DNA from: Pseudomonadota bacterium
Lineage (GTDB): Bacteria > Desulfobacterota > Desulfarculia > Desulfarculales > Desulfarculaceae
Length of the DNA: 64,000 nucleotides
Direction of reading: 5' to 3'
Assembly: GCA_018819925.1 (NCBI GenBank)
Contig: JAHJPG010000091.1
Location: 1-64,000 of the forward strand
Positions 1 through 64,000 of this stretch are shown one piece after another. Every line of letters starts with the position of its first letter. Position 1 is the stretch's first letter. A model generated the notes under the pieces. The model did no database searches, was not told the origin of the DNA, and saw only the letters and a list, made by a program, of their open reading frames with translations. The position numbers were made by a program, and so were the translations under genes.

Positions 1-131
1 AAGTAAGAGGCAATATGCCGCTGCGGGGCATGAAAGCCGAAGACCTTGTCCTCCGTCCTCCCGCACAAGCCCATCATGAACTTCCGGCGAACCTTTTGCC
101 TCGATTTTTGGCGTTGTTAGCGCGGAAGGCG
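1..131. other. Left-edge non-coding stretch
   Basis: I see no gene here. The only structure is a short inverted repeat at 118-134 (TAGCGC, five-base loop, GCGCTA) at the 3' end of the minus-strand ACT gene. It could be a weak terminator, but no T-run follows it on the minus strand. Confidence 0.4.
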
Positions 132-641
132 CTACCAGTTTTTGGGGCGCTGCTGGGCCTTGTAGGGTAGATCGAAGCGTTCGAAAAGGGCAGAAACCGC
201 CGTGGCCACATGGGGGCCCAACACCACGCAGGACACGCTGGAAATGGAGGTGCTGATGGCCTGGGGACAGACTCCCGCCGATGCCAGGGTGGTGAACATG
301 ATTCCCGGGATCTTGGGCTTTTCACGCAAGTGGGGCCCAAACAGGGTCAGGACGGTCACATCGGGCAGGTAGGTGATGCTGCGGGCCTCCAGGTCCTGCT
401 TGATGCCCTCCAGCAACACCAGGGCGTGCTCCAGGTCCTTGCCCGCCACCACCAACGACAGGTTGGCCGCGTCCTCCTGGTCCACGGCCAGCACCAGCAA
501 CTCCACGTTGATGCCCTGGGCGGCCATAGCGGCCATGATTACCCCCGGCCCGTCCATCAGGTTCAAGGCGGACAACACGCGCAGCATTGAGCGCCCGTCG
601 CTCTGCATCAATCCGCCGACCTTGATCTTGTCCGTGGTCAC
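132..641 (-). CDS. ACT-domain protein, probable amino-acid-binding regulator
   Basis: The product is 169 residues. The N-terminal two thirds read as one or two ACT-type beta-alpha folds: a VLSALNLMDGPGVI stretch, then strands such as NVELLVLAVD and NLSLVVAGKD, as in the regulatory half of aspartokinases. No catalytic domain is present. The start is taken as GTG at 641, preceded by GGTGGAGC. It lies 27 bases downstream of the acyl-CoA ligase on the same strand, and PaaK-like ligases followed by small ACT proteins are a recurrent pair in anaerobes. A role as a ligand-sensing partner of that ligase is inferred. Confidence 0.75.
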   Translation of the reverse strand: MTTDKIKVGGLMQSDGRSMLRVLSALNLMDGPGVIMAAMAAQGINVELLVLAVDQEDAANLSLVVAGKDLEHALVLLEGIKQDLEARSITYLPDVTVLTLFGPHLREKPKIPGIMFTTLASAGVCPQAISTSISSVSCVVLGPHVATAVSALFERFDLPYKAQQRPKNW

Positions 642-668
642 CTTAAGGCTAGCTCCACCGCACGGGGG

Positions 669-1952
669 TTAGTCCCATTTCCTGCGGTCCACGATATTGC
701 CGTGGAAATCCGGGATGGTGCCCCGGGGCACCACCTCCACTTGGCCCTTGATCGCCAGGAACTCGTGCAATTCGCGCTCAAGCAGACGGCGCAGGCCGAC
801 ATGGTCGCCCACGTCCTCGATGAACTCCACCCGTAGGTTGAGCAGATCCTGGTCCCGATGCCGGCTCACCTCGGCCTGGTACTTGAACACCTCCGGGTGG
901 GAGGCGAACAGTTCGTCCAACTGACTGGGGAGCACAAAAGTGCCCCGCACCTTCACCGCCTGGTCCATGCGTCCCAGGATGCGCTTGAGGCGGGGGCTGG
1001 TGCGGCCGCAGGGGCACTCCCCTTCGGCCCACAGCGAGAGGTCGCCGGTGGCCAGGCGCAGCATGGGGAAGGCGGGGTTGAAGTTGCTGGCCACCACCTC
1101 CCCGGCCACGCCGGGCGGCTGCGGCCGTCCGCTCTGGGGGTCCACCACCTCCACCAGCATGCCCTGGGGCACGTGCAGGCCATTGGCCTGGCGGCACTCG
1201 TAGCCCAGGCAGCCCAGGTACACCGTGGCGTAACTCTGGCGCACCGTGATGCCCAGTTTGCCCTCCAAACGCTGCCGCAGGGATTCAGGCAGCATCTCCG
1301 CCCCCACCACCGCCACCTCCAGGTCCAGGTCCGCGGCCGGGTCCAACCCCATGGCCTCGGCCCGTTGGGCCAGGGTCATCAGGAAGCTGGGGGTTCCCAT
1401 GTAAGCGCTGACTGCCAGCTTTTGCATGATGCGCACCTGCATGAAAGCGTTGCCCGTGCCGCTGGGCAGCACCGTGGCCCCGATTGTTTTCAGGGAGTCG
1501 TCCAGCATGTGGGCATAGGGCCAAAGGTGGTAGTTGAAGGTGTTGAGCACCCGGTCGCCGGCCAGGATGCCACCCCCGCACAGGGCCTCGGCCACCGAGG
1601 TGTCTCCGTAGGGGCTCTCGCCGGGCTGCCAAAGGAAGCCGGGGTTTATGTAGATGCGGTGGAACTCGCCGGCGGGCACCGTCTCGAAGCCGCCAAAAGG
1701 AGGGTCCTGCTCCTGCCGGGCCACCAGGTCGCTCATGCGGATGATGGGTAGGCGGGCCAGGTCCTCCAGGCCACGGAAACAAGTCAGATCCACCCCGGCC
1801 TGGCGGTAGATTTGGTCATAGGCCCGGGAGCGCTTCATGACCATGTGCAGGGTTTCCAACAGGCGCCGCTCCACCTCCTGTTGGCGCTGGGGCCAGGGCT
1901 GGGTTTCGGCCGGTTGGTTCAGGTAGCGCCAGGGACGATCTGGATCGGTCAT
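669..1952 (-). CDS. Phenylacetate-CoA ligase-family (PaaK-like) AMP-forming ligase
   Basis: The product is 427 residues, the usual size for PaaK-type ligases, which activate an aryl or alkyl acid to its CoA thioester through an acyl-adenylate. Family signatures in order are the N-terminal Y-x-Q-I-Y-R-Q-A-G-V-D segment near residue 48, a nucleotide-loop variant PSGTGNA near 165, the ATGDLSLW segment near 305, and GRMDQAVKVRGTFVLPSQLD near 330, matching the family GRxDDxxxxRGxxVFPxQIE motif. The ATP loop is atypical because SGTTG is replaced by SGTGN. The start is ATG at 1952 behind GGGGGAGC. It forms an operon with the ACT protein. Substrate is not determinable from sequence. Confidence 0.85.
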   Translation of the reverse strand: MTDPDRPWRYLNQPAETQPWPQRQQEVERRLLETLHMVMKRSRAYDQIYRQAGVDLTCFRGLEDLARLPIIRMSDLVARQEQDPPFGGFETVPAGEFHRIYINPGFLWQPGESPYGDTSVAEALCGGGILAGDRVLNTFNYHLWPYAHMLDDSLKTIGATVLPSGTGNAFMQVRIMQKLAVSAYMGTPSFLMTLAQRAEAMGLDPAADLDLEVAVVGAEMLPESLRQRLEGKLGITVRQSYATVYLGCLGYECRQANGLHVPQGMLVEVVDPQSGRPQPPGVAGEVVASNFNPAFPMLRLATGDLSLWAEGECPCGRTSPRLKRILGRMDQAVKVRGTFVLPSQLDELFASHPEVFKYQAEVSRHRDQDLLNLRVEFIEDVGDHVGLRRLLERELHEFLAIKGQVEVVPRGTIPDFHGNIVDRRKWD

Positions 1953-2106
1953 GTTCGCTCCCCCGGTTGCAGCACATGGTCGGGGCGCGCGGTGGGCGCC
2001 GCAGGCCGCCCTGCTCCGCCGCGGCCCTCATGGGTTGCTCCAGCATAGCCCAATCGAGGATTTGGTTACAAGTTGGGGCGTTCTCTGGTGAGATGCCAGC
2101 AATTTC

Positions 2107-2135
2107 TTGACAACAAAGGCCACATTGAGAATAAT
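2107..2135 (+). promoter_or_regulatory. Sigma-70-type promoter for the metF leader
   Basis: TTGACA at 2107-2112, a 17-base spacer, and AATAAT at 2130-2135 (5 of 6 to TATAAT). It points right, towards the Wood-Ljungdahl operon. A transcript starting near 2142 would cross a strong terminator at 2392-2418 before reaching metF1. Confidence 0.7.
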
Positions 2136-2391
2136 GCACATTAGTTAAGTGTGATATGAATACCTTGATCGCCAGGTGCCACTTGATGAGTGATATGATC
2201 CTGATCTTCCACGGCGGCCCGAAACAAACAAACTCATGGCGGCGTTCAAGAACATCTTTCATCATTCCAATGCTTGGCTTGGACAGTAGCAACGCCACAG
2301 ACCACCACCCCCGTAACCGCCTAGACATCTCTCATGCGATAACGGCCCCCTGCGGCGCCAACCACGCGGCCCAGGTGGCCTCGGTCAAATA

Positions 2392-2418
2392 GGCCCGCTT
2401 CGGCGGGTCGCTTTTTTT
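2392..2418 (+). terminator. Rho-independent terminator in the metF leader
   Basis: Seven-pair stem GGCCCGC/GCGGGTC (one G-U) closed by a C(TTCG)G tetraloop and followed by seven T (2412-2418). It lies about 95 bases upstream of the metF1 start, downstream of the 2107-2135 promoter. It is either the end of a small transcript or the expression platform of a leader. Confidence 0.8.
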
Positions 2419-2490
2419 ACGTATTTTTAACGGGACCGGCCGCGCCGCTCCCGATAGCCGCCGCCTCCACGGCGGGCGGCCAGCGGGGCG

Positions 2491-2511
2491 GCCCTCCTTG
2501 TCTGAGAGGGC
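2491..2511 (+). promoter_or_regulatory. Hairpin sequestering the metF1 ribosome binding site
   Basis: GCCCTC (2491-2496) pairs perfectly with GAGGGC (2506-2511) across a nine-base loop. The 3' arm is the Shine-Dalgarno sequence of metF1 (ATG at 2514), so folding would hide the ribosome site. The arrangement suggests translational control, but the ligand or factor is unknown. Confidence 0.6.
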
Positions 2512-2513
2512 AT

Positions 2514-3377
2514 ATGAGTTTCGCACAGAAGCTGGCGGACGGTCAGTTCGTAACCCTGGCCGAATTGGAGCCGCCCAAGGGCGTGGACGTCATCGCCTTC
2601 GTGGGCCATGCCCAACGCGTCAAGGGCAAGGTGGACGCGGTGGTGGTGCCGGAGATGGCCAACGCTGTGATGAAGATCAGTTCGTTGGGCGGGTGCATGC
2701 TCTTGGCCAACAAAGGCCTGGAGACGGTGATGCAGGTCTGCTGCCGGGACCGCAACCGCCTGGCATTGCAGGCCGACCTGTTGGCCGCGGCCGCCCTGGG
2801 CATCACCAACCTCATGGCCGTGGAGGGCGACCCCCCCAGCTACGGCGACCATCACAAGGCCCGGCCGGTCTATGACCTTAACAATCAGGAGTTGATGCAG
2901 GCCATCGCCAAGCTGGCCTCGGGCAAGGACATGGCCGGGGTGGAACTGGAGGGAACGCCGCACTTCACCGTCGGCACCACCCTAAACACCGGCGCCCTGG
3001 GCGCGGTGCAGCAGGAGCTGGCCCAATTGGACCAGAATCTGGACGCCGGGGCGCAATACTTCATCACCCCGCCGGTGTTCGACCTGGACCAACTGGCCGC
3101 CTTCACCAAACACCTGGGCGACCGCCAGATAAAGCTGATCCCCAACGTGCTGCTGCTCAAGTCGGTGGGCATGGCTCGGGCCATCGGCCGCCACCTGAAG
3201 CACGTGCATATGCCCGATGAACTCATCGAGCGGGTGAAAAATGCTCCGGACCGGGTGCGCGAGTGCGTGCAGATCGCGGTGGAGCTCATAGAAGGCATCA
3301 AAGCGGCCGGCTACAGCGGGGTGATGATTTCTCCCCTGGGCTGGGAGGATCGGCTGCCGCATATATTGGGAGCGTAA
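2514..3377 (+). CDS. Methylenetetrahydrofolate reductase-family protein (first copy)
   Basis: The product is 287 residues with the MetF TIM-barrel pattern. It has an early Glu in LAELEPPKG (the position of the catalytic Glu in FEFFPP of classical MetF), CRDRNRLALQADLLAAAALGITN near residue 80, AVEGDPPSYGDH near 105 (family xxGD motif), and an Ile/Thr-rich QYFITPPVFDLDQL near 182. It would interconvert methylene-THF and methyl-THF. It is the first gene of an operon with the HdrA fusion, mvhD, metV and a second metF. The two MetF copies are clearly divergent, so they may differ in partner or in C1 carrier. The start follows the hidden GAGAGGG ribosome site. Confidence 0.85.
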   Translation: MSFAQKLADGQFVTLAELEPPKGVDVIAFVGHAQRVKGKVDAVVVPEMANAVMKISSLGGCMLLANKGLETVMQVCCRDRNRLALQADLLAAAALGITNLMAVEGDPPSYGDHHKARPVYDLNNQELMQAIAKLASGKDMAGVELEGTPHFTVGTTLNTGALGAVQQELAQLDQNLDAGAQYFITPPVFDLDQLAAFTKHLGDRQIKLIPNVLLLKSVGMARAIGRHLKHVHMPDELIERVKNAPDRVRECVQIAVELIEGIKAAGYSGVMISPLGWEDRLPHILGA

Positions 3378-3437
3378 ATGGAGCCCGGCCGGGCCTGGGG
3401 GCCTGGCCTCGGCTATGCAACACGAAGGAAGAAGGTC

Positions 3438-6400
3438 ATGGCAGACACCAAGGCAGAGGGCGCACAAGCGGCGAGCAACGCGGCCCTGGCCCCGCCGGTG
3501 GGCAGGGTCATGGTTGTGGGCGGCGGCATCGCGGGCATGCAGTCGGCCCTGGATCTGGCAAACTCCGGCTACTACGTCTATTTGGTGGAGAACGACCCGG
3601 CCATCGGCGGTCTCATGTCCCAGCTGGACAAGACCTTCCCGACCAACGACTGCGCGATGTGAATTATCTCCCCTAAACTGGTCGAGGTCGGCCGGCATCT
3701 GAACATAGAGCTTCTTACCAACGCTGAACTGATGGGCCTGGACGGCGAGGAGGGCGACTTCACCGCCCACGTGGTCCAGCATCCCCGCTTTGTGGACCTG
3801 GAGAAGTGCACCGCCTGCGGCGAGTGCGCCAAGGTCTGCCCCATTTCCCTGAAGAGCGAGTACGACGCGGGCATCGCCCAGCGCCGGGCGGCCTACAAGC
3901 GCTACGCCCAGGCCATTCCCGGAGCCTATTCCATCGGCAAGCTGGGCCAGAGCCCCTGCAAGGTGGCCTGCCCGGCCCATATCGCGGTGCAGGGCTATGT
4001 CAATCTCATCGCTGCGGGGCGCTACCGTGAGGCCCTCAAGGTCATACGCGACGAGAATCCCTTGCCGGCGGTGTGCGGCCGGGTTTGCACCCACCCTTGC
4101 GAGACGGCGTGCGCCCGGGGCAAGCTGGATGAACCCATCGCCATCCGCGATCTCAAGCGCTTCGTGGCCGAGTGGGAGATCGAGCAGGGCGAGATGGACC
4201 TGCCCGAAACCAAACCGCCCCGGGGGGAGAAGGTGGCCATCATCGGCTCCGGCCCGGCCGGGCTCTCGGCGGCCTACTACCTGGCCCTGGAGGGCTACGG
4301 GGTCACCATCTACGAGTCCCTGCCCGTGGCCGGGGGCATGCTCAGGGTGGGCATCCCCGACTACCGCCTGCCCCAGCGCATCCTGGACTACGAGATCGAC
4401 TACATCAAGGCCCTGGGGGTGGAGATCCGCCTCAACAGCACCCTGGGCCAGGACTTCACCGTGGGCCAACTCCAGCAGGAGGGCTACAAGGCCATCATCA
4501 TGGCCGTGGGGGCCCACAGCTGCCTGACCCTGGGCGTGGAGGGCGAGGACGTGGCCGGGGTGCAGCCGGGCGTGGAGTTTTTGCGCCGGGCCGGCCTGGG
4601 CCAGGCCGAGGCGCCGGGCAAAAAGGTGGTGGTGGTGGGCGGCGGCAACGTGGCCGTGGACTCGGCGCGCACGGCGCTGCGCCTGGGCAGCCAAGAGGTC
4701 ACCATAATCTATCGCCGCACCCGCAAGGAAATGCCGGCCTACGAGGACGAGATCGAGGAGGCCCTGGAGGAGGGCGTCAAGATCGAGTTTTTGGTGGCCC
4801 CCAAGCGCTTCATCTCCCAGGACGGCAGGCTCACCGGAGTCGAGGTCATCAGGATGGAGCTGGGCGAGCCCGACGCATCGGGACGGGCCCGGCCCCAGGA
4901 AATCCCCGGCTCGGAGTACATCATCGAGGTGGACGGCGCCCTGGCCTCTATCGGTCAGGAGCCGGACCTGGAATGCCTGGACGACACCTGCCGCCTTGAT
5001 GTGGGACGCAAGAACTGCCTGGAAGTGGACGAGGTAAGCCTGCAGACCAACCTGCCCTATGTATTCGCCTGCGGCGACGCGGTGCTGGGCCCGGCAACCG
5101 TCATCGAAGCGGTGGCCCAGGGCAAGGAGGCGGCCCGCTCGGTGAACGCCCTGCTGGAGGGCCGGGACATGAAACAGGGCCGGCCCCGGGAGCTTAATCC
5201 GGTGGAGCCGGAGAAGATCGACAAACCGGTCAAGGCCCGCCTGCACCTGCCCCATGCCGACCCTTTGAAGCGGGCGGCCAGCTTCGAGGAGGTGTTGGGG
5301 CCCTACACCGAAGAACAGGCCCGGGAAGAAGCGGCCCGCTGCCTGTCCTGCGCCGGCTGCGCCGAGTGCATGCTTTGCGTGGACGCCTGCCTGGCCCAGG
5401 CGGTGAACCACGACGACAAGCCCCGGGAACTGGACCTCAATGTGGGTTCGGTGGTGCTGTCCAGCGGAGCCCGGCCCTTCCAGCCCGAGACCATGGGCCT
5501 GGACTTCCGCTACGGGCTCAATCCCAACGTGCTCACCGCCCTGGAATTCGAGCGCCTGTTAAGCCCGGCCGGCCCCACCCAGGGCCACCTGGTGCGCCTG
5601 TCTGACGAGAAGGAGCCCCTAAAAATCGCCTGGTTGCAGTGCGTGGGCTCCCGCGACACCAACCGCTGCGGCAACGGCTACTGCTCCTCGGTTTGCTGCA
5701 TGTACGCCATAAAACAGAGCCTGGTGGCCAAGGAGCATGCCCACGGCGATCTGGACTGCGCCGTCTTCAACATGGATCTGCGCACCTTTGGCAAGGATTA
5801 TGAACAATACTTCCTGCGGGCGCGGGACAAGGAGGGGGTGCGTTTCATCAAGTCCCGGGCCCACACCATCTATGACGACCCGGACACCGGCGGGCTGCGC
5901 ATCGAATACGCCACCAGCGACGGCCAGGCCATGGAGGAGGTCTTCGACTTGGTGGTGCTCTCGGTGGGCCTGCAGGTTCCCGCCTCCAGCGGCGAGATGG
6001 CCGACCGGCTGGGAGTGAAGGTGGACAAGTACCGCTTCGCCACCACCGATCCCATGACCCCGGTGGCCACTTCCCGGCCGGGGGTCATGGTCTGCGGCAG
6101 CTTCCAGGGCCCCAAGGACATTCCCAGTGCGGTCACCGAGGCCAGCGCGGCGGCGGCCGCCGCTGCGGGCAAACTGGCCCCGGCCCGCTGGAGCGCTACC
6201 CGCACCCTGGAGATGCCGGCCGAGCGCGACGTGGGGGCCGAGGAGCCACGGGTGGGGGTGTTCGTGTGCAAATGCGGCATCAACATCGCCGGGGTGGTGG
6301 ACGTGCCCGAGGTGACCGCCTACGCGGCCTCCCTGCCCGGCGTGGTGCATGCCGACGATGGCTTGTTCGTCTGCTCCCAGGACGTGCAGGAGCAGATGAA

Positions 6401-7916
6401 GGAGAAGATCGCCGAGCACAAGCTCAACCGGGTGGTGGTGGCCTCCTGCAGCCCCAAGACCCACGAGCCCATCTTCATGGACACCCTCACCGCTTGCGGC
6501 CTGAACAAGTATCTTTTCGAAATGGCCAACATCCGCAACCACGACTCCTGGGTGCATAGCCAGGAGCCGGAGCTGGCCACGGCCAAGGCCAAGGACCTGG
6601 TCCGCGCGGCGGTGGCCAGGGTGTCCACCCACCGCGCCCTGCCCCAGATGAAGGTGGGGGTCAACTCCCGCTGCCTGGTGGTGGGCGGCGGCGTGGCCGG
6701 GCTCACCGCCGCCCTGTCCCTGGCCGAGCAGGACTTCGAGGTGGTGCTGGTGGAGAGGGAGCCCGAACTGGGCGGCTTCTCCCGCCAACTCACCCACACC
6801 ATCGAGGGAGCCGACATAAACGCCCACCTGGACCGGCTAATCGAAAGGGCGAGGGACCACGACAACATTCAGGTGCTCACCGAGACGGTGATCACCGGCT
6901 TCGGCGGCTACCGCGGCAACTTCACCACCGAGGTGCTGGTGGGGCCGGCCATGTACGAGCGCAAGATCAACCATGGAGCCCTGATCCTGGCCACCGGGGC
7001 CAACGAATACCAGCCCAACGAGTTCCTCTATGGCCAGGACCCCCGGGTGGTGACCCAGGTGGAGTTGGCCCAACGTTTGGAGGAACCCGACGGCGCCGAA
7101 GGCCTGGAATCGGTGGTGATGATCCAGTGCGTGGGCTCCCGCCGGGAGGACTACCCCAACTGTTCGCGCATCTGCTGCCAGAGCGCGGTGAAGAACGCCC
7201 TGCACCTCAAGGAGCTCAATCCGGAGACGCAGGTCTACGTGCTCTACCGCGACATCCGCACCTATGGGCTCATGGAGGACTACTACACCGAGGCCCGCCA
7301 GAAGGGGGTGATGTTCATCCGGTTCGAGCAGGACAAGCCGCCTCTGGTGGAGGCGGGCGACGGCGGCATGAAGGTCACCTTCACCGACCACGTGCTTGAC
7401 CGGGAGTTCCAGGTGCGCGCCGACCTGGTGACTCTGAGCGCGGGCATGCGCCCCCGGGAGTCGGAGGACCTGTGGTCCATCATGAAGCTGGCCCGCAACG
7501 CCGACGGCTACCTCTTGGAGGCCCACGTGAAGCTCAGGCCGGTGGACATGGCCAGCGAGGGCGTCTACGTCTGCGGTTCGGCCCACGGGCCCAAGCTGGT
7601 CACCGAGTCCATCGCCCAGGCCCTGGCTGCGGCGGGGCGGGCGGCCACCCTGCTTTCCAAGAGCGAGTTGGAGCTTTCGCCGGTCACCTCGCGGGTGGAC
7701 CCGGAGCTTTGCGCCGCCTGCCTGGTCTGCATCTACAGTTGTCCCTACGGGGTGCCGCGCATCAACGAGGACGGAGTCAGCCAAATCGACGAAGCCCTGT
7801 GCCGGGGCTGCGGCATCTGCGCCGCAGAGTGCCCGGCCAAGGCCATAGAACTTAGTTGGTACGAGGACGAACAGATCCTCGCTCAGGTGGATGGCCTGCT
7901 AGAGGGAGTGATGTAA
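3438..7916 (+). CDS. hdrA: Selenocysteine-containing HdrA-GltD-HdrA fusion, electron-bifurcating flavoprotein
   Basis: Read through TGA 3660-3662 as selenocysteine (residue 75), the product is 1492 residues. Order of parts: FAD Rossmann motif [19 protein letters not shown] near 30; the HdrA cluster segment [20 protein letters not shown], where Sec replaces the usual Cys; a ferredoxin-like [12 protein letters not shown] near 124; an inserted GltD/NfnL-like module from about 175 (CKVACPAHI) to 580 with [14 protein letters not shown] and [13 protein letters not shown] nucleotide motifs; HdrA continuation with [15 protein letters not shown] near 637; a second HdrA-like half from about 938 with [15 protein letters not shown] near 1080; and a C-terminal 2[4Fe-4S] ferredoxin ([24 protein letters not shown]). 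The inserted module predicts NAD(P)H as an electron donor or acceptor. With MvhD and MetFV this resembles bifurcating methylene-THF reductase complexes. No HdrB/C or hydrogenase subunits are adjacent. The start is ATG at 3438 after AAGGAAGAAGG. Confidence 0.92.
3660..3695 (+). promoter_or_regulatory. Sec UGA codon and bacterial SECIS-like hairpin in hdrA
   Basis: TGA at 3660-3662 is followed 15 bases later by a stem CTGGTC (3678-3683) / GGCCGG (3690-3695), all six positions pairing with two G-U, around loop GAGGTC. The loop lies 21 bases after the UGA, within the range known for bacterial SECIS elements, and contains the GGU motif seen in the E. coli fdhF element. The frame is open and HdrA-like on both sides. 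Confidence 0.85.
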
Positions 7917-8383
7917 TGGAGGGCTTTGAGCCGGTGATCGTTGCTTTTTGCTGCAACGCCTGAGGCTATTCAGCCGCGGACCTGGCAGGTTCGATGCGCC
8001 TGAATTACCCGGTGCACGTGCGGATCATCCGCGTGCCCTGCACCGGAAAAGTGGACATATTGCACATACTGCGCGCCTTTGAAAAGGGCGCCGACGGAGT
8101 CTACCTGGTGGGCTGCATGGAAGGCAGCTGTCACTACGAGCAGGGCAACTTCAAGGCCCGCAAGCGGGTGGAGTATGCCCAGCGCCTGTTGGACCAGGTG
8201 GGCACCGGCGGCGAGAGGGTGCGGATGTACAACCTCACCTCGGGCGAGGCCCCGCTGTTCGCCCAGTATGCCCAGGAAATGAGCGAACGCATCCTGGCCC
8301 TGGGGCCCAACCCGGCCAAGTTGGCCGGCGCGGCCCGAAAAGCCAAGGCGGCCGGGGAGACGGCTGGAAGAGGAGTGGCGTGA
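7916..8383 (+). CDS. mvhD: Selenocysteine-containing MvhD-type electron-transfer subunit
   Basis: Reading TGA 7961-7963 as Sec (residue 16) gives 155 residues, starting at ATG 7916, which overlaps the last base of the HdrA stop. The N-terminus FCCNA-U-GYSAADLAG matches MvhD/FrhD proteins, where FCCNWC-type cysteines bind a [2Fe-2S] cluster. The later motif RVPCTGKVD, then LVGCMEGSCHYEQGNFKARKR, is diagnostic of the family. MvhD passes electrons between a hydrogenase or dehydrogenase and HdrA. Here it lies directly behind the HdrA fusion and 1 base before metV. A short reading starting at the internal ATG 7994 would lose the cluster cysteines and is not preferred. Confidence 0.92.
7961..7992 (+). 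promoter_or_regulatory. Sec UGA codon and SECIS-like hairpin in mvhD
   Basis: TGA 7961-7963, then stem GGACCT (7978-7983) / AGGTTC (7987-7992) with one G-U pair and a GGC loop. The loop starts 20 bases after the UGA, almost the same spacing as in hdrA (21 bases). Both loops carry G at the first position. Confidence 0.8.
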
Positions 8384-8384
8384 A

Positions 8385-9053
8385 ATGATCGTAGCCAATG
8401 GCAAGCCCCTGGAAGAAATCATCGCCGCGGTGAAGGACCGCCAGAAGATTCTGGTGGCCGGCTGCAACGAATGCGTCACGGTTTGCGAGGTGGGCGGCAC
8501 CAAGGAGGTGGGCATCCTGGCCTCGGCGCTGCGCCTGCATTTCCTCAATCAGGGCATCAAGGCCGAGGTGGGTGAAACCACCCTGCAGCGCCAATGCGAC
8601 CGGGAATACCTGGTGCAGGCCCGGGAGACGGTGGAGCCCTACGACATCGTGGTCTCCATCGCCTGCGGGGTGGGCTGCCAGTTCATGGCCGAGGAGTTCA
8701 GCACCCAGCCGGTGGTGCCCGGAGTGGACACCATGTTCATGGGCGGGGCCCTGGAACGGGGGGTGTGGAGCGAGCGCTGCCAGGGCTGCGGCACCTGCCT
8801 GTTGGCCAAGACCGGCGGTATATGCCCGGTGAGCCGCTGTGCCAAGCGGGTGCTCAACGGCCCCTGCGGCGGCTCCACCAAGGGCAAGTGCGAGATATCC
8901 AAGGACGTGGACTGCGCCTGGCAGCTCATCATCGACCGCCTTAAGGCCCTGGGACGCCTGGACGACTACGAAACCCTCATGCCCATCAAGGACTGGTCCA
9001 CCGACCGGGCCGGGGGGCCTCGCAAGCGGATCAAGGAGGAGGTGGCGTCATGA
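8385..9053 (+). CDS. metV: MetV-like zinc/iron-sulfur partner of methylene-THF reductase
   Basis: The product is 222 residues. It has the MetV (methylene-THF reductase C-terminal catalytic subunit family) arrangement: GCNECVTVCEVGGTKEVG near residue 26, SIACGVGCQFMAEEF near 90, then CQGCGTCLLAKTGGICPVSRCAKR and GPCGGSTKGKCE near 127-165, the eight or more cysteines of the conserved C-terminal domain. MetV is needed with MetF in acetogens for methylene-THF reduction with electrons from HdrABC/MvhD or RnfC2-type partners. The start is ATG at 8385, one base after the mvhD stop. Its 3' end overlaps the metF2 start (ATGA), implying translational coupling. Confidence 0.88.
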   Translation: MIVANGKPLEEIIAAVKDRQKILVAGCNECVTVCEVGGTKEVGILASALRLHFLNQGIKAEVGETTLQRQCDREYLVQARETVEPYDIVVSIACGVGCQFMAEEFSTQPVVPGVDTMFMGGALERGVWSERCQGCGTCLLAKTGGICPVSRCAKRVLNGPCGGSTKGKCEISKDVDCAWQLIIDRLKALGRLDDYETLMPIKDWSTDRAGGPRKRIKEEVAS

Positions 9054-9982
9054 GCCAGAACACCCCCAGCAAGCTGGAGAAGATGCTCAAGGCCGGCCAT
9101 CAGGCCGTCACCTCCGAGTGCGGTCCCCCCCGGGGCAGCGACCCCGAGGCCATCAAGGAAAAGGCCCAGCTCATCAAGGACCACGTGGACGCCATCAACA
9201 TCACCGACAACCAGACCTCGGTGACCCGGCTCTGCTCCCTGGCCAGTTGCATCCACTTGAAGCTGGCCGGCCTGGAGCCCATCCTGCAGATGGTGACCCG
9301 CGACCGCAACCGCATCGCTCTGCAGAGCGATATCCTGGGGGCGGCCTCGTTCGACATCCACAACCTGCTGTGTCTTTCGGGCGACCATCAAAGCTTCGGC
9401 GACTGCGCCCAGGGCCAGAACGTGCATGACCTGGACTCCATGCAATTGATCCAGACCGTCAGGCACATGCGAGACGAGGGCAAGTTCCTGGGCGGCGACG
9501 AGATCAAGCGCCCCCCCCGGATGTTCGTGGGCGCGGCGGCCAACCCCTTTGCCGACCCCTATGAGATCCGGGTGCCCCGCCTGGCCAAGAAAGTGGCCGC
9601 CGGGGTGGAGTTCATTCAGACCCAGTGCATCTTCAACCTGGACAAGTTCGAGCAGTGGCTGAACGAAGCCCGCGACCGGGGCCTGTTGGAAAAAGTCTAC
9701 ATTCTGGCCGGGCTCACTCCCTTGAAGTCGGCGGGCATGGCCAAATACATGAAGAACCGGGTGCCGGGCATGGACGTGCCCGACGAGGTGGTGCAGCGCA
9801 TCGCCGGGGTGCCCAAGGAAAAGCAGGCCGAGGAGGGAATCCAGATGTGCATCGAGTCCATCCAGCGCCTTAAAGGGGTGGACGGAGTGCATGGCTTCCA
9901 CATCATGGCCATCGAGTGGGAGGAGAAGGTTCCGGAGATCGTGGAGAGCGCCGGGCTCTATCCGCGCCCCAAGCTGGACTAG
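9050..9982 (+). CDS. metF: Methylenetetrahydrofolate reductase (second copy, MetV partner)
   Basis: The product is 310 residues. It has an early catalytic-type Glu in VTSECGPPRGSD near residue 24, a long NITDNQTSVTRLCS segment near 54, CRDRN-like VTRDRNRIALQSDILGAA near 86, LSGDHQSFGD near 112, and ILAGLTPLKSAGMAKYMK near 232. This is the acetogen/sulfate-reducer MetF type rather than the E. coli NADH type. It overlaps metV by four bases, which favours it over copy 1 as the direct MetV partner. It would make methyl-THF for the Wood-Ljungdahl pathway, or run in reverse during complete acetate or fatty-acid oxidation. Confidence 0.88.
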   Translation: MSQNTPSKLEKMLKAGHQAVTSECGPPRGSDPEAIKEKAQLIKDHVDAINITDNQTSVTRLCSLASCIHLKLAGLEPILQMVTRDRNRIALQSDILGAASFDIHNLLCLSGDHQSFGDCAQGQNVHDLDSMQLIQTVRHMRDEGKFLGGDEIKRPPRMFVGAAANPFADPYEIRVPRLAKKVAAGVEFIQTQCIFNLDKFEQWLNEARDRGLLEKVYILAGLTPLKSAGMAKYMKNRVPGMDVPDEVVQRIAGVPKEKQAEEGIQMCIESIQRLKGVDGVHGFHIMAIEWEEKVPEIVESAGLYPRPKLD

Positions 9983-10004
9983 ATCGCCCTGTTCGCGGCG
10001 ATCA
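9983..10004 (+). other. Inverted repeat after metF2
   Basis: GATCGCC and GGCGATC arms separated by eight bases lie immediately after the metF2 stop, without a T-run. This is probably an mRNA 3'-end stability hairpin upstream of the true terminator at 10066-10108. Confidence 0.5.
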
Positions 10005-10065
10005 TGAATAAGCGATGAGTTAAAGCCGTAAACGCCCATGGAGGCGTCACCGGGGAGGAGGGGAC

Positions 10066-10108
10066 CCGCCGGGTTGGAGCTGCGTGGCTACAGCCCGGCG
10101 GATTTTTT
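10066..10108 (+). terminator. Rho-independent terminator of the metF/hdrA operon
   Basis: Perfect eight-pair stem CCGCCGGG (10066-10073) / CCCGGCGG (10094-10101) around a 20-base loop, with six T at 10103-10108. It ends the plus-strand operon just before the convergent histidine kinase gene. Confidence 0.85.
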
Positions 10109-10113
10109 GGGCC

Positions 10114-11613
10114 CTACGGGCTTGTCGCCGGCAGGGTGACGGTGAAGGTGCTGCCTTCGCCCAATTGGCTGGCCACCTCCACCTGGCCGCCCAGGGAGTC
10201 CACCACGCTTTTGACGATGGGCAGCCCCAGGCCGGTGCCGGTGACATAGCGCGTCTTCTCGTTTTTTATCCGGTAGAACCTGTCAAATATCTTGTCGAGC
10301 TTTTCGGGCTCGATGCCGAATCCCTGGTCCGCCACCGCCACCTTGACCGCCTCGCCTTCGCGCCAAGCGCGGATGCGCACCCTGGTGCCGTCGGGCGAAT
10401 AGTTGATGGCGTTGGCCACCAGGTTGGTGAACACGCTCTCCAGCCCACCCAGGTCGGCGAAAACCGTGGGCAGCGGCTCGGAGGGCAGCTCCACGATCAG
10501 TTTCATGCCCCGGTTCTGGGCCTGGGTGGACAGTGACTCCTTGACCGATAAGAGCAGCTTTTCCAGGCCCACCTCCACCGGGTTCTGCACCTCCCCGCCG
10601 CCGTCTTCCAGGCGCGAGAGGTCCAGCAGGTCGCGCACAAATGAGATGAGCCCCTGGGTGCGCTCCCGGGCCCGCACCAACAGGTGGCGGTGCCCCTGGG
10701 GTGGAGCCGCGCCCTCCTCGCCCAGCAGCAGGGTAAGCTGCAAAAGGATGGTGGACAGGGGCGAGCGCAGCTCGTGGCTCACCTTGGCCACGAATTCCTG
10801 GCGCAGCTGGTCCAGCATGCGGTAGGGGGTCACGTCCATGAACACCAACACCGCCCCCAGGCTCTCCCCCTGCCCGTTGAGCACCGGCGTGGCCTGGGCA
10901 AGCAAGCAACGGCCCTCCCGGGTGGTGAACTCCACCGAGGGCAACTCGTTGGCGGGGCCTTGCTTCCCACTGGACACCTGGCGGGCCAGCTGCTGCACCT
11001 TGGGTTCGGCGAGGTAGCGGGATATGTCCTGGCCGGGGGGGCTGTCGGCCCCCAGGCCCGCCATTTGGCAGAAGGCCGGGTTGTGCAACACCACCTGGCC
11101 GCCGGGCTGGGTGACCAGGATGCCCAAGGGCAAAGCGCTTATCACGGTGCGCAGGCGGCTCTTCTCCCCGGCCAAGTCCACCAGGGTTTGGCGGCGCTCC
11201 CTCTCCAGGCGCTCGGTTTCCTGGGTCAGGCGCAGCCGCTCCATGGCCCGGCCCACGGTGAGCCGCAGCTGATCGGGCTGGAAGGGCTTGGGCAAGAAAT
11301 CATAGGCCCCCAGCTTCATGGCCTCTATGGCGGTCTCCACCGTGGCGTAGCCGGTGATGACGATAACCAGGACCTGGGGGTGGGACTGGCGCAGGAGCTT
11401 GAGCACTTCCAGGCCGTCCATGCCCGGCATCTTCAAATCCAGCAGCACGATCTCCGCCGGGTCCAGCCGCATGGCCTCCAGGCCGGCGGCGCCGTCGGGC
11501 GCCTTGGCCACCTGGCAGCCATGGCGGATCAGGATGCGCTCACAGCCGTCGCGGATGTCGCCTTCGTCGTCGATTACCAGAACCGGCACTTTGGATGTGT
11601 CGCTAAAGGCCAC
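10114..11613 (-). CDS. REC-PAS-histidine kinase (receiver-first hybrid)
   Basis: The product is 499 residues. The N-terminal receiver (VLVIDDEGD acidic pocket; phospho-acceptor Asp in IVLLDLKMPGMD near 57; Thr in VITGYATV; Lys in LPKPFQPD) is followed by a PAS domain (about 150-265, ILVTQPGGQVVLHNPAF), HisKA with phospho-His in KVSHELRSPLS near 285, and HATPase motifs (NAINYSPDG N-box, DQGFGIEPE G1, GTGLGLPIVKSV G2). Receiver-first kinases act as relays after an upstream kinase. The GTG start at 11613 uses an AGGAGG that lies inside the end of the preceding kinase gene, so the two are co-transcribed and probably coupled. No transmembrane segment is visible, so it is cytosolic. Confidence 0.88.
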   Translation of the reverse strand: MAFSDTSKVPVLVIDDEGDIRDGCERILIRHGCQVAKAPDGAAGLEAMRLDPAEIVLLDLKMPGMDGLEVLKLLRQSHPQVLVIVITGYATVETAIEAMKLGAYDFLPKPFQPDQLRLTVGRAMERLRLTQETERLERERRQTLVDLAGEKSRLRTVISALPLGILVTQPGGQVVLHNPAFCQMAGLGADSPPGQDISRYLAEPKVQQLARQVSSGKQGPANELPSVEFTTREGRCLLAQATPVLNGQGESLGAVLVFMDVTPYRMLDQLRQEFVAKVSHELRSPLSTILLQLTLLLGEEGAAPPQGHRHLLVRARERTQGLISFVRDLLDLSRLEDGGGEVQNPVEVGLEKLLLSVKESLSTQAQNRGMKLIVELPSEPLPTVFADLGGLESVFTNLVANAINYSPDGTRVRIRAWREGEAVKVAVADQGFGIEPEKLDKIFDRFYRIKNEKTRYVTGTGLGLPIVKSVVDSLGGQVEVASQLGEGSTFTVTLPATSP

Positions 11614-11615
11614 GC

Positions 11616-13247
11616 CTATACCTCCTCGGCGGCGATGATGGAGGGCAGCTTGATGACGAACAGGGTGCCTTGGCCGGGCGGGCTGAAAACCTCTATGCTG
11701 CCACCGTGGTTTTTAACTATCCCGAAGGCCACGCTGAGTCCCAAACCGGTGCCCTCTCCCTCCTCCTTGGTGGTGAAGAAGGGTTCGAAAACATGGGGAA
11801 GCACCTCGGGAGGTATGCCCGGGCCGTTGTCGGATATCTCCACAAGCACACCCCGCCCACCGGGGAAGCGGCGAGTGCGCACATCGATGCGGCCGTTACT
11901 CTGCATGGCCTCGGCCGCGTTAAGGATAATGTTCATGAATACGTGGTTGAGTTGCTGAATATCAGCCGGGACCTGGGGCAGTTCAGGGTCCAGGTCCAGG
12001 TTCACGGAGATGTTCTGGAACTGGGCCTGGTTTCCCAGCAAAAACAGGGTGCGGGTCAGGGCCTGGTTGATATCGGCGGGGCGCATCTCCCTTTTGGTCT
12101 GCCGGGCGAATTGCAACAACTCCTTGATGGTGTCGCGGCTGCGCTGGGCGTTGTGCAGGATGCGCTTGAGGTCTTCCTGGGCCCCGGCGGGCAGATCGTA
12201 CTCCTCGCCCAGCAGATTGGCGTAGAGGGTTATGCCGGCCAGGGGGTTGTTGAGCTGGTGGGCCACCCCGGCGGCCAGCTTGCCTATGGAGGCCATCTTC
12301 TCCGACTGCAAAAGTTGCATGCGGGTCTGGTCCAGTTCGCGCTCCATGCGTTGCTTTTCGCGCAGGTCATAAAAGAAGCCCACCGTGGCCACTTCATTGT
12401 CGTCATCGGTGACCACCGCCGCCGAAAGGCTGATGGGCACTAAGCTGCCATCCTTGCGCAGCAGTCGCACCTCATGGGATTTTAGCTTTCCCTTGCCGCC
12501 GTGCTCCTCGCTACGCAGCAAGGCCATGACCTCGCGGGCGCCGTCGCCGGGGTAGATGCCGCGGATGTCGATCTCGTTGAGCGCCTCCTGTTCGCTGTAA
12601 CCGGTGATGTCGCCGGCCGCTTCATTGAACAGGATGATCTTGCCGGTCATGTCGGCGGCGATCACCGCGTCCACCGAACTCTTGATCAGGTTGCGCAAAA
12701 AGGCATTGGAGCGGATCAACTCCCGGTTGACTTCCTGGAAGCGGTGCCAGGCCCGCTGGCGCCGTGTGATGTCATGATGCACATGCACCACTCGGGCCAC
12801 CTCGCCGCTGGAATCCATCACCGGCAGGGTGGTGCATTCGATGTAGGATTCCTTGCCGTCGGGGGCGACGTAGACATGCTCGGACACGGCCGGGCTGCCG
12901 CTACGCATGGTCTCAATGGCATGGCAGGCGTCCTGCCGGTTCTGGCAGGGCTCGGGCCGATGGCGGGTAACTTGGTAGCAGGTATGGCCGATGACCTTGT
13001 CGCGCTTCAGTCCCAATTGGTCCAAAAACACTTGGTTGCAGTCCATCACCATGAAGTTGCGCGCGTCCACCACGTAGATGGCGTCGGGCAGGCTATCCAG
13101 CACCATCTCGCTGAACTTGCGCGCCCGGTCCATCTCCCGCTGTATCTGATGGCTCTGCTCCTGATAGGCTTCCAGCTCCCTTACCCGGGCCCTCAGGCTT
13201 TCCAACTCGGCAAACAGTTCGTCGGCCGAAGGTCTGTTGTCGTCCAT
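11616..13247 (-). CDS. PAS-PAS sensor histidine kinase
   Basis: The product is 543 residues and soluble. A short N-terminal coiled coil (ELFAELESLRARVRELEAYQEQ) precedes PAS 1 (about 45-170; AIYVVDARNFMVMDCNQ) and PAS 2 (about 185-305; AVIAADMTGKIILFNEAAG). HisKA follows with His in AAGVAHQLNNPLAG near 335, then HATPase N-box NAAEAMQS, G1 DNGPGIPPE and G2 GTGLGLSVAFGIVK. PAS 1 holds a Cys/His-rich stretch (CYQVTRHRPEPCQNRQDAC), which may coordinate a metal or heme, or may simply be the widespread PAS_4/PAS_9 insertion. It is first in a two-kinase operon and divergent from the receiver gene at 13466, its likely target. Confidence 0.88.
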   Translation of the reverse strand: MDDNRPSADELFAELESLRARVRELEAYQEQSHQIQREMDRARKFSEMVLDSLPDAIYVVDARNFMVMDCNQVFLDQLGLKRDKVIGHTCYQVTRHRPEPCQNRQDACHAIETMRSGSPAVSEHVYVAPDGKESYIECTTLPVMDSSGEVARVVHVHHDITRRQRAWHRFQEVNRELIRSNAFLRNLIKSSVDAVIAADMTGKIILFNEAAGDITGYSEQEALNEIDIRGIYPGDGAREVMALLRSEEHGGKGKLKSHEVRLLRKDGSLVPISLSAAVVTDDDNEVATVGFFYDLREKQRMERELDQTRMQLLQSEKMASIGKLAAGVAHQLNNPLAGITLYANLLGEEYDLPAGAQEDLKRILHNAQRSRDTIKELLQFARQTKREMRPADINQALTRTLFLLGNQAQFQNISVNLDLDPELPQVPADIQQLNHVFMNIILNAAEAMQSNGRIDVRTRRFPGGRGVLVEISDNGPGIPPEVLPHVFEPFFTTKEEGEGTGLGLSVAFGIVKNHGGSIEVFSPPGQGTLFVIKLPSIIAAEEV

Positions 13248-13386
13248 GCATACCTCTTTACGGCGAGGTGGCCACCGGATGAATCTATCGTAAAGAACAT
13301 ATCATATTAATAACGATGCCCACAATTGTGGTAGGGTTTGGCATTTCTCTAAAACTCCAAGGCCACCCAACGCTCCCCAGCATTTA

Positions 13387-13416
13387 TTGACAGTTTGTCC
13401 ATGATATTGCTATGCT
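13387..13416 (+). promoter_or_regulatory. Sigma-70-type promoter for the receiver gene
   Basis: TTGACA (13387-13392), an 18-base spacer and TATGCT (13411-13416) lie 50 bases before the ATG of the receiver protein at 13466. Confidence 0.5.
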
Positions 13417-13465
13417 ATGTAAAATTCTTCCTAGATCCTGATTACCTGTTGGGAGAGGGGTTGCA

Positions 13466-13852
13466 ATGGCCGGTAAGAGAGTGCTCATCATAGACGACGA
13501 TCCCGATTTGGTGGAAGCGATAAGCATGCTGCTGGAGGCCGAGGGCATGGTGCCCCTGGCTGCCTACGGAGGGATTGAGGGGCTGGAAAAGGCCCGCACC
13601 CAAAGCCCGGACATCATCATTCTCGATGTGATGATGGAGGACAAGGACGGTTTCACGGTGGCCAGGGAGGTTTCGGGCGATGACAAGCTCAGAGACATTC
13701 CCGTGATCATGCTCACCGCCGTGGCCGAGCACGCCATGGACACCAGCTACACGCCCCAAGCCGCCATTAAGTCCCTGGAGGCGGATGAATGGTTTGACAA
13801 GCCGGTGGACCCGGCGGCCCTTGTGAGCCGCATCAAGGAACTCGTCGGCTGA
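13466..13852 (+). CDS. Stand-alone response regulator receiver protein
   Basis: The product is 128 residues and a single REC domain. It has the acidic pair in VLIIDDDPD, the phospho-acceptor Asp in DIIILDVMMEDKDG near 53, the switch Thr in IMLTAVAEH near 83 and Lys in WFDKPVDP near 111. There is no output domain. The start is ATG at 13466 behind GGGAGAGGGG. It is divergent from the two kinases, so it is likely an intermediate in their phosphorelay. The target is not visible. Confidence 0.88.
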   Translation: MAGKRVLIIDDDPDLVEAISMLLEAEGMVPLAAYGGIEGLEKARTQSPDIIILDVMMEDKDGFTVAREVSGDDKLRDIPVIMLTAVAEHAMDTSYTPQAAIKSLEADEWFDKPVDPAALVSRIKELVG

Positions 13853-14318
13853 TCGCCCCCAAGGCCAGCCCGCTGGTTTCCCCGAGCCGATAACCCGCCA
13901 AGCAAGGCGGCATCCAAACGACCGTTTGGCGGGGCAGCGGCCCCGCCGACGAGGATGTTTATTGCGATCCTGTGAGGACTCGGACCTCGCCGAACATTCC
14001 ACTCCAAGCTTGTAGCTTTTCCCTGGGCACTTCGTAAGGCGTTTTTCCCCTCAGCGATCTGTGGGGGCGGCGATAATTGTAAAAGTGTTGTCCCTCCCTC
14101 CTAGCTTGGTTTGCGGCCGGGCCGGGTTTGGGCGCCTTGACGCCCAAAAAAGGGGCCCGGGGGAAGTGCCCAGCACCTCGGCGATGAACCCTGCCCCCGC
14201 TGGATCGGCGGAGGAATTGGGAGGGCCGCAAGTTAGATGTTGAGAACCGCTACATGCAACCATGCTAGACTTTAATAAATACGATGATTGGCCTTGAGTG
14301 TTTGAAGGGAGAGGCGCC
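13853..14318. other. Intergenic stretch with hairpins and an IS relic
   Basis: Apart from the transposase remnant, the stretch holds two small hairpins, CCAAAC/GTTTGG and CGGGGC/GCCCCG (about 13914-13948), just after the receiver gene. They may mark its transcript end. No intact gene is supported. Confidence 0.4.
13962..14100 (-). pseudogene. C-terminal fragment of an IS3/IS481-type transposase
   Basis: A minus-strand frame encodes HFYNYRRPHRSLRGKTPYEV followed by about 22 more residues and a stop. The YN-x-RPH-x-SL-x-G-x-TP-x-E/V pattern is the signature at the C-terminal end of DDE integrase-core transposases (IS3, IS481 families). Upstream of the first residue the frame turns into non-transposase sequence and no DDE catalytic core is present, so only about 45 codons survive. 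No terminal inverted repeats could be assigned. It indicates an old insertion and deletion between two receiver genes. Confidence 0.8.
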
Positions 14319-14798
14319 ATGTCCAACACCCTCGACGTAATCATTTTAGACGATGACCCACAGGTGAGCACGCTTTTGCACCGCATGCTGGAGAAGTTCT
14401 ACACACATGGCCAGGTCTTCTCTTTCTCCGACCCCGTGGAGGCCAAATATTTGCTCCTGAGGCATAACCGGGCCGTGGCCATTTTCGTCTTGGACGTTTT
14501 CTTGGGCCAGTTGACGGCTTTTGACTTCCTGGACCAAATCGTGGTGCACTATCCCATGGCATACCAAGACACCGTGGTGATCACCGGCAAAGCGGATCAG
14601 AACGTGGTGGATATGTGTCTGGCTTCAGGGGTTAACCATCTACTCGAGAAACCCATCAGGACCTATGCGCTTCGATTCGCCGTTCAGTCCATAGTTAACA
14701 AGTATGTCGGCTTTGCCCAAAAGCTATGGGAAGACCCCGCCTTTGCGCAAGATGTCCAACGCATCATCAACTTCCAGCCCCCAGCAAGCGAGGCCTAG
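14319..14798 (+). CDS. Divergent response regulator receiver protein
   Basis: The product is 159 residues with a REC domain in its first 125: VIILDDDPQ pocket, Asp in FVLDVFLGQ near 57, Thr in VVITGKADQ near 85, Lys in LLEKPIRTY near 107. The 35-residue tail (VNKYVGFAQKLWEDPAF and on) has no recognised output fold. ATG 14319 is preferred over the upstream GTG 14298 because AAGGGAG sits seven bases before it. Whether it belongs with the two kinases beyond the IS relic is uncertain. Confidence 0.78.
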   Translation: MSNTLDVIILDDDPQVSTLLHRMLEKFYTHGQVFSFSDPVEAKYLLLRHNRAVAIFVLDVFLGQLTAFDFLDQIVVHYPMAYQDTVVITGKADQNVVDMCLASGVNHLLEKPIRTYALRFAVQSIVNKYVGFAQKLWEDPAFAQDVQRIINFQPPASEA

Positions 14799-15228
14799 AG
14801 TCGTCCTCGCGCCGCACCCATCACCCTGGTCACCAAAAAGGCGACAGACGCGGCGCCCCGTAGGGACCTCCTGCGCCTTGGCGATGAACTCTTTGCTACC
14901 CGCAGACAGGCGGAGCCTTGTTTGGCCAGCAACGGTAGTGTTTCCATCAAGGTCATAAAGGGATTGCTTGGGCATCAAGGCTTGGGGATCTGGGAGCGTT
15001 GCGTTCGGCGGATAGCGTGTGATCTACGGGATACGGTTGTGATTTTAAAATCCTCCGGTCAGAAAACTACTGTCAACGTTTAAGTGTTGACATCAATAAA
15101 AAAAACCATGGACAATTAATTATAAAGGTTGTTTGTGATGGCAATCGAATACAACAAACCCCTGCCTGGCGCGGATTGCCAACCAATATTGGATCTCAAG
15201 GTTAGACTCTAAAAAGAAAGGAGGCCCC
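14799..15228. other. Intergenic region, AT-rich towards its end
   Basis: No supportable gene. Frames here are short and unrelated to any family I recognise. A TTGACA at about 15084 lacks a well-spaced -10 box. The drop in GC from about 15040 onward continues into the acetyltransferase gene and suggests a junction of different origin. Confidence 0.4.
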
Positions 15229-15681
15229 GTGAACGAGGGCACTATTAAAATTAGACTTATGAAGGCTGACGATTTTGACGCGGTGGTTGGAATAGACGAA
15301 AAAGTAATCAAGGCTTCCCGGAAAGAGTACTATGAATTGAAGTTTGAAAAGCTTTTTAAATCCAAAGATTATTTGCCAGCATCGCTTGTGGCAGAGGGTG
15401 AAAACGGAAGGGTGCTGGGGTTTATAATGGGAGAAATCTATATGGGAGAATATGGTATTTTACAGGAAGAAGCCACCCTGGACACCATCGGTGTTGATCC
15501 CAATTACCGGAATCAGGGTATCGGTGAGCAGTTGATTAATGAATTTATGAAGCATCTGAAGAGCCTCGGCGTTAAAAAAATAAATACCTTGGTTAACTGG
15601 AATGATTCCAAACTGATTCATTTCTTTAGCACCAACCAATTTAGCCCATCAAAAACCATTAACCTGGAACGAATCATTTGA
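15229..15681 (+). CDS. GNAT-family N-acetyltransferase
   Basis: The product is 150 residues and a GNAT fold of RimI type. It has an N-terminal IKIRLMKADDFDAVVGID strand-helix, a central VLGFIMGEI strand, and the acetyl-CoA loop TIGVDPNYRNQGIGEQLI near residue 92 with the QxxGxG/A motif (NQGIGE). The C-terminal FSTNQFSPS-x-TINLER replaces the common FY..GF.....Y pattern. The start is GTG behind AAAGGAGG. Base composition is far lower in GC than in neighbouring genes, and the gene sits between an IS relic and the OsmC/Dsr cluster, consistent with horizontal acquisition. The substrate could be a protein N-terminus or a small amine. Confidence 0.82.
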   Translation: MNEGTIKIRLMKADDFDAVVGIDEKVIKASRKEYYELKFEKLFKSKDYLPASLVAEGENGRVLGFIMGEIYMGEYGILQEEATLDTIGVDPNYRNQGIGEQLINEFMKHLKSLGVKKINTLVNWNDSKLIHFFSTNQFSPSKTINLERII

Positions 15682-16055
15682 TGACGAGAAGGGATTGGCG
15701 GCGGCATTCATGCGAATACACAAGTATAATATGGAGATATAAAAGAAAATAAAAAAGGGGGCAATTTGTACTCGCCGCATACCAATAAATATTAAGGGGC
15801 CGTTGCGCGTTCAGAGCACTCTCGGTACCCGGTCCGCCATTAGGGCCACTTCCCTTGGTTCTCATTCTCCTCCTACTTCGCCAAATACAAACGGGGCCCA
15901 GCCATCAGGCTGAACCCCGCAATATTCTTTGGTGTCCCCTGCGGGTGCCGGGAATGGGGACAAGTGAAAATGGCCCAAAGAGTTCTATATTTTAAAACCC
16001 ATCACGGGAGTCTCCATAAGGGGCTCCGTCGAGGGCGCGGCGAGGCCGGCGGGAC
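15682..16055. other. AT-rich intergenic stretch
   Basis: No gene is seen. It contains the minus-strand terminator of the OsmC/DsrHEF operon (15881-15919) and A-rich sequence after the acetyltransferase. Confidence 0.5.
15881..15919 (-). terminator. Terminator of the OsmC-DsrHEF-like operon
   Basis: On the minus strand CGGGGTTCAGCC and GGCTGGGCCCCG pair over 12 positions (two T-G) around TGAT, followed by a T-rich stretch (TTTGTATTTGG). It is about 140 bases after the DsrF-like stop. Confidence 0.6.
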
Positions 16056-16394
16056 TCAGAAGGTGCTAATGGTGTCCGAGTCTTCCAGGATTTCCGCCAA
16101 ATCGTCGCGGGCAATCGCTTGGGCTCCTTCCAGGGATATGTCATCGCGCCCCAATTTTAGATCTTCGAAATCCTCTTTGAGATAATAAAGCGCGCCCTCG
16201 TTTTCCAAATAGGAGGCCAGGGTCTTTGACAGATAGGCGGGCATGGCGCCTGTCAGGCTAAGGATGCCGTCGCCTATGAAGACCAGAGCGGTTTCATATC
16301 CGCCCATCTGCGTGGCCAGGGCATTGCGCAGGCCCAAGGTGAACCGCTCATCGGCAAGAGGATGCCTGATTATGATGCATACGTTGTTGACCAT
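16056..16394 (-). CDS. DsrF/TusC-like small sulfur-relay protein
   Basis: The product is 112 residues with a DsrE/F alpha-beta fold: opening strand NNVCIIIRHPLAD, helix FTLGLRNALATQMGGY, strand ALVFIGDGILSL near residue 37, and ending DLAEILEDSDTISTF. The FIGDGIL motif is typical of DsrF/TusC proteins, which form the structural middle subunit of the DsrEFH or TusBCD persulfide-carrier hexamer. It is the last gene of the OsmC, DsrH-like, DsrE-like, DsrF-like operon (16 bases after the DsrE-like gene). It lacks a conserved catalytic Cys, as expected for DsrF. Confidence 0.75.
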   Translation of the reverse strand: MVNNVCIIIRHPLADERFTLGLRNALATQMGGYETALVFIGDGILSLTGAMPAYLSKTLASYLENEGALYYLKEDFEDLKLGRDDISLEGAQAIARDDLAEILEDSDTISTF

Positions 16395-16409
16395 TGGTGA
16401 CTCCTCTCC

Positions 16410-16805
16410 CTAACCGCCCAGGGTGAACGCGGCATCGGAAGTTAGTAAAAACTTGGTCAACGAGGAGCCGACATTTCCGCGTGACACCCCGTCCGTGTAT
16501 TCGCAGCCCTCGGTGCCGCGCACATATTCCGTTGTATGGCAGGTGTGAATCAGCGCTCCTTTTTCGGCCACGCTTTTGACCTTTTCCAACAAGCGCTGTG
16601 AATCCATGAAATCGGTCAACTCCTGATTCATGCCCCGATCGCCCGTCCAGGCGACTTCCTGGTTGGCCAGGTTGCAGGCGTTGCCGAAAAGAAAGAGATT
16701 CATTTTGTGGCCGCCTTCCAGGGCCGCCTCACTGAAGCGCAGAGCGAAATCCGCCAGCTCGTTTTCAGCGGCTCCGGAAATCAGGGTGATGGTAATTGTG
16801 GCCAT
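16410..16805 (-). CDS. DsrE/TusD-like persulfide-carrier protein
   Basis: The product is 131 residues. It has an N-terminal strand ATITITLISGA, helix LADFALRFSEAALEGGHK, strand MNLFLFGNACNLA near 40, and LIHTCHTTEYVRGT near 89. The Cys in this last segment is where DsrE/TusD carries its active-site persulfide. A second Cys follows seven residues later (EGC), and SRGNVGSSLTKFLLTSDAAFTLG closes the fold as in DsrE. The start is ATG at 16805 behind AGGAGC. It is flanked by DsrH-like and DsrF-like genes, so all three TusBCD-type subunits are present and adjacent. No dsrAB or tusA is in this window. Confidence 0.78.
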   Translation of the reverse strand: MATITITLISGAAENELADFALRFSEAALEGGHKMNLFLFGNACNLANQEVAWTGDRGMNQELTDFMDSQRLLEKVKSVAEKGALIHTCHTTEYVRGTEGCEYTDGVSRGNVGSSLTKFLLTSDAAFTLGG

Positions 16806-16813
16806 GTCAGCTC

Positions 16814-17092
16814 CTAGAGTTGAATCAGCTTTTGGCTGTTCAGCACGATTTCCACGATACGGTCCATATCCACCGTTTCGCAGGTGGAAGACGGCTTGAT
16901 GCCCCGCTTGGCCAAGGCGGCCTCTTCGGCGTAGACCTCGTCTATGGAATGCCCGGAAAGCACCTCGGCCATGGCCTCTCTGGCCAGATAGACCGCGTCG
17001 CTGATGAGCAGCAGTTCCTTGTCCTCGTCCCCTGCCAGCCGGTCCACGGTTTTAAGGACCCCAGCATCGGATGTGGTAAGCATGAAAAGCAT
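16814..17092 (-). CDS. DsrH/TusB-like small protein
   Basis: The product is 92 residues. MLFMLTTSDAG, LLLISDAVYLAREAMAEVL and VYAEEAALAKRGIKPSSTCETVDMDRIVEIVLN follow the DsrH/TusB layout, including the LLLIxDAVY strand and the C-terminal hydrophobic VDxxxIVEI. DsrH Cys near residue 20 is absent. A single Cys sits near residue 72 instead. It is co-transcribed with OsmC (16-base gap) and the DsrE-like gene (8-base gap). Confidence 0.72.
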   Translation of the reverse strand: MLFMLTTSDAGVLKTVDRLAGDEDKELLLISDAVYLAREAMAEVLSGHSIDEVYAEEAALAKRGIKPSSTCETVDMDRIVEIVLNSQKLIQL

Positions 17093-17107
17093 TGCGCGCC
17101 TCCCGGG

Positions 17108-17539
17108 CTACACGGCCTCGATGTTGTAGTCCACGTCCATCTCTTCCTCCAGGGAATAGGTGGCCAGGGACCCGTTGAGCAGGCTGCCGCGAACCGTCTG
17201 GAAGACCGGCTGGTCCTCCTCGGACACCGGCATCTCCACCTGGATTTCCATGTGGGTGAAGCGGGTGCGCAAATTAATGCCGCGTTCCTTTTCTATCTCG
17301 CCCGATGCGGTGATCTCACCGACATGTTTGGCCCCGCCCTTTTGCATGTCGCTGGCCAGGGTGCCCACATAGCACGACAGGGCCGCGGCCAGCAAAAAGC
17401 GCGCTCCGATGTGTTCTTCCTTGCGCACTTCCGGGTCCAATTCCAGGGGGTTCCAGGTGATGGTGGGCAGGGCCGCGGAGCCCATGTCTATCATGAATTT
17501 TCCGTCCTCACCTCGAGTCAGTTTCACCGTTACGCCCAT
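17108..17539 (-). CDS. OsmC-family protein, possible thiol/persulfide peroxidase relative
   Basis: The product is 143 residues with the OsmC fold: MGVTVKLTRGEDGKFMIDMG strand pair, WNPLELDPEVRKEEHIGARFLLAAALSCYVGTLASDMQK near residue 30-68 containing the helix with the first redox Cys, then ISASGEIE-type strands. The second Cys of peroxidatic OsmC/Ohr proteins is missing (the region reads EMPVSEEDQ), as in the YhfA-like branch. It is first in an operon with DsrH/E/F-like genes, pointing to sulfur-transfer chemistry rather than organic peroxide defence. That role is inferred from context. Confidence 0.78.
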   Translation of the reverse strand: MGVTVKLTRGEDGKFMIDMGSAALPTITWNPLELDPEVRKEEHIGARFLLAAALSCYVGTLASDMQKGGAKHVGEITASGEIEKERGINLRTRFTHMEIQVEMPVSEEDQPVFQTVRGSLLNGSLATYSLEEEMDVDYNIEAV

Positions 17540-17914
17540 ATGTATGTCTCTCTTCGTGGCTAAGAGTTATCGATAAATGCCTTGGATTACCGCAGTGGGA
17601 GAACCGCGGAGCCGGCCGTTATGCCTTGGCCCTTTTCAGCCGGCCGGGTGGAGTTTCCGGGTGGCATTTGTGGGGCGCATTGCACCGAAACGGCCGATAT
17701 CAGCCAGCTACCATTGCACCGGGCATGCCAACCGTGGTCAGCGGCAACACGCTTAAATTACTTACTTTTTCTGTAGGGTTCCCGTGGCGGCTGGGGCGAA
17801 AGCGACCCATGGGAGGTCAGATGGGGCATGGCCTTGAATTGTTTGGGTTTTTTGGCGGGGCGAAAGCGCCCAATGAGTCATTATCGCCCACGTTGGTGGG
17901 CCATTAAGGCCGGC
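17540..17914. other. Intergenic region upstream of the OsmC operon
   Basis: No gene is seen. It holds a possible -24/-12 promoter at 17714-17731 (minus strand), a near-repeat GGGGCGAAAGCG at 17793 and 17857 (each followed by A/C-CCC-A/C-AT), and a GCCCAC-GTTG-GTGGGC hairpin at 17887-17902 after the regulator stop, which may help end its transcript. Confidence 0.45.
17714..17731 (-). promoter_or_regulatory. Possible sigma-54 promoter upstream of the OsmC operon
   Basis: The minus strand reads TTGGCATGCCCGGTGCAA, with GG and GC separated by ten bases. The -24 box is close to TGGCAC and the -12 box is GTGCA instead of TTGCA. It is about 180 bases from the OsmC start. In GC-rich DNA such matches arise by chance, so this is weak. 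Confidence 0.3.
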
Positions 17915-19774
17915 TTAATCCGTGTCCGCGCCCTCGGCAATGCCCAATTTTTTCATCTTGCGGAAAAGGGTCTTGCGGGGAAGCCCCAGAGCCGCCGCCG
18001 TGTGCGAACGATTCCAATTGTACTTTATCAAGGAACGCACGATGATCTGCTTTTCAGCCTGCATCAGAACGGTGCGCAGGTCGCTTTCCTCCGAGGCCTG
18101 CGAGCTATCATTGGGAACCTGGGCCTGATCGGTGCCAGCGGGCATGAAATCCAGGTTGCCGAAGGCCATGTAGCGCTCTAATGTGTTGCGCAGCTCGCGC
18201 ACATTGCCCGGCCAGTCGTAGCTGAGTAGTTTGGCCATTTCGTAGCTGGCCATTTTATTGGCCGCGCCCAGCTTGTCTTCCAAAAAAAACTCGACCAAAA
18301 AAGGTATGTCTTCCTTGCGCTCCCTCAGGGGAGGCAGGGGGATGGGAATAACGTGTATCCGGTAGAAAAGGTCCTGGCGAAAGTCGCCGCTCCTTACCAT
18401 TCCCTCCAAGTCGCGGTTGCTGGCCGAGATAACCCTGAAGTCGGCTTGGGTGGATTTGGGGCTTCCGATGGCCGTGTATTCGCCGGACCCCAGGGCCCTG
18501 AGCAGCTTGACCTGGCTGGTGTAGCTGAGTTCGGCCACTTCGTCCAGGAAGAGGGTGCCCCCCTTGGCTTGGTCCAGAAACCCGGGTTTGTCGGCATGGG
18601 CCCCGGTGAAGGACCCCTTGCGGTGCCCAAAAAACTCGGCTTCGAACAGCTCCTCGGGTATGGCCCCGCAGTTCACCGCCACAAAGGGGCCTTCGTTTCT
18701 TTGACTCAGCTCATGCACGGCCTTGGCCACCAATTCCTTGCCCGTGCCGGTCTCTCCATAAATGACTATGCCGTAATCAGAGGAAGCGGCCCGCAGAATC
18801 GCCTCGAACACTTCTTGCATCTTTCGGCTTCTGCCGATTATGTTGCCCAGGCGAACTCGGTAGTCAATGGAGGTCTTGAGCCTCAGGTTCTCCACCCTGA
18901 GCTCTTGCGATTCCTTTTCTATGAGTTCTTCGCGCTGCTTGAACTCGGTGATGTCCATCACAGTGGACAAAGTAGCGGGACGCCCTACCCAATCAATGGG
19001 GGCGGGCCGGCCCTCGAACCAAAATTTGCGCCCGTTTTTATCTATGCCGGTCCAGCGAAAGCGCACCGGGTCCTTTTGGTTTTTGTCCAAGGTCTGCAAA
19101 ATTTGCTTATGGCGGATGCGGTCTCCCTCCGCCAGCAGCAGGCTGGCGGGCTTGTCCGCGAGCTCGGAGGGATGGGTGTAGCCGAACATGGTGCAAAAGG
19201 TCTGGTTGACCATTATAAGGAGCCCGTCCTGAATCAAGGCCACCCCGGCGGGCACATGCTCGGCCAGGATTCGCAGGCTGTTGAGGGCGCTGTACGCGGA
19301 GTCTTCGGCCGAGCCGCCTCCCGGAGCCGCAAAAACCGTCTCCAGCACCGAGCCGTCTTCCCCGTGGCGGCAGGCCAGTTCGGTAAAGGCCAAAGTCTCC
19401 CCGCCGGGCCCGTCGAAGCGCCCATGGGCTACCCAATGATCGGTGGCGGCCAGGAGCACAAGCGACTCCGGTCCAAGGACCTCGCGGGCCCCGGCCTCGT
19501 CGTCTCTGCGCAGGTAATCAGCCAGGAGGGGGTGGCCGCGGTCCAAGACCGAGGGAGGAAGGGGGCTCCCCAGCACACTGGCGGCCCGCAGACCGGTAAG
19601 ACTCTCCATGCCTTGGTCCCAGGCCGAGATCGCCCCCCCGGCGTCCATCACCAACTGCCCGGCCAAAACTGCATTGCCGGGCAGGCCCGATGGCCGTGCA
19701 TTAGGTTGTGGCAGCTTATGCCCTGAATCGGCTCGCACCATCTCGCCACCTAAAAGGTCACTAAAAGATGACAC
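17915..19774 (-). CDS. Sigma-54-dependent transcriptional activator with PAS sensing domains
   Basis: The product is 619 residues. The N-terminal 280 residues hold PAS-like folds (ISAWDQGMESLTGLRAASVLG near 45; VALIQDGLLIMVNQTFCTMFG near 180). The AAA+ domain (about 310-545) has Walker A GETGTGKE, the sigma-54-contacting loop as GSFTGA rather than GAFTGA, Walker B GGTLFLDEV, and LPPLRERKEDIP. A Fis-type HTH ends the protein (SHTAAALGLPRKTLFRKMKK). It starts at GTG 19774 and is the last gene behind the hydrolase and TRAP genes, so it probably activates the -24/-12 promoter at 25109-25125. The signal enters through PAS because no receiver domain is present. Confidence 0.9.
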   Translation of the reverse strand: MSSFSDLLGGEMVRADSGHKLPQPNARPSGLPGNAVLAGQLVMDAGGAISAWDQGMESLTGLRAASVLGSPLPPSVLDRGHPLLADYLRRDDEAGAREVLGPESLVLLAATDHWVAHGRFDGPGGETLAFTELACRHGEDGSVLETVFAAPGGGSAEDSAYSALNSLRILAEHVPAGVALIQDGLLIMVNQTFCTMFGYTHPSELADKPASLLLAEGDRIRHKQILQTLDKNQKDPVRFRWTGIDKNGRKFWFEGRPAPIDWVGRPATLSTVMDITEFKQREELIEKESQELRVENLRLKTSIDYRVRLGNIIGRSRKMQEVFEAILRAASSDYGIVIYGETGTGKELVAKAVHELSQRNEGPFVAVNCGAIPEELFEAEFFGHRKGSFTGAHADKPGFLDQAKGGTLFLDEVAELSYTSQVKLLRALGSGEYTAIGSPKSTQADFRVISASNRDLEGMVRSGDFRQDLFYRIHVIPIPLPPLRERKEDIPFLVEFFLEDKLGAANKMASYEMAKLLSYDWPGNVRELRNTLERYMAFGNLDFMPAGTDQAQVPNDSSQASEESDLRTVLMQAEKQIIVRSLIKYNWNRSHTAAALGLPRKTLFRKMKKLGIAEGADTD

Positions 19775-19824
19775 TTACCTTACCACAACCCTGGGGTTTT
19801 TACATTTGGCCGCCACGGCTCCAA

Positions 19825-19868
19825 GGCCGGGGCATGGCCAAGCGCCGGCCGGGGCATGGCCAAGCGCC
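19825..19868. repeat. 22-bp perfect tandem duplication
   Basis: Two adjacent identical copies of a 22-base unit (19825-19846 and 19847-19868), each starting GGCCGGGGCATGG. They lie between the TRAP permease stop and the activator start, within the presumed transcript. This is probably a replication-slippage duplication of a structured segment. Confidence 0.85.
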
Positions 19869-19904
19869 GGGATCAAGCCCCCCGGCTTCATCCCTGGGGT
19901 TTCC

Positions 19905-21863
19905 CTAGAAAAAGACACTGACCAGGCCCGTGGCCAGGGGTGGGTACACAATCAACAGGCCCAGCAGCAATATCATGCAGAGGAAGAAAGGCAGGATGCC
20001 GCTGAATATGGCCCCCATGCTCACGCCCTCGGCCACGCTGGACAGGGCGAAGACGTTCACCCCCACCGGAGGCGTAATCTGACCCACCTCCATGATGACC
20101 ACCGTGACCACGCCGAACCAGATGGGGTCGAAGCCCAGGGCGACGATGGAAGGAAATATGGCCGGCAGGGTGAGCAGGATCATGGGGATGACGTTCATCA
20201 GGCAGCCCAGCATGATGTAGAGCAGCAGCACCCCGCCCAGGATCAGGTAGCGATTCAAGCCGCTTTCGGTGACCACGCTGGCCAACTCGAAGGGCAGGCG
20301 GCTGGAGGCCATGAAGTAGCCTAGGATGCTCACCCCGATGAGGATCATCAAAAGCTTGCAGGTTATGAAAACCGTCTGCTCGCAGGCCCGCAACAAGCCC
20401 TTCCAGGTCAGCTTGCGCCGGACCACGGTTATCAGGAAGGCACCCACCACCCCGATGGCCCCGCCCTCGGTGGGGCTGAAAAAACCGCCCAGGATGCCGC
20501 CCAGGATGAGCACGAACAGGGCCAGCATGCCGATGACCCCCTTGAGGGAGGCCAACTTCTCCCTGAAGCTCACGGCCTCGCCCCGGGGCGCGGTTTCCGG
20601 CCGCAGGCTGGCGATGATCCAGATGGCGGCGATGAACATGAGCGCCAGCAGCACCCCCGGAACGATGCCGGCGATAAACAGCTTGCCCACCGATTCCTCG
20701 GTCACCAGGGCGTAAAAGATGAATCCAACGCTGGGGGGTATGAGGATGCCCAGGGTGCCGCCGGCCGCCAAAGCCCCGCAGGCCAGGCCGGACTTGTACT
20801 TTTTGGCCCGCATCTCGGGCAGGGCCACCGAACCCATGGTGACCGCGGTGGCCATGCTGTCCCCGCACACCGCGGCGAAGCCGGAGCAACCGGCCACCGC
20901 CGCCATGGCCAGGCCTCCGGGAAGCCTGCCCAGCCACTTGTAAGCGGTGTCGAAAAGCTCCTTACTGATGCCCGCCTCTGAGGCCAGAAGCCCCATGAAG
21001 ATGAATAACGGAGCAACAGCCAGGATGAAGCTGGCGGTGGTGTGGTAGGGAGACATGCCCAGAGAGTTCAAGGCTGGGGTCAGGTTGAAGCCCAGCACCC
21101 CCAGGCCGATGTAGCCCACTATGGACATGGCGAAACCGATGGGCATTCCCGAGAGCAGAAGCACCATCAAAAAGGCCATGCCGGAGAGGCCGTACTGGAA
21201 GCGGGATATCTCCCAGGGTATGGCTTTTAGCCAAATGGGCATGGTCAGCAGGGCGGCCGCCCCGGCCAGGGCCAAAACGATGCCCAGCCAGGAACGGTCT
21301 TGCATGTTCTCGGCCAGGCTGCGCAGCAGTTGCTGCAAAAGCACCAGGCACAACACCGACACGCCCACCGCCGCCAGGGTCAGGGCGATCCACACGGGTA
21401 TGCCTAGCATGGTGCTGTATTCAGAGGTCTTGTGCATGGCCGCCAAAATGGTGCGCCAACACATGATGCCGAAAAACACCGAGCAGGAGGCCAAGGAAAA
21501 AGTCTGTAGGCAGCGGGCGGCCTTGCGGGGCAGCTTGCAGGTGATCAGGTCAATGAAGATGTGCCCCTCGGACTTTTGAGTGTAGCCCATGGAGAGAAAG
21601 ACGATCACCACCATGAGGAACTCTTCTATTTCCACCACACCCGAAACCGACTTGCCCATAAGGATGCGAGCCAACACGTCGATGACGATGGGCAAAGACA
21701 TGGTCCCCACCGCCAAGACGCTGATGGCGAACATCCATCTGCCCAGGGGCTCCAGGATGACGTCCAAGCCATTGGCCAACTTTTCCAGAGGGTTGGCCCC
21801 AGCCTTGGGCGTTTCGTGCAAGTCACACGAGGCTTTGGAAATCAATGAAGAGAGCTCGGCCAT
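19905..21863 (-). CDS. TRAP transporter permease, fused small (DctQ) and large (DctM) subunits
   Basis: The product is 652 residues from ATG 21863. An in-frame GTG at 21881 is also possible. The first 170 residues form the four-helix DctQ part (WMFAISVLAVGTMSLPIVIDVLARI and EIEEFLMVVIVFLSMGYTQKSEGHIFIDL). The rest is the multi-helix DctM part with GLSGMAFLMVLLLSGMPIGFAM near 230, AAVAGCSGFAAVCGDSMATAVTMG near 330 and LGCLMNVIPMILLTLP near 560. Sodium- or proton-driven import of a carboxylate or similar anion is the family role. It sits between the binding protein and the sigma-54 activator. The substrate is unknown. Confidence 0.9.
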   Translation of the reverse strand: MAELSSLISKASCDLHETPKAGANPLEKLANGLDVILEPLGRWMFAISVLAVGTMSLPIVIDVLARILMGKSVSGVVEIEEFLMVVIVFLSMGYTQKSEGHIFIDLITCKLPRKAARCLQTFSLASCSVFFGIMCWRTILAAMHKTSEYSTMLGIPVWIALTLAAVGVSVLCLVLLQQLLRSLAENMQDRSWLGIVLALAGAAALLTMPIWLKAIPWEISRFQYGLSGMAFLMVLLLSGMPIGFAMSIVGYIGLGVLGFNLTPALNSLGMSPYHTTASFILAVAPLFIFMGLLASEAGISKELFDTAYKWLGRLPGGLAMAAVAGCSGFAAVCGDSMATAVTMGSVALPEMRAKKYKSGLACGALAAGGTLGILIPPSVGFIFYALVTEESVGKLFIAGIVPGVLLALMFIAAIWIIASLRPETAPRGEAVSFREKLASLKGVIGMLALFVLILGGILGGFFSPTEGGAIGVVGAFLITVVRRKLTWKGLLRACEQTVFITCKLLMILIGVSILGYFMASSRLPFELASVVTESGLNRYLILGGVLLLYIMLGCLMNVIPMILLTLPAIFPSIVALGFDPIWFGVVTVVIMEVGQITPPVGVNVFALSSVAEGVSMGAIFSGILPFFLCMILLLGLLIVYPPLATGLVSVFF

Positions 21864-21892
21864 GATCAGTCCAATCACCACGATTTAAAAGA

Positions 21893-21918
21893 GCGGGGCC
21901 GGCGGGCGCCGGCCCCGC
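21893..21918 (-). terminator. Intercistronic hairpin between dctP-like and permease genes
   Basis: Perfect 11-pair stem (GCGGGGCCGGC / GCCGGCCCCGC) with a four-base loop, followed on the minus strand by TCTTTTAAA. It is likely a partial terminator or mRNA stabiliser that keeps the binding protein more abundant than the permease. Confidence 0.65.
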
Positions 21919-21927
21919 GTTTTGTCT

Positions 21928-22986
21928 CTACTTGAAGCCCCTGCCGGTGGTCTTGGCATACTCCGCGCTCAGGCGGAAGGCGTCCTCCATGATGGCCCGG
22001 GCGTTCTTGTAGCCCTTGCCCTCCATGTCCTTAACCCACTTTTCGCGCAGCGGCTTGGTGGAATCCAACCAGCTGTTGCGCTCTTTTTGGGACAACACGA
22101 TGAACTTGTGCCCCTTCTTGAGCAGCTTCTGGGAGTCGCGGGCCGCGCCTTGGTCCAAGGTGACGCCGCTCTTCTTGGCCATTACCGCTCCGGTGGTCTC
22201 GGTGAAGGCCTTTTGAATCTCCGGGCTCAGGCTGTTCCAAAGGTCATGGCTCATGGCGGACCAGAAGCCGGTGAGGAAGATGTCGCATACCGTAGTGAAC
22301 TTGACCGCCTCGGAGATCTTGAAGGACACCACCGGGGCCAGGGGGCACATGATGCCGTCGGCCATGCCGCGCTCTAGGGCCAGGTAGGAATCGGTGGGGG
22401 GAATCATGATGGGGTTGGCGCCCAGGGCCTTCATGATATCCACCGAACTGCGGTTCCAGCAAATGATCTTGAGGCCCTTGAGGTCCGCGCGGTTCTTGAC
22501 CGGCTTCTTGGTGGTGTGCAGTTGGAAGGTGGCGCTGGCCCACAACCAGAGGATTTTTACCTCCTTATACTCCTGCTTGAATTCCGGGTACTTGTTGTAC
22601 AGGTCCCAGTACACCAGGGAGCCGCACTCGGCGCCGGGGGCCAGGCCGGGCAACTCCATCACCGTGCTCAGGTTGAACTTGCCGGCGTTGCGGGAGATGT
22701 CGTTGCCGCCGATGCTGATCATCCCCGAAATAGCGGAGTCGTAGTGATCCTTGAGGGGGGTCAGGGTGTTGGGGTTGTAATAGGAGATGTTGATCTTACC
22801 GTTGGTAAGTTTGGCCATGTCCTTGAACCAGGGGGTCCAGGCGTTGAGCACCGTGGGGTGGGAGTTCATGTACACGGTGGTCATGGACAGGTCCATCTTC
22901 TTGGAAGCGGCCATGCTGCCCGCGGCCATAGTGAGCATCGAGGCCAGCACCAGGCCGGCCACGGCGATTTTCTTTATTCTCGACAT
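21928..22986 (-). CDS. TRAP transporter periplasmic solute-binding protein (DctP family)
   Basis: The product is 352 residues. The N-terminal signal peptide (KKIAVAGLVLASMLTMAAGSMA) is followed by a DctP fold: LSMTTVYMNSHPTVLNAWTPW, LTNGKINISYYNPNTL, a central DLKGLKIICWNRSSVDIMKALG near residue 165 and LERGMADGIMCPLAPVVSFKI near 205. The Arg that salt-bridges carboxylates in the LKGLKIRxxG segment of DctP is replaced here (KIICWNRS), with Arg two positions later, so the ligand may not be a simple carboxylate. It is second in the hydrolase/TRAP operon. Confidence 0.9.
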   Translation of the reverse strand: MSRIKKIAVAGLVLASMLTMAAGSMAASKKMDLSMTTVYMNSHPTVLNAWTPWFKDMAKLTNGKINISYYNPNTLTPLKDHYDSAISGMISIGGNDISRNAGKFNLSTVMELPGLAPGAECGSLVYWDLYNKYPEFKQEYKEVKILWLWASATFQLHTTKKPVKNRADLKGLKIICWNRSSVDIMKALGANPIMIPPTDSYLALERGMADGIMCPLAPVVSFKISEAVKFTTVCDIFLTGFWSAMSHDLWNSLSPEIQKAFTETTGAVMAKKSGVTLDQGAARDSQKLLKKGHKFIVLSQKERNSWLDSTKPLREKWVKDMEGKGYKNARAIMEDAFRLSAEYAKTTGRGFK

Positions 22987-22998
22987 CTTAACCTCTCA

Positions 22999-23046
22999 TG
23001 AGATTAGTGGAGTTATGGGGCGGCCGCCGGCCACCCCAACTCACTA
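22999..23046 (-). other. Long imperfect intercistronic hairpin
   Basis: The arms start TTAGTG and end ACTAA, with GGGG-x-GGCC facing GGCC-x-CCCC around a GCC loop and small bulges. It lies between the hydrolase stop and the binding-protein start. Probable transcript processing or stability element. Confidence 0.5.
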
Positions 23047-23054
23047 ACAGTATT

Positions 23055-25025
23055 TTAGGCGCAGTCGTGGTGGTCCCAGGGCTCCCGGCTGTCCCGGGAC
23101 ATGGCGGCCTCCATACGCTTGATCCCCTCGGTGAGCTTGCTCAACTCCTTGTCCTTGAAGTTGGGGTCCTTCATGGCCTGATAGAGCACGGCCCCCTCGC
23201 AGGTGGACGGAACCGGAATTCCGGTGAGGAAGCAGATGGTCGGCACCACGTCCCAGAGCCAGCAACTGCGTTCCATCAGGTTGTTTTTCTTGATGTTGGG
23301 CCCGTTGAGGATCAACAGGGGATAGAGCTTGCCCGGGCCATATTCGGCGGTGGGCAGCATGTGCCCGTGCTGGCCGCCAAACTCCGGATACAAGGCATAG
23401 ACCACATCGCCAACCCTGTCGCCGTAGAGCCCCAGGATGCGGGCGTCCTTCTTGGTTAGGGCCATGGCCACCGGGCGCTTGCCGGTCTCCGGGTCCACAT
23501 AGGTCAACAAGGCGTCGCAGATCTCGCGCTGAACCTTCTCGTAGTCCTCGGGCTCCACGATGCCTTCGGGGTCCCGGCCCTTGAGGTTCACGCACACGTA
23601 GACCTCTCGCTGGGGAACGGCCTTGGAGCGGGAATAATCCGGCTTGTTCATGCTCAGGGCGATGGGGTTGACCTCGTTGTCCATAGCCTTGTCTTCGGTC
23701 TTGCAGGCCAGGCCGGCCGGCTCCAGGGCCACGTAGGGATCGAACACCGGGCCGTCGGGGGTGGCGCCGTGGTCGGAAACCACCACCACCAGGGTGTCCT
23801 TGTCGGCCTGGCTGAGCAGCCGCTCCAGCATGCGGTCCTCGATCTCGTATATGCGGCGGTGGACCTCCCATGCCTTTTCGCGCTTGGCCTGGTCTTCGCT
23901 TATCATGTCCAGGATCACAAGGTGGTACATCCAGTCAATGGGATGGGAATGCATGTAGAAGACATCCCAGTCGCTATTTTCCATGAGGGCCACCGCGCAC
24001 TCGGCATTCCAGGTGGAGAGGTTGTCATTCATCTCCACATAGGTGTCCAAATCGATGCTGCCCAGCATGCCCATGATCATGCCGCCGTTGGAGTGTATCG
24101 AGCCCTTGGTGACCTCGATGTTCTCTCCGGCCTCCAAAGGCTGCACCCAGCCCTTGGTTGGGATGAGGGCTCCCACCAACAACTTGAAATTGCTCAGGTC
24201 GTCGGATAGTTCCATGAGCTTACAACGAGTGAAAACTTCCTGCTCGCTTCCGTCCTCCATTTTTATGGTGGTAACGATGCGCTCGCTCCACTGGCCGGGC
24301 ATAAGGGAGCAAAGCACTTGGTCATTGTTTTTGCCGGTGGCCAAGGTGACGCGGCCGTAATCGTCTCCGCTACCGTGGGCCAAAACCCACCAACTGGTGG
24401 GGACGGGGCGTTTGACGGCCTTGGGGAATGGAAGCTTAACTTCCATTTCCTGGGGATCGTCGCCCATGCCGTCCATGCCTTCCCAGTCCTCGGCATCGGA
24501 GAACTCGCCCCTGAAGCCGTTGGGATAAAAATCGGTGGATATCAGAAAGTCTTCGCACAGGAAGAATTTGGAATCCAACCCGGGAAGGCCTTGGCGGTTT
24601 TCGCCCACGTGGAACCCGTCGCCCCCGACGATGATGCCGTTGTTCATGCGGGTGGGGGCCGATCCGGGATAGGTGAACACTATGCACTTCTTGCCGGCCT
24701 TGTCGGCGGTTTCCCAGATAAACTCCGCCTGAACCCTTTCCCGGTCCCAGTTCTGGGTGATGTTCTCGTTGCCGGGATTCTCGCCGGGCGTGGGATTGTG
24801 GAAATCGGTGATGCCGTGGGTGCCGGTGAAGGCCCCGGTGCCGATGGCGGCCCAGTTGGGGGGGGTCACGGTGGGGTAAGGAGCCAAGCAGTTCGCGGCC
24901 AGGGTGCCCTTTTCGATGAGCTTCTTGAACGTCGGCAAATATCCCTCGTCAACATACTTCCGCACCATGTGCGGTAGCGCACAGTCCAGACCGATCACCA
25001 TGACCTTTTGGGGCTGTTTTGACAC
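23055..25025 (-). CDS. Cytosolic alkaline-phosphatase-superfamily phosphodiesterase/phosphohydrolase
   Basis: The product is 656 residues without a signal peptide. Superfamily metal and catalytic elements are MVIGLDCALPHMV near residue 10, the nucleophile Thr in YPTVTPPNWAAIGTG near 55, HSHPIDWMYHLVILD near 372 (metal ligands Asp and His), and VVVVSDHGATPDGPVFD near 415 (Asp-His pair). It matches the Phosphodiest/COG3379 group of predicted phosphohydrolases or phosphomutases. It is the first gene behind a sigma-54 promoter and precedes the TRAP importer genes, so it may act on the imported compound once inside. That substrate is not identified. Confidence 0.85.
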   Translation of the reverse strand: MSKQPQKVMVIGLDCALPHMVRKYVDEGYLPTFKKLIEKGTLAANCLAPYPTVTPPNWAAIGTGAFTGTHGITDFHNPTPGENPGNENITQNWDRERVQAEFIWETADKAGKKCIVFTYPGSAPTRMNNGIIVGGDGFHVGENRQGLPGLDSKFFLCEDFLISTDFYPNGFRGEFSDAEDWEGMDGMGDDPQEMEVKLPFPKAVKRPVPTSWWVLAHGSGDDYGRVTLATGKNNDQVLCSLMPGQWSERIVTTIKMEDGSEQEVFTRCKLMELSDDLSNFKLLVGALIPTKGWVQPLEAGENIEVTKGSIHSNGGMIMGMLGSIDLDTYVEMNDNLSTWNAECAVALMENSDWDVFYMHSHPIDWMYHLVILDMISEDQAKREKAWEVHRRIYEIEDRMLERLLSQADKDTLVVVVSDHGATPDGPVFDPYVALEPAGLACKTEDKAMDNEVNPIALSMNKPDYSRSKAVPQREVYVCVNLKGRDPEGIVEPEDYEKVQREICDALLTYVDPETGKRPVAMALTKKDARILGLYGDRVGDVVYALYPEFGGQHGHMLPTAEYGPGKLYPLLILNGPNIKKNNLMERSCWLWDVVPTICFLTGIPVPSTCEGAVLYQAMKDPNFKDKELSKLTEGIKRMEAAMSRDSREPWDHHDCA

Positions 25026-25108
25026 GTTTTATCCTCCAGGTGACTCCACTAACGATTCAGGTTGGTCAAAATGGGTACACTCCACGAACTTCTCCCACCA
25101 AGATGCGG

Positions 25109-25125
25109 AGCAATAATTGTGCCTA
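25109..25125 (-). promoter_or_regulatory. Sigma-54 (-24/-12) promoter of the hydrolase/TRAP operon
   Basis: The minus strand reads TAGGCACAATTATTGCT: GGCAC at -24, TTGCT at -12, with exactly ten bases between GG and GC. Transcription would start near 25098, about 73 bases before the ATG at 25025. A sigma-54 activator is encoded at the end of the same gene row. Confidence 0.8.
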
Positions 25126-25726
25126 TATTCACATATAAATAAATTGCGCGGCATTCCGATTGGTTGCATGCCTACCAAATTACTGGGAAAAGCCTGTGGC
25201 TTGTGGGCCTTTAGCGCCCCCCCAAACCAGGCTGATCGAGATTTAGTTTGTAATTTAGATTTATTACGCCATTTGGGTCATTTTGGCGCAGCGAGCGCAA
25301 ACGTCTCACCGCTCATCGCCGGCAAGCGCACTGGTTTACTCATGTCCCACCCTGGATATCGAAAACGTGGGTTTTTAGTTGGCGATTTTTGGTCAACCAA
25401 GGGGTGCGTCGGGTTACTGATTGCTATTAATATAAACAAAACCAATAGATAGCTGCTACTACCGTCCTGGTGGGCAACCAAGAGGCACCAGGCCCAGCCG
25501 GGAGCGAAACCTCTTGGATAATGGAAACCGGACCCGCCCTTGCCTGTACCGCTCCCCTTGCTATTTTATTATAACAACTTGTGATAACACCATAAATTAT
25601 CTAACAGCGCGTGGCCGCCTCGATCGCCGGCCTACTATTCAATGCCCAATTCCGGGCCCATCTTCGGTGCGGACTGCAAATGGATTTTTAAGAGAGACAT
25701 AAACCGGGACTGCGGCGTGTCAGTCG

Positions 25727-25745
25727 CGCACACCTTAAATGTGCG
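25727..25745 (+). promoter_or_regulatory. Inverted repeat, candidate TetR operator 1
   Basis: CGCACA, seven-base spacer, TGTGCG. It shares the 6-7-6 geometry of the repeat at 25840 but not its sequence. It lies 170 bases upstream of the double tetR gene. Confidence 0.4.
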
Positions 25746-25839
25746 GCACATATTAAACAAAACTATAATATGGTTGTAATATATAAGCACCTGAAATAAA
25801 ACAAATAAAAAAAATGTGCAAAATATATAAAAAAATGAG

Positions 25840-25858
25840 TTGACTTTGATTTAGTCAA
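25840..25858 (+). promoter_or_regulatory. Inverted repeat overlapping the tetR promoter, candidate operator 2
   Basis: TTGACT, seven-base spacer, AGTCAA. The left arm also serves as a -35 box, with TACTAT 18 bases later as -10, so binding would block transcription of the tetR/liv genes. The size matches typical TetR-family operators, but this is a prediction. Confidence 0.5.
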
Positions 25859-25917
25859 ATTACTACTATTTCAAAACTGAACGCCACTAAACAGAAACAA
25901 GTGAAACAGCCGTCCTG

Positions 25918-27147
25918 ATGAACAGAAAAACGCAAAATAAAGAGCAAAAACAAATTAAGGCACAGGGCACCGTCCGAGAGCGAATTCTGCAGTCCGCCTG
26001 CCGGGTAATCAACGAAAAAGGATACTCCGGGGCGAGCGTGCGAGACATCGCGGCAGAGGCCGGCTTGACCGAGCCAACTATATACTTGCATTTTAAGGGA
26101 AAAGAGGAAGTTCTATTCTCCATCGTGGAACAGCAGGTTGAGGATTCCCTGGTTTTCATGCGGGAGCACATGGCCGGCATTTCCGGCGCTCACCAGAAAC
26201 TGCGCAAACTAATTTGGGCCCACCTGCGCTACAACGACCTCCATCAGGATTATTTGAAATTAGTGCTTCTTGATTGTCGTTCAAATTATAGTTTTTATAA
26301 ATCAGATGCATATAAGGTAATTCGCCGCTATTCGGGCATTGTTCTGTCCATCATCCAGGAAGGCATCGACGAGGGGGTTTACCCCCTGGAGCTCAACGCT
26401 CGCCTGATGCGCGACATTGTATTGGGCGTCTTGGACTTCGAAGCCTATACCGTGTTGATTACCAAAGAAATTCCCGATGCCACCCAGGATCACGAAGCCA
26501 TCATGGCCCTGCTGGACAACTTACTGCTGGGCTGGGCGAGCGAAACCAACGACAGCGCTAATAAAAGCAAAAGGATTCTGCAGGCGGCGATCAAGGCTTT
26601 TGCCAAGAAGGGCTATGCCGGAGCGACCATTTCCGACATCGCCAAGGCGGCCAAGGTTTCCGACGGCACGGTTTATGAGCACTTCAAAAACAAGGAAGAC
26701 CTTCTGCTTTCCATCCCCGAGGAGTATTTCCAGAGCCACCTGGACCGCCTGGAGCAGAGCTTCAACATCACCGACAACTCCCGCAAACTCAGGAGATTCA
26801 TCCAGTACCATTTCCGGCTCTACCTTGATGACTACGATTTTTTGCTGGTTTACCTGCTTTTGATACAACTCAATCGCACCTTCTATAAAACCCGCGCCTA
26901 CACGGCGCTTAAAAGCTACATGGCGGTGTTTGAGAAACTGGTCGAGGACGGGATCAAGGACGGCTCTTTTGTCGCCGAGTGCAACGTGCGGGTTTACCGG
27001 AACATGTTTTTCGGCGCCTTCACCCACATGACGCTGCGTTGGTTCGTGGTCGAATGCCGGGGCCAAGTCGACAAACTGAGCGAAATCAATCAAGCCACGA
27101 AATATTTCCTGGACATGATCACCCCCAAGGGGGAGCGGGAAGGCTAG
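25918..27147 (+). CDS. Tandem double TetR-family transcriptional regulator
   Basis: The product is 409 residues, about twice a normal TetR protein. It has two DNA-binding domains: residues about 20-67 (TVRERILQSACRVINEKG... TEPTIYLHFKGKEEVLF) and about 215-262 (KSKRILQAAIKAFAKKGYAG... SDGTVYEHFKNKEDLLL), each followed by its own roughly 140-residue ligand-binding helical domain with matching LRRFI/LRKLI-type helices and YNDLHQDYLKLVLL / YLDDYDFLLVYLLL. A single chain can therefore bind an operator as an intramolecular pseudo-dimer. It precedes livK by 94 bases and probably controls the catabolic cluster, likely sensing an acyl-CoA. Confidence 0.9.
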   Translation: MNRKTQNKEQKQIKAQGTVRERILQSACRVINEKGYSGASVRDIAAEAGLTEPTIYLHFKGKEEVLFSIVEQQVEDSLVFMREHMAGISGAHQKLRKLIWAHLRYNDLHQDYLKLVLLDCRSNYSFYKSDAYKVIRRYSGIVLSIIQEGIDEGVYPLELNARLMRDIVLGVLDFEAYTVLITKEIPDATQDHEAIMALLDNLLLGWASETNDSANKSKRILQAAIKAFAKKGYAGATISDIAKAAKVSDGTVYEHFKNKEDLLLSIPEEYFQSHLDRLEQSFNITDNSRKLRRFIQYHFRLYLDDYDFLLVYLLLIQLNRTFYKTRAYTALKSYMAVFEKLVEDGIKDGSFVAECNVRVYRNMFFGAFTHMTLRWFVVECRGQVDKLSEINQATKYFLDMITPKGEREG

Positions 27148-27241
27148 TCAGCCGGCAAAGGCAGGGGGCCGGACGGGTCACTCGCGCCCTCGCGGCCGTA
27201 ACCCGTTAAAAAACCATCAAGACCTAAGAGGGAGGGACGAA

Positions 27242-28618
27242 GTGGTGAAGACAACTCAACTGGCCGTTAGACGGGGAAAACGGCAAATCGTTCGTGGGGT
27301 GCTGCTGGTATTAAGTCTATTGCTGTGCCTGGCCACGTCCCAGATCGCCTCCGCGGAGGAAAACTTCATCAAGATAGGCGTGTGCGGTCCCATGAAGTTC
27401 CCCGCTGGCGAACACATGTGGATCGGCGCGGAACTGGCAGCCGAGGAGATCAACTCCGACGGTGGAGTGCTCATCAACGGCAAGGCTTACAAAGTCAAGC
27501 TTTTCAAGGCCGACTCCAACGAGTATCTGAGCATCACCGATGCGGTAACCGCCTTGGATCGCTTGCTCAGCGTGGACAAGGTCGACTTTGTAATCGGTGG
27601 CGCCCGCTCCGAGGCCATCCTGGCCCAAATGAGCGTGATGGCCGACAACAAAAAAGTCTACATCATGTCCGGCGGCGGCAGCCCCAGGCTGACCATGCAG
27701 GTGGCCAAGGACTACGACAAATACAAGTATTTCTTCCGCACCACCACTCCCCATGTGGGATTCCAGATCAAGGCCCTCAGCGCGGCCCTGGACACGGTGG
27801 CCAAAAAAATCAGGAACGATTTGGGCATTGCCAAGCCCAAGGTGGCCCTGGTCATGGAAAAGATCGTGGCGGTGGATGCCATGATAAAGGTGGCCAAGGC
27901 GGTGTTGCCCAAGATGGACATGGAAATCGTGGGCACATGGCGGCCCTCGCCCACGGCCAACGACTTGACCGCGGAACTTAGCGCCGTCAAGTCCTCCGGC
28001 GCCCAGATCATATTCACCTGCTTCACCGGGCCGGTGGGCGTGGTTTTCGGCAAGCAGTGGGGTGAACTGGAAGTCCCGGCCGCCGCGGTTGGCGTCAACG
28101 TGGAGGCGCAGCTCAAAAAATACTGGAAGGCCACAGAGGGATATTGCCAGTACGAGATGATCCTCAACCCGGTGGTGCGGGCTAAAGTCACCGGAAAAAC
28201 TCTCCCCGCCTTTGACAAGTACACGCAAAAGACAGGCGACTATCCCCTCTACACCGGCATGGGCGCATGGGACGCCGTGTACCTGCTCACCCAAGCCGCT
28301 AAAAAGGCCCGCAGCCTAAACAGCGACGCGGTGGTCAAGGCCCTTGAAGAGACGGACTACCTGGGTGTGGCCGGCCGCATGCAGTACTACCCCAAGGGTC
28401 ATCCCCTTACCCACGACCTGAAGTTCGGCGCCATGCACTCCACCCTGTTCTGCCAGCAGTGGATCAAGGGGGCGCTGGTGACGGTGTGGCCCGATGGCAA
28501 GGCGCCGCATGCCTCCATCAAGGCCGGCCCGGGCTGGGAGGCGGTGAAGTTCGATGGCACCGTCGATTACGTCCTGCCGCCGGTGGTGGTCAAATACTGG
28601 AAGGACAAAAAGAAGTAA
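27242..28618 (+). CDS. livK: Periplasmic binding protein of a Liv-type ABC importer
   Basis: The product is 458 residues. The signal peptide is GVLLVLSLLLCLATSQIASA (about 19-38), and mature protein begins EENFIKIGVCGPMKFPAGEHM. This is a type I periplasmic-binding fold as in LivK/amide-binding proteins: AAEEINSDGGVLINGK near 66, VDFVIGGARSEAILAQMSVMADNK near 113, YPLYTGMGAWDAVYLLTQAAKKA near 335. The start is GTG 27242 behind GAGGGAGGGA. It is larger than LivK of E. coli (about 370). As the first catabolic gene it probably captures the organic acid later activated by the ligases, though Liv-type systems also take amino acids or urea. Confidence 0.88.
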   Translation: MVKTTQLAVRRGKRQIVRGVLLVLSLLLCLATSQIASAEENFIKIGVCGPMKFPAGEHMWIGAELAAEEINSDGGVLINGKAYKVKLFKADSNEYLSITDAVTALDRLLSVDKVDFVIGGARSEAILAQMSVMADNKKVYIMSGGGSPRLTMQVAKDYDKYKYFFRTTTPHVGFQIKALSAALDTVAKKIRNDLGIAKPKVALVMEKIVAVDAMIKVAKAVLPKMDMEIVGTWRPSPTANDLTAELSAVKSSGAQIIFTCFTGPVGVVFGKQWGELEVPAAAVGVNVEAQLKKYWKATEGYCQYEMILNPVVRAKVTGKTLPAFDKYTQKTGDYPLYTGMGAWDAVYLLTQAAKKARSLNSDAVVKALEETDYLGVAGRMQYYPKGHPLTHDLKFGAMHSTLFCQQWIKGALVTVWPDGKAPHASIKAGPGWEAVKFDGTVDYVLPPVVVKYWKDKKK

Positions 28619-28626
28619 GCGTAAAA

Positions 28627-28657
28627 AGCGGGGAGGCCTCCCTGTGGCCTCCCCGCT
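28627..28657 (+). terminator. Perfect 12-pair hairpin after livK
   Basis: AGCGGGGAGGCC (28627-28638) and GGCCTCCCCGCT (28646-28657) with a seven-base loop, 8 bases after the livK stop. No T-run follows, so it is more likely a stability or partial-termination element that raises binding-protein levels. Confidence 0.65.
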
Positions 28658-28829
28658 CATTTCCACAGCAACGGTTTTGGGAAAGATCGGACCGGGTGGA
28701 AGGCGGGAGCGCAAGGTCTATGAAAATCAACGATCTCCGAGCCGCAACAATGGAAACTGTGCAGCCTATCTCAACGTATCAGGTTGCAGAGCAACTGGCT
28801 CCCCTTCTGACGCTATAGAGGCCTAACCA

Positions 28830-29708
28830 GTGGAAACTTTGACCAATTTGGTGATTCACGGCCTTTTGTACGGCGGCATGTGCGCCATCCTGGCCGTGGG
28901 GTTCGCGCTTATCTTCGGGGTGGCCAAGATCGTAAACATGGCTCACACCGCCTTTTACATGGTCGCCTCTTTCATCATCTTCATAGGAGTCAGCCGTGTA
29001 GGGCTGCCGGTGTGGCTGGCGTCGTTAGTTTCGATCCTGCTCACCTGCCTACTTTCGGTCATCTGCTACAAGCTCTTTTTCGAACGGGTGAAACACCACG
29101 AGACTGCGGTGATGATCATCTCCGTGGCCCTGGCCATGCTCTTTCAAGAGATTTTCCTGCTGATATTCGGCGGCCACTACCACGGAATCCCCGCCCTGGT
29201 GAAGGGCTTCATGGACCTCGGGGTGGTGCGCATCTCCTATAAGAACCTCTTCGCCCTGGGCTTTAGCCTCATCACCCTGCTTGGCCTTTGGCTCCTGCTC
29301 TCCAAGACCCGCCTGGGCATTGCCATCCGCAGCGTGGCCCAGGACCGGGAGGTGGCCAACCTGGTGGGCATAAACATCAACCACATCTACATGATAACCA
29401 TGGGCATCTCGGCTGGGCTGGCTGCGGTGGCCGGAGCCATCGTGGCCCCCATCTTCATGGTGCATCCTCTCATGTGGATGCAGCCCCTGGTCATGGTCCT
29501 GGCCGCAGTGGTCCTTGGCGGCCTCGGGAGCATCAAGGGCGCGGTGATCGCCGCCTTGATCCTGGGCTTCGCCGAGAGTTTGGTCATTTTCCTCATACCC
29601 GACGGCAGTTTCCTGCGAGGCGCCGTATCCCTGGCGGTGATGGTGGTTGTGTTGGTCATCAGGCCGGAGGGCCTCTATGGCGTGGTCTTCGAGGAGGAGA
29701 GGCTCTAA
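28830..29708 (+). CDS. livH: Liv-type ABC importer permease 1
   Basis: The product is 292 residues with about eight hydrophobic helices. The LivH opening GLLYGGMCAILAVGFALIFGVAKIVNMAH is diagnostic, RLGIAIRSVAQDREVANLVGININ near 160 is the cytoplasmic EAA-like coupling loop, and MVLAAVVLGGLGSIKGAVIAALILG near 222 is the conserved LivH C-terminal helix pair. The start is GTG 28830 behind AGAGG. Its stop overlaps the livM start by one base. Confidence 0.9.
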   Translation: METLTNLVIHGLLYGGMCAILAVGFALIFGVAKIVNMAHTAFYMVASFIIFIGVSRVGLPVWLASLVSILLTCLLSVICYKLFFERVKHHETAVMIISVALAMLFQEIFLLIFGGHYHGIPALVKGFMDLGVVRISYKNLFALGFSLITLLGLWLLLSKTRLGIAIRSVAQDREVANLVGININHIYMITMGISAGLAAVAGAIVAPIFMVHPLMWMQPLVMVLAAVVLGGLGSIKGAVIAALILGFAESLVIFLIPDGSFLRGAVSLAVMVVVLVIRPEGLYGVVFEEERL

Positions 29709-30787
29709 TGGGTCACTACCTGAGAATTTGCTATCATGTGATAAAGACCGAAGTCCTGGAAGTCCCGGGACGCGTCATCGCAGCCATGTTCGTAATCGCC
29801 TTGCTGGCCATGCCTCTTTTCATCAGCCAGCCCTACGTGCTGCGCATCCTAACCCTGACAGCCATTTTTGCCATTTACGCCACCAGTTGGGACGTGCTGG
29901 CCGGCTTCACCGGGCAGGTGAACCTGGGCCACGCTCTGTTTTTCGGGGTGGCGGCTTACGCTGGCGCCAAGCTTAACCTCAGCATGGGTCTGCCCCCTTG
30001 GGCCACCATCCCCTTGGGTGGGGTGGTCGCCGTTGTGGTGGGGCTCATCGCGGCAATGCCCGCCCTGCGGCTAAGGGGTTTCTACCTTTCCCTGGTCACC
30101 ATGGCCCTGCCCATAATTCTGACCGGTGTCATTTACATCTTCCCGAGCTTCACCGGCGGCGAACTGGGGCTTTACGGCATCGACCGGCTGTCCAACTCGG
30201 TAGTTTTCAACTACTACCTAACCACGGTCATCATGCTGGTCTCGGTGTACATCATGTACAAATACACCGACAGCGAAAGCAAGCTGATCCGAACCGGCAT
30301 AATCCTCCACGCCATTCGCGAGGACGAGATAACCGCCCGGGCTTCGGGCATCAATTCCACACGATATAAAATAATGGCTTTCGCGGTCAGCGGATTTTTC
30401 GCGGGTATCGCCGGAGGCCTATACGGCCACTACATGAAGATAGTCGGCCCCTCCACCTTGGACCTGTTCTTTTCCTTTCAGGCCATTTTGTGGACCATCT
30501 TCGGAGGCATGACCACCATCTACGGCGCCGTGGCCGGCGTCTACATCCTATATCCTCTCGTGGAATTCATAAGGGTTCTGCCTCATGGCGAGGATGTAAG
30601 GTTCATCTTCTTCTCCGGAATTCTCATCTTGACCCTCCTTTTCATGCCTGAGGGCCTCACTACCTGGGTCAGAGACAAGATCGAAATAAAGTGCCCGCGC
30701 TGCAAGCTGGTGAACGTCGTCACCCGGCGCAACTGCCGCGCTTGCCGGGCCCCTTTACACCTGGAAAAGGACCAACTTGGTCAGTAG
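29708..30787 (+). CDS. livM: Liv-type ABC importer permease 2 with C-terminal zinc ribbon
   Basis: The product is 359 residues from ATG 29708 (TAATG overlap with livH). LivM signatures are YATSWDVLAGFTGQVNLGHA near 58, GRLRLRGFYLSLVTMALPI-type MPALRLRGFYLSLVTMAL near 118, IREDEITARASGINSTRYK near 205 (ATPase-coupling loop) and LPHGEDVRFIFFSGILILTLLFMPEGL near the membrane end. The unusual part is the tail: CPRCKLVNVVTRRNCRACRAP near residue 326 gives two CxxC pairs, a zinc-ribbon-like cytoplasmic extension not normal for LivM. Confidence 0.9.
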   Translation: MGHYLRICYHVIKTEVLEVPGRVIAAMFVIALLAMPLFISQPYVLRILTLTAIFAIYATSWDVLAGFTGQVNLGHALFFGVAAYAGAKLNLSMGLPPWATIPLGGVVAVVVGLIAAMPALRLRGFYLSLVTMALPIILTGVIYIFPSFTGGELGLYGIDRLSNSVVFNYYLTTVIMLVSVYIMYKYTDSESKLIRTGIILHAIREDEITARASGINSTRYKIMAFAVSGFFAGIAGGLYGHYMKIVGPSTLDLFFSFQAILWTIFGGMTTIYGAVAGVYILYPLVEFIRVLPHGEDVRFIFFSGILILTLLFMPEGLTTWVRDKIEIKCPRCKLVNVVTRRNCRACRAPLHLEKDQLGQ

Positions 30788-30802
30788 CTGAGGAGGCGAG
30801 CG

Positions 30803-32500
30803 ATGCCGTCCGTGTATGAACAAAAGCCCTGGTTGAAATTTTACCCCGCCGGGGTTGCGCCCGAGGTGGACATACCCGACAAGTCGATCAACGACCTCTT
30901 CGACGAGGTGGTGGAGAAATACAAGAAGCGGGTCGCCCTGATTTTCTACGGCACCAAGATCACCTACCAGGAGCTGGGGGACAAGGTCTTGCGCATGGCC
31001 ACGGCCCTGGCCTCCCTGGGGGTGAAAAAGGGCGACCGTGTGGCCCTGTTGCTGCTCAACGCGCCCGAGCACGTCATCGCCTTCTACGCGGTGCAGCGCC
31101 TGGGGGCGGTGGTCACGGCCATCAGCCCGGTGTACGTCTCCAGCGAGATGCGTCACCAGTTGGATGACAGTCAGGCCACCAGCCTTATCTGCCAGGATTT
31201 CCTCTACCCCACCGTGGAGAAATCAGGCTATCAGTTTGCCAACGTGATCCTCGCCAGCATCACCGACTCGCTGCCCAAACTCAAAAAGATGATGGGCACC
31301 ACCATCCTGCGGGGCGTGTACCAAAAGATGGCCGCTCCGCCCGCCGACATCTACAATCAGGAGCATTTTTACGGCTTCCATGAGTTGCTCCAGAACCACC
31401 CCCCCCAACCGCCCCGGGTGGAGCTGAACGTCGCCGAGGACATAGTAACCCTGCCCTACACCGGCGGCACCACCGGCCCTCCCAAGGGCGTGATGATCAC
31501 CCACCGCAACGCGGTGAGCAACCTCTATCAGTTCAAAAACTACCTGAACATGATCGAGGAAGGCAGCGAGGTGTGGATGGCTTATATGCCGTTCTACCAC
31601 GCGGCCGGCCAGGTCGTGGCCCTGATCTTCGGCGTTCTGATGGGATTCACCCTGGTGGTGATAACCACGCCGGACGTTGAGGAGATACTCAGCGCCATGG
31701 GCAAATACAAGGCCACCACCTTCTTTGGGGCCCCGACCATCTATGAAGTTCTCAAGGACGAAAAGAAGACCGACCGGGTCAACTGGCGAAAGCTCAAGCT
31801 GGTGCTCTCGGGGGCCGACGCCTTGCACGAGTACACGGCCAAGGATTGGAAGGTCCGCACCGGCACCGATATTTTCGAGGGCTACGGGCAGACCGAGTGC
31901 GTGGCCCTCACCCACGAAACCGCCGCCGGTCACGTGAAAATCGGCTCGGTGGGCCTGCCCATCTGCAACACCCAATCGGCCATCCTCGACCCCGAGGAGG
32001 ACCAGTACATGCCCGTGGGCGAAATAGGCGAGATAGTGGTCAGCGGACCTCAGATTTGCAAGGGCTACTGGCGCAACGAAGCCGCCACCAACGAGTGCAT
32101 TGCAGAGATCGGGGGCATCCGGTGGTGGCGCACCGGCGACCTGGGCCGCATGGACGAAAACGGCTTCTTCTACGTGTACGACCGCAAGCGCGACCTCATC
32201 AAATACAAGGGACTGAGGGTGTACGCCAGGGAGGTGGAGGAGGTGCTGCGCACCCACCCCAAAATCAAGGAGGTGGGGGTCATCGGCGTACCGGACCGCA
32301 AGGTCGGCGAGCAAGTAAAGGCTCTGGTGGTTCTTGAGTCCGACTCGCGGGGCAACCTGTCGGAAGCGGACATCATGAGCTACTGCGAGGACAAGCTGGC
32401 TTACTACAAGATCCCCCGCATAATCGAGTTCGTGGGGGAGGTGCCCCGCACCGACGTGGGCAAGGTCTCGCGCCGCGAGCTGCGGGAAGAGGAGAGCTAG
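30803..32500 (+). CDS. AMP-forming acyl-CoA synthetase 1 (FadD-like)
   Basis: The product is 565 residues. Adenylate-forming motifs in order are YTGGTTGPPKGVMITH near residue 218 (P-loop), GYGQTEC near 361, TGDLGRMDENGFFYVYDRKRDLIKYKG near 445 (hinge Asp-Arg-Lys), and the A10 lysine in PRTDVGKVSRREL near the end. It activates a carboxylic acid to its CoA ester. It interrupts the transporter genes (between livM and livG), linking uptake directly to activation. Substrate chain is not readable, but long or cyclic acids fit the family size. Confidence 0.9.
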   Translation: MPSVYEQKPWLKFYPAGVAPEVDIPDKSINDLFDEVVEKYKKRVALIFYGTKITYQELGDKVLRMATALASLGVKKGDRVALLLLNAPEHVIAFYAVQRLGAVVTAISPVYVSSEMRHQLDDSQATSLICQDFLYPTVEKSGYQFANVILASITDSLPKLKKMMGTTILRGVYQKMAAPPADIYNQEHFYGFHELLQNHPPQPPRVELNVAEDIVTLPYTGGTTGPPKGVMITHRNAVSNLYQFKNYLNMIEEGSEVWMAYMPFYHAAGQVVALIFGVLMGFTLVVITTPDVEEILSAMGKYKATTFFGAPTIYEVLKDEKKTDRVNWRKLKLVLSGADALHEYTAKDWKVRTGTDIFEGYGQTECVALTHETAAGHVKIGSVGLPICNTQSAILDPEEDQYMPVGEIGEIVVSGPQICKGYWRNEAATNECIAEIGGIRWWRTGDLGRMDENGFFYVYDRKRDLIKYKGLRVYAREVEEVLRTHPKIKEVGVIGVPDRKVGEQVKALVVLESDSRGNLSEADIMSYCEDKLAYYKIPRIIEFVGEVPRTDVGKVSRRELREEES

Positions 32501-32502
32501 CC

Positions 32503-33288
32503 TTGGAAGACGTCATCCTCGAAATCGAGGGCCTGAGCAAGAGCTTCGGCGGCCTCCAAGCGGTGAGCGATGTTTCCTTTAGCATCGGACGCAACGAGAT
32601 CGTCGGGCTCATCGGGCCAAACGGCGCGGGCAAGTCCACGACCATCCGGCTGATCAGCGGCATCCTCAAGCCCTCGTCGGGCACGGTGCGCTTCAAGGGC
32701 AAAAACATCACCGACAAGCCGGTGTGGGACATCGTGAACATGGGCCTGGCATCGACCTTCCAAGTGGTCAAGCCCTTCCGCCAACTCCCGGTGGCGGCCA
32801 ACGTCATGGTGGCTTGCCTCTGCCCCAGGGCCAAGAGGCACGGCGAGTGGGTGAAGACCGTGGAGCTCAGGGCGCGCGACGCCCTGGAGTTCGCGGGCAT
32901 AGCAGACCTGGCCTTGGAGCCGGCGTCGGTGCTTTCCCACGGCGATCTCAAGCGGCTGGAGTTGGCCCGGGCCATCGCCACCGAGCCCGAGCTGCTGCTG
33001 CTGGACGAGCCCTTCGGCGGCCTGAACCCGGCCGAAACCAGCATGATCGCCCGCTCCCTGAAACGGCTGCACAAGGGCGGCCGCTTCGGCCGCCTGCACA
33101 GCGAGGGCCCGGCAATGCTCATCGTGGAGCACAAGCTGGCCGACCTCATGCCGATCCTGGATCGGGTGGTGGTCATCAACTTCGGGCGAATCCTGGCCGT
33201 GGGCACGCCGGAGGAGATCGTCAACAACCCCGCGGTCATCGAGGCCTATTTGGGCAAGGAGGTTGGGAACCTTGTATCTGGAAGTTAG
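32503..33288 (+). CDS. livG: Liv-type ABC importer ATPase 1
   Basis: The product is 261 residues. Walker A GPNGAGKST near 39, Q-loop STFQVVKPF near 84, signature variant LSHGDLKRLELARA (LSHG instead of LSGG) near 147, Walker B LLLLDEPFGGLNPAE near 165, H-loop IVEHKLADL near 207. The RFGRLHSEGP insert before the H-loop is unusual. The start is TTG 32503, two bases after the ligase stop with GAGGAG upstream. It overlaps livF by 17 bases (26 if the earlier TTG is used). Confidence 0.9.
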   Translation: MEDVILEIEGLSKSFGGLQAVSDVSFSIGRNEIVGLIGPNGAGKSTTIRLISGILKPSSGTVRFKGKNITDKPVWDIVNMGLASTFQVVKPFRQLPVAANVMVACLCPRAKRHGEWVKTVELRARDALEFAGIADLALEPASVLSHGDLKRLELARAIATEPELLLLDEPFGGLNPAETSMIARSLKRLHKGGRFGRLHSEGPAMLIVEHKLADLMPILDRVVVINFGRILAVGTPEEIVNNPAVIEAYLGKEVGNLVSGS

Positions 33289-34021
33289 GAACCTGACCGT
33301 CCTCTATGACCGGGCGATGGTGCTCAACAACGTCAGCCTCAATGTGGAGAAGGGCGAAGCCGTGGGTCTGGTAGGGCCCAACGGAGCGGGCAAGAGCACC
33401 ATGATGCGCGCCATAACCGGCCTGGTGCAATGGGAGAAGGACTCCCTCAAGGGCACCACCAAGGGCAAGATCACCATCGAGGGCAGCGTGGTGTTCAACG
33501 GCGAGGAGCTCATAAACGTTCCCGCTCCCCGCATAGCTCAGCGGGGGCTCATCCTTTGCCCCGAGCGCGGCAGGCCCTTTAGGGAGATGACCGTCAAGGA
33601 AAACCTGGAGGCCGGCGCCTACTTGGTGAAAGACAAAAGGGTTATCAAGGATAGCCTGGACAAGGTCTACTACCTGTTCCCGCGCCTGAAGGAGCGCATA
33701 GACCAGGTTTCCGGCACCCTGTCAGGCGGCGAGAGGACCATGCTCTCCATTGGGCGGGCCCTTATGTCTCAGGCCAAGCTGCTGCTCATCGACGAGCCTT
33801 CCACGGGACTGGCGCCGTTGGTCAAGCAGGACCTGTTCACCCGCATCAAGGACGTGCATGGCCTGGGCATCACCATACTCTTGGTGGAGCAGGACATAAG
33901 CTTCGCTTTCGATCTGGCGCCGCGCAACTATGTTTTGTCCCAGGGCAAGATGATAACCCAAGGGTCCCCGGAAGAGCTTTTGGCCGACGAGAGCATCCGG
34001 CGAACCTACCCGGGGCTCTAG
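33272..34021 (+). CDS. livF: Liv-type ABC importer ATPase 2
   Basis: The product is 249 residues from TTG 33272. That codon is nine bases after AAGGAGG (33256-33262), whereas the alternative TTG at 33263 would touch the ribosome site. Walker A GPNGAGKSTMM near 38, RGLILCPERGRPFREMTVKENL near 89 (Q-loop region), signature LSGGERTMLSIGRAL near 147, Walker B LLLIDEPSTGLAP near 170, H-loop LLVEQDISFAF near 205. It completes the five-gene importer. Confidence 0.9.
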   Translation: MYLEVRNLTVLYDRAMVLNNVSLNVEKGEAVGLVGPNGAGKSTMMRAITGLVQWEKDSLKGTTKGKITIEGSVVFNGEELINVPAPRIAQRGLILCPERGRPFREMTVKENLEAGAYLVKDKRVIKDSLDKVYYLFPRLKERIDQVSGTLSGGERTMLSIGRALMSQAKLLLIDEPSTGLAPLVKQDLFTRIKDVHGLGITILLVEQDISFAFDLAPRNYVLSQGKMITQGSPEELLADESIRRTYPGL

Positions 34022-34023
34022 TC

Positions 34024-34797
34024 ATGGGACAGCCAAGCATAAGCCGCGGGCCCGTGTTTGAGGATCTGCAAGAAAAGGTGGTGGTGGTCACCGGCGCGGC
34101 CCGGGGCATAGGCCGCCGGGTGGCCGAAGCCTTTGGCGCGGCGGGAAGCAAGGTGCTGGCCGCGGACCTGTCCGAGGAGGTGCTAGGCCTGACCGGGCCC
34201 GACCCCGGCCCTGGCCGGTGGATCAACCAGCGCTGCGATGTGTCCGACCAGGAATCGGTGGCCGCCATGGTGGAGCGTTGTCTGCTGGACCTGGGGCCGC
34301 CGGATGTCCTGCTGAATATCGCCGCGATCAGCCAACCGCGCCAGGTCATGGACATGTCCTTGAAGCATTGGCAGCGCACCATCGAGACCAACCTGAACTC
34401 GGTATTTATTTGCACCAAAGCGTTTCTCCCCCACATGGTTCAACGGCAGGCGGGCAGCGTCATCAGTTTTTCCTCCCTGGTGGCGGCCACCGGCGGCCAC
34501 ACCAGCGCGCATTACGCCGCGGCCAAGGCGGGAGTGGAGGGCTTCACCCGCAGCCTGGCCCTGGAGGTGGGCGGCTATGGGGTCAGGGTAAACACGGTGG
34601 CGCCGGGCATGGTGGAAACCATGATGCTGGCGCTGATGCCGGGGCCGCAGCAAGAGCGTCTCGTCGCCAGGACTCCCCTGCGCCGTTGCGGGCGGCCGGA
34701 CGACTTTGTCGGCGTGTGCATGCTGCTGGCTTCCGATGCGGGCAGCTACATCACCGGCCAGACGATTCACGTAAACGGCGGCCTGTACATGAACTGA
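34024..34797 (+). CDS. Short-chain dehydrogenase/reductase
   Basis: The product is 257 residues, a classical SDR. Cofactor motif VTGAARGIGRR near 25, acidic residue AADLSEE near 49 favouring NAD, NIAAIS (N-x-A-x region) near 96, catalytic Ser in ISFSSLVAA near 147, Tyr-x3-Lys as HYAAAKAGVEGF near 161, and a C-terminal SDR end SYITGQTIHVNGGLYMN. It would oxidise a 3-hydroxyacyl-CoA (or ring hydroxyl) in the pathway. It begins two bases after livF and is followed by the first acyl-CoA dehydrogenase. Confidence 0.88.
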   Translation: MGQPSISRGPVFEDLQEKVVVVTGAARGIGRRVAEAFGAAGSKVLAADLSEEVLGLTGPDPGPGRWINQRCDVSDQESVAAMVERCLLDLGPPDVLLNIAAISQPRQVMDMSLKHWQRTIETNLNSVFICTKAFLPHMVQRQAGSVISFSSLVAATGGHTSAHYAAAKAGVEGFTRSLALEVGGYGVRVNTVAPGMVETMMLALMPGPQQERLVARTPLRRCGRPDDFVGVCMLLASDAGSYITGQTIHVNGGLYMN

Positions 34798-34879
34798 CAC
34801 TCTTGGGCCCGCGGGGAGACGCGCCCCTTGGCGGCGCAAAACTTAAAAGGCACAAGCAACTTTCCAAGAGAGAGAAGGC

Positions 34880-36025
34880 ATGGACTACAGCTTTACAGAT
34901 GAGCAGATGATGCTGCGCGACACCATCGCCCGCTTCATGGAAACCGAGGCGACGCGGGAGGTGATCGAGGAGATAGAGAAGGCCAACGAGTTCCCCCACG
35001 CCTTGGTGGACAAGCTCAGTGAGTTGGGCTTCATGGGCATCAACGTGCCCGAAGAGTACGGCGGACAGGCGGGTACGGTCATCGACGAGATGATTCTCTT
35101 TGAACAGATCGCCAAGCGCCTGCCGGTGTTGGCCTGGGCGGCGGGCAATGTGATCCTCTACGGCAACAATATCATCAACACCAACGGCAACCAGGAGCAA
35201 AAGGAAAAGTTCCTTCCCCTGCTGGTGGAGGGCAAGCTCAAGTTTTGCTTCGCGCTCACCGAGGCCAACGTGGGCTCGGACGCGGCCCAGTTGCAGACCA
35301 AGGCGGAGTTGAAAGACGGCCGCTACGTCATCAACGGGGCCAAGATGTTCATCACCGGGGCGGGCATCGCCGACTACGTGGTGACCAACGCCCGCACCGG
35401 AGGCCCGGGCATGGACGGCATCACCGCCTTTTTGGTGCCTGGGAGCGCCGCGGGATACAGCGCCTCGCCCATCAACAACCTGGGTCACAAGGGCTCCAAC
35501 ACCTGCGCGGTGACCTATCAAGACGTGGAGGCGGGGCCGGAGGACATTTTGGGCGGCCCCGAGCAGATCAACCAGGGATGGCGTCAGATGATGCGCCTGC
35601 TCAACTCCGAGCGCCTGGTGCTGTCTTCCTGCGCCATCGGCATCGCCCAGGCGGCCCTGGATTACGCCCTGGCCTATGCCAAGGAGCGGGTGCAGTTCGG
35701 CCGCCCCATCGGCCGTTTCCAGGCCATACAAAACAAGCTGGTGAACATGGCCACCGAGGTGGAGGCGGCGCGGCGGCTGGCTTATTACGCCGGGTGGATG
35801 GAAGTGAACCATATGCCCTGCGTAAAGGAAACCTCCATGGCCAAGCTCTATTCGGCGGAGGTGGCCAAAAGGTGCGCCATGGATTGCGTGCAGATATTGT
35901 GGGGCTATGGCTACGCCATGGAATACGACGCCCAACGTTTTCTGCGCGACTCGCTGGTCTACTCCATCGGGGGGGGCACCAGCGAAATACAGATGAACAT
36001 CATCGCCAAGCAGATGGGGCTGTAA
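34880..36025 (+). CDS. Acyl-CoA dehydrogenase 1 (isovaleryl-CoA-dehydrogenase-like)
   Basis: The product is 381 residues with all ACAD parts: FALTEANVGSDAAQLQT near 129 (substrate and FAD contacts), FITGAGIADYVV near 156, RVQFGRPIGRFQ near 272, GYGYAMEYDAQRFLRD near 340, and SIGGGTSEIQ near the end. At the medium-chain catalytic Glu position there is Gly. Instead a Glu occurs in LNSERLVLSS near 245, the helix-G site used by isovaleryl-CoA and long-chain enzymes. It makes a 2,3-enoyl-CoA and passes electrons to ETF. A good AGAGAGAAGG ribosome site precedes the start. Confidence 0.9.
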   Translation: MDYSFTDEQMMLRDTIARFMETEATREVIEEIEKANEFPHALVDKLSELGFMGINVPEEYGGQAGTVIDEMILFEQIAKRLPVLAWAAGNVILYGNNIINTNGNQEQKEKFLPLLVEGKLKFCFALTEANVGSDAAQLQTKAELKDGRYVINGAKMFITGAGIADYVVTNARTGGPGMDGITAFLVPGSAAGYSASPINNLGHKGSNTCAVTYQDVEAGPEDILGGPEQINQGWRQMMRLLNSERLVLSSCAIGIAQAALDYALAYAKERVQFGRPIGRFQAIQNKLVNMATEVEAARRLAYYAGWMEVNHMPCVKETSMAKLYSAEVAKRCAMDCVQILWGYGYAMEYDAQRFLRDSLVYSIGGGTSEIQMNIIAKQMGL

Positions 36026-36065
36026 GCCCAGCCAACCTGCCGGCAAGACTGGAATGGAGTTGTTA

Positions 36066-37250
36066 ATGAGCAGCTTGAAGAACAAGGTGGCCATAGTAGG
36101 AATCGGCGAGGTGCCCACCGGCCGGTTTCCGGAGAAGGCGGCCATATACCACGCCATAGAATCGGCCCGTTTGGCCATCGCCGACGCGGGGATAAGCAAG
36201 GACGACATCGATTTCGTAATGCCCACCGCTTCCCTGTACAGCTCCCAGTTCAACACGGAGCTGGTCACCTGCCGCATCCCCGAGGAACTGGGCCTTAAAA
36301 ACGCCCACACCAACTGCCAGATCTTTGCCGGCGGCTCCAGCGGAAGCTGCTTTTTGTCCATGGCCGGCAGCCTTATCAACAGCGGCGTGGCCAAATACGT
36401 GCTGTGCGCCCACGCCGAAAGATTGGGCACCGGCGTAACGGCCCAAGGCGGCATCGACCTGTTCTCCCAGGCCGGCATCTCGGTGGAGTGGGAAGTGCCT
36501 TACGGTCAGCACTATTCTTCCATCGCCGCCATGTCCACCGGGCGCTATCTGCACGAGACCGGCTGCACCGACGAGCACATGGCCGCCGTGTGCGTGTCCA
36601 ACCGCAAGTGGGCCGAGCTCAATCCCAACGCCGCCTTCCGCAAGCCCCTCAGCCTGGAGGAGGTGCTTTCGTCCAAGATGCTCTCGACCCCGCTACGGGC
36701 CAAGCAGTCCAACATGCTTTTCGACGGAGGCTCGGCCTTCATAATCACCTCGGCGGAAAGGGCCCGCGACCTCACCGACCGGCCGGCCTACCTTTTGGGG
36801 ACCGGCGGCCGGGTGACCCACTTCGCCTTTTCCCAGGAGCCCGACGTTACCCGTTTCGGCTGGGCCCAGGCCGGGAAAGACGCCTTCGAGGAGGCGGGGA
36901 TCACCCCCCAGGACGTCGACGTGGCCGAAATTTACGACTCCTATCCCATCTATCAGATCATCGGGCTGGAGGAGCTGGGCTTCTGCGGCCGGGGCGAGGC
37001 GGGCGAGCTTTTCCTCAAGGGCGACACCTGGCCCGGCGGAAAACTGCCCTGCACCACCAACGGCGGCATGCTTTCCCAGGGGCATACCGGCGCGGGGGGC
37101 GGGGTGGCCCTTATCGTGGAGGCCGCCCGCCAGCTCATGGGCAAGGCCGGGGACAGGCAGGTGCCCGGGGCCCGTTTCGCCGTGGAGACGGGAACCGGCG
37201 GCACCTATATGGACGCACAAGTTTCGGTGCTGGGCACCGAGATAGTTTAA
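36066..37250 (+). CDS. Cys-less thiolase-fold protein, putative acyl-CoA retro-aldolase subunit
   Basis: The product is 394 residues from ATG 36066 (TGGAG upstream), resembling SCP-x/Ltp2-type thiolases. Where thiolases have the nucleophile as (A)CASGS, this protein reads AGGSSGS near residue 90, so the catalytic Cys is Gly. AEIYDSYPIYQIIGLEELGF near 296 matches the Tyr-bearing segment of Ltp2-like aldolases, and NGGMLSQGHTGAGGG near 340 is an altered GHPxG motif. It is followed 11 bases later by a DUF35 protein, as Ltp2 is partnered by a DUF35 domain. Retro-aldol cleavage of a beta-hydroxyacyl-CoA is therefore more likely than thiolysis. This is inferred from residues and context. Confidence 0.8.
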   Translation: MSSLKNKVAIVGIGEVPTGRFPEKAAIYHAIESARLAIADAGISKDDIDFVMPTASLYSSQFNTELVTCRIPEELGLKNAHTNCQIFAGGSSGSCFLSMAGSLINSGVAKYVLCAHAERLGTGVTAQGGIDLFSQAGISVEWEVPYGQHYSSIAAMSTGRYLHETGCTDEHMAAVCVSNRKWAELNPNAAFRKPLSLEEVLSSKMLSTPLRAKQSNMLFDGGSAFIITSAERARDLTDRPAYLLGTGGRVTHFAFSQEPDVTRFGWAQAGKDAFEEAGITPQDVDVAEIYDSYPIYQIIGLEELGFCGRGEAGELFLKGDTWPGGKLPCTTNGGMLSQGHTGAGGGVALIVEAARQLMGKAGDRQVPGARFAVETGTGGTYMDAQVSVLGTEIV

Positions 37251-37261
37251 GGAGCGGCATG

Positions 37262-37675
37262 ATGAGCACCAACCAGAAACCCGGCCCGGTGGTCAATGAA
37301 TGGGCCCGTCCCTATTGGGATTACGCCAAGCAAAACAAGTTTTGCCTGCAACAGTGCAACGATTGCGGCAAGCACATCTTCTATCCCCGCATCGCTTGCC
37401 CCCATTGCGGCTCCAGCGATGTGAAGTGGGTGGAGGTTTCGGGCAAGGGCCGCATCTACTCCTACACGGTGGTGGAAAACAACGCGCCTTCGGCTTTTCA
37501 GGCCGACGTTCCCTACGTGGTGGCCATCATCAAGCTGGAGGAAGGCGTCCAACTGCTGAGTAACGTGGTGGAGTGCGATCCTTATCAGCTTGAGTTCGAC
37601 ATGCCGGTGGAAGTCGTCTTCGAAAAGCTGGACGAAGAGGTCACCTTGCCCAAGTTCCGGCCCGTGAAGGGCTAA
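37262..37675 (+). CDS. DUF35 zinc-ribbon/OB-fold protein, partner of the thiolase-fold enzyme
   Basis: The product is 137 residues. A helix (RPYWDYAKQNKFCLQQ) is followed by a rubredoxin-like zinc ribbon with CNDC and CPHC pairs about residues 34-52. An OB-fold then follows (KGRIYSYTVVENNAPSAFQADVPYVVAIIKLEEGVQL). DUF35 proteins bind thiolase-fold enzymes and close their acyl-CoA pocket. Start ATG 37262 is preferred to 37259 because GGAG lies seven bases before it. Its adjacency to the Cys-less thiolase supports a two-subunit aldolase. Confidence 0.88.
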   Translation: MSTNQKPGPVVNEWARPYWDYAKQNKFCLQQCNDCGKHIFYPRIACPHCGSSDVKWVEVSGKGRIYSYTVVENNAPSAFQADVPYVVAIIKLEEGVQLLSNVVECDPYQLEFDMPVEVVFEKLDEEVTLPKFRPVKG

Positions 37676-37758
37676 AAGGCTACTCGGTCTCCCGCCGGCC
37701 CCGGGAGGCGGAGCAAAGCAGGACAAGCGGCGCCGCGCTGAATTTTAATGGCGCCAAA

Positions 37759-37788
37759 CCGCCGGGGGCGCGAACACGCCCCCGGCGG
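37759..37788 (+). other. Perfect 12-pair intercistronic hairpin
   Basis: CCGCCGGGGGCG (37759-37770) and CGCCCCCGGCGG (37777-37788) around a six-base loop, without a T-run. Between the DUF35 and MaoC genes. Same scale as the post-livK hairpin, so likely a processing or stability site in a long mRNA. Confidence 0.7.
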
Positions 37789-37852
37789 CGGGCCGACACC
37801 CGCCGCCGACCAGGCGCGGTTCAGCCAACCACAAACACGGCGAGACGAAGCA

Positions 37853-38302
37853 ATGCCAAAGGAAGTTTACGGAGACGACTTCAATCCGGGGGACATCTAT
37901 ACCACCGCCCGCATTACCCTTACCGAGACTCACGTGGTGCAATGGGCCGGCTTGACCATGGACTTCTATCCCCTGCACATGGACAAGGTCTACGCGGAGC
38001 AAACCCAGTTCGGACAGCGTCTGGTGCATGGGCCCCTTATCTTCGCCATGGCCGTGGGGCTGGTGGGTTCGGCCGGCTTCGCGGGCAATTCCGCCATCGC
38101 CTGGCTGGGCGTGAACAACATGCGCATGCTCAAGCCGGTCTTCATAGGCGACAGCATCACGGTGGTGGTGGAAGTCATCGAAAAACGCGAGACCAAGTCC
38201 CCGGACAAGGGCGTCCAGACCTGGCGCTACACCGTCAAAAACCAGAACGGCCAAGACGTGATGGTTTTCGACTACAACATGATGTTCCACATGAGGACCT
38301 GA
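37853..38302 (+). CDS. MaoC-like enoyl-CoA hydratase
   Basis: The product is 149 residues from ATG 37853. A single hot-dog domain with the (R)-hydratase signature region TMDFYPLHMDKVYAEQ near residue 36 (Asp and His five apart), QFGQRLVHGPLIFAMAVGLV near 55 and VVEVIEKRETKSPDKGVQTWRY near 108. It hydrates a 2-enoyl-CoA or dehydrates the 3-hydroxyacyl-CoA, feeding the SDR or the aldolase. A longer frame upstream is GC-rich read-through of the hairpin and is not used. Confidence 0.88.
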   Translation: MPKEVYGDDFNPGDIYTTARITLTETHVVQWAGLTMDFYPLHMDKVYAEQTQFGQRLVHGPLIFAMAVGLVGSAGFAGNSAIAWLGVNNMRMLKPVFIGDSITVVVEVIEKRETKSPDKGVQTWRYTVKNQNGQDVMVFDYNMMFHMRT

Positions 38303-38363
38303 GGCCGCCGGCAAATGCGCGTTTAAGGATTTGGCCGCTCGGCAACAAGGAGCTGGGGTGAAG

Positions 38364-39614
38364 ATGACGGAAGTATATGTGTTGGGGTCCTACAGCACCC
38401 GATTCGAAAAAAGGCTGGCGGACTCCATGAAGGATTTGACCCGGGAAGCCTATCTTGGGGTTCTTGGCGACGCCGAACTGGTAGACGGGCGCGATATCGA
38501 TTTCGCCTGGTTCTCCAACTGCTCAATGGGCACCTTGTGGGAGCAGGATCTCATTCGCGGCCACGTATGCCTTTCGCCCCTGGTTGAGGAGGGGTTGTTT
38601 CCCGAGAGGGTGCCGGTGATAAACGTGGAGGGCGCCTGCTCCAGCGCATCCATGGCCTTCCACGGCGCCTGGAAGGACATCTTGAGCGGCCAAAGCAATC
38701 TCTCCCTGGCCATCGGCGCCGACAAGTTCTACCACCCGGACATGGAGCGGGTGGTTCTGGCCTACGAGCACGGAGTGGACCGTCTGGACAAGGCGCGCTT
38801 GGTCTCTGAGTACCAGGCGGCGGCGGCAGAGTGCGGGCGCGAATTCAAGCTGGGAGCCGGGCACACCATTTTCATGGACACCTACGCCATGCAGGCCTGT
38901 TGGCACATGGCCAATTGGGGGACCACCCAGGAGCAGATAGGCATGGTGGCGGCCAAGAACCACTACAACGGCTCCCTGAACCCCAAGGCCCAATATCAGT
39001 TCGAGGTGCCCCTGGACAAGGTGCTCAAGGATTACCTGGTGAGCTATCCCTTGACCCGCTCCATGTGCGCCCCCATCGGCGACGGGGCGGCTGCGGTTCT
39101 GCTCTGCTCGCGGGAGTTTCTGGATTCCCAGCCGGAGCCGGTGCGGCGCCGGGCGGTGAAGGTCAAGGCAAGCGTGTTGTCTTCGGGCAAGCACCGCCAC
39201 CCCTCCGAGCCCAGCCTGAGCAAGTGGGCCGCGGACAAGGCCTATGCCATGGCCGGCATTTCGCCCGGAGATGTGGATGTGGCCGAGGTGCATGACGCCA
39301 CCTCTTTTTGCGAGATATATCAGTCGGAGATGCTGGGCTTCTGCCCTCCTGGGCAGGGGGGACGGTTGGTGGAGTCAGGGGCCACCGCCCTGGGCGGGGT
39401 CATCCCCATAAACACCTCGGGCGGGCTGGTTTCCAAGGGCCACCCGGTGGGGGCCACCGGGCTTTCCATGATCTACGAGTTGATAACTCAACTGCGCCAC
39501 GAGGCCGGGCCTCGACAGGTGGAGGGCGCGGCTATAGCCCTGGCCGAGAACGGCGGGGGGGTGATTTCCACCGAGGAGTTCGCCTGCAGCATCACCATTT
39601 TGCAGAAGGCATGA
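38364..39614 (+). CDS. Thiolase (SCP-x-type acetyl-CoA acyltransferase)
   Basis: The product is 416 residues from ATG 38364. GTG 38358 is also possible. The nucleophile Cys is present in VEGACSSASMAFHGA near residue 89, and NTSGGLVSKGHPVGATG near 350 has the GHPxGATG His. The terminal CxG loop is replaced by ALAENGGGVISTEEFACS, as in SCP-x relatives. Unlike the Cys-less protein upstream, it should carry out true thiolysis of a 3-ketoacyl-CoA. No DUF35 gene follows it directly. Confidence 0.85.
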   Translation: MTEVYVLGSYSTRFEKRLADSMKDLTREAYLGVLGDAELVDGRDIDFAWFSNCSMGTLWEQDLIRGHVCLSPLVEEGLFPERVPVINVEGACSSASMAFHGAWKDILSGQSNLSLAIGADKFYHPDMERVVLAYEHGVDRLDKARLVSEYQAAAAECGREFKLGAGHTIFMDTYAMQACWHMANWGTTQEQIGMVAAKNHYNGSLNPKAQYQFEVPLDKVLKDYLVSYPLTRSMCAPIGDGAAAVLLCSREFLDSQPEPVRRRAVKVKASVLSSGKHRHPSEPSLSKWAADKAYAMAGISPGDVDVAEVHDATSFCEIYQSEMLGFCPPGQGGRLVESGATALGGVIPINTSGGLVSKGHPVGATGLSMIYELITQLRHEAGPRQVEGAAIALAENGGGVISTEEFACSITILQKA

Positions 39615-39665
39615 CCCGCGCTGAATAGCGGGACTTAACGGCACAAGGCCAGTGGAGCGATAGAT

Positions 39666-41243
39666 ATGATCGGGCACACCCTAGGCGGCTTGTATGATCG
39701 AGCGGTTCAGTTTTTTAAAGACCGGCCAGCCCTGATTTTCGGGGATACGACCTACACCTATGAAGAAATGGGCCTCAACGCGGCGCGTCTGGCCAATGGT
39801 CTGCGCAGGTTGGGCCACCAAAAGGGCGACCGCATCGCCTTCCTCATGTCCAACTGCCCCGAGTACGTATTTTGCGAATACGCCGCGGCAAAGACCGGCT
39901 GCGTCAGGGTGCCCCTGGCGGTGCTCTTGAGCGGCAACGACCACGTTTACATGCTTAACCAGTCCGAGGCCGTCAGCCTTATCTACCACCAGAAGATGAC
40001 CGAGCGGGTTTTGGCCATGATTCCCCACCTGGAAACGGTCAAGCACTTCATCTGCGTGGGCCCGGACGCGGAGGCCGTGCCCAAGGGGCACCTGCACCTC
40101 AACGAAATGATGATCCAACTGGAGCCCGACTGGGGCCCGGAGGTGGAAATAGACCCGGAAGACCTGGCGGGCATCTACTACACCGGGGGCACCACCGGCA
40201 AGCCCAAAGGGGTGATGCTCTCCCATCGCGCCTGGGTCTACACCATTCTCATTGAGATGTTGGAGTTCGAGATAGCCTGGAACGAGGTCTTCGCCTACCC
40301 GACCCCACTGACCCACGCCGGGGGCTGCCTAATGCTGCCGGTCATGCTGCGCGGTGGCAAGTGCGTCATCCTGGATCACTTCGAGCCCAAGCTTTTCATG
40401 GAGGCCGTGGAAAAGAACAAGGTCACCGCCACCTTCCTGGTGCCCACCATGATCTATGTGCTCCTGGACCAGCCAGATTTGGCCTCCCACGACCTGAGCA
40501 GCCTGCGCAACGTTATCTACGGCGCTTCGGCCATCGCCCCGGAGCGCCTCAAGCAGGCCATCAACACCTTTGGCCCCATTTTCACCCAGCTTTTCGGCCA
40601 GACCGAGGCCCCCATGATGATAAGCTGCCTGCCCCGGGCCAGCCACGTGGTGGCCGACCCCCAGCGGGAGAGGGAAATCTTCAGCTCGGCTGGACGTCCC
40701 ACCTTCCACGCAGAAGTGAAGCTAGTGGACGAACAGGGCCGCGAGGTTGCCCAGGGCGACAGCGGCGAGGTCACGGTGCGCTGCGCCAACATGATGAGCG
40801 GCTATTTCAAGAACCCCGAGGCCACGGCCGAGACGGTGGTGGACGGCTGGCTGCACACCGGCGACATAGCCAAGCAGGACCAAGAGGGCTTCTTGTACAT
40901 CGTGGATCGCAAGAAGGACATGATAATCAGCGGCGGCTTCAACATCTTCCCCCGGGAGATAGAAGACGTGCTCTTCGAGCACCCGGCGGTGAAGGCCGCC
41001 GCCGTGGTTGGCGTACCCCATCCCAAGTGGGGCGAGGAGGTCAAGGCGGTGGTGGTCCTCGCTCCCGGAGGGGAAGCGTCGGCCGAAGAGCTGATCGCCT
41101 TTGTCAAACAGCGCAAGGGCAGCTTGGTGGTGCCCAAAAGCTTGGAGTTCTGGCCGGAGATACCCCTGACCAACCTGGGCAAGGTGGACAAGAAGGCCAT
41201 CCGGTCCAAGTTCTGGGAGGGGCGGGACCGCATGGTTTCCTAA
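39666..41243 (+). CDS. AMP-forming acyl-CoA synthetase 2
   Basis: The product is 525 residues. Motifs are YTGGTTGKPKGVMLSH near 169, FGQTEAPMM near 312, TGDIAKQDQEGFLYIVDRKKDMIISGG near 400 and LTNLGKVDKKAIR with the A10 Lys near 508. It is in the medium/long-chain ligase group, distinct from the first ligase. Two ligases in one cluster suggest that both the original acid and a later acid intermediate need activation, or that two related acids are used. Confidence 0.9.
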   Translation: MIGHTLGGLYDRAVQFFKDRPALIFGDTTYTYEEMGLNAARLANGLRRLGHQKGDRIAFLMSNCPEYVFCEYAAAKTGCVRVPLAVLLSGNDHVYMLNQSEAVSLIYHQKMTERVLAMIPHLETVKHFICVGPDAEAVPKGHLHLNEMMIQLEPDWGPEVEIDPEDLAGIYYTGGTTGKPKGVMLSHRAWVYTILIEMLEFEIAWNEVFAYPTPLTHAGGCLMLPVMLRGGKCVILDHFEPKLFMEAVEKNKVTATFLVPTMIYVLLDQPDLASHDLSSLRNVIYGASAIAPERLKQAINTFGPIFTQLFGQTEAPMMISCLPRASHVVADPQREREIFSSAGRPTFHAEVKLVDEQGREVAQGDSGEVTVRCANMMSGYFKNPEATAETVVDGWLHTGDIAKQDQEGFLYIVDRKKDMIISGGFNIFPREIEDVLFEHPAVKAAAVVGVPHPKWGEEVKAVVVLAPGGEASAEELIAFVKQRKGSLVVPKSLEFWPEIPLTNLGKVDKKAIRSKFWEGRDRMVS

Positions 41244-41297
41244 CCTGCCGCAGACGAAGTTTCACCAACGGGCCCAACCCATACCGGAGAATGAGTC

Positions 41298-42440
41298 GTG
41301 GACCTCGGGCTGACCAGCGAACATCAAATGATCCGCGAGACCGCCAGGCGATTCGCGCGACAGGAGTTGGAGCCGATGGTGGCACAGTGCGAGAGCCAGG
41401 AGTGCTTTCCCCTGGAGGTGTTTCGCAAGGCCGGAGAACTGGGGCTCTTGGGTCCGTTTTTTCCCTCGGAATACGGCGGCTCCGACAGCGATCTCCTGAG
41501 CAACGCCATAATCATCGAGGAACTGGCCAAGGTCAGCGCCAGCTTCGCCATGTCGGTGGATGTCTCGGCGATCTATTTCGGCTACAACCTGTTCAAGCTG
41601 GGCAGCCAGGAGCAGAAGACCAAGTACCTGCCGGATATCGTCACCGGCAAAAAACTGGGTTGCTTCGCCCTGACCGAGCCAAACGCCGGTTCGGACACCT
41701 TGTCATTGGCCACCACGGCCAAGCGTCAAGGCGAGCACTTCATAATAAACGGCTCCAAGATATTCATCACCAACGCTCCCATCGCCGATTACTTCATGGT
41801 GGTCACCCGGACCTCCCCCCGCGACGGCATCAAAGGCGGCACGACCTTCATCGTGGAGCGGGGCAGCGAAGGCATGGAGGTGGTGGAGATGCACGGCAAG
41901 ATGGGGGTGAAAAGCTCCCCCACCGGAGAGATATACTTCCACGACCTCAAGGTGCACCAGCGCCAGATTTTGGGGCAACAGGACCAGGGGTTCCAGGGCA
42001 TGATGCGCTCGCTCAACATGGAGCGGGCCATGGCCCCGGCCATGGTCATAGGCATGGCCCAGGACTGCCTGGATCGCAGCCTGGCCTATGTGAAAACCAG
42101 GGAGCAGTTCGGCAGGCCCATCGCCGAGTACCAGCTCATCCAGGCCAAGCTGGCCGAAATGGCGATGGGCATCGAAACCTCGCGCGCCTATCTCCACAAA
42201 GTCATCTGGATGGTGGAAAACGGCATGGACGTCACCAAGGAGGCGGCCATCCTGAAGTGCCACTCCACCCGGGTGGCCACCAATGCCGCCCTGGAGGCCA
42301 TCCAGATTCACGGCGGTTACGGATACATGCAAGAGTACGGAGTCGAGCGGGCCCTGAGGGACGCCAAGCTGATGGAGATCGGCGGCGGCACCAACGAGAT
42401 ACAACTGCTGGTGATCGCCCGGGAGTTGCTTCGCGCCTGA
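41298..42440 (+). CDS. Acyl-CoA dehydrogenase 2 (isovaleryl-CoA-dehydrogenase-like)
   Basis: The product is 380 residues starting at GTG 41298 behind GGAGA. CFALTEPNAGSDTLSLAT near 115, FITNAPIADYFMVVTRT near 155, REQFGRPIAEYQLIQAKLAEM near 270, GGYGYMQEYGVERALRDAKLMEIGGGTNEIQ near 335. The Glu at the helix-G site is in LNMERAMAPA near 238, with Gly at the MCAD-type Glu position. It is the second desaturation enzyme of the cluster and precedes the CoA-transferase-fold genes. Confidence 0.9.
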   Translation: MDLGLTSEHQMIRETARRFARQELEPMVAQCESQECFPLEVFRKAGELGLLGPFFPSEYGGSDSDLLSNAIIIEELAKVSASFAMSVDVSAIYFGYNLFKLGSQEQKTKYLPDIVTGKKLGCFALTEPNAGSDTLSLATTAKRQGEHFIINGSKIFITNAPIADYFMVVTRTSPRDGIKGGTTFIVERGSEGMEVVEMHGKMGVKSSPTGEIYFHDLKVHQRQILGQQDQGFQGMMRSLNMERAMAPAMVIGMAQDCLDRSLAYVKTREQFGRPIAEYQLIQAKLAEMAMGIETSRAYLHKVIWMVENGMDVTKEAAILKCHSTRVATNAALEAIQIHGGYGYMQEYGVERALRDAKLMEIGGGTNEIQLLVIARELLRA

Positions 42441-42485
42441 GGCGCGCGGCGGCTTTCAGGGCGAGGAGTTTGGAGAAAAGGCAAG

Positions 42486-43385
42486 GTGCAGCACCCCCGG
42501 CGCCGCGAGGTGATTGTCAGCGAGGCGCAAGCCGCCTCATGGATAACCGACGGCATGACCATCGCCATCGGCGGCTTGCTGAGTTCCAGCCATCCCATGG
42601 CCCTGATTCGGCAGATCATCCGGCAAGGGGTCAAGGGCCTTACCGTGCTGGCGGGCTCCGCCGGCCTGGAACTGGACCTGTTGATCGCGGCGGGCTGCGT
42701 GGACAAGGTGGCTGTTTCGCTGATGACCGGCGAGGCGGTTGTAGCCGTGGGGCCCATGTTCCGCGCCGCCGCCCAAAGCGGCCGGTTGCAGGTGTGGGAG
42801 GCGGAGGAAAGCATCTACGCCGCCGGCCTGCAGGCAGCCGCCCTGGGCTTGCCTTTCATGCCCTGCCGGGCTGGGGTGGGCACATCCCTGCCCCGAATCA
42901 ATCCCGACCTAAAGGAGTTTCGCGACCCCATCAAGGGCGAGCCGTTGCTGGCGGTTCCGGCCCTGAGGGCCGACGTGGCCATTCTGCACGCCGACCGCTC
43001 CGACCCCTACGGCAATGTGCAGCACGAGGGCACCGGCTTCGGCGACCGGGCCCTTTTCCGGGCCGCCGACAAGGTGATCGTGCAAGTGGAGAAGATCGTA
43101 ACCAACGAGGAGATAAGGAGGCGGCCCGAAGCCACCTCCATCCCCGGAGCCGACGCGGTGGTGCGCGCACCCTTGGGAGCTCATCCCGGCTCCTGCCCCG
43201 GCCGTTACCTGGAAGACTTGGCCCACATGAAGGAATATGCGGACGCGGCAAAGGAGGCAGGTGGCAAGGGAAACGACGGCAAGCTCGCTTCCTACCTGGA
43301 GCGCTACGTGCTGGGGATAACCAACCACCTGGAATACCTGGACGTGATCGGCGCCGGTCGGTTGCTGTCCTTGCAGGAATTTTGA
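42486..43385 (+). CDS. CoA-transferase-fold enzyme, alpha subunit (glutaconate CoA-transferase/IpdA-like)
   Basis: The product is 299 residues from GTG 42486. A class I CoA-transferase alpha fold: SEAQAASWITDGMTIAIGGLLSSSHPMALIRQIIR near 12, LTVLAGSAGLELDLLIAAGCVDKV near 51, FMPCRAGVGTSLPRINPDLKEFRDP near 122 and LHADRSDPYGNVQHEGTGFGDRAL near 165. It is of the GctA/IpdA type. It may transfer CoA, or act like IpdAB, which opens a ring CoA ester by hydrolysis. The choice depends on the beta subunit, which lacks the usual Glu motif. Confidence 0.85.
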   Translation: MQHPRRREVIVSEAQAASWITDGMTIAIGGLLSSSHPMALIRQIIRQGVKGLTVLAGSAGLELDLLIAAGCVDKVAVSLMTGEAVVAVGPMFRAAAQSGRLQVWEAEESIYAAGLQAAALGLPFMPCRAGVGTSLPRINPDLKEFRDPIKGEPLLAVPALRADVAILHADRSDPYGNVQHEGTGFGDRALFRAADKVIVQVEKIVTNEEIRRRPEATSIPGADAVVRAPLGAHPGSCPGRYLEDLAHMKEYADAAKEAGGKGNDGKLASYLERYVLGITNHLEYLDVIGAGRLLSLQEF

Positions 43386-43392
43386 GGGCCCC

Positions 43393-44190
43393 ATGGGATG
43401 TGCCGAAGATTATAGCGCCGCCGAGTTGATGGCGGTTTTTCTTTCCCGGGACCTGCGCGACGGGGAGATGGCTCACCTGGGGGCCAACCAGCCGGTGCCC
43501 AGGGCGGCGGTGCTGCTGGCCCATCTCACCCACGCACCCAACATGAAGGTCTCGCAGTCCCTGACCCTGGCCAACCTCATCGACGTCCCGCGTCCGGTGC
43601 CCTACTCGGAATTTTTCACCGACTGGCGGCGCGCCCGCTGGGCCGAAAGCTATCGCCTGGGCCATGAGGTATTCGCGGACGTGAAACGCTTCGCCGACTT
43701 TTTCTTCCTCGGTGGCATCCAGATCGACCGCTTCGGCAACGTGAATTTGATCGGCACCGGAACCGATTATCGCCGTTTGGATTTCAGGGGGCCGGGCTCG
43801 GGGGCGGCGGCCATGGCCTCCACCTTTTGCCCGCGCTACTACCTGGTGGCGGGGGATCACAACAAGCGCCTGTTGGTGGACAAGGTGGATTTCATCTCCG
43901 CTTTCGGCTTCGGCGACGGCGGAAGGGAAGCCAGAAACGCCCTGGGGCTGCCCGGCGGTGGCCCAAAATATCTGGTCACCCCCCTTTGCGTGATGGACTT
44001 CGAGCCGGAAACCAAACGCATGCGCCTGGCCTCGCTTCATCCGGGGGTCGCGCTGGAACAGGTGCTGGAAAACACCTCCTTCGATCCGGTCCTGCCCGAG
44101 AATATCCCCACCACTGCGGCTCCCACCAGCGAAGAACTGGCCGTGCTCCGCGGGCGCATAGACCCACAGGGCACGCTAAGGCGGGGCTAG
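43393..44190 (+). CDS. CoA-transferase-fold enzyme, beta subunit (IpdB-like)
   Basis: The product is 265 residues. LRDGEMAHLGANQPVPRAAVLLAHLTHAPNMKVSQSL near 17-53, FFLGGIQIDRFGNVNLIGTG near 100, GAAAMASTFCPRYYLVAGDH near 138 and LVTPLCVMDFEPETKRMRLASLHPGV near 195 follow the GctB/IpdB pattern. The (S)ENG/ESG motif that carries the catalytic Glu in true CoA-transferases is not found at the expected spot (it reads NMKVSQS). This suggests a hydrolase or lyase use of the fold. The gene begins seven bases after the alpha subunit and closes the catabolic cluster. Confidence 0.82.
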   Translation: MGCAEDYSAAELMAVFLSRDLRDGEMAHLGANQPVPRAAVLLAHLTHAPNMKVSQSLTLANLIDVPRPVPYSEFFTDWRRARWAESYRLGHEVFADVKRFADFFFLGGIQIDRFGNVNLIGTGTDYRRLDFRGPGSGAAAMASTFCPRYYLVAGDHNKRLLVDKVDFISAFGFGDGGREARNALGLPGGGPKYLVTPLCVMDFEPETKRMRLASLHPGVALEQVLENTSFDPVLPENIPTTAAPTSEELAVLRGRIDPQGTLRRG

Positions 44191-44433
44191 CGGTTCCGTT
44201 TCTTTCCCAAAGGGATGTGGCCCCAAGAAATCGGACCGTGGTGTAAGGCGGTAGGCGCCAATTCCAGGTAACCCCAAGAGGGCCCGAGCCCACCGCAAGC
44301 CGGGACCTACCCGGGGCGCGGCGCTGACCCCGTGCGCCCTAACCCACTAATTTGCTAATATTTATATATAGGTTGTCGGAGGATGAACTGGGCAACCGGT
44401 TTATCGTTAATATTCTTTCGTGGTTAAGCTAAC
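44191..44433. other. Intergenic region after the catabolic cluster
   Basis: No gene is seen. It turns AT-rich near 44345-44375 (TTTATATATAGG), which is a plausible -10 region for the glycosyltransferase operon. No clear terminator for the catabolic cluster was found. Confidence 0.4.
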
Positions 44434-45162
44434 ATGAGCAGGGGTGCCGCAGTGCATGCGCAACCTACGCCGGGGCCTGAACAGGCGCTTCAGCCCGCGC
44501 CAGCGGTATCCATAATCGTTCCGGTTTACAACGAGCAGGAAGTCATCCCAAGCCTTTTTTCGGGCCTGGCCGGCCTGGCCCGGGAACTGCGGGCCGAGAT
44601 CATCGTGGTGGACGATGGCTCCGAAGACGCCAGCCCCCAGCTTTTGCAGAGTTGTGAAGGCTTCGTCTACGTGCGCATTGCCCACTCCGGAAAGAGCGCC
44701 GCCCTGGCCGCCGGGTTGGACCGGGCCCGGGCTCCGGTCAGCGTGACCATCGACGCCGATTTGCAGGAAGACCCGTCCCATATCCCCGAGCTGCTCACCC
44801 TGTTGGAGCAAGGCCATGACTGCGCCTACGGGGTTCGGGTGCTCCGCCAAGACAGCCTCTGGGGCAAGCGCCTGCCCTCCATGGTCTACAATCTGCTGGT
44901 CTTTGTTCTGTTCGGCCATAATTTCAGGGACGTGAACTGCGGCCTGCGCGCCGCCCCCACCCAGCGGCTGCGCTCCCTGGAGTGGAATCGGGGGGCCCAT
45001 CGCCTAGTGCCTTTGCTGATTCTTCGGCAGGGGGGGCGGGTCAAGGGGATGCCGGTGCGGCACCGCCGACGCCCGGCCGGGCGCTCCAAGTACACCTCAT
45101 TTCGTCGTTACCCCCTTTCCCTGCGCCACTTGCTGTGCCTGCGGTTTGCCGGCCATGTTTGA
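44434..45162 (+). CDS. Family 2 glycosyltransferase (dolichyl-phosphate-mannose synthase-like)
   Basis: The product is 242 residues. GT-A motifs are VSIIVPVYNEQEVIPSL near 25, EIIVVDDGSEDASP near 52, AALAAGLDRA near 89 and the metal-binding DADLQEDP near 106. NCGLRAA near 170 is the conserved G-L-R acceptor loop. No clear membrane helices follow, so it is likely a soluble or peripheral polyprenyl-phosphate sugar transferase. It overlaps the next gene by eight bases. An AT-rich stretch with TATATA around 44365 probably holds the promoter. Confidence 0.85.
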   Translation: MSRGAAVHAQPTPGPEQALQPAPAVSIIVPVYNEQEVIPSLFSGLAGLARELRAEIIVVDDGSEDASPQLLQSCEGFVYVRIAHSGKSAALAAGLDRARAPVSVTIDADLQEDPSHIPELLTLLEQGHDCAYGVRVLRQDSLWGKRLPSMVYNLLVFVLFGHNFRDVNCGLRAAPTQRLRSLEWNRGAHRLVPLLILRQGGRVKGMPVRHRRRPAGRSKYTSFRRYPLSLRHLLCLRFAGHV

Positions 45163-46435
45163 CGCGGTGGTGTTGGGAGGCGGTTATGCCGGCTTGGCCG
45201 CCGCCCGCCATCTGGTGCAAGGCGGGGCCAGATGCCTGCTCCTGGAAGCCTCGGACGGCCTGGGCGGGGCGGGGCGTTGCGGCACGGTGGCCGGCGAGAG
45301 CGTGGAGTGGTTTTATCACCACATCAAGCCCCAAGACATCCATCTGCTGGAACTCATCGCCGGGATGGGCCTGGAGGACTCCCTGCTGTGGCGAGAGACT
45401 TTCATGGCCTTCTACCTGGAGCAGCGGCTCTATCCTTTCAGCCGGCCCCTGGATCTGCTGCGCTTCGCCCCCTTTACCCTGGCCGACAAGCTGCGCTTTT
45501 GCGCGGGCATGCTCAGCTCTCGCTTCACCCAGAGCCAAGACTTGGCCGGGGTGAGCGCCAAGGAGTGGATAGTGCGCCATTGGGGCCAGAGCGTGTACCG
45601 CAAGATGATGGCTCCCATGATGCGCAACAAATTCGGCATACCCCCAGAGCGGGTGTGCGCCGGTTTCCTGCACGGCCGCATCAAGGGGCTCTCGGCCACC
45701 AAGGCCAAGGGGGTGGGCGGCGAAATGCTGGGCTATCTGGACGGCGGCCTGGACCGCCTGGCTCGCCGTTTGGGGCGGGATCTGCAGCAGGGGGCCGAGC
45801 TTCTCTTGGAAGCGCCGGTGACCGCCTTGGAGCGCACCAGGGAGGGGTATCTGGTGCATGGCGGCGGCCGCAGCCACGCCGCCAAGGTGGTGGTCAACAC
45901 CCTGCCGCTCAACTACTTCGCCCGTCTGCCGGTGAACTTCAGCTTCGAGAGCCGGGTGAAGTACCAAGGCGCGGCCTGCGCCCTCATGGCCTTGGACCGG
46001 CCCTTGGAGTTGCCCTACTGGACCAACATCCTGGAGCCGGGCTTTTCCTTCAAGGTGGTGGTGAACCAGTCCCGGCTGGGACGCCACCGGGCCAACCTGG
46101 TCTATTGCGCGGCCTATCTGCCCGACGACCATTCCTTGATAACCGCGCCGCCCCAACAGGTGCGCGACACCTACCTCCAGGATCTGAGGGCCATGGCGGG
46201 GCCGGTGGAATTGATAGACTGCCTGGTGACCCAGAGCCCGGTGGCCACCCCGGTGTTCGACGTGGACTACCGCCAACAAACCCATGATTTGCAGAGTCGT
46301 CTGTCCGGCGTGTTTTTCGCGGGCAACGCCACCATCTATCCCCACAGCCGCACGCTCAGCAGCGTTATCGGCTCGGGGCAAAGGGCGGCAACCATGGCCC
46401 TGGAGCGCCTGGCCGCCGTGGCACGGGCGGCCTGA
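45155..46435 (+). CDS. FAD-dependent amine-oxidase-fold oxidoreductase
   Basis: The product is 426 residues from ATG 45155, overlapping the glycosyltransferase stop (ATGTTTGA). N-terminal FAD motif AVVLGGGYAGLAAARHLVQGG, then LLLEASDGLGGAGR near 34 and the C-terminal GVFFAGNATIYPHSRTLSSVIGSGQRAA (FAD-contacting end as in protoporphyrinogen/phytoene-type oxidases). The gene pair with a GT2 and a B12-radical-SAM protein resembles surface lipid or polysaccharide modification loci, where such flavoproteins act like UDP-galactopyranose-mutase or desaturases. The substrate is unknown. Confidence 0.82.
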   Translation: MFDAVVLGGGYAGLAAARHLVQGGARCLLLEASDGLGGAGRCGTVAGESVEWFYHHIKPQDIHLLELIAGMGLEDSLLWRETFMAFYLEQRLYPFSRPLDLLRFAPFTLADKLRFCAGMLSSRFTQSQDLAGVSAKEWIVRHWGQSVYRKMMAPMMRNKFGIPPERVCAGFLHGRIKGLSATKAKGVGGEMLGYLDGGLDRLARRLGRDLQQGAELLLEAPVTALERTREGYLVHGGGRSHAAKVVVNTLPLNYFARLPVNFSFESRVKYQGAACALMALDRPLELPYWTNILEPGFSFKVVVNQSRLGRHRANLVYCAAYLPDDHSLITAPPQQVRDTYLQDLRAMAGPVELIDCLVTQSPVATPVFDVDYRQQTHDLQSRLSGVFFAGNATIYPHSRTLSSVIGSGQRAATMALERLAAVARAA

Positions 46436-46460
46436 GGGCCAAAAAGGAGCGACAGCAGCG

Positions 46461-47894
46461 GTGCAGGTGCTTTTCGTGGCGGACATCAAGAACTTCGCCC
46501 TGGGCGGCTTCGAGCCCCTGGGGGTGGAATACCTCTCGGCCTGTTTGAAAAAGGCGGGCCACACCCCGCACATCTGCGACCTGGACCTCACCGACGCGGC
46601 GGCCACCATAAAAGAGCACGGCATCAAGCTGGTGGCTTACAGCGTGGTCACCGGGACCCACCAGCGCTTCGCCCAGTTCAACCGCCGCCTCAAAAGTTTG
46701 TTCCCGCTCACCAGCATCTTCGGCGGGCCCCATCCCACCTTCGTGCCCTCGGTGCTGGAGGATGAGCCGGGCATTGACCTGATCTGCGTGGGCGAGGGCG
46801 AGCGGGCCCTGGTGGAGCTGTGCGACCGTCTGGACCAGGGCCGCGGCCTGGAAGGCATCCCCAACCTGCGGATGAAAAAGGGCGGGTGCGTCGTGGCCGG
46901 CCCGGTGGAGCCGGGGCAGCGCTCCCTGGACGAGTTGCCCTTCCCGGACCGGGAGTTGCTCTACGACAAGTTTCCCCATTTGGCCCGCACCCCCATGAAG
47001 ACGGTGCTGGCCGGGAGGGGCTGCACCTTCAAGTGCTCCTATTGCTTCCACCGCGATTTCATGACCAAGCACGGCCTGCGCAACAAAGTGCGCATGCGCC
47101 GGGTGGGCCTGCTGGTGCGGGAGCTGGCCGGGCTGCGGGACCAATATCCGGTGCAGTTTTTCCGCTTTGTGGACGCCTCCCTGGGCTTCAGCAAGAAGTG
47201 GCTGCGCCAGTTTTCCCCGGCCTATGCCCAGGGTGTGGGGGTGCCCTTCAGCTGCGCCCTGAATCCCTTGCAGGCCGACGACGAGGTGATGAGCCTACTC
47301 AAGCGGGCGGGCTGCCACAGCGTGAACTGGTCGGTGGAGACCGGGGACGAGGGGCTTAGGCGCTCGGTGCTCAACCGGCCGGTGCCCGACGACAAGATCT
47401 ACGAGATGGGCCGCTTGCTGAAAAGGCACGGCCTGGTGAGCTGGGTGCAAAACATGGTGGGCCTGCCGGGCGGCTCCCTGGCGGCGGACTTCAAGACCCT
47501 GGACATGAACATCGCCTTGAAGCCGGCCTTTGCCACGGTGTCGTTCCTCACGCCCTATCCCGGCACGCCCATCCACGACCTGGCCCAGGACATGGGCCTT
47601 TTCGACGGCGACCTCAGCGGCCTGGACCAGGCCTACTTCCACGGCTCGGTGCTCAAGGTGGAGCGCAAGCAGGAGCTGGCCAACCTGGGCAGGCTGTTCG
47701 CCCTGACCGTGGAGTTTCCCTGGCTGCGGCCCATGCTGCCTGGTCTGATCCGCCTGCCCTTGGGGCCGGTCTACGAGGTGCTGCGCAAGGGATGGAAGGG
47801 CTGGTGCATGGTCAGCCGGGTCATGCCCAACCGGCCTACCGCCGGGGACTTCGCCCGCACCGCCTGGCGCCTGTTATCCGGGGCCGCCGGGTAA
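46461..47894 (+). CDS. B12-binding-domain radical SAM protein
   Basis: The product is 477 residues from GTG 46461 (AAGGAG 11 bases upstream). The N-terminal cobalamin-binding-like Rossmann part runs to about 140 (VEYLSACLKKAGHTPHICDLDL; SIFGGPHPTF near 91; LICVGEGERALVELCDRL near 112). The radical SAM core follows with RGCTFKCSYCFHR near 190 (CxxxCxxC), WSVETGDEGLRRSVLNR near 290 and a TIM barrel to about 400. The DxHxxG B12 base-on motif is not evident. Likely roles are methylation or C-C rearrangement of the lipid or sugar handled by the two upstream genes. It is the last gene of that operon. Confidence 0.85.
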   Translation: MQVLFVADIKNFALGGFEPLGVEYLSACLKKAGHTPHICDLDLTDAAATIKEHGIKLVAYSVVTGTHQRFAQFNRRLKSLFPLTSIFGGPHPTFVPSVLEDEPGIDLICVGEGERALVELCDRLDQGRGLEGIPNLRMKKGGCVVAGPVEPGQRSLDELPFPDRELLYDKFPHLARTPMKTVLAGRGCTFKCSYCFHRDFMTKHGLRNKVRMRRVGLLVRELAGLRDQYPVQFFRFVDASLGFSKKWLRQFSPAYAQGVGVPFSCALNPLQADDEVMSLLKRAGCHSVNWSVETGDEGLRRSVLNRPVPDDKIYEMGRLLKRHGLVSWVQNMVGLPGGSLAADFKTLDMNIALKPAFATVSFLTPYPGTPIHDLAQDMGLFDGDLSGLDQAYFHGSVLKVERKQELANLGRLFALTVEFPWLRPMLPGLIRLPLGPVYEVLRKGWKGWCMVSRVMPNRPTAGDFARTAWRLLSGAAG

Positions 47895-50231
47895 AACCTC
47901 CACCCGATCCAATAATAGGTAGCAGTCCCGCTCTGGGCAGGAGTGCCAGGCCAGGCCCAGTTCGTGCCAGCCCCGGACCTGGGGAGGAAGCTCCACCACC
48001 AGGGAAAGGCCTTTATCAAAGGGCAAGGTGGCCAAGGCGCGGCCGTCCAGGCTCAAAGCGACCTGCCCCGGCTGGCCCGCCCGGGCCACCAGCCGCAGGC
48101 GGGCCGCCCCGCCGGGGAAAAACAACCTTCCGCTGATCCAGCCGCCGTTGCTCAGGCTGCGGCCCCGCATATCCCAGGGAAAGGCGTTTTCCACCCACAG
48201 GGGCGCCTGGGGGCCACCATGCATGAACTCGGCCTCCAGGGCACGGGGCGGCCACAGCCTGGCCCCGATGAGCGGGGCCGTGGCCAGCAGGGCCAGGCCC
48301 AGCACCAGCACCAGGGCTTCGCGCATGGGCAGCCGCCAGGCCTTCTCCCCGGCGGGCGCGGGCCCTTGCCAGGCCAGAAAAGCCAGGGCGGCCAGGGCCA
48401 GGGCCACCAGACCGGCGATCCAGGGCAGCAGTGGCGAATAGACAAAGGTGCTGGGCAGCAGATGATAAAACACCAGGCCCAGCCGTTCCTGGGCCAGGGA
48501 CGCCACCGGGTTAATCAGACCCGAGCGGCACCAACGCAGGGCTGGGATCAGGACGATCACCAGGGTGTAGGCCAGGCCCCACAGGGCCGCTCCCCAGGCC
48601 AGCAGCCGCCACCAGGGGCGGGCCAGGGCCGAAAGCATCACCCCCAGGAACAGGGCCAGGGCCGGGAAGGCCACCAGGTACAGCCGGGCGGGCAGGTCGA
48701 ACCCCCCCTGCCAGCGGTACCAGCGCATGAGGCAGACCATGCCCACGTAGACGATGATGGGCGCCAGGGCGGTGAGGGCCGGGCGGGTGTGGCGGCGCAG
48801 GGCGGCGGGCACCCCGGCCGGGGCCAGCAGGAACAGGGGGGCGATCAGCAGCAGGCCGAAGGCCTGATCAAACGCCAGGCCGCCGAACATCACCCACAAC
48901 GGGGTCCACATGCTTTCGTTACGGGCCCACAGGCCCAGCCCTTCCTTCAACTCGCCCAGGAAGTTCCGCGGCCACGCGCCAGCCGGCAGCACCAGCACCG
49001 CCAACAGGGCCAACACCCCGGCGCACAGGGCGGCGAGCAAGGCCCGTCGCGCGCCCACCCGGGACTCCAGCCACCAGAACCCGGCCACCAGCATAAGCCC
49101 CCCGCCCAGGGCGGCCAGGCGGAACTTGATGAAATACAGGCAGGCGCTCACCGCCACCAGGCCCAGCCCCACGGCCAGGGGGCGGCGGGGCGCGGCCTGG
49201 GCCAGGCGCAGGCCCACCACCAACAGCAGCATGCCCGGCGCTTCGCTGAGGGCGTGCTGGCCCAGAGAAAGCACCGGGGCGGAAAACAGCACAAGCCCCA
49301 CGCTGGCTGCGGCTATCCCCTTGCCCAGGCCAGCCCGCTCCAGCCAGGCATGGAGCTGCCCGGCCAGCAGGGCCATGATTCCGGCAAAAAAAAGCATCAC
49401 CCCAAGGCGGCCCCCCAGGGCGTAGGCCGGGTAGATGAACAGGGGAAAGTAAGAATTGGAATAGCCGAGGGTCCAACGCAGGCCGCCGCTCCAGCGGCAG
49501 AAATAAAACTCGCGGTACTGTTTGCCGGTCACCGTGACTTCCTGGTCCAGGCTTCCGTGCCGGTCCAGGCTGTGGGCCATCAGCAGATAGGACACCTCGT
49601 CCCCGGCGGTGCTGGAGGCCTGCTTCACCCACAGGCCAGTCATGGCCAGGATGGTGAACACGGCCAGGAAGATGGCCACCTGCCCCCGCCAGCCCAGGCC
49701 CGCGCCTGAGTTGGCCCGGGGCCGCAACCAGGCCCGCCCCAACAGCCAGAGCAGTACAACGGCCTTGGCGGTGAGCAAGGCCACCACACCCAAGGCCAGG
49801 GGCAGCATCCCCGCCCCGGGCCGTCCCCACCACCAAGCCCCCAGGGCGCAGGCCGCCAAGAGAGCATAGGAGGCCAGGTCCCAGGCCCGGGCCCGGGAAG
49901 CGGTGTCCGCCAGAGAGGGGGCGCGGGAGGACGGGACCAGCCAGAGCAGCAAATCCAGGCAGAGGCTACCGGCCAGGGCCAGGCCGGGCAGGGTAAGAAA
50001 GGCGAAGCGCCTCAGGCCCCAGGGCTGCACGCAACCCCACAGCCCGGCGGGGGCGGCATCGGGCAGCACCAGCAGATCCCATAGCCAGCGCAACAAGACG
50101 GCGGCCAGCAGAGTCAGAATCGCGCAGGCGGCCAGGTGGCCGGGGGCGGTGTTTTTTAGCATACGGACCAAGGCAGACAAGCGAATCCCCGGGTGCGGGT
50201 TGCGCGCCGTCAAGGCACAAGAAACGCTCAC
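47874..50231 (-). CDS. Multi-pass membrane glycosyltransferase (ArnT/PMT-like GT-C)
   Basis: The product is 785 residues with about 12-14 hydrophobic segments. The start region ends a first helix LAACAILTLLAAVLLRWLW; the first large periplasmic loop near 205-260 (SSTAGDEVSYLLMAHSLDRHGSLDQE) has the GT-C acidic motif D-E, and a hydrophilic C-terminal domain of about 120 residues follows the last helix (LSNGGWISGRLFFPGGAARLRLVARAG, a beta-rich PA14/CBM-like tail). It probably transfers a sugar from a polyprenyl phosphate in the periplasm. Start GTG 50231 is tentative. Its 3' end overlaps the radical SAM gene by 21 bases tail to tail. Confidence 0.78.
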   Translation of the reverse strand: MSVSCALTARNPHPGIRLSALVRMLKNTAPGHLAACAILTLLAAVLLRWLWDLLVLPDAAPAGLWGCVQPWGLRRFAFLTLPGLALAGSLCLDLLLWLVPSSRAPSLADTASRARAWDLASYALLAACALGAWWWGRPGAGMLPLALGVVALLTAKAVVLLWLLGRAWLRPRANSGAGLGWRGQVAIFLAVFTILAMTGLWVKQASSTAGDEVSYLLMAHSLDRHGSLDQEVTVTGKQYREFYFCRWSGGLRWTLGYSNSYFPLFIYPAYALGGRLGVMLFFAGIMALLAGQLHAWLERAGLGKGIAAASVGLVLFSAPVLSLGQHALSEAPGMLLLVVGLRLAQAAPRRPLAVGLGLVAVSACLYFIKFRLAALGGGLMLVAGFWWLESRVGARRALLAALCAGVLALLAVLVLPAGAWPRNFLGELKEGLGLWARNESMWTPLWVMFGGLAFDQAFGLLLIAPLFLLAPAGVPAALRRHTRPALTALAPIIVYVGMVCLMRWYRWQGGFDLPARLYLVAFPALALFLGVMLSALARPWWRLLAWGAALWGLAYTLVIVLIPALRWCRSGLINPVASLAQERLGLVFYHLLPSTFVYSPLLPWIAGLVALALAALAFLAWQGPAPAGEKAWRLPMREALVLVLGLALLATAPLIGARLWPPRALEAEFMHGGPQAPLWVENAFPWDMRGRSLSNGGWISGRLFFPGGAARLRLVARAGQPGQVALSLDGRALATLPFDKGLSLVVELPPQVRGWHELGLAWHSCPERDCYLLLDRVEVLPGGPG

Positions 50232-50424
50232 GGGCCGGGCCGGCGGAGCGTTCGCTAGAGCAATTTAACATGTTTTACGGCCACGTTGCGGGGAGATGAG
50301 GCCGGCGGCGCGAAAACGCCAAACGCCTCCACCTTGGGGACGCCGCCAAACTCTCCAACCGATGGACTCGCTTCCGTGTTCTAAACCAGTTTCGCCCAAA
50401 AAATTGGCTTCTCGACAGGAGGGG

Positions 50425-51771
50425 TCAGAGCCCTTGGCCCATGGCCCGCTGCAAGCTGGCCTCGGCCACGTTGAAAATGGTGAGGACGTTGTAATAGTTG
50501 GTGTTGGCTTGGGTCAAAAGGAATTGCGCGTCCAGCAACTCGGTATTGGTGGTCAACTGGTTGCGGTAGCGGTCAAAGGTTATGCGGTAGTTTTCCTTGG
50601 CCTGTATCACCTGGGTGGTGGCCGTGGCGATGTTGAGTTGAGCCTCGCGCAAAAACAAGACTGCCTCCCTGACTTGCAGATCCACTTGGTCTTGCAAGTC
50701 CTGGCGCGCCGCTTCCAGGCGTCGCTTGCCCGCCTTGACTTGACTGGTCTGATAGCGGGTGCGGCCCCATTCCCAGAACGACCAATCCACCCGGGCTATA
50801 ATCGCCCAGTCCGTGGTGTCGTAAAAGGTGGACGGGCCCATTTCCGGTGAATCGGAGGTGAAGAAATAGGAGCCCTGTAGGTTAACCTGGGGGAAATAGT
50901 TGGACTGGACGGTGCGTATGGCCTGGTCGGCCTGTTCGAGTTGCAGGCCGAGGGATTTTAATTCGGGGCGATTGCGCCGGGCCTCTTCCCTGGCCTGGAC
51001 AAAGTCCACTTCAATGGGATGGTGCCCCAGTTTGTCGGCCACTTCCAGGCGCCGCTCCACCGGCAGCCCCAACAGGCGGTTGAGCCGGCTCATGGACAGG
51101 GCCCGGTCATTGTAGGCCCGCACCCGGTCCTGTACGGCGTTGGCCAACTCCACCTTCACCTTGAGCAAGTCGTTTATGGGGATGATGCCTTCCTTGTGAA
51201 AGTCCGTGGAGACCCTCAACTGGCTCTCGAGCCGTTTGACATAGCTTTCGGCTACACCCACGCCTTTGATGGCTCTGAGATAAAGGAAGTAAGCCTCCTT
51301 GACCCTGATGACCACATCCAGGGTGGCCAGCATAATATTGACCTGAGCCAAATCGACCCCCAAATCGGCCAGCTTGTACTGGCTTGTCAGCCGCATGCCC
51401 GTGAACAGGGGCTGCGTGAAGCTGGTTGTCCATTGATAGACATCGGAGCTGCCGACGATCACCCGCTGACCCCCGCTGCGAAAGGCGGGGGGCTCCTGGG
51501 TTTTATTCCAGACATAGCCGGTGTTGAAGCTGGGCAGGAAATAGGTGAAAGCCTCTTTTTTCTGGAACTGGGCCTTTTCCAGCTCGGCCAGGGATTGCTT
51601 TAGGTTGGGGGAATATTCCAAGGACATGACTATGGCGCGGCGCAGGGTCAGCCCCTTGCCGGGCGCGGCGGGGTTTTCAGCCGAGGCCGGGGCCGCGAAC
51701 CAGAGGACGGCCAGCAGCAACCACAGAGCAGTTTGGGCCCAGGTGCGGTGGCGGCTTAAGATGTTGCCCAC
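50425..51771 (-). CDS. TolC-like outer-membrane efflux protein
   Basis: The product is 448 residues starting at GTG 51771 behind GGGAGGG, which yields a normal signal peptide (TALWLLLAVLWFAAPASA). Two outer-membrane-efflux repeats follow: LTLRRAIVMSLEYSPNLKQSLAELEKAQ near 36, VIRVKEAYFLYLRAIKG near 150, and REEARRNRPELKSLGLQLEQADQAIRTVQSNYFPQVNL near 260, LQVREAVLFLREAQLNIATATTQ near 365. A longer N-terminus would hide the signal peptide. It is the distal gene of the RND operon, and with the fusion protein and the pump completes a tripartite exporter. Confidence 0.88.
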   Translation of the reverse strand: MGNILSRHRTWAQTALWLLLAVLWFAAPASAENPAAPGKGLTLRRAIVMSLEYSPNLKQSLAELEKAQFQKKEAFTYFLPSFNTGYVWNKTQEPPAFRSGGQRVIVGSSDVYQWTTSFTQPLFTGMRLTSQYKLADLGVDLAQVNIMLATLDVVIRVKEAYFLYLRAIKGVGVAESYVKRLESQLRVSTDFHKEGIIPINDLLKVKVELANAVQDRVRAYNDRALSMSRLNRLLGLPVERRLEVADKLGHHPIEVDFVQAREEARRNRPELKSLGLQLEQADQAIRTVQSNYFPQVNLQGSYFFTSDSPEMGPSTFYDTTDWAIIARVDWSFWEWGRTRYQTSQVKAGKRRLEAARQDLQDQVDLQVREAVLFLREAQLNIATATTQVIQAKENYRITFDRYRNQLTTNTELLDAQFLLTQANTNYYNVLTIFNVAEASLQRAMGQGL

Positions 51772-52009
51772 GCTTGCCCTCCCGATTTGGCAAACAGATG
51801 TCCTTTTAGGGCTTGCGGCGCATGCCGCCGCAGCCATATGTGCCAGTCTTGCAATGCCAACGAGCGCATGTCGTCTCTCCAAACATCAGCCGCAAAGGGC
51901 CTGGTTGTTTCCGCCTGGTGATCTCTCCCCAAGAATCAAAGCCAAAATTGCCACTGTGTTAAGGGGCCAAGTAGGATGAACTGGTGAATTGAAAAAACAC
52001 ATTGGCTAT

Positions 52010-52276
52010 CTACTTGTTTGACGCGGGCCGGCCTCGATTGCGGATTGATATCAAAAAACTGAAAAGTGAATTCAACGCATCGGCAAGAAAAGTGAAGTGA
52101 ATGAAAGTGCTTAATAAAACCGAAGACAGGGCCGTAAAGATAATGTCCAGGGTTAAAATCGCAGGCTCTTGTGCATGGACGTCCTGAAGCGCCAGATAGA
52201 AAAAGTGAGCACCCGCTCCTCCGGCGGCAACGGAGATGGTGCCTGAAATTATTTTCGCCCATCTCCCGGCGTCCAT
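52010..52276 (-). CDS. Small two-helix membrane protein of unknown function
   Basis: The product is 88 residues from ATG 52276, with AAGGCGAG eight bases upstream and the start only four bases after the RND stop codon. It has two hydrophobic stretches (IISGTISVAAGGAGAHFFYLAL and ILTLDIIFTALSSVLLSTFIHFTFLADAL) and a basic C-terminus (RNRGRPASNK). An overlapping alternative start at 52297 exists. No family is recognised. Its place between the pump and TolC genes suggests an accessory of the efflux system. Confidence 0.6.
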   Translation of the reverse strand: MDAGRWAKIISGTISVAAGGAGAHFFYLALQDVHAQEPAILTLDIIFTALSSVLLSTFIHFTFLADALNSLFSFLISIRNRGRPASNK

Positions 52277-52280
52277 GGCA

Positions 52281-55200
52281 TCAGCTCGCCTTGTCATCAG
52301 CGGAGGGGTTTCTACGTACAAACAACCTGTACAACAGCGGCAGCACAAAGATGGTCAACACGGCAGACACCGCGATGCCGCCCACCGAGGCCATGCCGAT
52401 GCCGTTCCAGGTTTCGCTGCCAAGGCCGCGGCTCAATGCAAAAGGCATCATGCCCAGAATGGCCGCCAGGGTGATCATGATGATGGGGCGCAACTGGTTG
52501 GCCGCCGCCTTGTCCATGGCCTCGGATTTGGGGACCCCTTGGGCCACGTACTGGTTCAGCCGGCTCATTATCAGGATGGCGTTGTTCACCACGATGCCCA
52601 TGAGCATCACGCAGCCCAGGGTAACGAAAATGGACAAGCTTTCTCCAGCCACGAACAGCCCCAGAACCACGCCGATGAAGGCCGTGGGGATGGTGACGAA
52701 GATGATGATGGGGCGCACAAAGGATTCCAGAATCGCCGCCAGCACCAAATAGGTTAAAAACAGGGCGAGAATCCCCACCTCCTTGAAATCTTCATTCCCC
52801 TCGCTCATAACCTCGTATTGCCCGCGAAATTGGAAGCCGTAGCCGGGAGGAAACACGATATTGCTGTTCTGAGCGTCGGAAAGCATCTGCACCGCCGTGC
52901 CCAGGGGGAAGCCTATGGCCAGGTTGGCGAAAAGCTTGACCACCCGGCGTTTGTCGTAACGGTTGATCTGAACGGGGGCCAGCCTTTCCTCCACTTCGGC
53001 CAGGTTGGACAACACCTGGGGATTTCCCGGTACGCCGGGGAACAGGAATCTGCCGACCTGGTCCTTGCCTTCCTCCTCCTCGAATTTGACGCGGATGTCA
53101 TAGGTGCGACCGTCTTTTTTGAAAGTGGCCGCCTCCAAACCCTCCAGATTGCCCCGGATGGACATGCCCAGGTCGATGGCCGACACTCCCAGGTCGGCCA
53201 GAACCGGCCGGTTGGGCTTGATGCGCAGCTCGGGCTTGCCCACCCGCACCGAGGTGTCGGGCTCCACTACGCCGGGGATGCCCAAGGCCAGTTCCCTGAC
53301 CTGCGGGGCCAGGCGGTCCAACACCTCCAAGTCCCGGCCGTAGATTTCCATCTCTATGGGCGATGCCTGGCCGCCCACCGGCACGGGGATGTTTACCGTC
53401 ACCACGCATCCGGGATAATCGGCCATTTCCTTTCGTATGGCTGCCTGGAGGTCCGCCATGGATTGGGAACGCTGGGACTTGTCGTTGAACTTGAGCAGGA
53501 TCTGGGCCAGATAAACGCCTTCCGATGCCTGGCCCAACATGCCCTCGACCTTGCCTATGGTTGTGTAGGTGTGCAGCAGACCGGGCAGGCCCTTCAACCT
53601 CCGCTCCACTTGGCTCACCCGTTCGACTGTCTGTTTCAGACTTTGACGGGTGGGGTATTCCAGTTTCACGAAGAGCTCGCCCCGGTCGTTGTCGGGCAAA
53701 AAGCTGAAACCCAAGCGCGGGACCAGGGCCAGGGACCCGGCGAGGGCCGCCAGGATTCCGGCGATGAGCAGCAGCGACACCCAGCGGCGGCGGGAGAGCG
53801 CCTGCAGCAGCCCATAGTAGCGCTCCGAAAGCCGGGCCAGCGCCTGGTCCTGCCACCTCGCGAGACGAGCCAAGGGGGAGCGTGATTTTTGGTCAGTGGC
53901 CGAGCGTAACAACACGGAGCACAAAAGAGGCGTCAGGCTGAAGGATACGAACAACGACACCGCGGTGACCAGCACCATGGTCATGGCAAAAGGATTGAGC
54001 AGTAGCCCTATCTTGCTGGCCATGAGGGCCATGGGGAAGAACACCACCAGGTTGGTGCCGGCGCTGGCCAACACAGCCACCGCCACATCCCCCGCCCCCA
54101 CTCGTGACGCTTCCTTGGGGTCCATGCCGGCGGTCATCCGCTTGACGATTCTTTCCACCACCACGATGGAGTTGGTCACCAGAATGCCCACCGACAACCC
54201 CAGGGCCATGAGAGTCATGGAGTTGAGGGTGTAGTCCAACAGGTAAAGGAAGAACATGCTGATCATGAAGGTGACCGGGATGGATATGGCCACGATCAAG
54301 GTGGAGCGCAGGTTGCCCAGAAAGAGGAAGAGGATCGCCGCCGTGAGCAGGATGCCCATCAGGATGTTGCTCTGGGCGCTGTCCACCGAGGCCTGCACGA
54401 ACTCGCCGTCATCAGTCACCCAAACCAGCTCCATGCCGCCTGGCAGGGTCTTGCGCACGCCTTCCAGGGCGTGGCGCACCAAATCCACCACCTTGGCCGC
54501 GTTGGCGTCGGCCTTTTTGACCACCCGGATGGCCACGGCCGGCCGGCCGTCCACAAAGGCGGCCTGACGCATCTCCTCCGCGGTCATATGCACCCGGCCC
54601 ACGTCCTTGAGATATAGGCGCGAACCATCGGCGCCCGCGATCTCCAAAAAGCCCAGGTTTTCAAATTGGTCGTAATCCGCGTCGAACTTCACGGAATACT
54701 CGGTGCCCGCCTGCCGGATGCGGCCGGAGGGTATGGTTCGCACTCCCTTGGCGAGGGCTTCGAACACCTGGGTGCTGGCCAGGCCGGAGGCGGCCAGCTT
54801 TTGGCGGTTGAGCAATACCTGGACTTCGCGCTTGTTGCCGCCTATGAGCTGCACCTCGGCCACGCCGGATATCACGGACAGACGGTCTGACAACTCGTTG
54901 TCCGCGAAATCGTACAACTCCTCCACCGAGGCGTCCCCGGTCAGTGCCAGATAGATGATCGGCTTGGAGTTGATGTCGTATTTCAGAATCTTGGGGCGCT
55001 CGGCCTCGGCTGGAAGGTCGTTTACGATCAGGTCCAGCCTTTCGCGGACATCCGTGGCCGCCTCGTCCACGTCCACGTCCAACTGGAACTCCAGCAGGTT
55101 CTGCACCACGTTTTCCATGCAGGTGGAGGAGACGGCCTTGAGGCCGTCGATGGTCGTCACCGCGTCTTCTATCTTCTTGGCGACGTCCACCTCCAGGTCG

Positions 55201-55370
55201 CTGGGGCTGGCCCCCGGATAGATGGTGGTGATGGTGATGTAGGGGACGTCCATTTTGGGCATGAACTCCAGCCCGAGTTTTCGGTAGGAGTTTATGCCCA
55301 GGAAAGTCAGGGCGATGATCAGGCAGGCCACGGCCACGGGGCGGCGCACCGAGACATTTGATAAAAACAT
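52281..55370 (-). CDS. RND-family multidrug/solute efflux pump, inner-membrane subunit
   Basis: The product is 1029 residues, usual for HAE1-type pumps. The first helix region is RPVAVACLIIALTFLGINSYRKLGLEFMPKMDVPYITI. The MGILLTAAILFLFLGNLRSTLIVAISIPVTFM helix pair (TM2-3) is near 340. SMTLMALGLSVGILVTNSIVVVERI near 388 corresponds to TM4, where the proton-relay Asp pair of AcrB (D407/D408) is replaced: GILVTNSIVVV has Thr-Asn at that site. The second half repeats the layout (GIVVNNAILIMSRLNQ near 950). The missing Asp pair is unusual (see findings). The start overlaps the fusion-protein stop by one base. Confidence 0.88.
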   Translation of the reverse strand: MFLSNVSVRRPVAVACLIIALTFLGINSYRKLGLEFMPKMDVPYITITTIYPGASPSDLEVDVAKKIEDAVTTIDGLKAVSSTCMENVVQNLLEFQLDVDVDEAATDVRERLDLIVNDLPAEAERPKILKYDINSKPIIYLALTGDASVEELYDFADNELSDRLSVISGVAEVQLIGGNKREVQVLLNRQKLAASGLASTQVFEALAKGVRTIPSGRIRQAGTEYSVKFDADYDQFENLGFLEIAGADGSRLYLKDVGRVHMTAEEMRQAAFVDGRPAVAIRVVKKADANAAKVVDLVRHALEGVRKTLPGGMELVWVTDDGEFVQASVDSAQSNILMGILLTAAILFLFLGNLRSTLIVAISIPVTFMISMFFLYLLDYTLNSMTLMALGLSVGILVTNSIVVVERIVKRMTAGMDPKEASRVGAGDVAVAVLASAGTNLVVFFPMALMASKIGLLLNPFAMTMVLVTAVSLFVSFSLTPLLCSVLLRSATDQKSRSPLARLARWQDQALARLSERYYGLLQALSRRRWVSLLLIAGILAALAGSLALVPRLGFSFLPDNDRGELFVKLEYPTRQSLKQTVERVSQVERRLKGLPGLLHTYTTIGKVEGMLGQASEGVYLAQILLKFNDKSQRSQSMADLQAAIRKEMADYPGCVVTVNIPVPVGGQASPIEMEIYGRDLEVLDRLAPQVRELALGIPGVVEPDTSVRVGKPELRIKPNRPVLADLGVSAIDLGMSIRGNLEGLEAATFKKDGRTYDIRVKFEEEEGKDQVGRFLFPGVPGNPQVLSNLAEVEERLAPVQINRYDKRRVVKLFANLAIGFPLGTAVQMLSDAQNSNIVFPPGYGFQFRGQYEVMSEGNEDFKEVGILALFLTYLVLAAILESFVRPIIIFVTIPTAFIGVVLGLFVAGESLSIFVTLGCVMLMGIVVNNAILIMSRLNQYVAQGVPKSEAMDKAAANQLRPIIMITLAAILGMMPFALSRGLGSETWNGIGMASVGGIAVSAVLTIFVLPLLYRLFVRRNPSADDKAS

Positions 55371-56584
55371 TAGTTTGCGTCTTTTACTATTTTTATGGCC
55401 GCGCCGTTGTCGAGCATGGTTTGCCCCCTGTAGACCACCGGGTCGCCAAGGGCCAGATTTTTTGCCTGGAGTTCAACCCAACCTTCGGTCTCCATGCCAG
55501 GTTGGACTTGGATCATGGCGGCGTGCTCATCAAGTGCCTTGAAGATCACGAAGCGCCCGGAGCGTTGCTGTAGAGCCTCCTTGGGGGCGCCCAGTCCTTG
55601 TTTTCTGCGCAAGACAACCTCCACCTTGGCCATGGCTCCCGGAGCCACGAGATTGTCCTTGTTTTTCAGGAGGCATTTAACCTTGAAGGTGCGCAAACGG
55701 GAATCGATCGTGGGGCTCTTGAAACTGATGGGCAACTCCCCCAGGTCTTGGCCATAAACCCGCACCCGCATTTTGGTCTTGCCCTCGGTGACCCGGTCGT
55801 AATATTGCGCGGGCAAAGAGGCCGAGATCTCGATCAGAGAGGTGTCTTCAATGCGCAAAATGGGTTGCCCCGGGTCACCCATCTCGCCAGGCTCCATGAA
55901 ACGCTTGCTGATGACTCCATTGATGGGGGCCTTGACCATGGCATCGCGCAAATTCTTCTGGGCAATGGCCAAGCCGGCCTGCGCCTGGCGCACCTGCTCG
56001 TTGCCCAGGTCCACCAGCGCGCGGGCGTGTTTTGCCTGGGCCTGGGTCTTCTTTAGGCGGGTTTGCTGCCTTTCGTAGGCATCGGCTGAAACCGTCTTGT
56101 TCTTGAAAAGCTTGCCGTAGCGTTGATGATCCAGGGTGGCCTTGGCCAGATCCGCTTCGATCACCTCCTGATTCGCTTGCTTTTCCCGCAGGGCGCAACG
56201 GGCGACGGCCAACTCATGGCGCCGCACCTCGACCGCCTTTTGCAGCTTCAGGGCGTCGATCTGGAAGAGCCTGGTCTGGCCGGCGCGAACCGGGTCTCCC
56301 TCGTCCACGAAAATCGATTCTATGGTGCCCTTTATCTTGGAGGGCACCATGGCCAATTTCTTGGCGCTCGAGTTGCCCTGGACTATCAGGCGTTCCTCAA
56401 AGGTCATGGAGCGCAAGGGGGTGGCCGAAACCATGATGGCCTTTTTGGCCGGGGCGGCCTGGGTAGAGGCCGATGCCTCCTGTGAACCGGATTGGTTTCC
56501 CAGCAGGAGAAAGCCCGTTACCGCGGCGCCCAACACGATAAATGTAGCCGTTGCCCACAGGGCGGGTTTGGAGATTTTGGCCAT
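55370..56584 (-). CDS. RND periplasmic membrane-fusion protein (HlyD/AcrA family)
   Basis: The product is 404 residues. An N-terminal signal anchor (ALWATATFIVLGAAVTGFLLLG) leads to the barrel-sandwich half-motif IKGTIESIFVDEGDPVRAGQ near 85. A long alpha hairpin follows (about 108-205, RHELAVARCALREKQANQEVIEADLAKATLDHQRYGKLF), then the second lipoyl half APINGVISKRFMEPGEMGDPGQPI near 213 and a beta-barrel. It couples the RND pump to TolC. Second gene of the sigma-54-promoted efflux operon. Confidence 0.9.
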   Translation of the reverse strand: MAKISKPALWATATFIVLGAAVTGFLLLGNQSGSQEASASTQAAPAKKAIMVSATPLRSMTFEERLIVQGNSSAKKLAMVPSKIKGTIESIFVDEGDPVRAGQTRLFQIDALKLQKAVEVRRHELAVARCALREKQANQEVIEADLAKATLDHQRYGKLFKNKTVSADAYERQQTRLKKTQAQAKHARALVDLGNEQVRQAQAGLAIAQKNLRDAMVKAPINGVISKRFMEPGEMGDPGQPILRIEDTSLIEISASLPAQYYDRVTEGKTKMRVRVYGQDLGELPISFKSPTIDSRLRTFKVKCLLKNKDNLVAPGAMAKVEVVLRRKQGLGAPKEALQQRSGRFVIFKALDEHAAMIQVQPGMETEGWVELQAKNLALGDPVVYRGQTMLDNGAAIKIVKDAN

Positions 56585-56645
56585 GCCTTGTACACCTTTT
56601 AAATTGAATGATTCTCCAAGACGTTCCCGGGAAACAGGGCCGGAA

Positions 56646-56927
56646 TCATGGGTGCTGATCCATCCACACCGTGTGATCCACCAACCCCAGGGCCCGCAAG
56701 TGCTGGGTGAGAATCAGGGCCAAGGCGCTTCCCTGACGCCCCAACTCCTGGTTTTCCCAGAATAAAAGCAGCCCCCAGTCCCCCGAAACCTTGGCATCGG
56801 CGCATACCCGGACGCTGGCCAAGCCGGGGACTTTTTGGATTTGGCTCACCAAGTTGTGCAAGGTCCAGTTCACCTGTTCTCCCCGCTCTGAAGACGAGCG
56901 CACCTTAATGATTTCAAGGCACTTCAT
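56646..56927 (-). CDS. Small ABM-like (ferredoxin-fold) protein at the head of the efflux operon
   Basis: The product is 93 residues from ATG 56927 with GGGAGGG upstream. MKCLEIIKVRSSSER, HNLVSQIQKVPGLASVRVCADAKVSGDWGLLLFWEN and the GSALALILTQHLRALGLVDHTVWM end fit a dimeric alpha/beta barrel of the antibiotic-biosynthesis-monooxygenase type (I/LxWE motif as LLFWEN). It may sense or modify the exported compound. No catalytic residue set is clear. The start lies only about 24 bases after the predicted -12 promoter start site. Confidence 0.6.
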   Translation of the reverse strand: MKCLEIIKVRSSSERGEQVNWTLHNLVSQIQKVPGLASVRVCADAKVSGDWGLLLFWENQELGRQGSALALILTQHLRALGLVDHTVWMDQHP

Positions 56928-56960
56928 TGCACGACCCTCCCAGGAAGTACCTGTCAGACG

Positions 56961-56978
56961 GTGCTTTTTTCGTGCCAG
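56961..56978 (-). promoter_or_regulatory. Sigma-54 (-24/-12) promoter of the efflux operon
   Basis: The minus strand reads CTGGCACGAAAAAAGCAC: a perfect -24 TGGCACG, and GC exactly ten bases after GG at -12 (AAGCA instead of TTGCA). The start site is about 56951, just before the ABM-like gene. Confidence 0.78.
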
Positions 56979-56999
56979 TTGTGAAAGCGCCGTATATTC

Positions 57000-57026
57000 A
57001 ATGAGATGCCCAATGCGCATCTCATT
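57000..57026. promoter_or_regulatory. Inverted repeat, probable enhancer site for the sigma-54 activator
   Basis: AATGAGATG and CATCTCATT are perfect nine-base arms with a nine-base spacer. It lies between the -24/-12 promoter and the divergent activator gene, centred about 62 bases upstream of the predicted efflux start site, a fitting place for a Fis-type HTH dimer. Confidence 0.7.
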
Positions 57027-57120
57027 CGGGCTGCTATATTTAATAGTTTATCTATGATAATTTGTAGAAATTGCGTATACTGCAACAATTGGCAGATAAT
57101 CGAGTTGATTGGATCGTGAA

Positions 57121-58695
57121 ATGGATGAGAACGAGTTTTTCCGCGAGGCTACGTTGAGGATTTGCGGCAGCCTGGAGATTGAAAAGGCCCTGCACGACTG
57201 CTTCATGTTCATAAGGCGATTCATTCCCGCTGACGACATGCGGCTTTACTTGAACGCATCTGAAAAGGGTCTGGTTGAATACATGGCCATCGCCACGGCC
57301 GAGGGCGGCCGCGCGCAGGACATACACATCCCCATGTCTCCGGAACTCAGGCGCAGGATGGAACTCGCGGCCCGAACCGACCAGGCGGAAGTTATCAATG
57401 CGCAGGACACCACCGATGTCCTGGGGTCGTTGGCGGGGCCATTGGGCCTGGCCAACTCTTCCTTGCTCAACCTTCCCTTGATAATTGACGAAGTCCAATT
57501 GGGCGCGGTGGCGCTGAGGACCAGCGAGGCGGCGCACTACACCCAGGATCATGCCCGGCTCTTTTCCGTCTTGCGCCGGCCGTGGGCGATTGCTCTCTCC
57601 AATAGCAATAGATTCAAGCAGTTGCAGAAACTGCAAGAGCTTTTGGCCGATGACAACAAGTATCTGCAGGGCGAGTTGCGGCGCTTGGCTGGCCAGGAGA
57701 TCATAGGCGCGGACTTTGGTCTGAAAGGGGTCATGGAGATGGTCCGGCAGGTGGCTCGCCTGGTAAGCCCGGTTTTGTTGCTGGGGGAAACCGGAGCCGG
57801 AAAAGGAGTAATCGCTTCGGCTATCCATGACCTTTCACTCCGCAGCGGCGGACCCTTGATAAAGATCAACTGCGGCGCCATACCCCAGACGCTCATGGAC
57901 AGCGAATTGTTCGGGCATGAGAAAGGGGCCTTTACCGGCGCGCTTAATACAAAGCGGGGGCATTTTGAACGGGCTCACGGCGGGACTATATTTCTGGATG
58001 AAATTGGGGAGTTGACGCCCCAGGCCCAGGTAAGGCTGCTGAGGGTCTTGGAAGACAAGGAGGTGGTGCGGGTAGGCGGGAATGAACCCATCAAGCTGGA
58101 CATCAGGATAATGGCGGCTACCCACCGGGACCTGGAAGCGATGGTGAGGAGGGGCGATTTTCGTGAGGATCTTTACTTCCGCATCAAGGTATTCCCCATC
58201 CTCATACCTTCCCTGAGGGAGCGAAGCAGCGACATCCCGGCTCTGGTGCAGCATTTTATTTTGAGGAAGTCCCGCGAAATGGGTTTGCCGGGATACCCTT
58301 CAATGGCCCAGGGCGAAGTGGACCGGCTTATGGCCTACCAGTGGCCAGGCAACGTGCGCGAACTGGAAAACGCGGTGGAAAGAGCCCTCATCCTGAGCAA
58401 GGGCTCTCCCCTCAGGTTCGGCGATCTTCAGGGGCCTGTGGAGTTCGCCCCCCCGCCTGAGCGGGACAAGCGGGAAAGTATGTTCATGACCTTTGACCAA
58501 GCAAACGCCAAGCACCTCCGCCGTGTTCTGGCCTCCACCGGCGGCAGGGTGGAGGGCCCCCATGGAGCTGCCCGGCTGCTCGACGTCAAACCCAACACGC
58601 TACGCTACAGGTTGAAAAAACTGGGCATCCCCTATGGACGCAAGGCAAATTGGTCCTCGATTCCAGACCCCGGCGATCAAAGTCTGGACAATTGA
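57121..58695 (+). CDS. Sigma-54-dependent activator with GAF-type sensor domain
   Basis: The product is 524 residues from ATG 57121. The N-terminal GAF-like domain spans about 1-165 (EIEKALHDCFMFIRRFIPADDMRLYLNASEKG; LLNLPLIIDEVQLGAVALR near 118). AAA+ follows with Walker A GETGAGKGV near 222, canonical GAFTGA loop near 273, Walker B GGTIFLDEIGEL near 293, LRERSSDIP near 363. It ends in a Fis-type HTH (GAARLLDVKPNTLRYRLKKLGI). It lies divergent from the efflux operon with the inverted repeat and -24/-12 promoter between them, so it should activate that operon on binding a small molecule. Confidence 0.92.
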   Translation: MDENEFFREATLRICGSLEIEKALHDCFMFIRRFIPADDMRLYLNASEKGLVEYMAIATAEGGRAQDIHIPMSPELRRRMELAARTDQAEVINAQDTTDVLGSLAGPLGLANSSLLNLPLIIDEVQLGAVALRTSEAAHYTQDHARLFSVLRRPWAIALSNSNRFKQLQKLQELLADDNKYLQGELRRLAGQEIIGADFGLKGVMEMVRQVARLVSPVLLLGETGAGKGVIASAIHDLSLRSGGPLIKINCGAIPQTLMDSELFGHEKGAFTGALNTKRGHFERAHGGTIFLDEIGELTPQAQVRLLRVLEDKEVVRVGGNEPIKLDIRIMAATHRDLEAMVRRGDFREDLYFRIKVFPILIPSLRERSSDIPALVQHFILRKSREMGLPGYPSMAQGEVDRLMAYQWPGNVRELENAVERALILSKGSPLRFGDLQGPVEFAPPPERDKRESMFMTFDQANAKHLRRVLASTGGRVEGPHGAARLLDVKPNTLRYRLKKLGIPYGRKANWSSIPDPGDQSLDN

Positions 58696-58926
58696 CCGTA
58701 ATGGCTTTGAAGCAACCCGCTCATCCGCAGCCGACAAGCCACCCAGACGGCCGGCGGCAAATATTATTTTGATTTAAATCAGCCGGTCGCGCCGTCATTG
58801 CCGCACCGGGGGCAGGCGACGGCATCGGCCCGCCACCGCCCGCCGCTTCCCCGACCCTTCGCCATCCGGCCTCGATTGTGCTAGCTTAAGTGGCTAACAT
58901 GATTTCCCCAACAAGGAGCCGGGCAG

Positions 58927-60243
58927 GTGAAAGAACTGTGCATTAAAAACGGCGCCATCTTGACCATGGACGAGGCTTGCACGGTCATCGAAGACGGCAT
59001 GCTCTTGATCGAGGGCTCGCGCATCACCTACTGCGGCCCGGCCAAGGCCGAAGACGGCCCTCCATCCCAGCGGCGCTGCCTGGACGCCCGGGGCGGGCTG
59101 ATAATGCCCGGGCTAATCAACGGCCACACCCACGCGGCCATGACCCTGATGCGGGGCCTGGCCGACGACCTGCCCCTGGACCTGTGGCTGAACCAGCACA
59201 TCTTCCCGGCGGAGAGAAACCTAACCCCCGAGGCGGTGTATTGGGGCTCGCTCCTGGCCTGCCTGGAGATGATCCGCTCGGGCGCCACCAGCTTTTGCGA
59301 CATGTACCTCTTCGCCGGGCAGGTGGCCCGGGCGGCCCACGACGCGGGCCTGCGGGCGGTGGTGGGCGAGGTGCTCTACGACTTCGACAGCCCCTCCTAC
59401 GGCAAGATCGACAACGGCTTGGCCGTCACCCGGGAGCTGATCGACGAACTGGCCGAGCACCCGCGCCTGAGCGCGGCGGTGATGCCCCACGCCCTGTACA
59501 CCTGCTCCCGCTCCCTCATGGAAAAGGCCGGGGCCTTGAGCGCCGATACCGGGGCGGCCCTGGACATCCATCTGGCCGAAAACCAAGGCGAGACCGAGCA
59601 GGTGCAAAAGATGTGGGGCAAGCGGCCCCTGGCGGTGCTGGAGGAGTTGGGCCTGGTCAATGAGCGCCTGTGGATAAACCACGGGGTGGACCTGAACCTC
59701 GACGAGATAGGCCGCCTGGCGGCGGCCGGCGCGCGGGTGGCCCACTGCCCCGAGTCCAACATGAAGCTGGCCAACGGCATAGCGCCCCTGCAGGAGATGC
59801 TGGCCGCCGGGGTCAAGGTGGGCCTGGGCACCGACGGATGCGCCAGCAACAACGACCTGGACCTCTTCGGCGAGATGGACACCTGCGCCAAGCTGGCCAA
59901 GGCCTCGCGCCTGGACCCCACCGCCGCCCCGGCTTCGGCGGTGGTGAGCCTGTGCACCAGCCAGGGCGCGGCCGCCTTCGGACGCCCCGGCGACCTGGGG
60001 GTGCTCAGGCCCGGGGCCCTGGCCGATGTCATCGTGGTGGACACCAATCAGCCCCACCTCACCCCCATGTACAATCCCCTGAGCCACCTGGTCTACGCCG
60101 TCCGGGGCGGCGACGTGCTGCACACCGTATGTCACGGCGAGGTGCTCATGGCCGAGGGCAAGGTGGAGGTGCTGGACCAAGACGAGGTGCTGGCCAAGGC
60201 CAAGGAGCAGGCCAGGGCCCTCACCGGGCGGGCGGTGCTCTGA
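58927..60243 (+). CDS. Amidohydrolase-family nucleoside deaminase (MtaD/DadD-like), copy 1
   Basis: The product is 438 residues from GTG 58927 behind AAGGAG. Metal motif GLINGHTHAAMTLMRGLADDLPLDLWL near 60-85 (HxH), QHIFPAE near 88, HAVLYT-type VMPHALYTCSRSLM near 188, GAALDIHLAENQGE near 213, HGVDLNLDEIGRLAAAGARVAHCPESNMKLANG near 255 and GLGTDGCASNNDLDLFGEM near 298 (metal Asp). These match the 5'-methylthioadenosine/S-adenosylhomocysteine/5'-deoxyadenosine deaminases. Role: recycling nucleoside by-products of SAM enzymes. Its stop overlaps the start of copy 2 (TGATG). Confidence 0.88.
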   Translation: MKELCIKNGAILTMDEACTVIEDGMLLIEGSRITYCGPAKAEDGPPSQRRCLDARGGLIMPGLINGHTHAAMTLMRGLADDLPLDLWLNQHIFPAERNLTPEAVYWGSLLACLEMIRSGATSFCDMYLFAGQVARAAHDAGLRAVVGEVLYDFDSPSYGKIDNGLAVTRELIDELAEHPRLSAAVMPHALYTCSRSLMEKAGALSADTGAALDIHLAENQGETEQVQKMWGKRPLAVLEELGLVNERLWINHGVDLNLDEIGRLAAAGARVAHCPESNMKLANGIAPLQEMLAAGVKVGLGTDGCASNNDLDLFGEMDTCAKLAKASRLDPTAAPASAVVSLCTSQGAAAFGRPGDLGVLRPGALADVIVVDTNQPHLTPMYNPLSHLVYAVRGGDVLHTVCHGEVLMAEGKVEVLDQDEVLAKAKEQARALTGRAVL

Positions 60244-61553
60244 TGCCCCGGGGCCTGCTGATAACCGGCGGGCCCTTGTGGGCCGGGCCGGGGCAATTCT
60301 GGCCCGACGGGGCGGTGGCCGCCGTGGATGGCGTGATCACCTACGCCGGCACGGCCGATGGCGCGCCCCGGCCGCCCCAGGCCGAGGAAATCCAGGCCGG
60401 CGGCGGTCTGATAATGCCCGGCTTGGTCAACGCCCACTGCCACGGAGCCATGGTGCTTTTTAGAGGCCTGGCCGACGATCTGCCCCTGCGCGTCTGGCTG
60501 GAAGAACATATCTTTCCGGCCGAGGCCCGCTGGGTGAACGAAGAGATGGTGGAGTTGTGCTGCCGGCTGGCCGCGGCGGAGATGCTGCTCTCGGGAACCA
60601 CCACGGTGGGCGACTCCTATTTCTGCCAGGACGGCGCGGCCAAGGCCTATCCTCAGGCGGGCATGCGGGCGGTGCTTTTGCAGGGACTCATCGATTTCCC
60701 CGCCCCCGGTGTGCCCGACCCGGCCCACAACCTGGCCGCCTGCCGCCGCTTCGTTCAGCGCTGGAAGGGGGTCAACCCCCTGCTGACCACGGGCATATTC
60801 GCCCACAGCACCTACACCTGCGCCAAAGACACCCTGCGGGGAGCGGCGGAACTGGCCACCGAGTTGGGTTGCCAATGGCACACCCACCTGGCCGAGAGCG
60901 CCGAGGAGGTGGAAAGCAGCATGAAGGCCAACGGCGTCTCTCCGGTGGCCTACCTGGAAAACCTGGGCCTCTTGGAGCGCCTGGACACGGCGGTGCATTG
61001 CGTGTGGCTGCAACCAGGCGAGATGGAAATGTTGGCCCGGCGCGGGGTGGCCGTGGCCGCCTGTCCCGGTTCCAACAGCAAGCTGGGCTCGGGCTGGGCC
61101 GATATACCCGACCTGTTGGACGCCGGATGCGCGGTGGGCTTGGGCACCGACGGCGCGGCCTCCAACAACAACCTGGACCTGTTCGGCGAGATCGGCCTGG
61201 CCGCCCGGCTGGCCAAGGTGAAGACCAAAGACCCCGCCGCCCTGCCCGCCGAGGCCGCCCTGGATCTGGCCCTGAGCGGCTCTGCCGCCTGCCTGGGGCT
61301 GACCGGGGTGGTGGGCCGTTTGGCTTCGGGCTATGCCTGCGACGCGGTGGTCGTGGATTTTAGCGCACCCCGCCTCACCCCTTGCTTTGACGCCGCCTCC
61401 CACCTGGTCTACGCGGCCACCGGTGGCAACGTGCGCCACGTGGTGGTGGACGGCCGCCAGGTGGTGGGCGATGGCACGCTGCTCACCATGGACGTTGAAG
61501 AGGTGATGGCCAAGGTTCGGGAACTGGCCGCCAAGGTGGGCGGACCGCTTTGA
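60243..61553 (+). CDS. Amidohydrolase-family nucleoside deaminase (MtaD/DadD-like), copy 2
   Basis: The product is 436 residues from ATG 60243, overlapping copy 1. GLVNAHCHGAMVLFRGLADDLPLRVWL near 60 (HxH as HCH), EEHIFPAE near 87, GCQWHTHLAESAEEVESS near 213, VAVAACPGSNSKLGSGWADIPDL near 273 and GLGTDGAASNNNLDLFGEIG near 300 are parallel to copy 1, so the pair arose by duplication followed by divergence. The two may prefer different nucleosides, or form a hetero-oligomer. Tight coupling favours equal production. Confidence 0.88.
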   Translation: MPRGLLITGGPLWAGPGQFWPDGAVAAVDGVITYAGTADGAPRPPQAEEIQAGGGLIMPGLVNAHCHGAMVLFRGLADDLPLRVWLEEHIFPAEARWVNEEMVELCCRLAAAEMLLSGTTTVGDSYFCQDGAAKAYPQAGMRAVLLQGLIDFPAPGVPDPAHNLAACRRFVQRWKGVNPLLTTGIFAHSTYTCAKDTLRGAAELATELGCQWHTHLAESAEEVESSMKANGVSPVAYLENLGLLERLDTAVHCVWLQPGEMEMLARRGVAVAACPGSNSKLGSGWADIPDLLDAGCAVGLGTDGAASNNNLDLFGEIGLAARLAKVKTKDPAALPAEAALDLALSGSAACLGLTGVVGRLASGYACDAVVVDFSAPRLTPCFDAASHLVYAATGGNVRHVVVDGRQVVGDGTLLTMDVEEVMAKVRELAAKVGGPL

Positions 61554-61554
61554 G

Positions 61555-62904
61555 CTAGATCTTTTCCTGCCCTGCCGGCAACTCTCTGATGCGCACGTCT
61601 TGCTGGGGAAAGGGGATCTCCACCCCGTTTTCAGCGTAGAGCTTCAGTACCTTCTTGAGCACGTCGGTGGTCACGTTGGAGGTGCCGTGCTCCGGGTCGT
61701 TGATCCAAAAGCGCAGCGACAGATTGATGGTCGAGTCGCCCAGGGCCACCAGGCGGCAGACCGGGGGCGGGTTCTCCAGAATGCGCGGCACGCCGTGGGC
61801 TGCCTGCTCGGCCAGGGATATGGCCAGGTCAACGTCGCTGCCGTAGGCGATGCCGATGGGCACCTTGAGGCGCACCTCCCGGGAGGAGTAGGAGCAGTTG
61901 ATCACCTGGCGGGACAGGAGGTCCTCGTTGGGAACCAGGTATTCCTGGCCGTCCCGGGTGACCACCGAGGCGTAGCGGGCTCGCAGCGCGGTCACCTTGC
62001 CGAAGACGTCGCCGATCCAGATAACGTCGCCGGGGCGGATGGACTTGTCCACCATGATGATGATCCCGCTGATCAGGTTGCTGAACACGGTGCGCAACCC
62101 GATGCCCAGGCCGAAGCCCAGGGCCCCGGAGAACACGGTGAGCATGTCCATGTCCACACCGATGATCTCCAGGGACAAAATGCCCACCACCACCACGATG
62201 GCGCTCTTGCTCAAAAGTCCGATAAGGGTGCGGGTGGATGGCTCCAGCTCGCCGCTGGCCTCCAGGCGGTCTTCCAGGTAGGAGCCGGCCCGGATGCCCA
62301 GGCGCAGCAGGATGGTAAAGAACAGCAGCGACTCCAGCAGGTCCAGCAAGGAGAGCTTCAGGTTGCCGGCGGTCATTTTGACCGCGTCCAAGAATTGCAC
62401 CACGGTGCCCAGCAGGCCGAAGATGCTCAGGGCGGCGAGGAGCCAGATGAACACCGCGAACAGGCGGGCCCAGAAGGGCTTGAACAACACCGCGGCCACC
62501 AGGCGGATGAGCACCCAGGCCCCCACCACGTTGGCGCACAGGCTCACCAGGTCGTTGTCCATTCCCGCTTTGGTGGAGAAAATGTACAGGGGCCAGAGGA
62601 ACACCAGGGAGATGACCGGGCCGAGCAGACGCAGGAAATCCTGCCGCCACTGGGCCCGGCGGTCGCCCCGCTCCAGGGCCACGGCCCAGCGCCGCGACAG
62701 GACGCCGCGCAGCCAGCGGGCCAGCAGCCAGGATGCGGCGAAGATGGCGGCCAACACCCCCAGTTCGTAGAGGGTGTCCACCTCCAGGAGATCATGGGTC
62801 ACCCAGTCGCGAACCGTGTTCCAAAACTGCTTGGCTCTGTCGGCCAGGTGCAGCTTGGCCAGGATCAGGTCCCAGTCGTCCTGGGTATTTTTGAAGTTGG
62901 GCAT
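61555..62904 (-). CDS. MscS-family mechanosensitive channel
   Basis: The product is 449 residues. An N-terminal cytosolic or periplasmic segment precedes hydrophobic helices (LGVLAAIFAASWLLARWLRGVL near 45; LGPVISLVFLWPLYIFS near 95; LVRLVAAVLF-like ILIRLVAAVLFKPFWARLFAVFIWLLAALSIFGLLGTVVQFLD near 133-175; more near 210). The MscS pore helix is LTVFSGALGFGLGIGLRTVFSNLISGIIIMVDKSIRPGDVIWIG near 255-298, with the Gly/Ala-packed GLGIGLRTVFSNLI. The beta-domain and C-terminal cage follow. It probably protects against osmotic downshift. It converges on the deaminase pair (1-base gap). Confidence 0.9.
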   Translation of the reverse strand: MPNFKNTQDDWDLILAKLHLADRAKQFWNTVRDWVTHDLLEVDTLYELGVLAAIFAASWLLARWLRGVLSRRWAVALERGDRRAQWRQDFLRLLGPVISLVFLWPLYIFSTKAGMDNDLVSLCANVVGAWVLIRLVAAVLFKPFWARLFAVFIWLLAALSIFGLLGTVVQFLDAVKMTAGNLKLSLLDLLESLLFFTILLRLGIRAGSYLEDRLEASGELEPSTRTLIGLLSKSAIVVVVGILSLEIIGVDMDMLTVFSGALGFGLGIGLRTVFSNLISGIIIMVDKSIRPGDVIWIGDVFGKVTALRARYASVVTRDGQEYLVPNEDLLSRQVINCSYSSREVRLKVPIGIAYGSDVDLAISLAEQAAHGVPRILENPPPVCRLVALGDSTINLSLRFWINDPEHGTSNVTTDVLKKVLKLYAENGVEIPFPQQDVRIRELPAGQEKI

Positions 62905-63015
62905 GGCGGCGATCCCCCTAGCTCATAGACCGCCGCCAGGATGGCATGAAAGGCGATGCGCCGTCAACGCGGGCGATGGCGCTAACGGGAGAGTAAACGG
63001 TTCGGGCGGTCTGCC

Positions 63016-63477
63016 TCAGCCTTGCACCAAGCGCAAAACCATCTCCACCGTTTGTTCGGGACTATCGGCCTGGGGCACCCCCTCCACCAGCCAGGAGCCC
63101 AGGCTCACCACCGGCCGCCCCGCCTTGAGGGCGTGGCCGATCTCGCTGAGGGTGCCGCCCCCGCCGCCCACGGCGATGGCTCCTCGCCCGGCCAACACCA
63201 CCAGGGCGTTGCGCGCCTGGCCCAGGCCCGTGGGCAGCACCACCCGGCACCAGGGGCTGGCCGCGCCGGGTTCGGCGCCGGGCAACAGGCCCACGGTGAG
63301 GCCGCCGGCCCGGGCGCAGCCCTCGCATGCGGCGCTCATCACCCCGGCCAGGCCCCCGCACACCACGCCCCAACCGGCCCGGGCCAAAAGCTCGCCCACC
63401 CGGCGGGCGTCCTGCTTTTGCCTCTCGCTGGCCGCGCCCGCCCCGATGACGCTGATGAGCCGGGCCGCCTCTACCAT
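63016..63477 (-). CDS. LOG/TIGR00725-family Rossmann protein
   Basis: The product is 153 residues. ISVIGAGAASERQKQDARRVGELLARAGWGVVCGGLAGVMSAACEGC (residues 8-54) carries the SLOG nucleotide-binding pattern, and GQARNALVVLAGRGAIAVGGGGGTLSEIGHALKAGRPVV near 83-120 has the PGGxGTxxE-like motif as GGGGGTLSE. TIGR00725 relatives are close to lysine-decarboxylase-like cytokinin-activating proteins (phosphoribohydrolases), but their function in bacteria is uncertain. Its start overlaps the stop of the methyltransferase gene by seven bases, so the two are coupled. Confidence 0.85.
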   Translation of the reverse strand: MVEAARLISVIGAGAASERQKQDARRVGELLARAGWGVVCGGLAGVMSAACEGCARAGGLTVGLLPGAEPGAASPWCRVVLPTGLGQARNALVVLAGRGAIAVGGGGGTLSEIGHALKAGRPVVSLGSWLVEGVPQADSPEQTVEMVLRLVQG

Positions 63478-64000
63478 CCGTGCTCTCCGATGAGGTCAAC
63501 GAAGCGGCAGCCCCCCAGGTCTTCCTGGATGATGCGTCCGTCCCGGCGGGTGAGGCGCAACAGGTTCTGAACCCCCCGCTGGCCCACCGGCACCACCAGC
63601 CGCCCGCCCTCGGTCAGCTGCTCCACCAGCGGCTGGGGCAGCTCGGGAGCCCCGGCGGTGACCATGATGGCGTCGTAGGGGGCTTCCCCGGGCCAGCCCT
63701 TGGTGCCGTCGCCCACCACCAGGTTCACGTTGAAGATCTTGAGCTCCTCCAGCACCAGTTGGGCCTTGCGGCTCAACTCGGGCAGCCGCTCCACCGAGAA
63801 AACCCAGTCGGCCAGCTTGGCCAGAATGGCGGTCTGGTAGCCGCTGCCCGTGCCGATCTCCAGCACTTTTTCCCTGCCGGTGAGGCCCAGGGCATCGGTC
63901 ATCAGGGCCACGATGAAGGGCTGGCTGATGGTCTGGCCCCCGCCGATGGGTAGGGGGTGGTCCTCGTAGGCCCGCCGCCACAGGGCTTGCTCCATGAACA
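63471..64000 (-). CDS. pcm: Protein-L-isoaspartate O-methyltransferase, 5' end beyond the window
   Basis: At least 175 residues are visible; the gene runs off the right edge. The visible start F-M-E-Q-A-L-W lines up with the internal HLFVPEAL segment of Pcm, so about 30 N-terminal residues are missing and the ATG at 63995 is internal. AYEDHPLPIGGGQTISQPFIV (substrate loop), VLEIGTGSGYQTAILAKLA (SAM motif I) near 42, VGDGTKGWPGEAPYDAIMVTAGAPELPQPL near 92 and GGRLVVPVG near 129 are diagnostic. It repairs isoaspartyl damage in proteins. The C-terminus lacks the long tail of some homologues. Confidence 0.92.
   Translation of the reverse strand, partial: FMEQALWRRAYEDHPLPIGGGQTISQPFIVALMTDALGLTGREKVLEIGTGSGYQTAILAKLADWVFSVERLPELSRKAQLVLEELKIFNVNLVVGDGTKGWPGEAPYDAIMVTAGAPELPQPLVEQLTEGGRLVVPVGQRGVQNLLRLTRRDGRIIQEDLGGCRFVDLIGEHGW

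Follow-up and report, generated by a model that had tools for sequence, protein, structure and literature searches.

The closest described relatives of the locus reported here are sulfur carriers of the DsrEFH type. DsrEFH type I of Allochromatium vinosum and TusBCD of Escherichia coli are both composed of three E/F/H subunits with an invariant DsrE Cys. In sulfur oxidation through the sHdr/lipoate-binding-protein system, sulfur takes alternative routes depending on the organism, on a lipoyl carrier or on a Dsr-type carrier; to our knowledge, this system includes neither OsmC nor a PF01663 hydrolase. DsrEFH type II, as reported in the accessible part of its description, occurs in sulfate-reducer-type genomes, displays one conserved DsrE Cys and low identity to type I, adjoins tusA and yeeE/yedE, and transfers sulfur to DsrC in vitro (PMC13293266, ISME J 2026). 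A further group of interest consists of the OsmC/Ohr thiol peroxidases, for which the part of the literature available to us describes an active site where Glu51 works together with Cys61, and an intramolecular disulphide whose reductant is a lipoylated protein (PMC5962072).

In the 64,000-nucleotide stretch of DNA analysed here (the window), four minus-strand open reading frames encode an OsmC-family protein of 143 AA residues (17108..17539), followed in the order of transcription by a DsrH/TusB-like subunit (B, 92 AA, 16814..17092), a DsrE/TusD-like subunit (D, 131 AA, 16410..16805) and a DsrF/TusC-like subunit (C, 112 AA, 16056..16394), with intergenic gaps of 15, 8 and 15 nt, respectively. 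A preceding sequence-only reading had placed an OsmC gene and a DsrH/E/F trio at 16056-17539, and this family assignment is upheld by Pfam and by PDB searches in which the profile of each protein was built from four homologues. The three subunits score above their Pfam cut-offs (DsrH, 28.4 bits to PF04077; DsrE and DsrF, 23.9 and 25.6 bits to PF02635), and their E/F/H identity, as judged from sequence, holds because the best PDB profile matches are TusB 2d1p_C, DsrE 2hy5_A and DsrF 2hy5_B, respectively. All three missed the NCBIfam equivalog cut-offs for TusB, TusC and TusD (38.2 of 49.2, 18.3 of 94.15 and 19.7 of 89.25 bits), and the 27 copies of the trio discussed below share 18-39% identity with E. 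coli TusD, TusC and TusB. The OsmC protein gave 19.7 bits against PF02566, under the cut-off of 27.5 bits; its nearest solved relative in the profile search is E. coli OsmC (1qwi, 1nye), and its AlphaFold2 model (mean pLDDT 88.6) displays the OsmC fold, with a best E value of 1.4e-07 to 1nye and a TM score of 0.76 to 2onf.

The sequence-only reading had hinged on the four genes being kept together outside this organism. Indeed, OsmC, DsrH, DsrE and DsrF were found together in 27 copies at 26 loci of 24 genomes, mainly of Desulfovibrionaceae, with further hosts in the class of the window and in one Chloroflexi MAG; G168, G384, G246 and G136 duplicate the contig places of G514, G600, G560 and G486. 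The genes occur in two orders, OsmC-H-E-F in 11 copies and H-E-F-OsmC in 16, mostly with gaps of 10-45 nt, and in a Desulfarculus sp. MAG (G014) OsmC and DsrH are fused into a single protein of 286 AA residues with a Pro-rich linker. As OsmC accompanies the trio in 26/26 loci where the cassette-type DsrE occurs, the association is above chance. Homologues of TusA and YeeE were found in none of the 26 cassette loci by a search that was positive in two control loci. The statement of the sequence-only reading that the trio is not joined to tusA or tusE thus stands for the locus, although the genome encodes TusA and DsrC/TusE families elsewhere. These neighbourhoods bear on the explanation that the trio is a sulfur-oxidation DsrEFH, type II-like, which lies beside OsmC and a hydrolase by chance. 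The hosts do have DsrC, and the single invariant DsrE Cys is as reported for type II (PMC13293266); type II, however, is syntenic with tusA and yeeE/yedE in that report, neither of which is present in the 26 loci, and OsmC has been kept at all of them despite the change of order, in one case fused to DsrH. We regard this explanation as very unlikely.

A DsrE profile search of the phylum gave any match in 25/395 genomes, with more than 43 bits only in the window genome; matches were found in 4/63 genomes of the class and in 2/21 of the order, the window genome being one of the two, and none in the seven other genomes of the window's genus among these 21. The family of a Desulfovibrio match was positive in 19/247 genomes, and a peptide-pattern search for DsrE in the GTDB contig set returned 8 loci, of which two are archaeal distant relatives. 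The 27 cassette DsrE proteins form one clade against 8 outgroup rows (support 100/99), with long branches. Among DsrE-like sets of other kinds, the cluster at 7398-9848 of L151 (G081) comprises a DsrE/F/H-like trio linked to TusA plus two additional genes of the DsrE family, and is only remotely related to the cassette (34, 38 and 21 bits). The archaeal MAG loci L034 (84-1890) and L035 (9528-10775) hold tandem DsrE-like genes with CSRC and CHRC motifs, in L035 near tetrapyrrole biosynthesis genes, and are possibly archaeal DsrEFH type II.

The window DsrE (68% identity) and its neighbouring PF01663 hydrolase (79%) are closest to copies from the Desulfovibrionaceae family that share the same TRAP/sigma-54 arrangement. 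Because of this affinity and the absence of DsrE from seven congeneric genomes, the window copy was probably acquired by transfer and moved as a block, as far as sequence comparison can tell. The same two observations would also suit an account in which the genes belong to a mobile island and are neighbours through descent only, with no shared function. Such an account is highly improbable, as gene content was held while the order changed, OsmC and DsrH became fused in one genome, and exchange took place repeatedly at one hydrolase locus (see below).

The sequence-only reading had also described OsmC as a single-Cys protein. Indeed, Cys56 is the sole Cys of the window OsmC; alignment made it the equivalent of Cys59 in E. 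coli OsmC, with Ser124 at the position of the resolving Cys125. The first Cys is present in 29/29 sequences, comprising the 27 cassette copies and two OsmCs that are linked to the hydrolase but do not lie beside the trio. The resolving Cys is replaced by Ser in 27/27 cassette OsmCs and retained in 46/46 OsmC relatives without a nearby DsrE, as well as in all nine distinct non-cassette OsmCs of an earlier comparison, four of which are places recurring among the 46 loci. The catalytic Glu of Ohr, ten residues before the first Cys, was found in 0/27 cassette OsmCs and 0/46 two-Cys OsmCs. A role in classical OsmC/Ohr peroxide defence was set aside, as neither the resolving Cys nor the catalytic Glu is present. 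The Cys/Ser split could be one event of single origin, because the one-Cys OsmC moves with DsrEFH as a block.

In DsrE, the Cys that had been called intact, Cys89, is conserved in 27/27 copies within a motif close to TCHT..E..RG.E. Its predicted equivalence to Cys78 of DsrE is based on its position in PF02635 and on the motif, the profile alignment of the window protein to the solved DsrE ending at residue 72, ahead of Cys89. The suggestion that the DsrH Cys has moved proved weak: this Cys is present in 22/27 homologues, and E. coli TusB contains no Cys. The DsrH Cys was rejected as a transfer site for its absence in 5/27 copies. DsrF lacks a conserved Cys; its Cys6 appeared invariant in 4 sequences and was abandoned as such when only 18/27 copies were found to carry it. 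On balance, it is an even call that the four genes function and move as a unit, forming a thiol relay with the OsmC Cys as the point of entry and DsrE Cys89 as the next carrier.

Upstream of the cassette, the same strand encodes a PAS-domain sigma-54-dependent activator of 619 AA residues (17915..19774), a relative of which is present in most related loci, a fused TRAP transporter DctQM (658 AA, 19905..21881), a TRAP solute-binding protein DctP (352 AA, 21928..22986) and the PF01663 hydrolase, a member of the alkaline-phosphatase superfamily (656 AA, 23055..25025; hereafter PDE). Scoring against what we take to be the sigma-54 consensus identified two promoter-like sites on the minus strand. 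The site at 25109..25124 lies 99 nt before the PDE start and was equalled by 0/200 shuffles; that at 17715..17730 lies 191 nt before the OsmC start and agrees with the consensus at 10/12 positions, 3% of shuffles scoring as well. Sites of at least 10/12 positions lie 152-195 nt before OsmC in 8/11 OsmC-first copies, the window included, and none was found within this range in the remaining 3; a second sigma-54 pattern was modelled on the match at 17715..17730 and is not independent support. A PAS histidine kinase and two single-domain response regulators are also encoded near the cassette (11616-14798), as a separate unit.

PDE residues D14, T54, D364, H368, D418, H419 and H553, which we presume from their resemblance to NPP enzymes to be metal ligands and the Thr nucleophile, are intact in the window and invariant in 25 aligned sequences. 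The PDE model (pLDDT 88.5) matches the fold of PafA and NPP enzymes, at the superfamily level only. PDE adjoins the cassette in 21/26 loci; of the five cassette loci without it, four are cut short there by the end of the contig, and only L021 truly lacks it, although its genome (G059) encodes many PDE paralogues. This MAG holds around ten PF01663 paralogues (contigs C2, C10, C70, C82, C167, C181 and others; L069-L077), several of which adjoin genes for CoA-dependent degradation, oligopeptide-type binding proteins or MFS transporters. The Cys of the G-x-D-C-A motif of the hydrolase was rejected as a marker of DsrEFH loci, as several of the G059 paralogues far from DsrEFH also contain it. In L021, a PLP enzyme of the cystathionine gamma-synthase/methionine gamma-lyase type is encoded directly upstream of OsmC-DsrHEF (9037-10215). 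Beside the PDE of L108, a protein of 193 AA residues (10939-11520), negative in Pfam and NCBIfam searches, resembles the C-terminal part of PDE. A connection with the Sao system of NCBIfam was not retained, since the ABC ATPase of L101 gave 233 bits against SaoA, for which the cut-off is 360.

A second form of the locus was recognised at L023, L027 and L026, where a two-Cys OsmC, Lpd (dihydrolipoyl dehydrogenase) and a GcvH-like lipoyl protein take the place in which others hold the one-Cys OsmC and DsrHEF. The three loci also carry PDE, the short PDE-like protein, a sigma-54 activator and an EamA or BCCT transporter, and their PDEs share 64% identity over the full length with that of L108. 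The short PDE-like protein adjoins PDE in most loci of the Desulfovibrionaceae family, in both relay forms. With a profile of both kinds, OsmC was detected in 68/247 genomes of the family, including all 19 that are DsrE-positive. The 46 non-cassette OsmC loci are the matches scoring 139 bits or more; a further 23 rows, none above 115 bits, were left out, and the OsmC row of G485 was counted inside L109. None of the 46 has DsrE nearby; PDE is present in 33, Lpd in 33, GcvH in 32, and Lpd together with GcvH in 30. Lpd lies 5-140 nt downstream of OsmC in 32/33 cases, and the lipoyl-Lys motif is present in 32/32 GcvH proteins. Of these two-Cys loci, 13/46 are without PDE and 13/46 without Lpd nearby, some being cut by contig ends.

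In a tree of 60 hydrolases, built without exact duplicates and without sequences below 480 AA residues, the DsrEFH label requires 9 changes, of which supported branches force at least 8; the lipoyl label denotes a tblastn match within approximately 8 kb, which contig ends can make erroneous. Furthermore, two lipoyl-form loci, L201 and L204, branch within the DsrEFH-form loci, and their PDEs share 90 and 91% identity with the L108 PDE. Because of these tree changes and this nesting, the sequence data indicate that one type of hydrolase locus has swapped its relay several times. The two relays can also coexist, since 5/19 DsrE-positive genomes of the family hold a two-Cys OsmC as well, and the lipoyl operon can occur by itself, as in three of these five the two-Cys OsmC occurs with Lpd and GcvH and with no PDE nearby.

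Both kinds of OsmC also occur together elsewhere. In L109 of G485 (8974-13918), a one-Cys and a two-Cys OsmC are arranged around one PDE and one DsrHEF trio, with no Lpd or GcvH; G571 (L185) encodes both kinds on two short contigs; and a 28.7-kb Chloroflexi contig of G442 (L067, L068) encodes two OsmCs, a one-Cys protein in the cassette and a two-Cys protein, together with three complete PDEs and a short PDE-like protein. The choline TMA-lyase gene cutC lies beside the lipoyl form in four genomes (L026, 10052-13486, together with cutD; L191; L209; L225), that is, in 3/46 loci of the lipoyl search plus L026. An assignment of choline or taurine as the substrate was not adopted, the BCCT, TRAP and taurine-type ABC neighbours and the cutC genes near lipoyl loci being hints only.

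The best reading of these observations is that the one-Cys OsmC and DsrHEF form an exchangeable thiol or persulfide relay which replaces the two-Cys OsmC, the lipoyl protein and Lpd. The sequence-only reading had OsmC act together with a DsrEFH-like carrier, a proposal that the conservation of the cassette partly supports; at the level of sequence, further support comes from the exchange with the lipoyl/Lpd module and from the resolving Cys having been lost solely in OsmCs accompanied by DsrEFH. A purely redox role could account for part of the same evidence. OsmC would then reduce an oxidised compound or disulphide, and the DsrE Cys would resolve the mixed disulphide, with no sulfur being carried. 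OsmC/Ohr proteins are known thiol enzymes whose disulphide is reduced by a lipoylated protein (PMC5962072, as far as the accessible text goes), the alternative lipoyl/Lpd module is exactly that reductant, and the missing resolving Cys suits a resolver from outside. Against this, trimers of the DsrEFH type are known for carrying sulfur and not as reductants, the cassette holds no reductase for DsrE, and the peroxidase Glu is absent from both kinds of OsmC, so that we consider a role confined to redox chemistry somewhat unlikely.

For the relay in which sulfur is carried, the following sequence of steps may be envisaged. A small solute would enter through the TRAP transporter in the window, or through a BCCT or ABC transporter at other loci, and the cytoplasmic PF01663 hydrolase would take part in its processing, after which the OsmC Cys would take up sulfane sulfur as a persulfide. 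In the two-Cys OsmC, by extension from Ohr, which is the best-studied relative of OsmC, the second Cys would displace the sulfur as sulfide, and the lipoyl protein and Lpd would reduce the resulting disulphide. Lacking the resolving Cys, the one-Cys OsmC would have to hand its sulfur on, and DsrE is a known type of acceptor; the persulfide would move to Cys89 of DsrE, in a DsrE/F/H-type trimer, and then to DsrC. By analogy with type II, the cassette relay probably passes sulfur to DsrC. The DsrC of the window genome has both C-terminal Cys residues, and DsrC and TusA families are present in 20/20 cassette genomes tested, out of 24; this presence is weak support, since most hosts of this kind should have DsrC in any case. 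Transcription probably depends on sigma-54 and on the activator encoded next to the cassette. Taken as a whole, a sigma-54-regulated pathway in which the cytoplasmic PF01663 hydrolase operates with either relay, the DsrE Cys replaces the resolving Cys in trans, and sulfide release gives way to delivery of sulfane sulfur to DsrC, such that imported organic sulfur enters dissimilatory sulfur metabolism directly, is put forward tentatively, as a possibility that falls short of being probable.

Sulfur may also be imagined to flow in reverse, with DsrEFH giving it to OsmC and from there to a product of the hydrolase pathway, in a thiolating, biosynthetic reaction. E. coli TusBCD, which works in biosynthesis, would be a precedent, and the accessible account of type II describes exchange of sulfur with TusA in both directions in vitro (PMC13293266). 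However, transfer from type II to DsrC is one-way in the same account, and the lipoyl/Lpd module, being interchangeable with the trio, could hardly be a source of sulfane sulfur, leaving this direction quite unlikely.

If the persulfide relay is correct, OsmC, known for peroxide defence, joins a sulfur-carrier chain, and the lipoyl relay and the DsrEFH relay are interchangeable parts. Since near-identical hydrolase loci with either relay occur in close Desulfovibrionaceae genomes, the role of the relay is directly testable by swapping. A further consequence is that a DsrEFH-like trio in a sulfate reducer should be taken for a marker of sulfur oxidation only once its neighbours have been checked.

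Compared with the known systems, the cassette shares with DsrEFH type I and TusBCD the three E/F/H subunits and the invariant DsrE Cys; it differs in its low identity to TusB/C/D, with scores under the NCBIfam cut-offs, and in being tied to OsmC rather than to dsrAB or tusA. With type II it has in common the sulfate-reducer-type hosts, the single conserved DsrE Cys and the low identity to type I. Type II was counted in 985 genomes with an HMM threshold of 80 bits (PMC13293266), and some cassette members may lie within these; the cassette differs in synteny, none of its 26 loci showing the tusA and yeeE/yedE neighbourhood, and the description of type II, in its accessible part, features no OsmC, hydrolase or lipoyl exchange (PMC13293266). 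A search of one open-access collection found no description of OsmC joined to a DsrEFH-type carrier. OsmC/Ohr peroxidases with their lipoylated reductant resemble the cassette OsmC in fold and first Cys, and in the sister loci OsmC is encoded together with Lpd and a lipoyl protein; the cassette OsmC differs from them in its Ser at the resolving position, its lack of the catalytic Glu and its DsrEFH partner. The parts are therefore members of known families, whereas the combination of OsmC with DsrEFH and the exchange of this combination with a lipoyl relay appear to be undescribed.

Follow-up and report, generated by a model that had tools for sequence, protein, structure and literature searches.

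A candidate two-subunit, DUF35-coupled acyl-CoA retro-aldolase on a cysteine-less thiolase fold

Among the closest described counterparts of the protein reported here are two acyl-CoA aldolases built on the thiolase fold. Sal–Shy(DUF35) is the bile-acid C5 side-chain aldolase of Comamonas testosteroni (PDB 9myr; PMC12329534), and Ltp2–ChsH2(DUF35) is a C3 side-chain aldolase from Thermomonospora curvata (PDB 6ok1). In such systems, the DUF35 domain holds the aldolase and is fused to a MaoC hydratase, as in Shy and ChsH2 (PMC11321319, PMC12329534, PMC12502768). Hydration by ChsH1–ChsH2 has an unfavourable equilibrium that is pulled forward by the aldolase, and the tertiary hydroxyl that it forms cannot be oxidised (PMC8399759). 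In ibuprofen degradation by Rhizorhabdus wittichii (plasmid pIBU218), a Cys-less thiolase fold with a DUF35-type partner, IpfD–IpfE, has been proposed to release propionyl-CoA (PMC9195938). In the literature that we found, catalytic residues have been worked out for only two such aldolase clades, both of them steroid-specific.

We analysed a window of 64,000 nucleotides (contig JAHJPG010000091.1), in which two adjacent forward-strand genes, 36066–37250 and 37259–37675, probably encode a two-subunit, DUF35-coupled acyl-CoA retro-aldolase that would act in a ligase/dehydrogenase/MaoC pathway. The window locus shares with Sal–Shy the thiolase fold, Gly in place of the nucleophilic Cys, a Tyr base in a YDxY motif, a DUF35 partner and a MaoC hydratase. 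With Ltp2–ChsH2 it shares Gly for Cys, the Tyr base (Tyr294 of Ltp2, Tyr290 here), a C4 zinc DUF35 and a coupled hydratase. Our best reading of the sequences is that this is an aldolase of a known broad kind, within a clade that appears new and with a different candidate acid residue; a literature search returned no report describing the clade.

Active-site residues, clade and fold

The catalytic-subunit candidate (36066–37250, forward strand) is an open frame of 394 amino acids. Its likely start is the ATG at 36066, where homologues align from residue 1. Pfam gave a Thiolase_C_1 match (E 7e-58) and no Thiolase_N match in this frame. Residues were compared in an alignment of the window protein with segments of solved structures, own-genome paralogues and plasmid homologues, with Tyr294 and Tyr344 of TcLtp2 placed by printed segment coordinates and Gly89, Tyr302, Cys304 and Gln352 of CtSal placed by the same coordinates minus an inferred offset of 24. 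On the catalytic columns of Ltp2 and Sal, the window protein has Gly90, Tyr290, Ser292 and His340.

In the alignment, the motif AGGSSGS (residues 88 to 94) takes the place of the true thiolases' Cys loop, and the residue that falls on the Cys itself is Gly90. Gly90 is invariant across aligned homologues (38/38) and Gly89 nearly so (37/38), which bears out the initial annotation's claim of Gly at the nucleophile position. Tyr290, the Tyr base of the YDx(F/Y) motif, is also present in all 38 and reads YDSY in the window protein, and Tyr290, Ser292 and His340 are each invariant in a 35-sequence homologue alignment. The window protein has neither the nucleophile Cys nor the HDxF His of SCP2-type thiolases. 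Across 39 aligned rows, Tyr accompanies 24 of the 26 that lack Cys and His 12 of the 13 that have it, although related rows are not independent.

The acid residues of the two characterised aldolases are not retained. Tyr344 of Ltp2 corresponds to Gln352 of Sal (PMC12329534), and the two also fall on one column in our alignment, where the window protein has His340. Cys304, the acid of Sal (YDCY), is replaced by Ser292, and none of Gln161, Gln347 and Gln352 of CtSal is kept. The Tyr-rich, Ltp2-like segments noted initially are therefore retained in part: the Tyr294 equivalent stands, in YDSY rather than the YDHF of Ltp2, whereas the Tyr344 equivalent is His340. Ser292 cannot simply stand in for Cys304, because the C304S mutant of CtSal has no activity (PMC12329534). 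Given this, and because the Rhizobium etli homologue has Ala at the Ser292 position yet keeps the His, His340 is the better acid candidate. Tentatively, the Tyr290/His340 pair might be a third way in which a thiolase-fold enzyme catalyses the retro-aldol cleavage of acyl-CoAs.

An IQ-TREE phylogeny of 39 rows, rooted for display only, divides into halves of 15 and 24 rows with 100/100 support. The 15-row half holds the true thiolases and two Cys-less paralogues from the host's own genome. SCP2-type thiolases and the benzoylsuccinyl-CoA thiolase BbsAB (PDB 6hsj, 7pxp) lie across the split from the window protein; they share its fold, and BbsAB also has a DUF35-type subunit, but in these enzymes nucleophile Cys and HDxF His are both retained. 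The 24-row half holds Sal, Ltp2, IpfD, 4u4e and the window protein's clade, which unites it with relatives from R. etli, Rhodococcus, Sphingomonas and Pseudonocardia at 100/100, apart from Sal and Ltp2. Exact placement is unsure for IpfD and CtSal, which both sit on long branches. IpfD–IpfE differs from the window pair in its motifs (EG / YDAF / Tyr), its ring-hydroxylating dioxygenase neighbours and its separate branch.

By sequence, the nearest solved structures are 4u4e, CtSal (9myr) and Ltp2 (6ok1). The first of these, an uncharacterised putative thiolase from Sphaerobacter thermophilus, is closest by both sequence and fold; it has GGSS, YDSF and His on the window protein's columns and groups with other rows outside the window clade. 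An AlphaFold2 model built from 35 sequences has a mean pLDDT of 81.6, with low values at residues 58–65, 136–149 and 208–217. Its best Foldseek matches in the PDB are 4u4e and Ltp2, with Sal fifth and thiolases close behind. The predicted model confirms the thiolase fold but does not settle the reaction, as TM-scores are about 0.8–0.87 to aldolases and thiolases alike. The initial proposal of an acyl-CoA aldolase is thus upheld by residues, tree, nearest solved structures and neighbourhood, though not as a member of the Ltp2 or Sal family, whose acids are missing and whose clades are separate.

Three further Cys-less thiolase-like proteins occur in the host genome. Two of them, L004 and L006 (the paralogues in the tree), carry GGATGG with HDAF and ASSTG with HDAF, respectively; the third, L012, has GGATGG and is itself cut by a contig end.

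The DUF35 partner and the conserved gene module

The partner gene (37259–37675, forward strand) encodes a zinc ribbon and an OB fold (zf-ChsH2 and OB_ChsH2_C), and its ATG lies 8 bp past the aldolase stop codon (37248–37250), preceded by AAGGAG. A DUF35 zinc-ribbon gene directly after the aldolase gene, as first noted, is therefore confirmed. Its C-x2-C-x10-C-x2-C motif is found in all 33 related DUF35 stretches. The DUF35 chains of Shy and ChsH2 are nearest (1e-25 and 6e-25), and BbsA is far (4e-4). A DUF35 partner alone is no proof of an aldolase, since the true thiolases BbsAB and PhlBC and the archaeal acetoacetyl-CoA thiolase each have one.

All other features of the cluster also lie on the forward strand. 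Upstream are a Liv-type ABC transporter block (27242–34021; Liv names partly from translations alone) that includes an acyl-CoA ligase (30803–32500), an SDR oxidoreductase (34024–34797) and, directly before the aldolase gene, an acyl-CoA dehydrogenase (34880–36025). Downstream of the DUF35 gene are a MaoC-type enoyl-CoA hydratase (37748–38302; start uncertain) bearing the Asp/His motif DFYPLH, an SCP2-type thiolase (38361–39614), the acyl-CoA ligase that belongs to the conserved module (39666–41243), a second acyl-CoA dehydrogenase (41298–42440) and the alpha (42486–43385) and beta (43393–44190) subunits of a CoA-transferase-fold pair, resembling glutaconate CoA-transferase or IpdAB.

One genome scan yielded 37 related loci, and module counts refer to those with enough downstream sequence. 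DUF35 comes next in 32/32, MaoC follows in 32/32 and its Asp/His motif is intact in 34/34; 27/29 have the ligase and 26/29 show an acyl-CoA dehydrogenase match. This fixed aldolase–DUF35–MaoC–ligase module, usually with an acyl-CoA dehydrogenase, has its genes arranged as one would predict for a pathway of activation, desaturation, hydration and retro-aldol cleavage. Single queries near the related loci gave no match to P450, Rieske oxygenase or hydantoinase/oxoprolinase. Because an SDR is close to the aldolase gene here, as it is at many related loci, a dehydrogenase/thiolase route is possible for other steps.

It is unlikely that the window protein is itself a Ltp2- or Sal-family steroid aldolase whose target is the side chain of a sterol or bile acid. 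The fold, Gly, Tyr, DUF35 partner and hydratase neighbour are all shared with those families, and steroid ring catabolism is brought to mind by the IpdAB-like pair in the window and, in relatives, by a neighbouring NMO/FabK-type (IpdC-like) protein. Against this stand the clade separation, the loss of Tyr344 and of Cys304/Gln352, a C4 zinc ribbon in place of the Cys3His1 site of Shy, and DUF35 and MaoC encoded by separate adjoining genes rather than as the single proteins Shy and ChsH2. In addition, no typical steroid genes were identified. As a broader pathway, steroid catabolism is a possibility raised by the IpdAB-like pair; the upstream acyl-CoA dehydrogenase scores 83 bits against IpdE2, for which the cut-off is 450.

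Several neighbours deserve mention in their own right. In the beta subunit of the pair at 42486–44190, a Ser aligns with the catalytic Glu54 of glutaconate CoA-transferase. Loss of this Glu has likewise been described for the ring hydrolase IpdAB (PMC5380842), and by analogy the pair may be a C–C hydrolase rather than a transferase. A 409-aa protein with two tandem TetR-type DNA-binding domains (25918–27147), just upstream of the transporter block, is a possible regulator of the cluster. Recurrent neighbours among related loci L013–L046 include a CrtI-like FAD flavoprotein (13 loci; named from sequence, with no Pfam match) and NMO/FabK-type (9), HpaB-family (7) and APH-type phosphotransferase (5) proteins.

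Proposed reaction and competing readings

We infer the activity, its direction, its substrate and its acid residue as follows. The ligase would form an acyl-CoA, which an acyl-CoA dehydrogenase would convert to a 2-enoyl-CoA and the MaoC protein would hydrate to a 3-hydroxyacyl-CoA. The thiolase-fold subunit would then split the Cα–Cβ bond without a covalent thiol intermediate: Tyr290 would take the proton from the β-hydroxyl, whose oxygen would be held by the backbone NH of Gly90, and His340, perhaps with Ser292, would protonate the acyl-CoA enolate. The products would be acetyl- or propionyl-CoA and a carbonyl compound. Since one query found no aldehyde dehydrogenase match near any related locus, the carbonyl compound is more likely to be a ketone, from a tertiary, β-branched alcohol, than an aldehyde; together with the lack of P450 and Rieske matches, this tips the balance towards a ketone and a module that needs no oxygen. 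A ketone product would also suit the setting on an R. etli plasmid (L050, 326–10604), where a 47% aldolase homologue shares a cluster with genes for hydantoinase/oxoprolinase A and B, CoA-transferase A and B and acetoacetate decarboxylase.

A thiolase or C-acyltransferase that uses another nucleophile, either the GGSS-loop Ser or Cys176, would agree with the thiolase fold, with the retained thiolase His (His340) and with a DUF35 partner of the kind that also accompanies true thiolases and PhlC. We consider this very improbable. No other active-site Cys was seen: Cys176, the sole invariant Cys, sits in a predicted helix, and CtSal has a Cys at the aligned position that is not among its named catalytic residues. 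Moreover, an invariant Tyr replaces the HDxF His, and Sal, which has this Gly too, is described as incapable of thiolysis (PMC12329534).

The gene at 38361–39614 does encode a true Cys thiolase (GACSSAS, HDAT, GHPVGATG), as the initial annotation recognised. Its presence in the same cluster might suggest that the window protein is a non-catalytic partner of this thiolase or of another enzyme, a reading to which we give little credence, as the true thiolase occurs in only 3 of the 32 related loci that have downstream sequence and the active-site Tyr290 and His340 are invariant. The same count places the thiolase outside the conserved module as an accessory, and does not support the earlier suggestion that both chemistries are needed. 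There is an equally slight chance that the protein works synthetically, either condensing substrates by an aldol-type reaction or serving as a decarboxylating synthase: aldolases can work in both directions, and the Cys-less relative TbSLP slowly decarboxylates malonyl-CoA (PMC12329534). Against this, the surrounding genes (transporter, ligases, acyl-CoA dehydrogenases, hydratase) are catabolic, and CtSal has no malonyl-CoA decarboxylase activity (PMC12329534).

If the Tyr290/His340 reading is true, sulfate-reducing and other bacteria could get past β-branched acids without oxygen, by cleaving tertiary 3-hydroxyacyl-CoAs to a ketone and an acyl-CoA. A third clade that is widespread, highly conserved and equipped with a different acid residue would take this chemistry beyond steroids and would offer anaerobes passage of the β-branches that block normal β-oxidation. 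It also means that 'thiolase family protein' labels can conceal C–C lyases.

Host and distribution

The host genome has a dsrA match above the curated cut-off and no COX1 match for a haem-copper oxidase, which points to a likely anaerobic, sulfate-reducer-like host. The anaerobic setting first proposed for the aldolase thus holds for this host but not for the family, whose members are also found in Gamma-, Beta- and Alphaproteobacteria and in Actinobacteria; an anaerobe-only family is ruled out by these homologues. Sterolibacterium denitrificans, an anaerobic sterol degrader, already has a Shy homologue (PMC12329534).

Within the phylum, 12 of 297 genomes, the window's own included, have a match at E <= 1e-80. 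The aldolase gene is missing from seven same-genus genomes, yet the flank at 128–13860 is 80–84% identical and in the same order in two of them. This synteny led us to reject a mis-binned contig, and the combination indicates patchy gain or loss of the catabolic block. Comparison of 13860–44200 with the sister genomes G001 and G005 shows synteny ending near 13860. The 34.0–44.2 kb block is absent from the stretches compared, and the Liv–ligase block is found in both at 65–69% identity, its orientation in G001 being opposite to that in the window.
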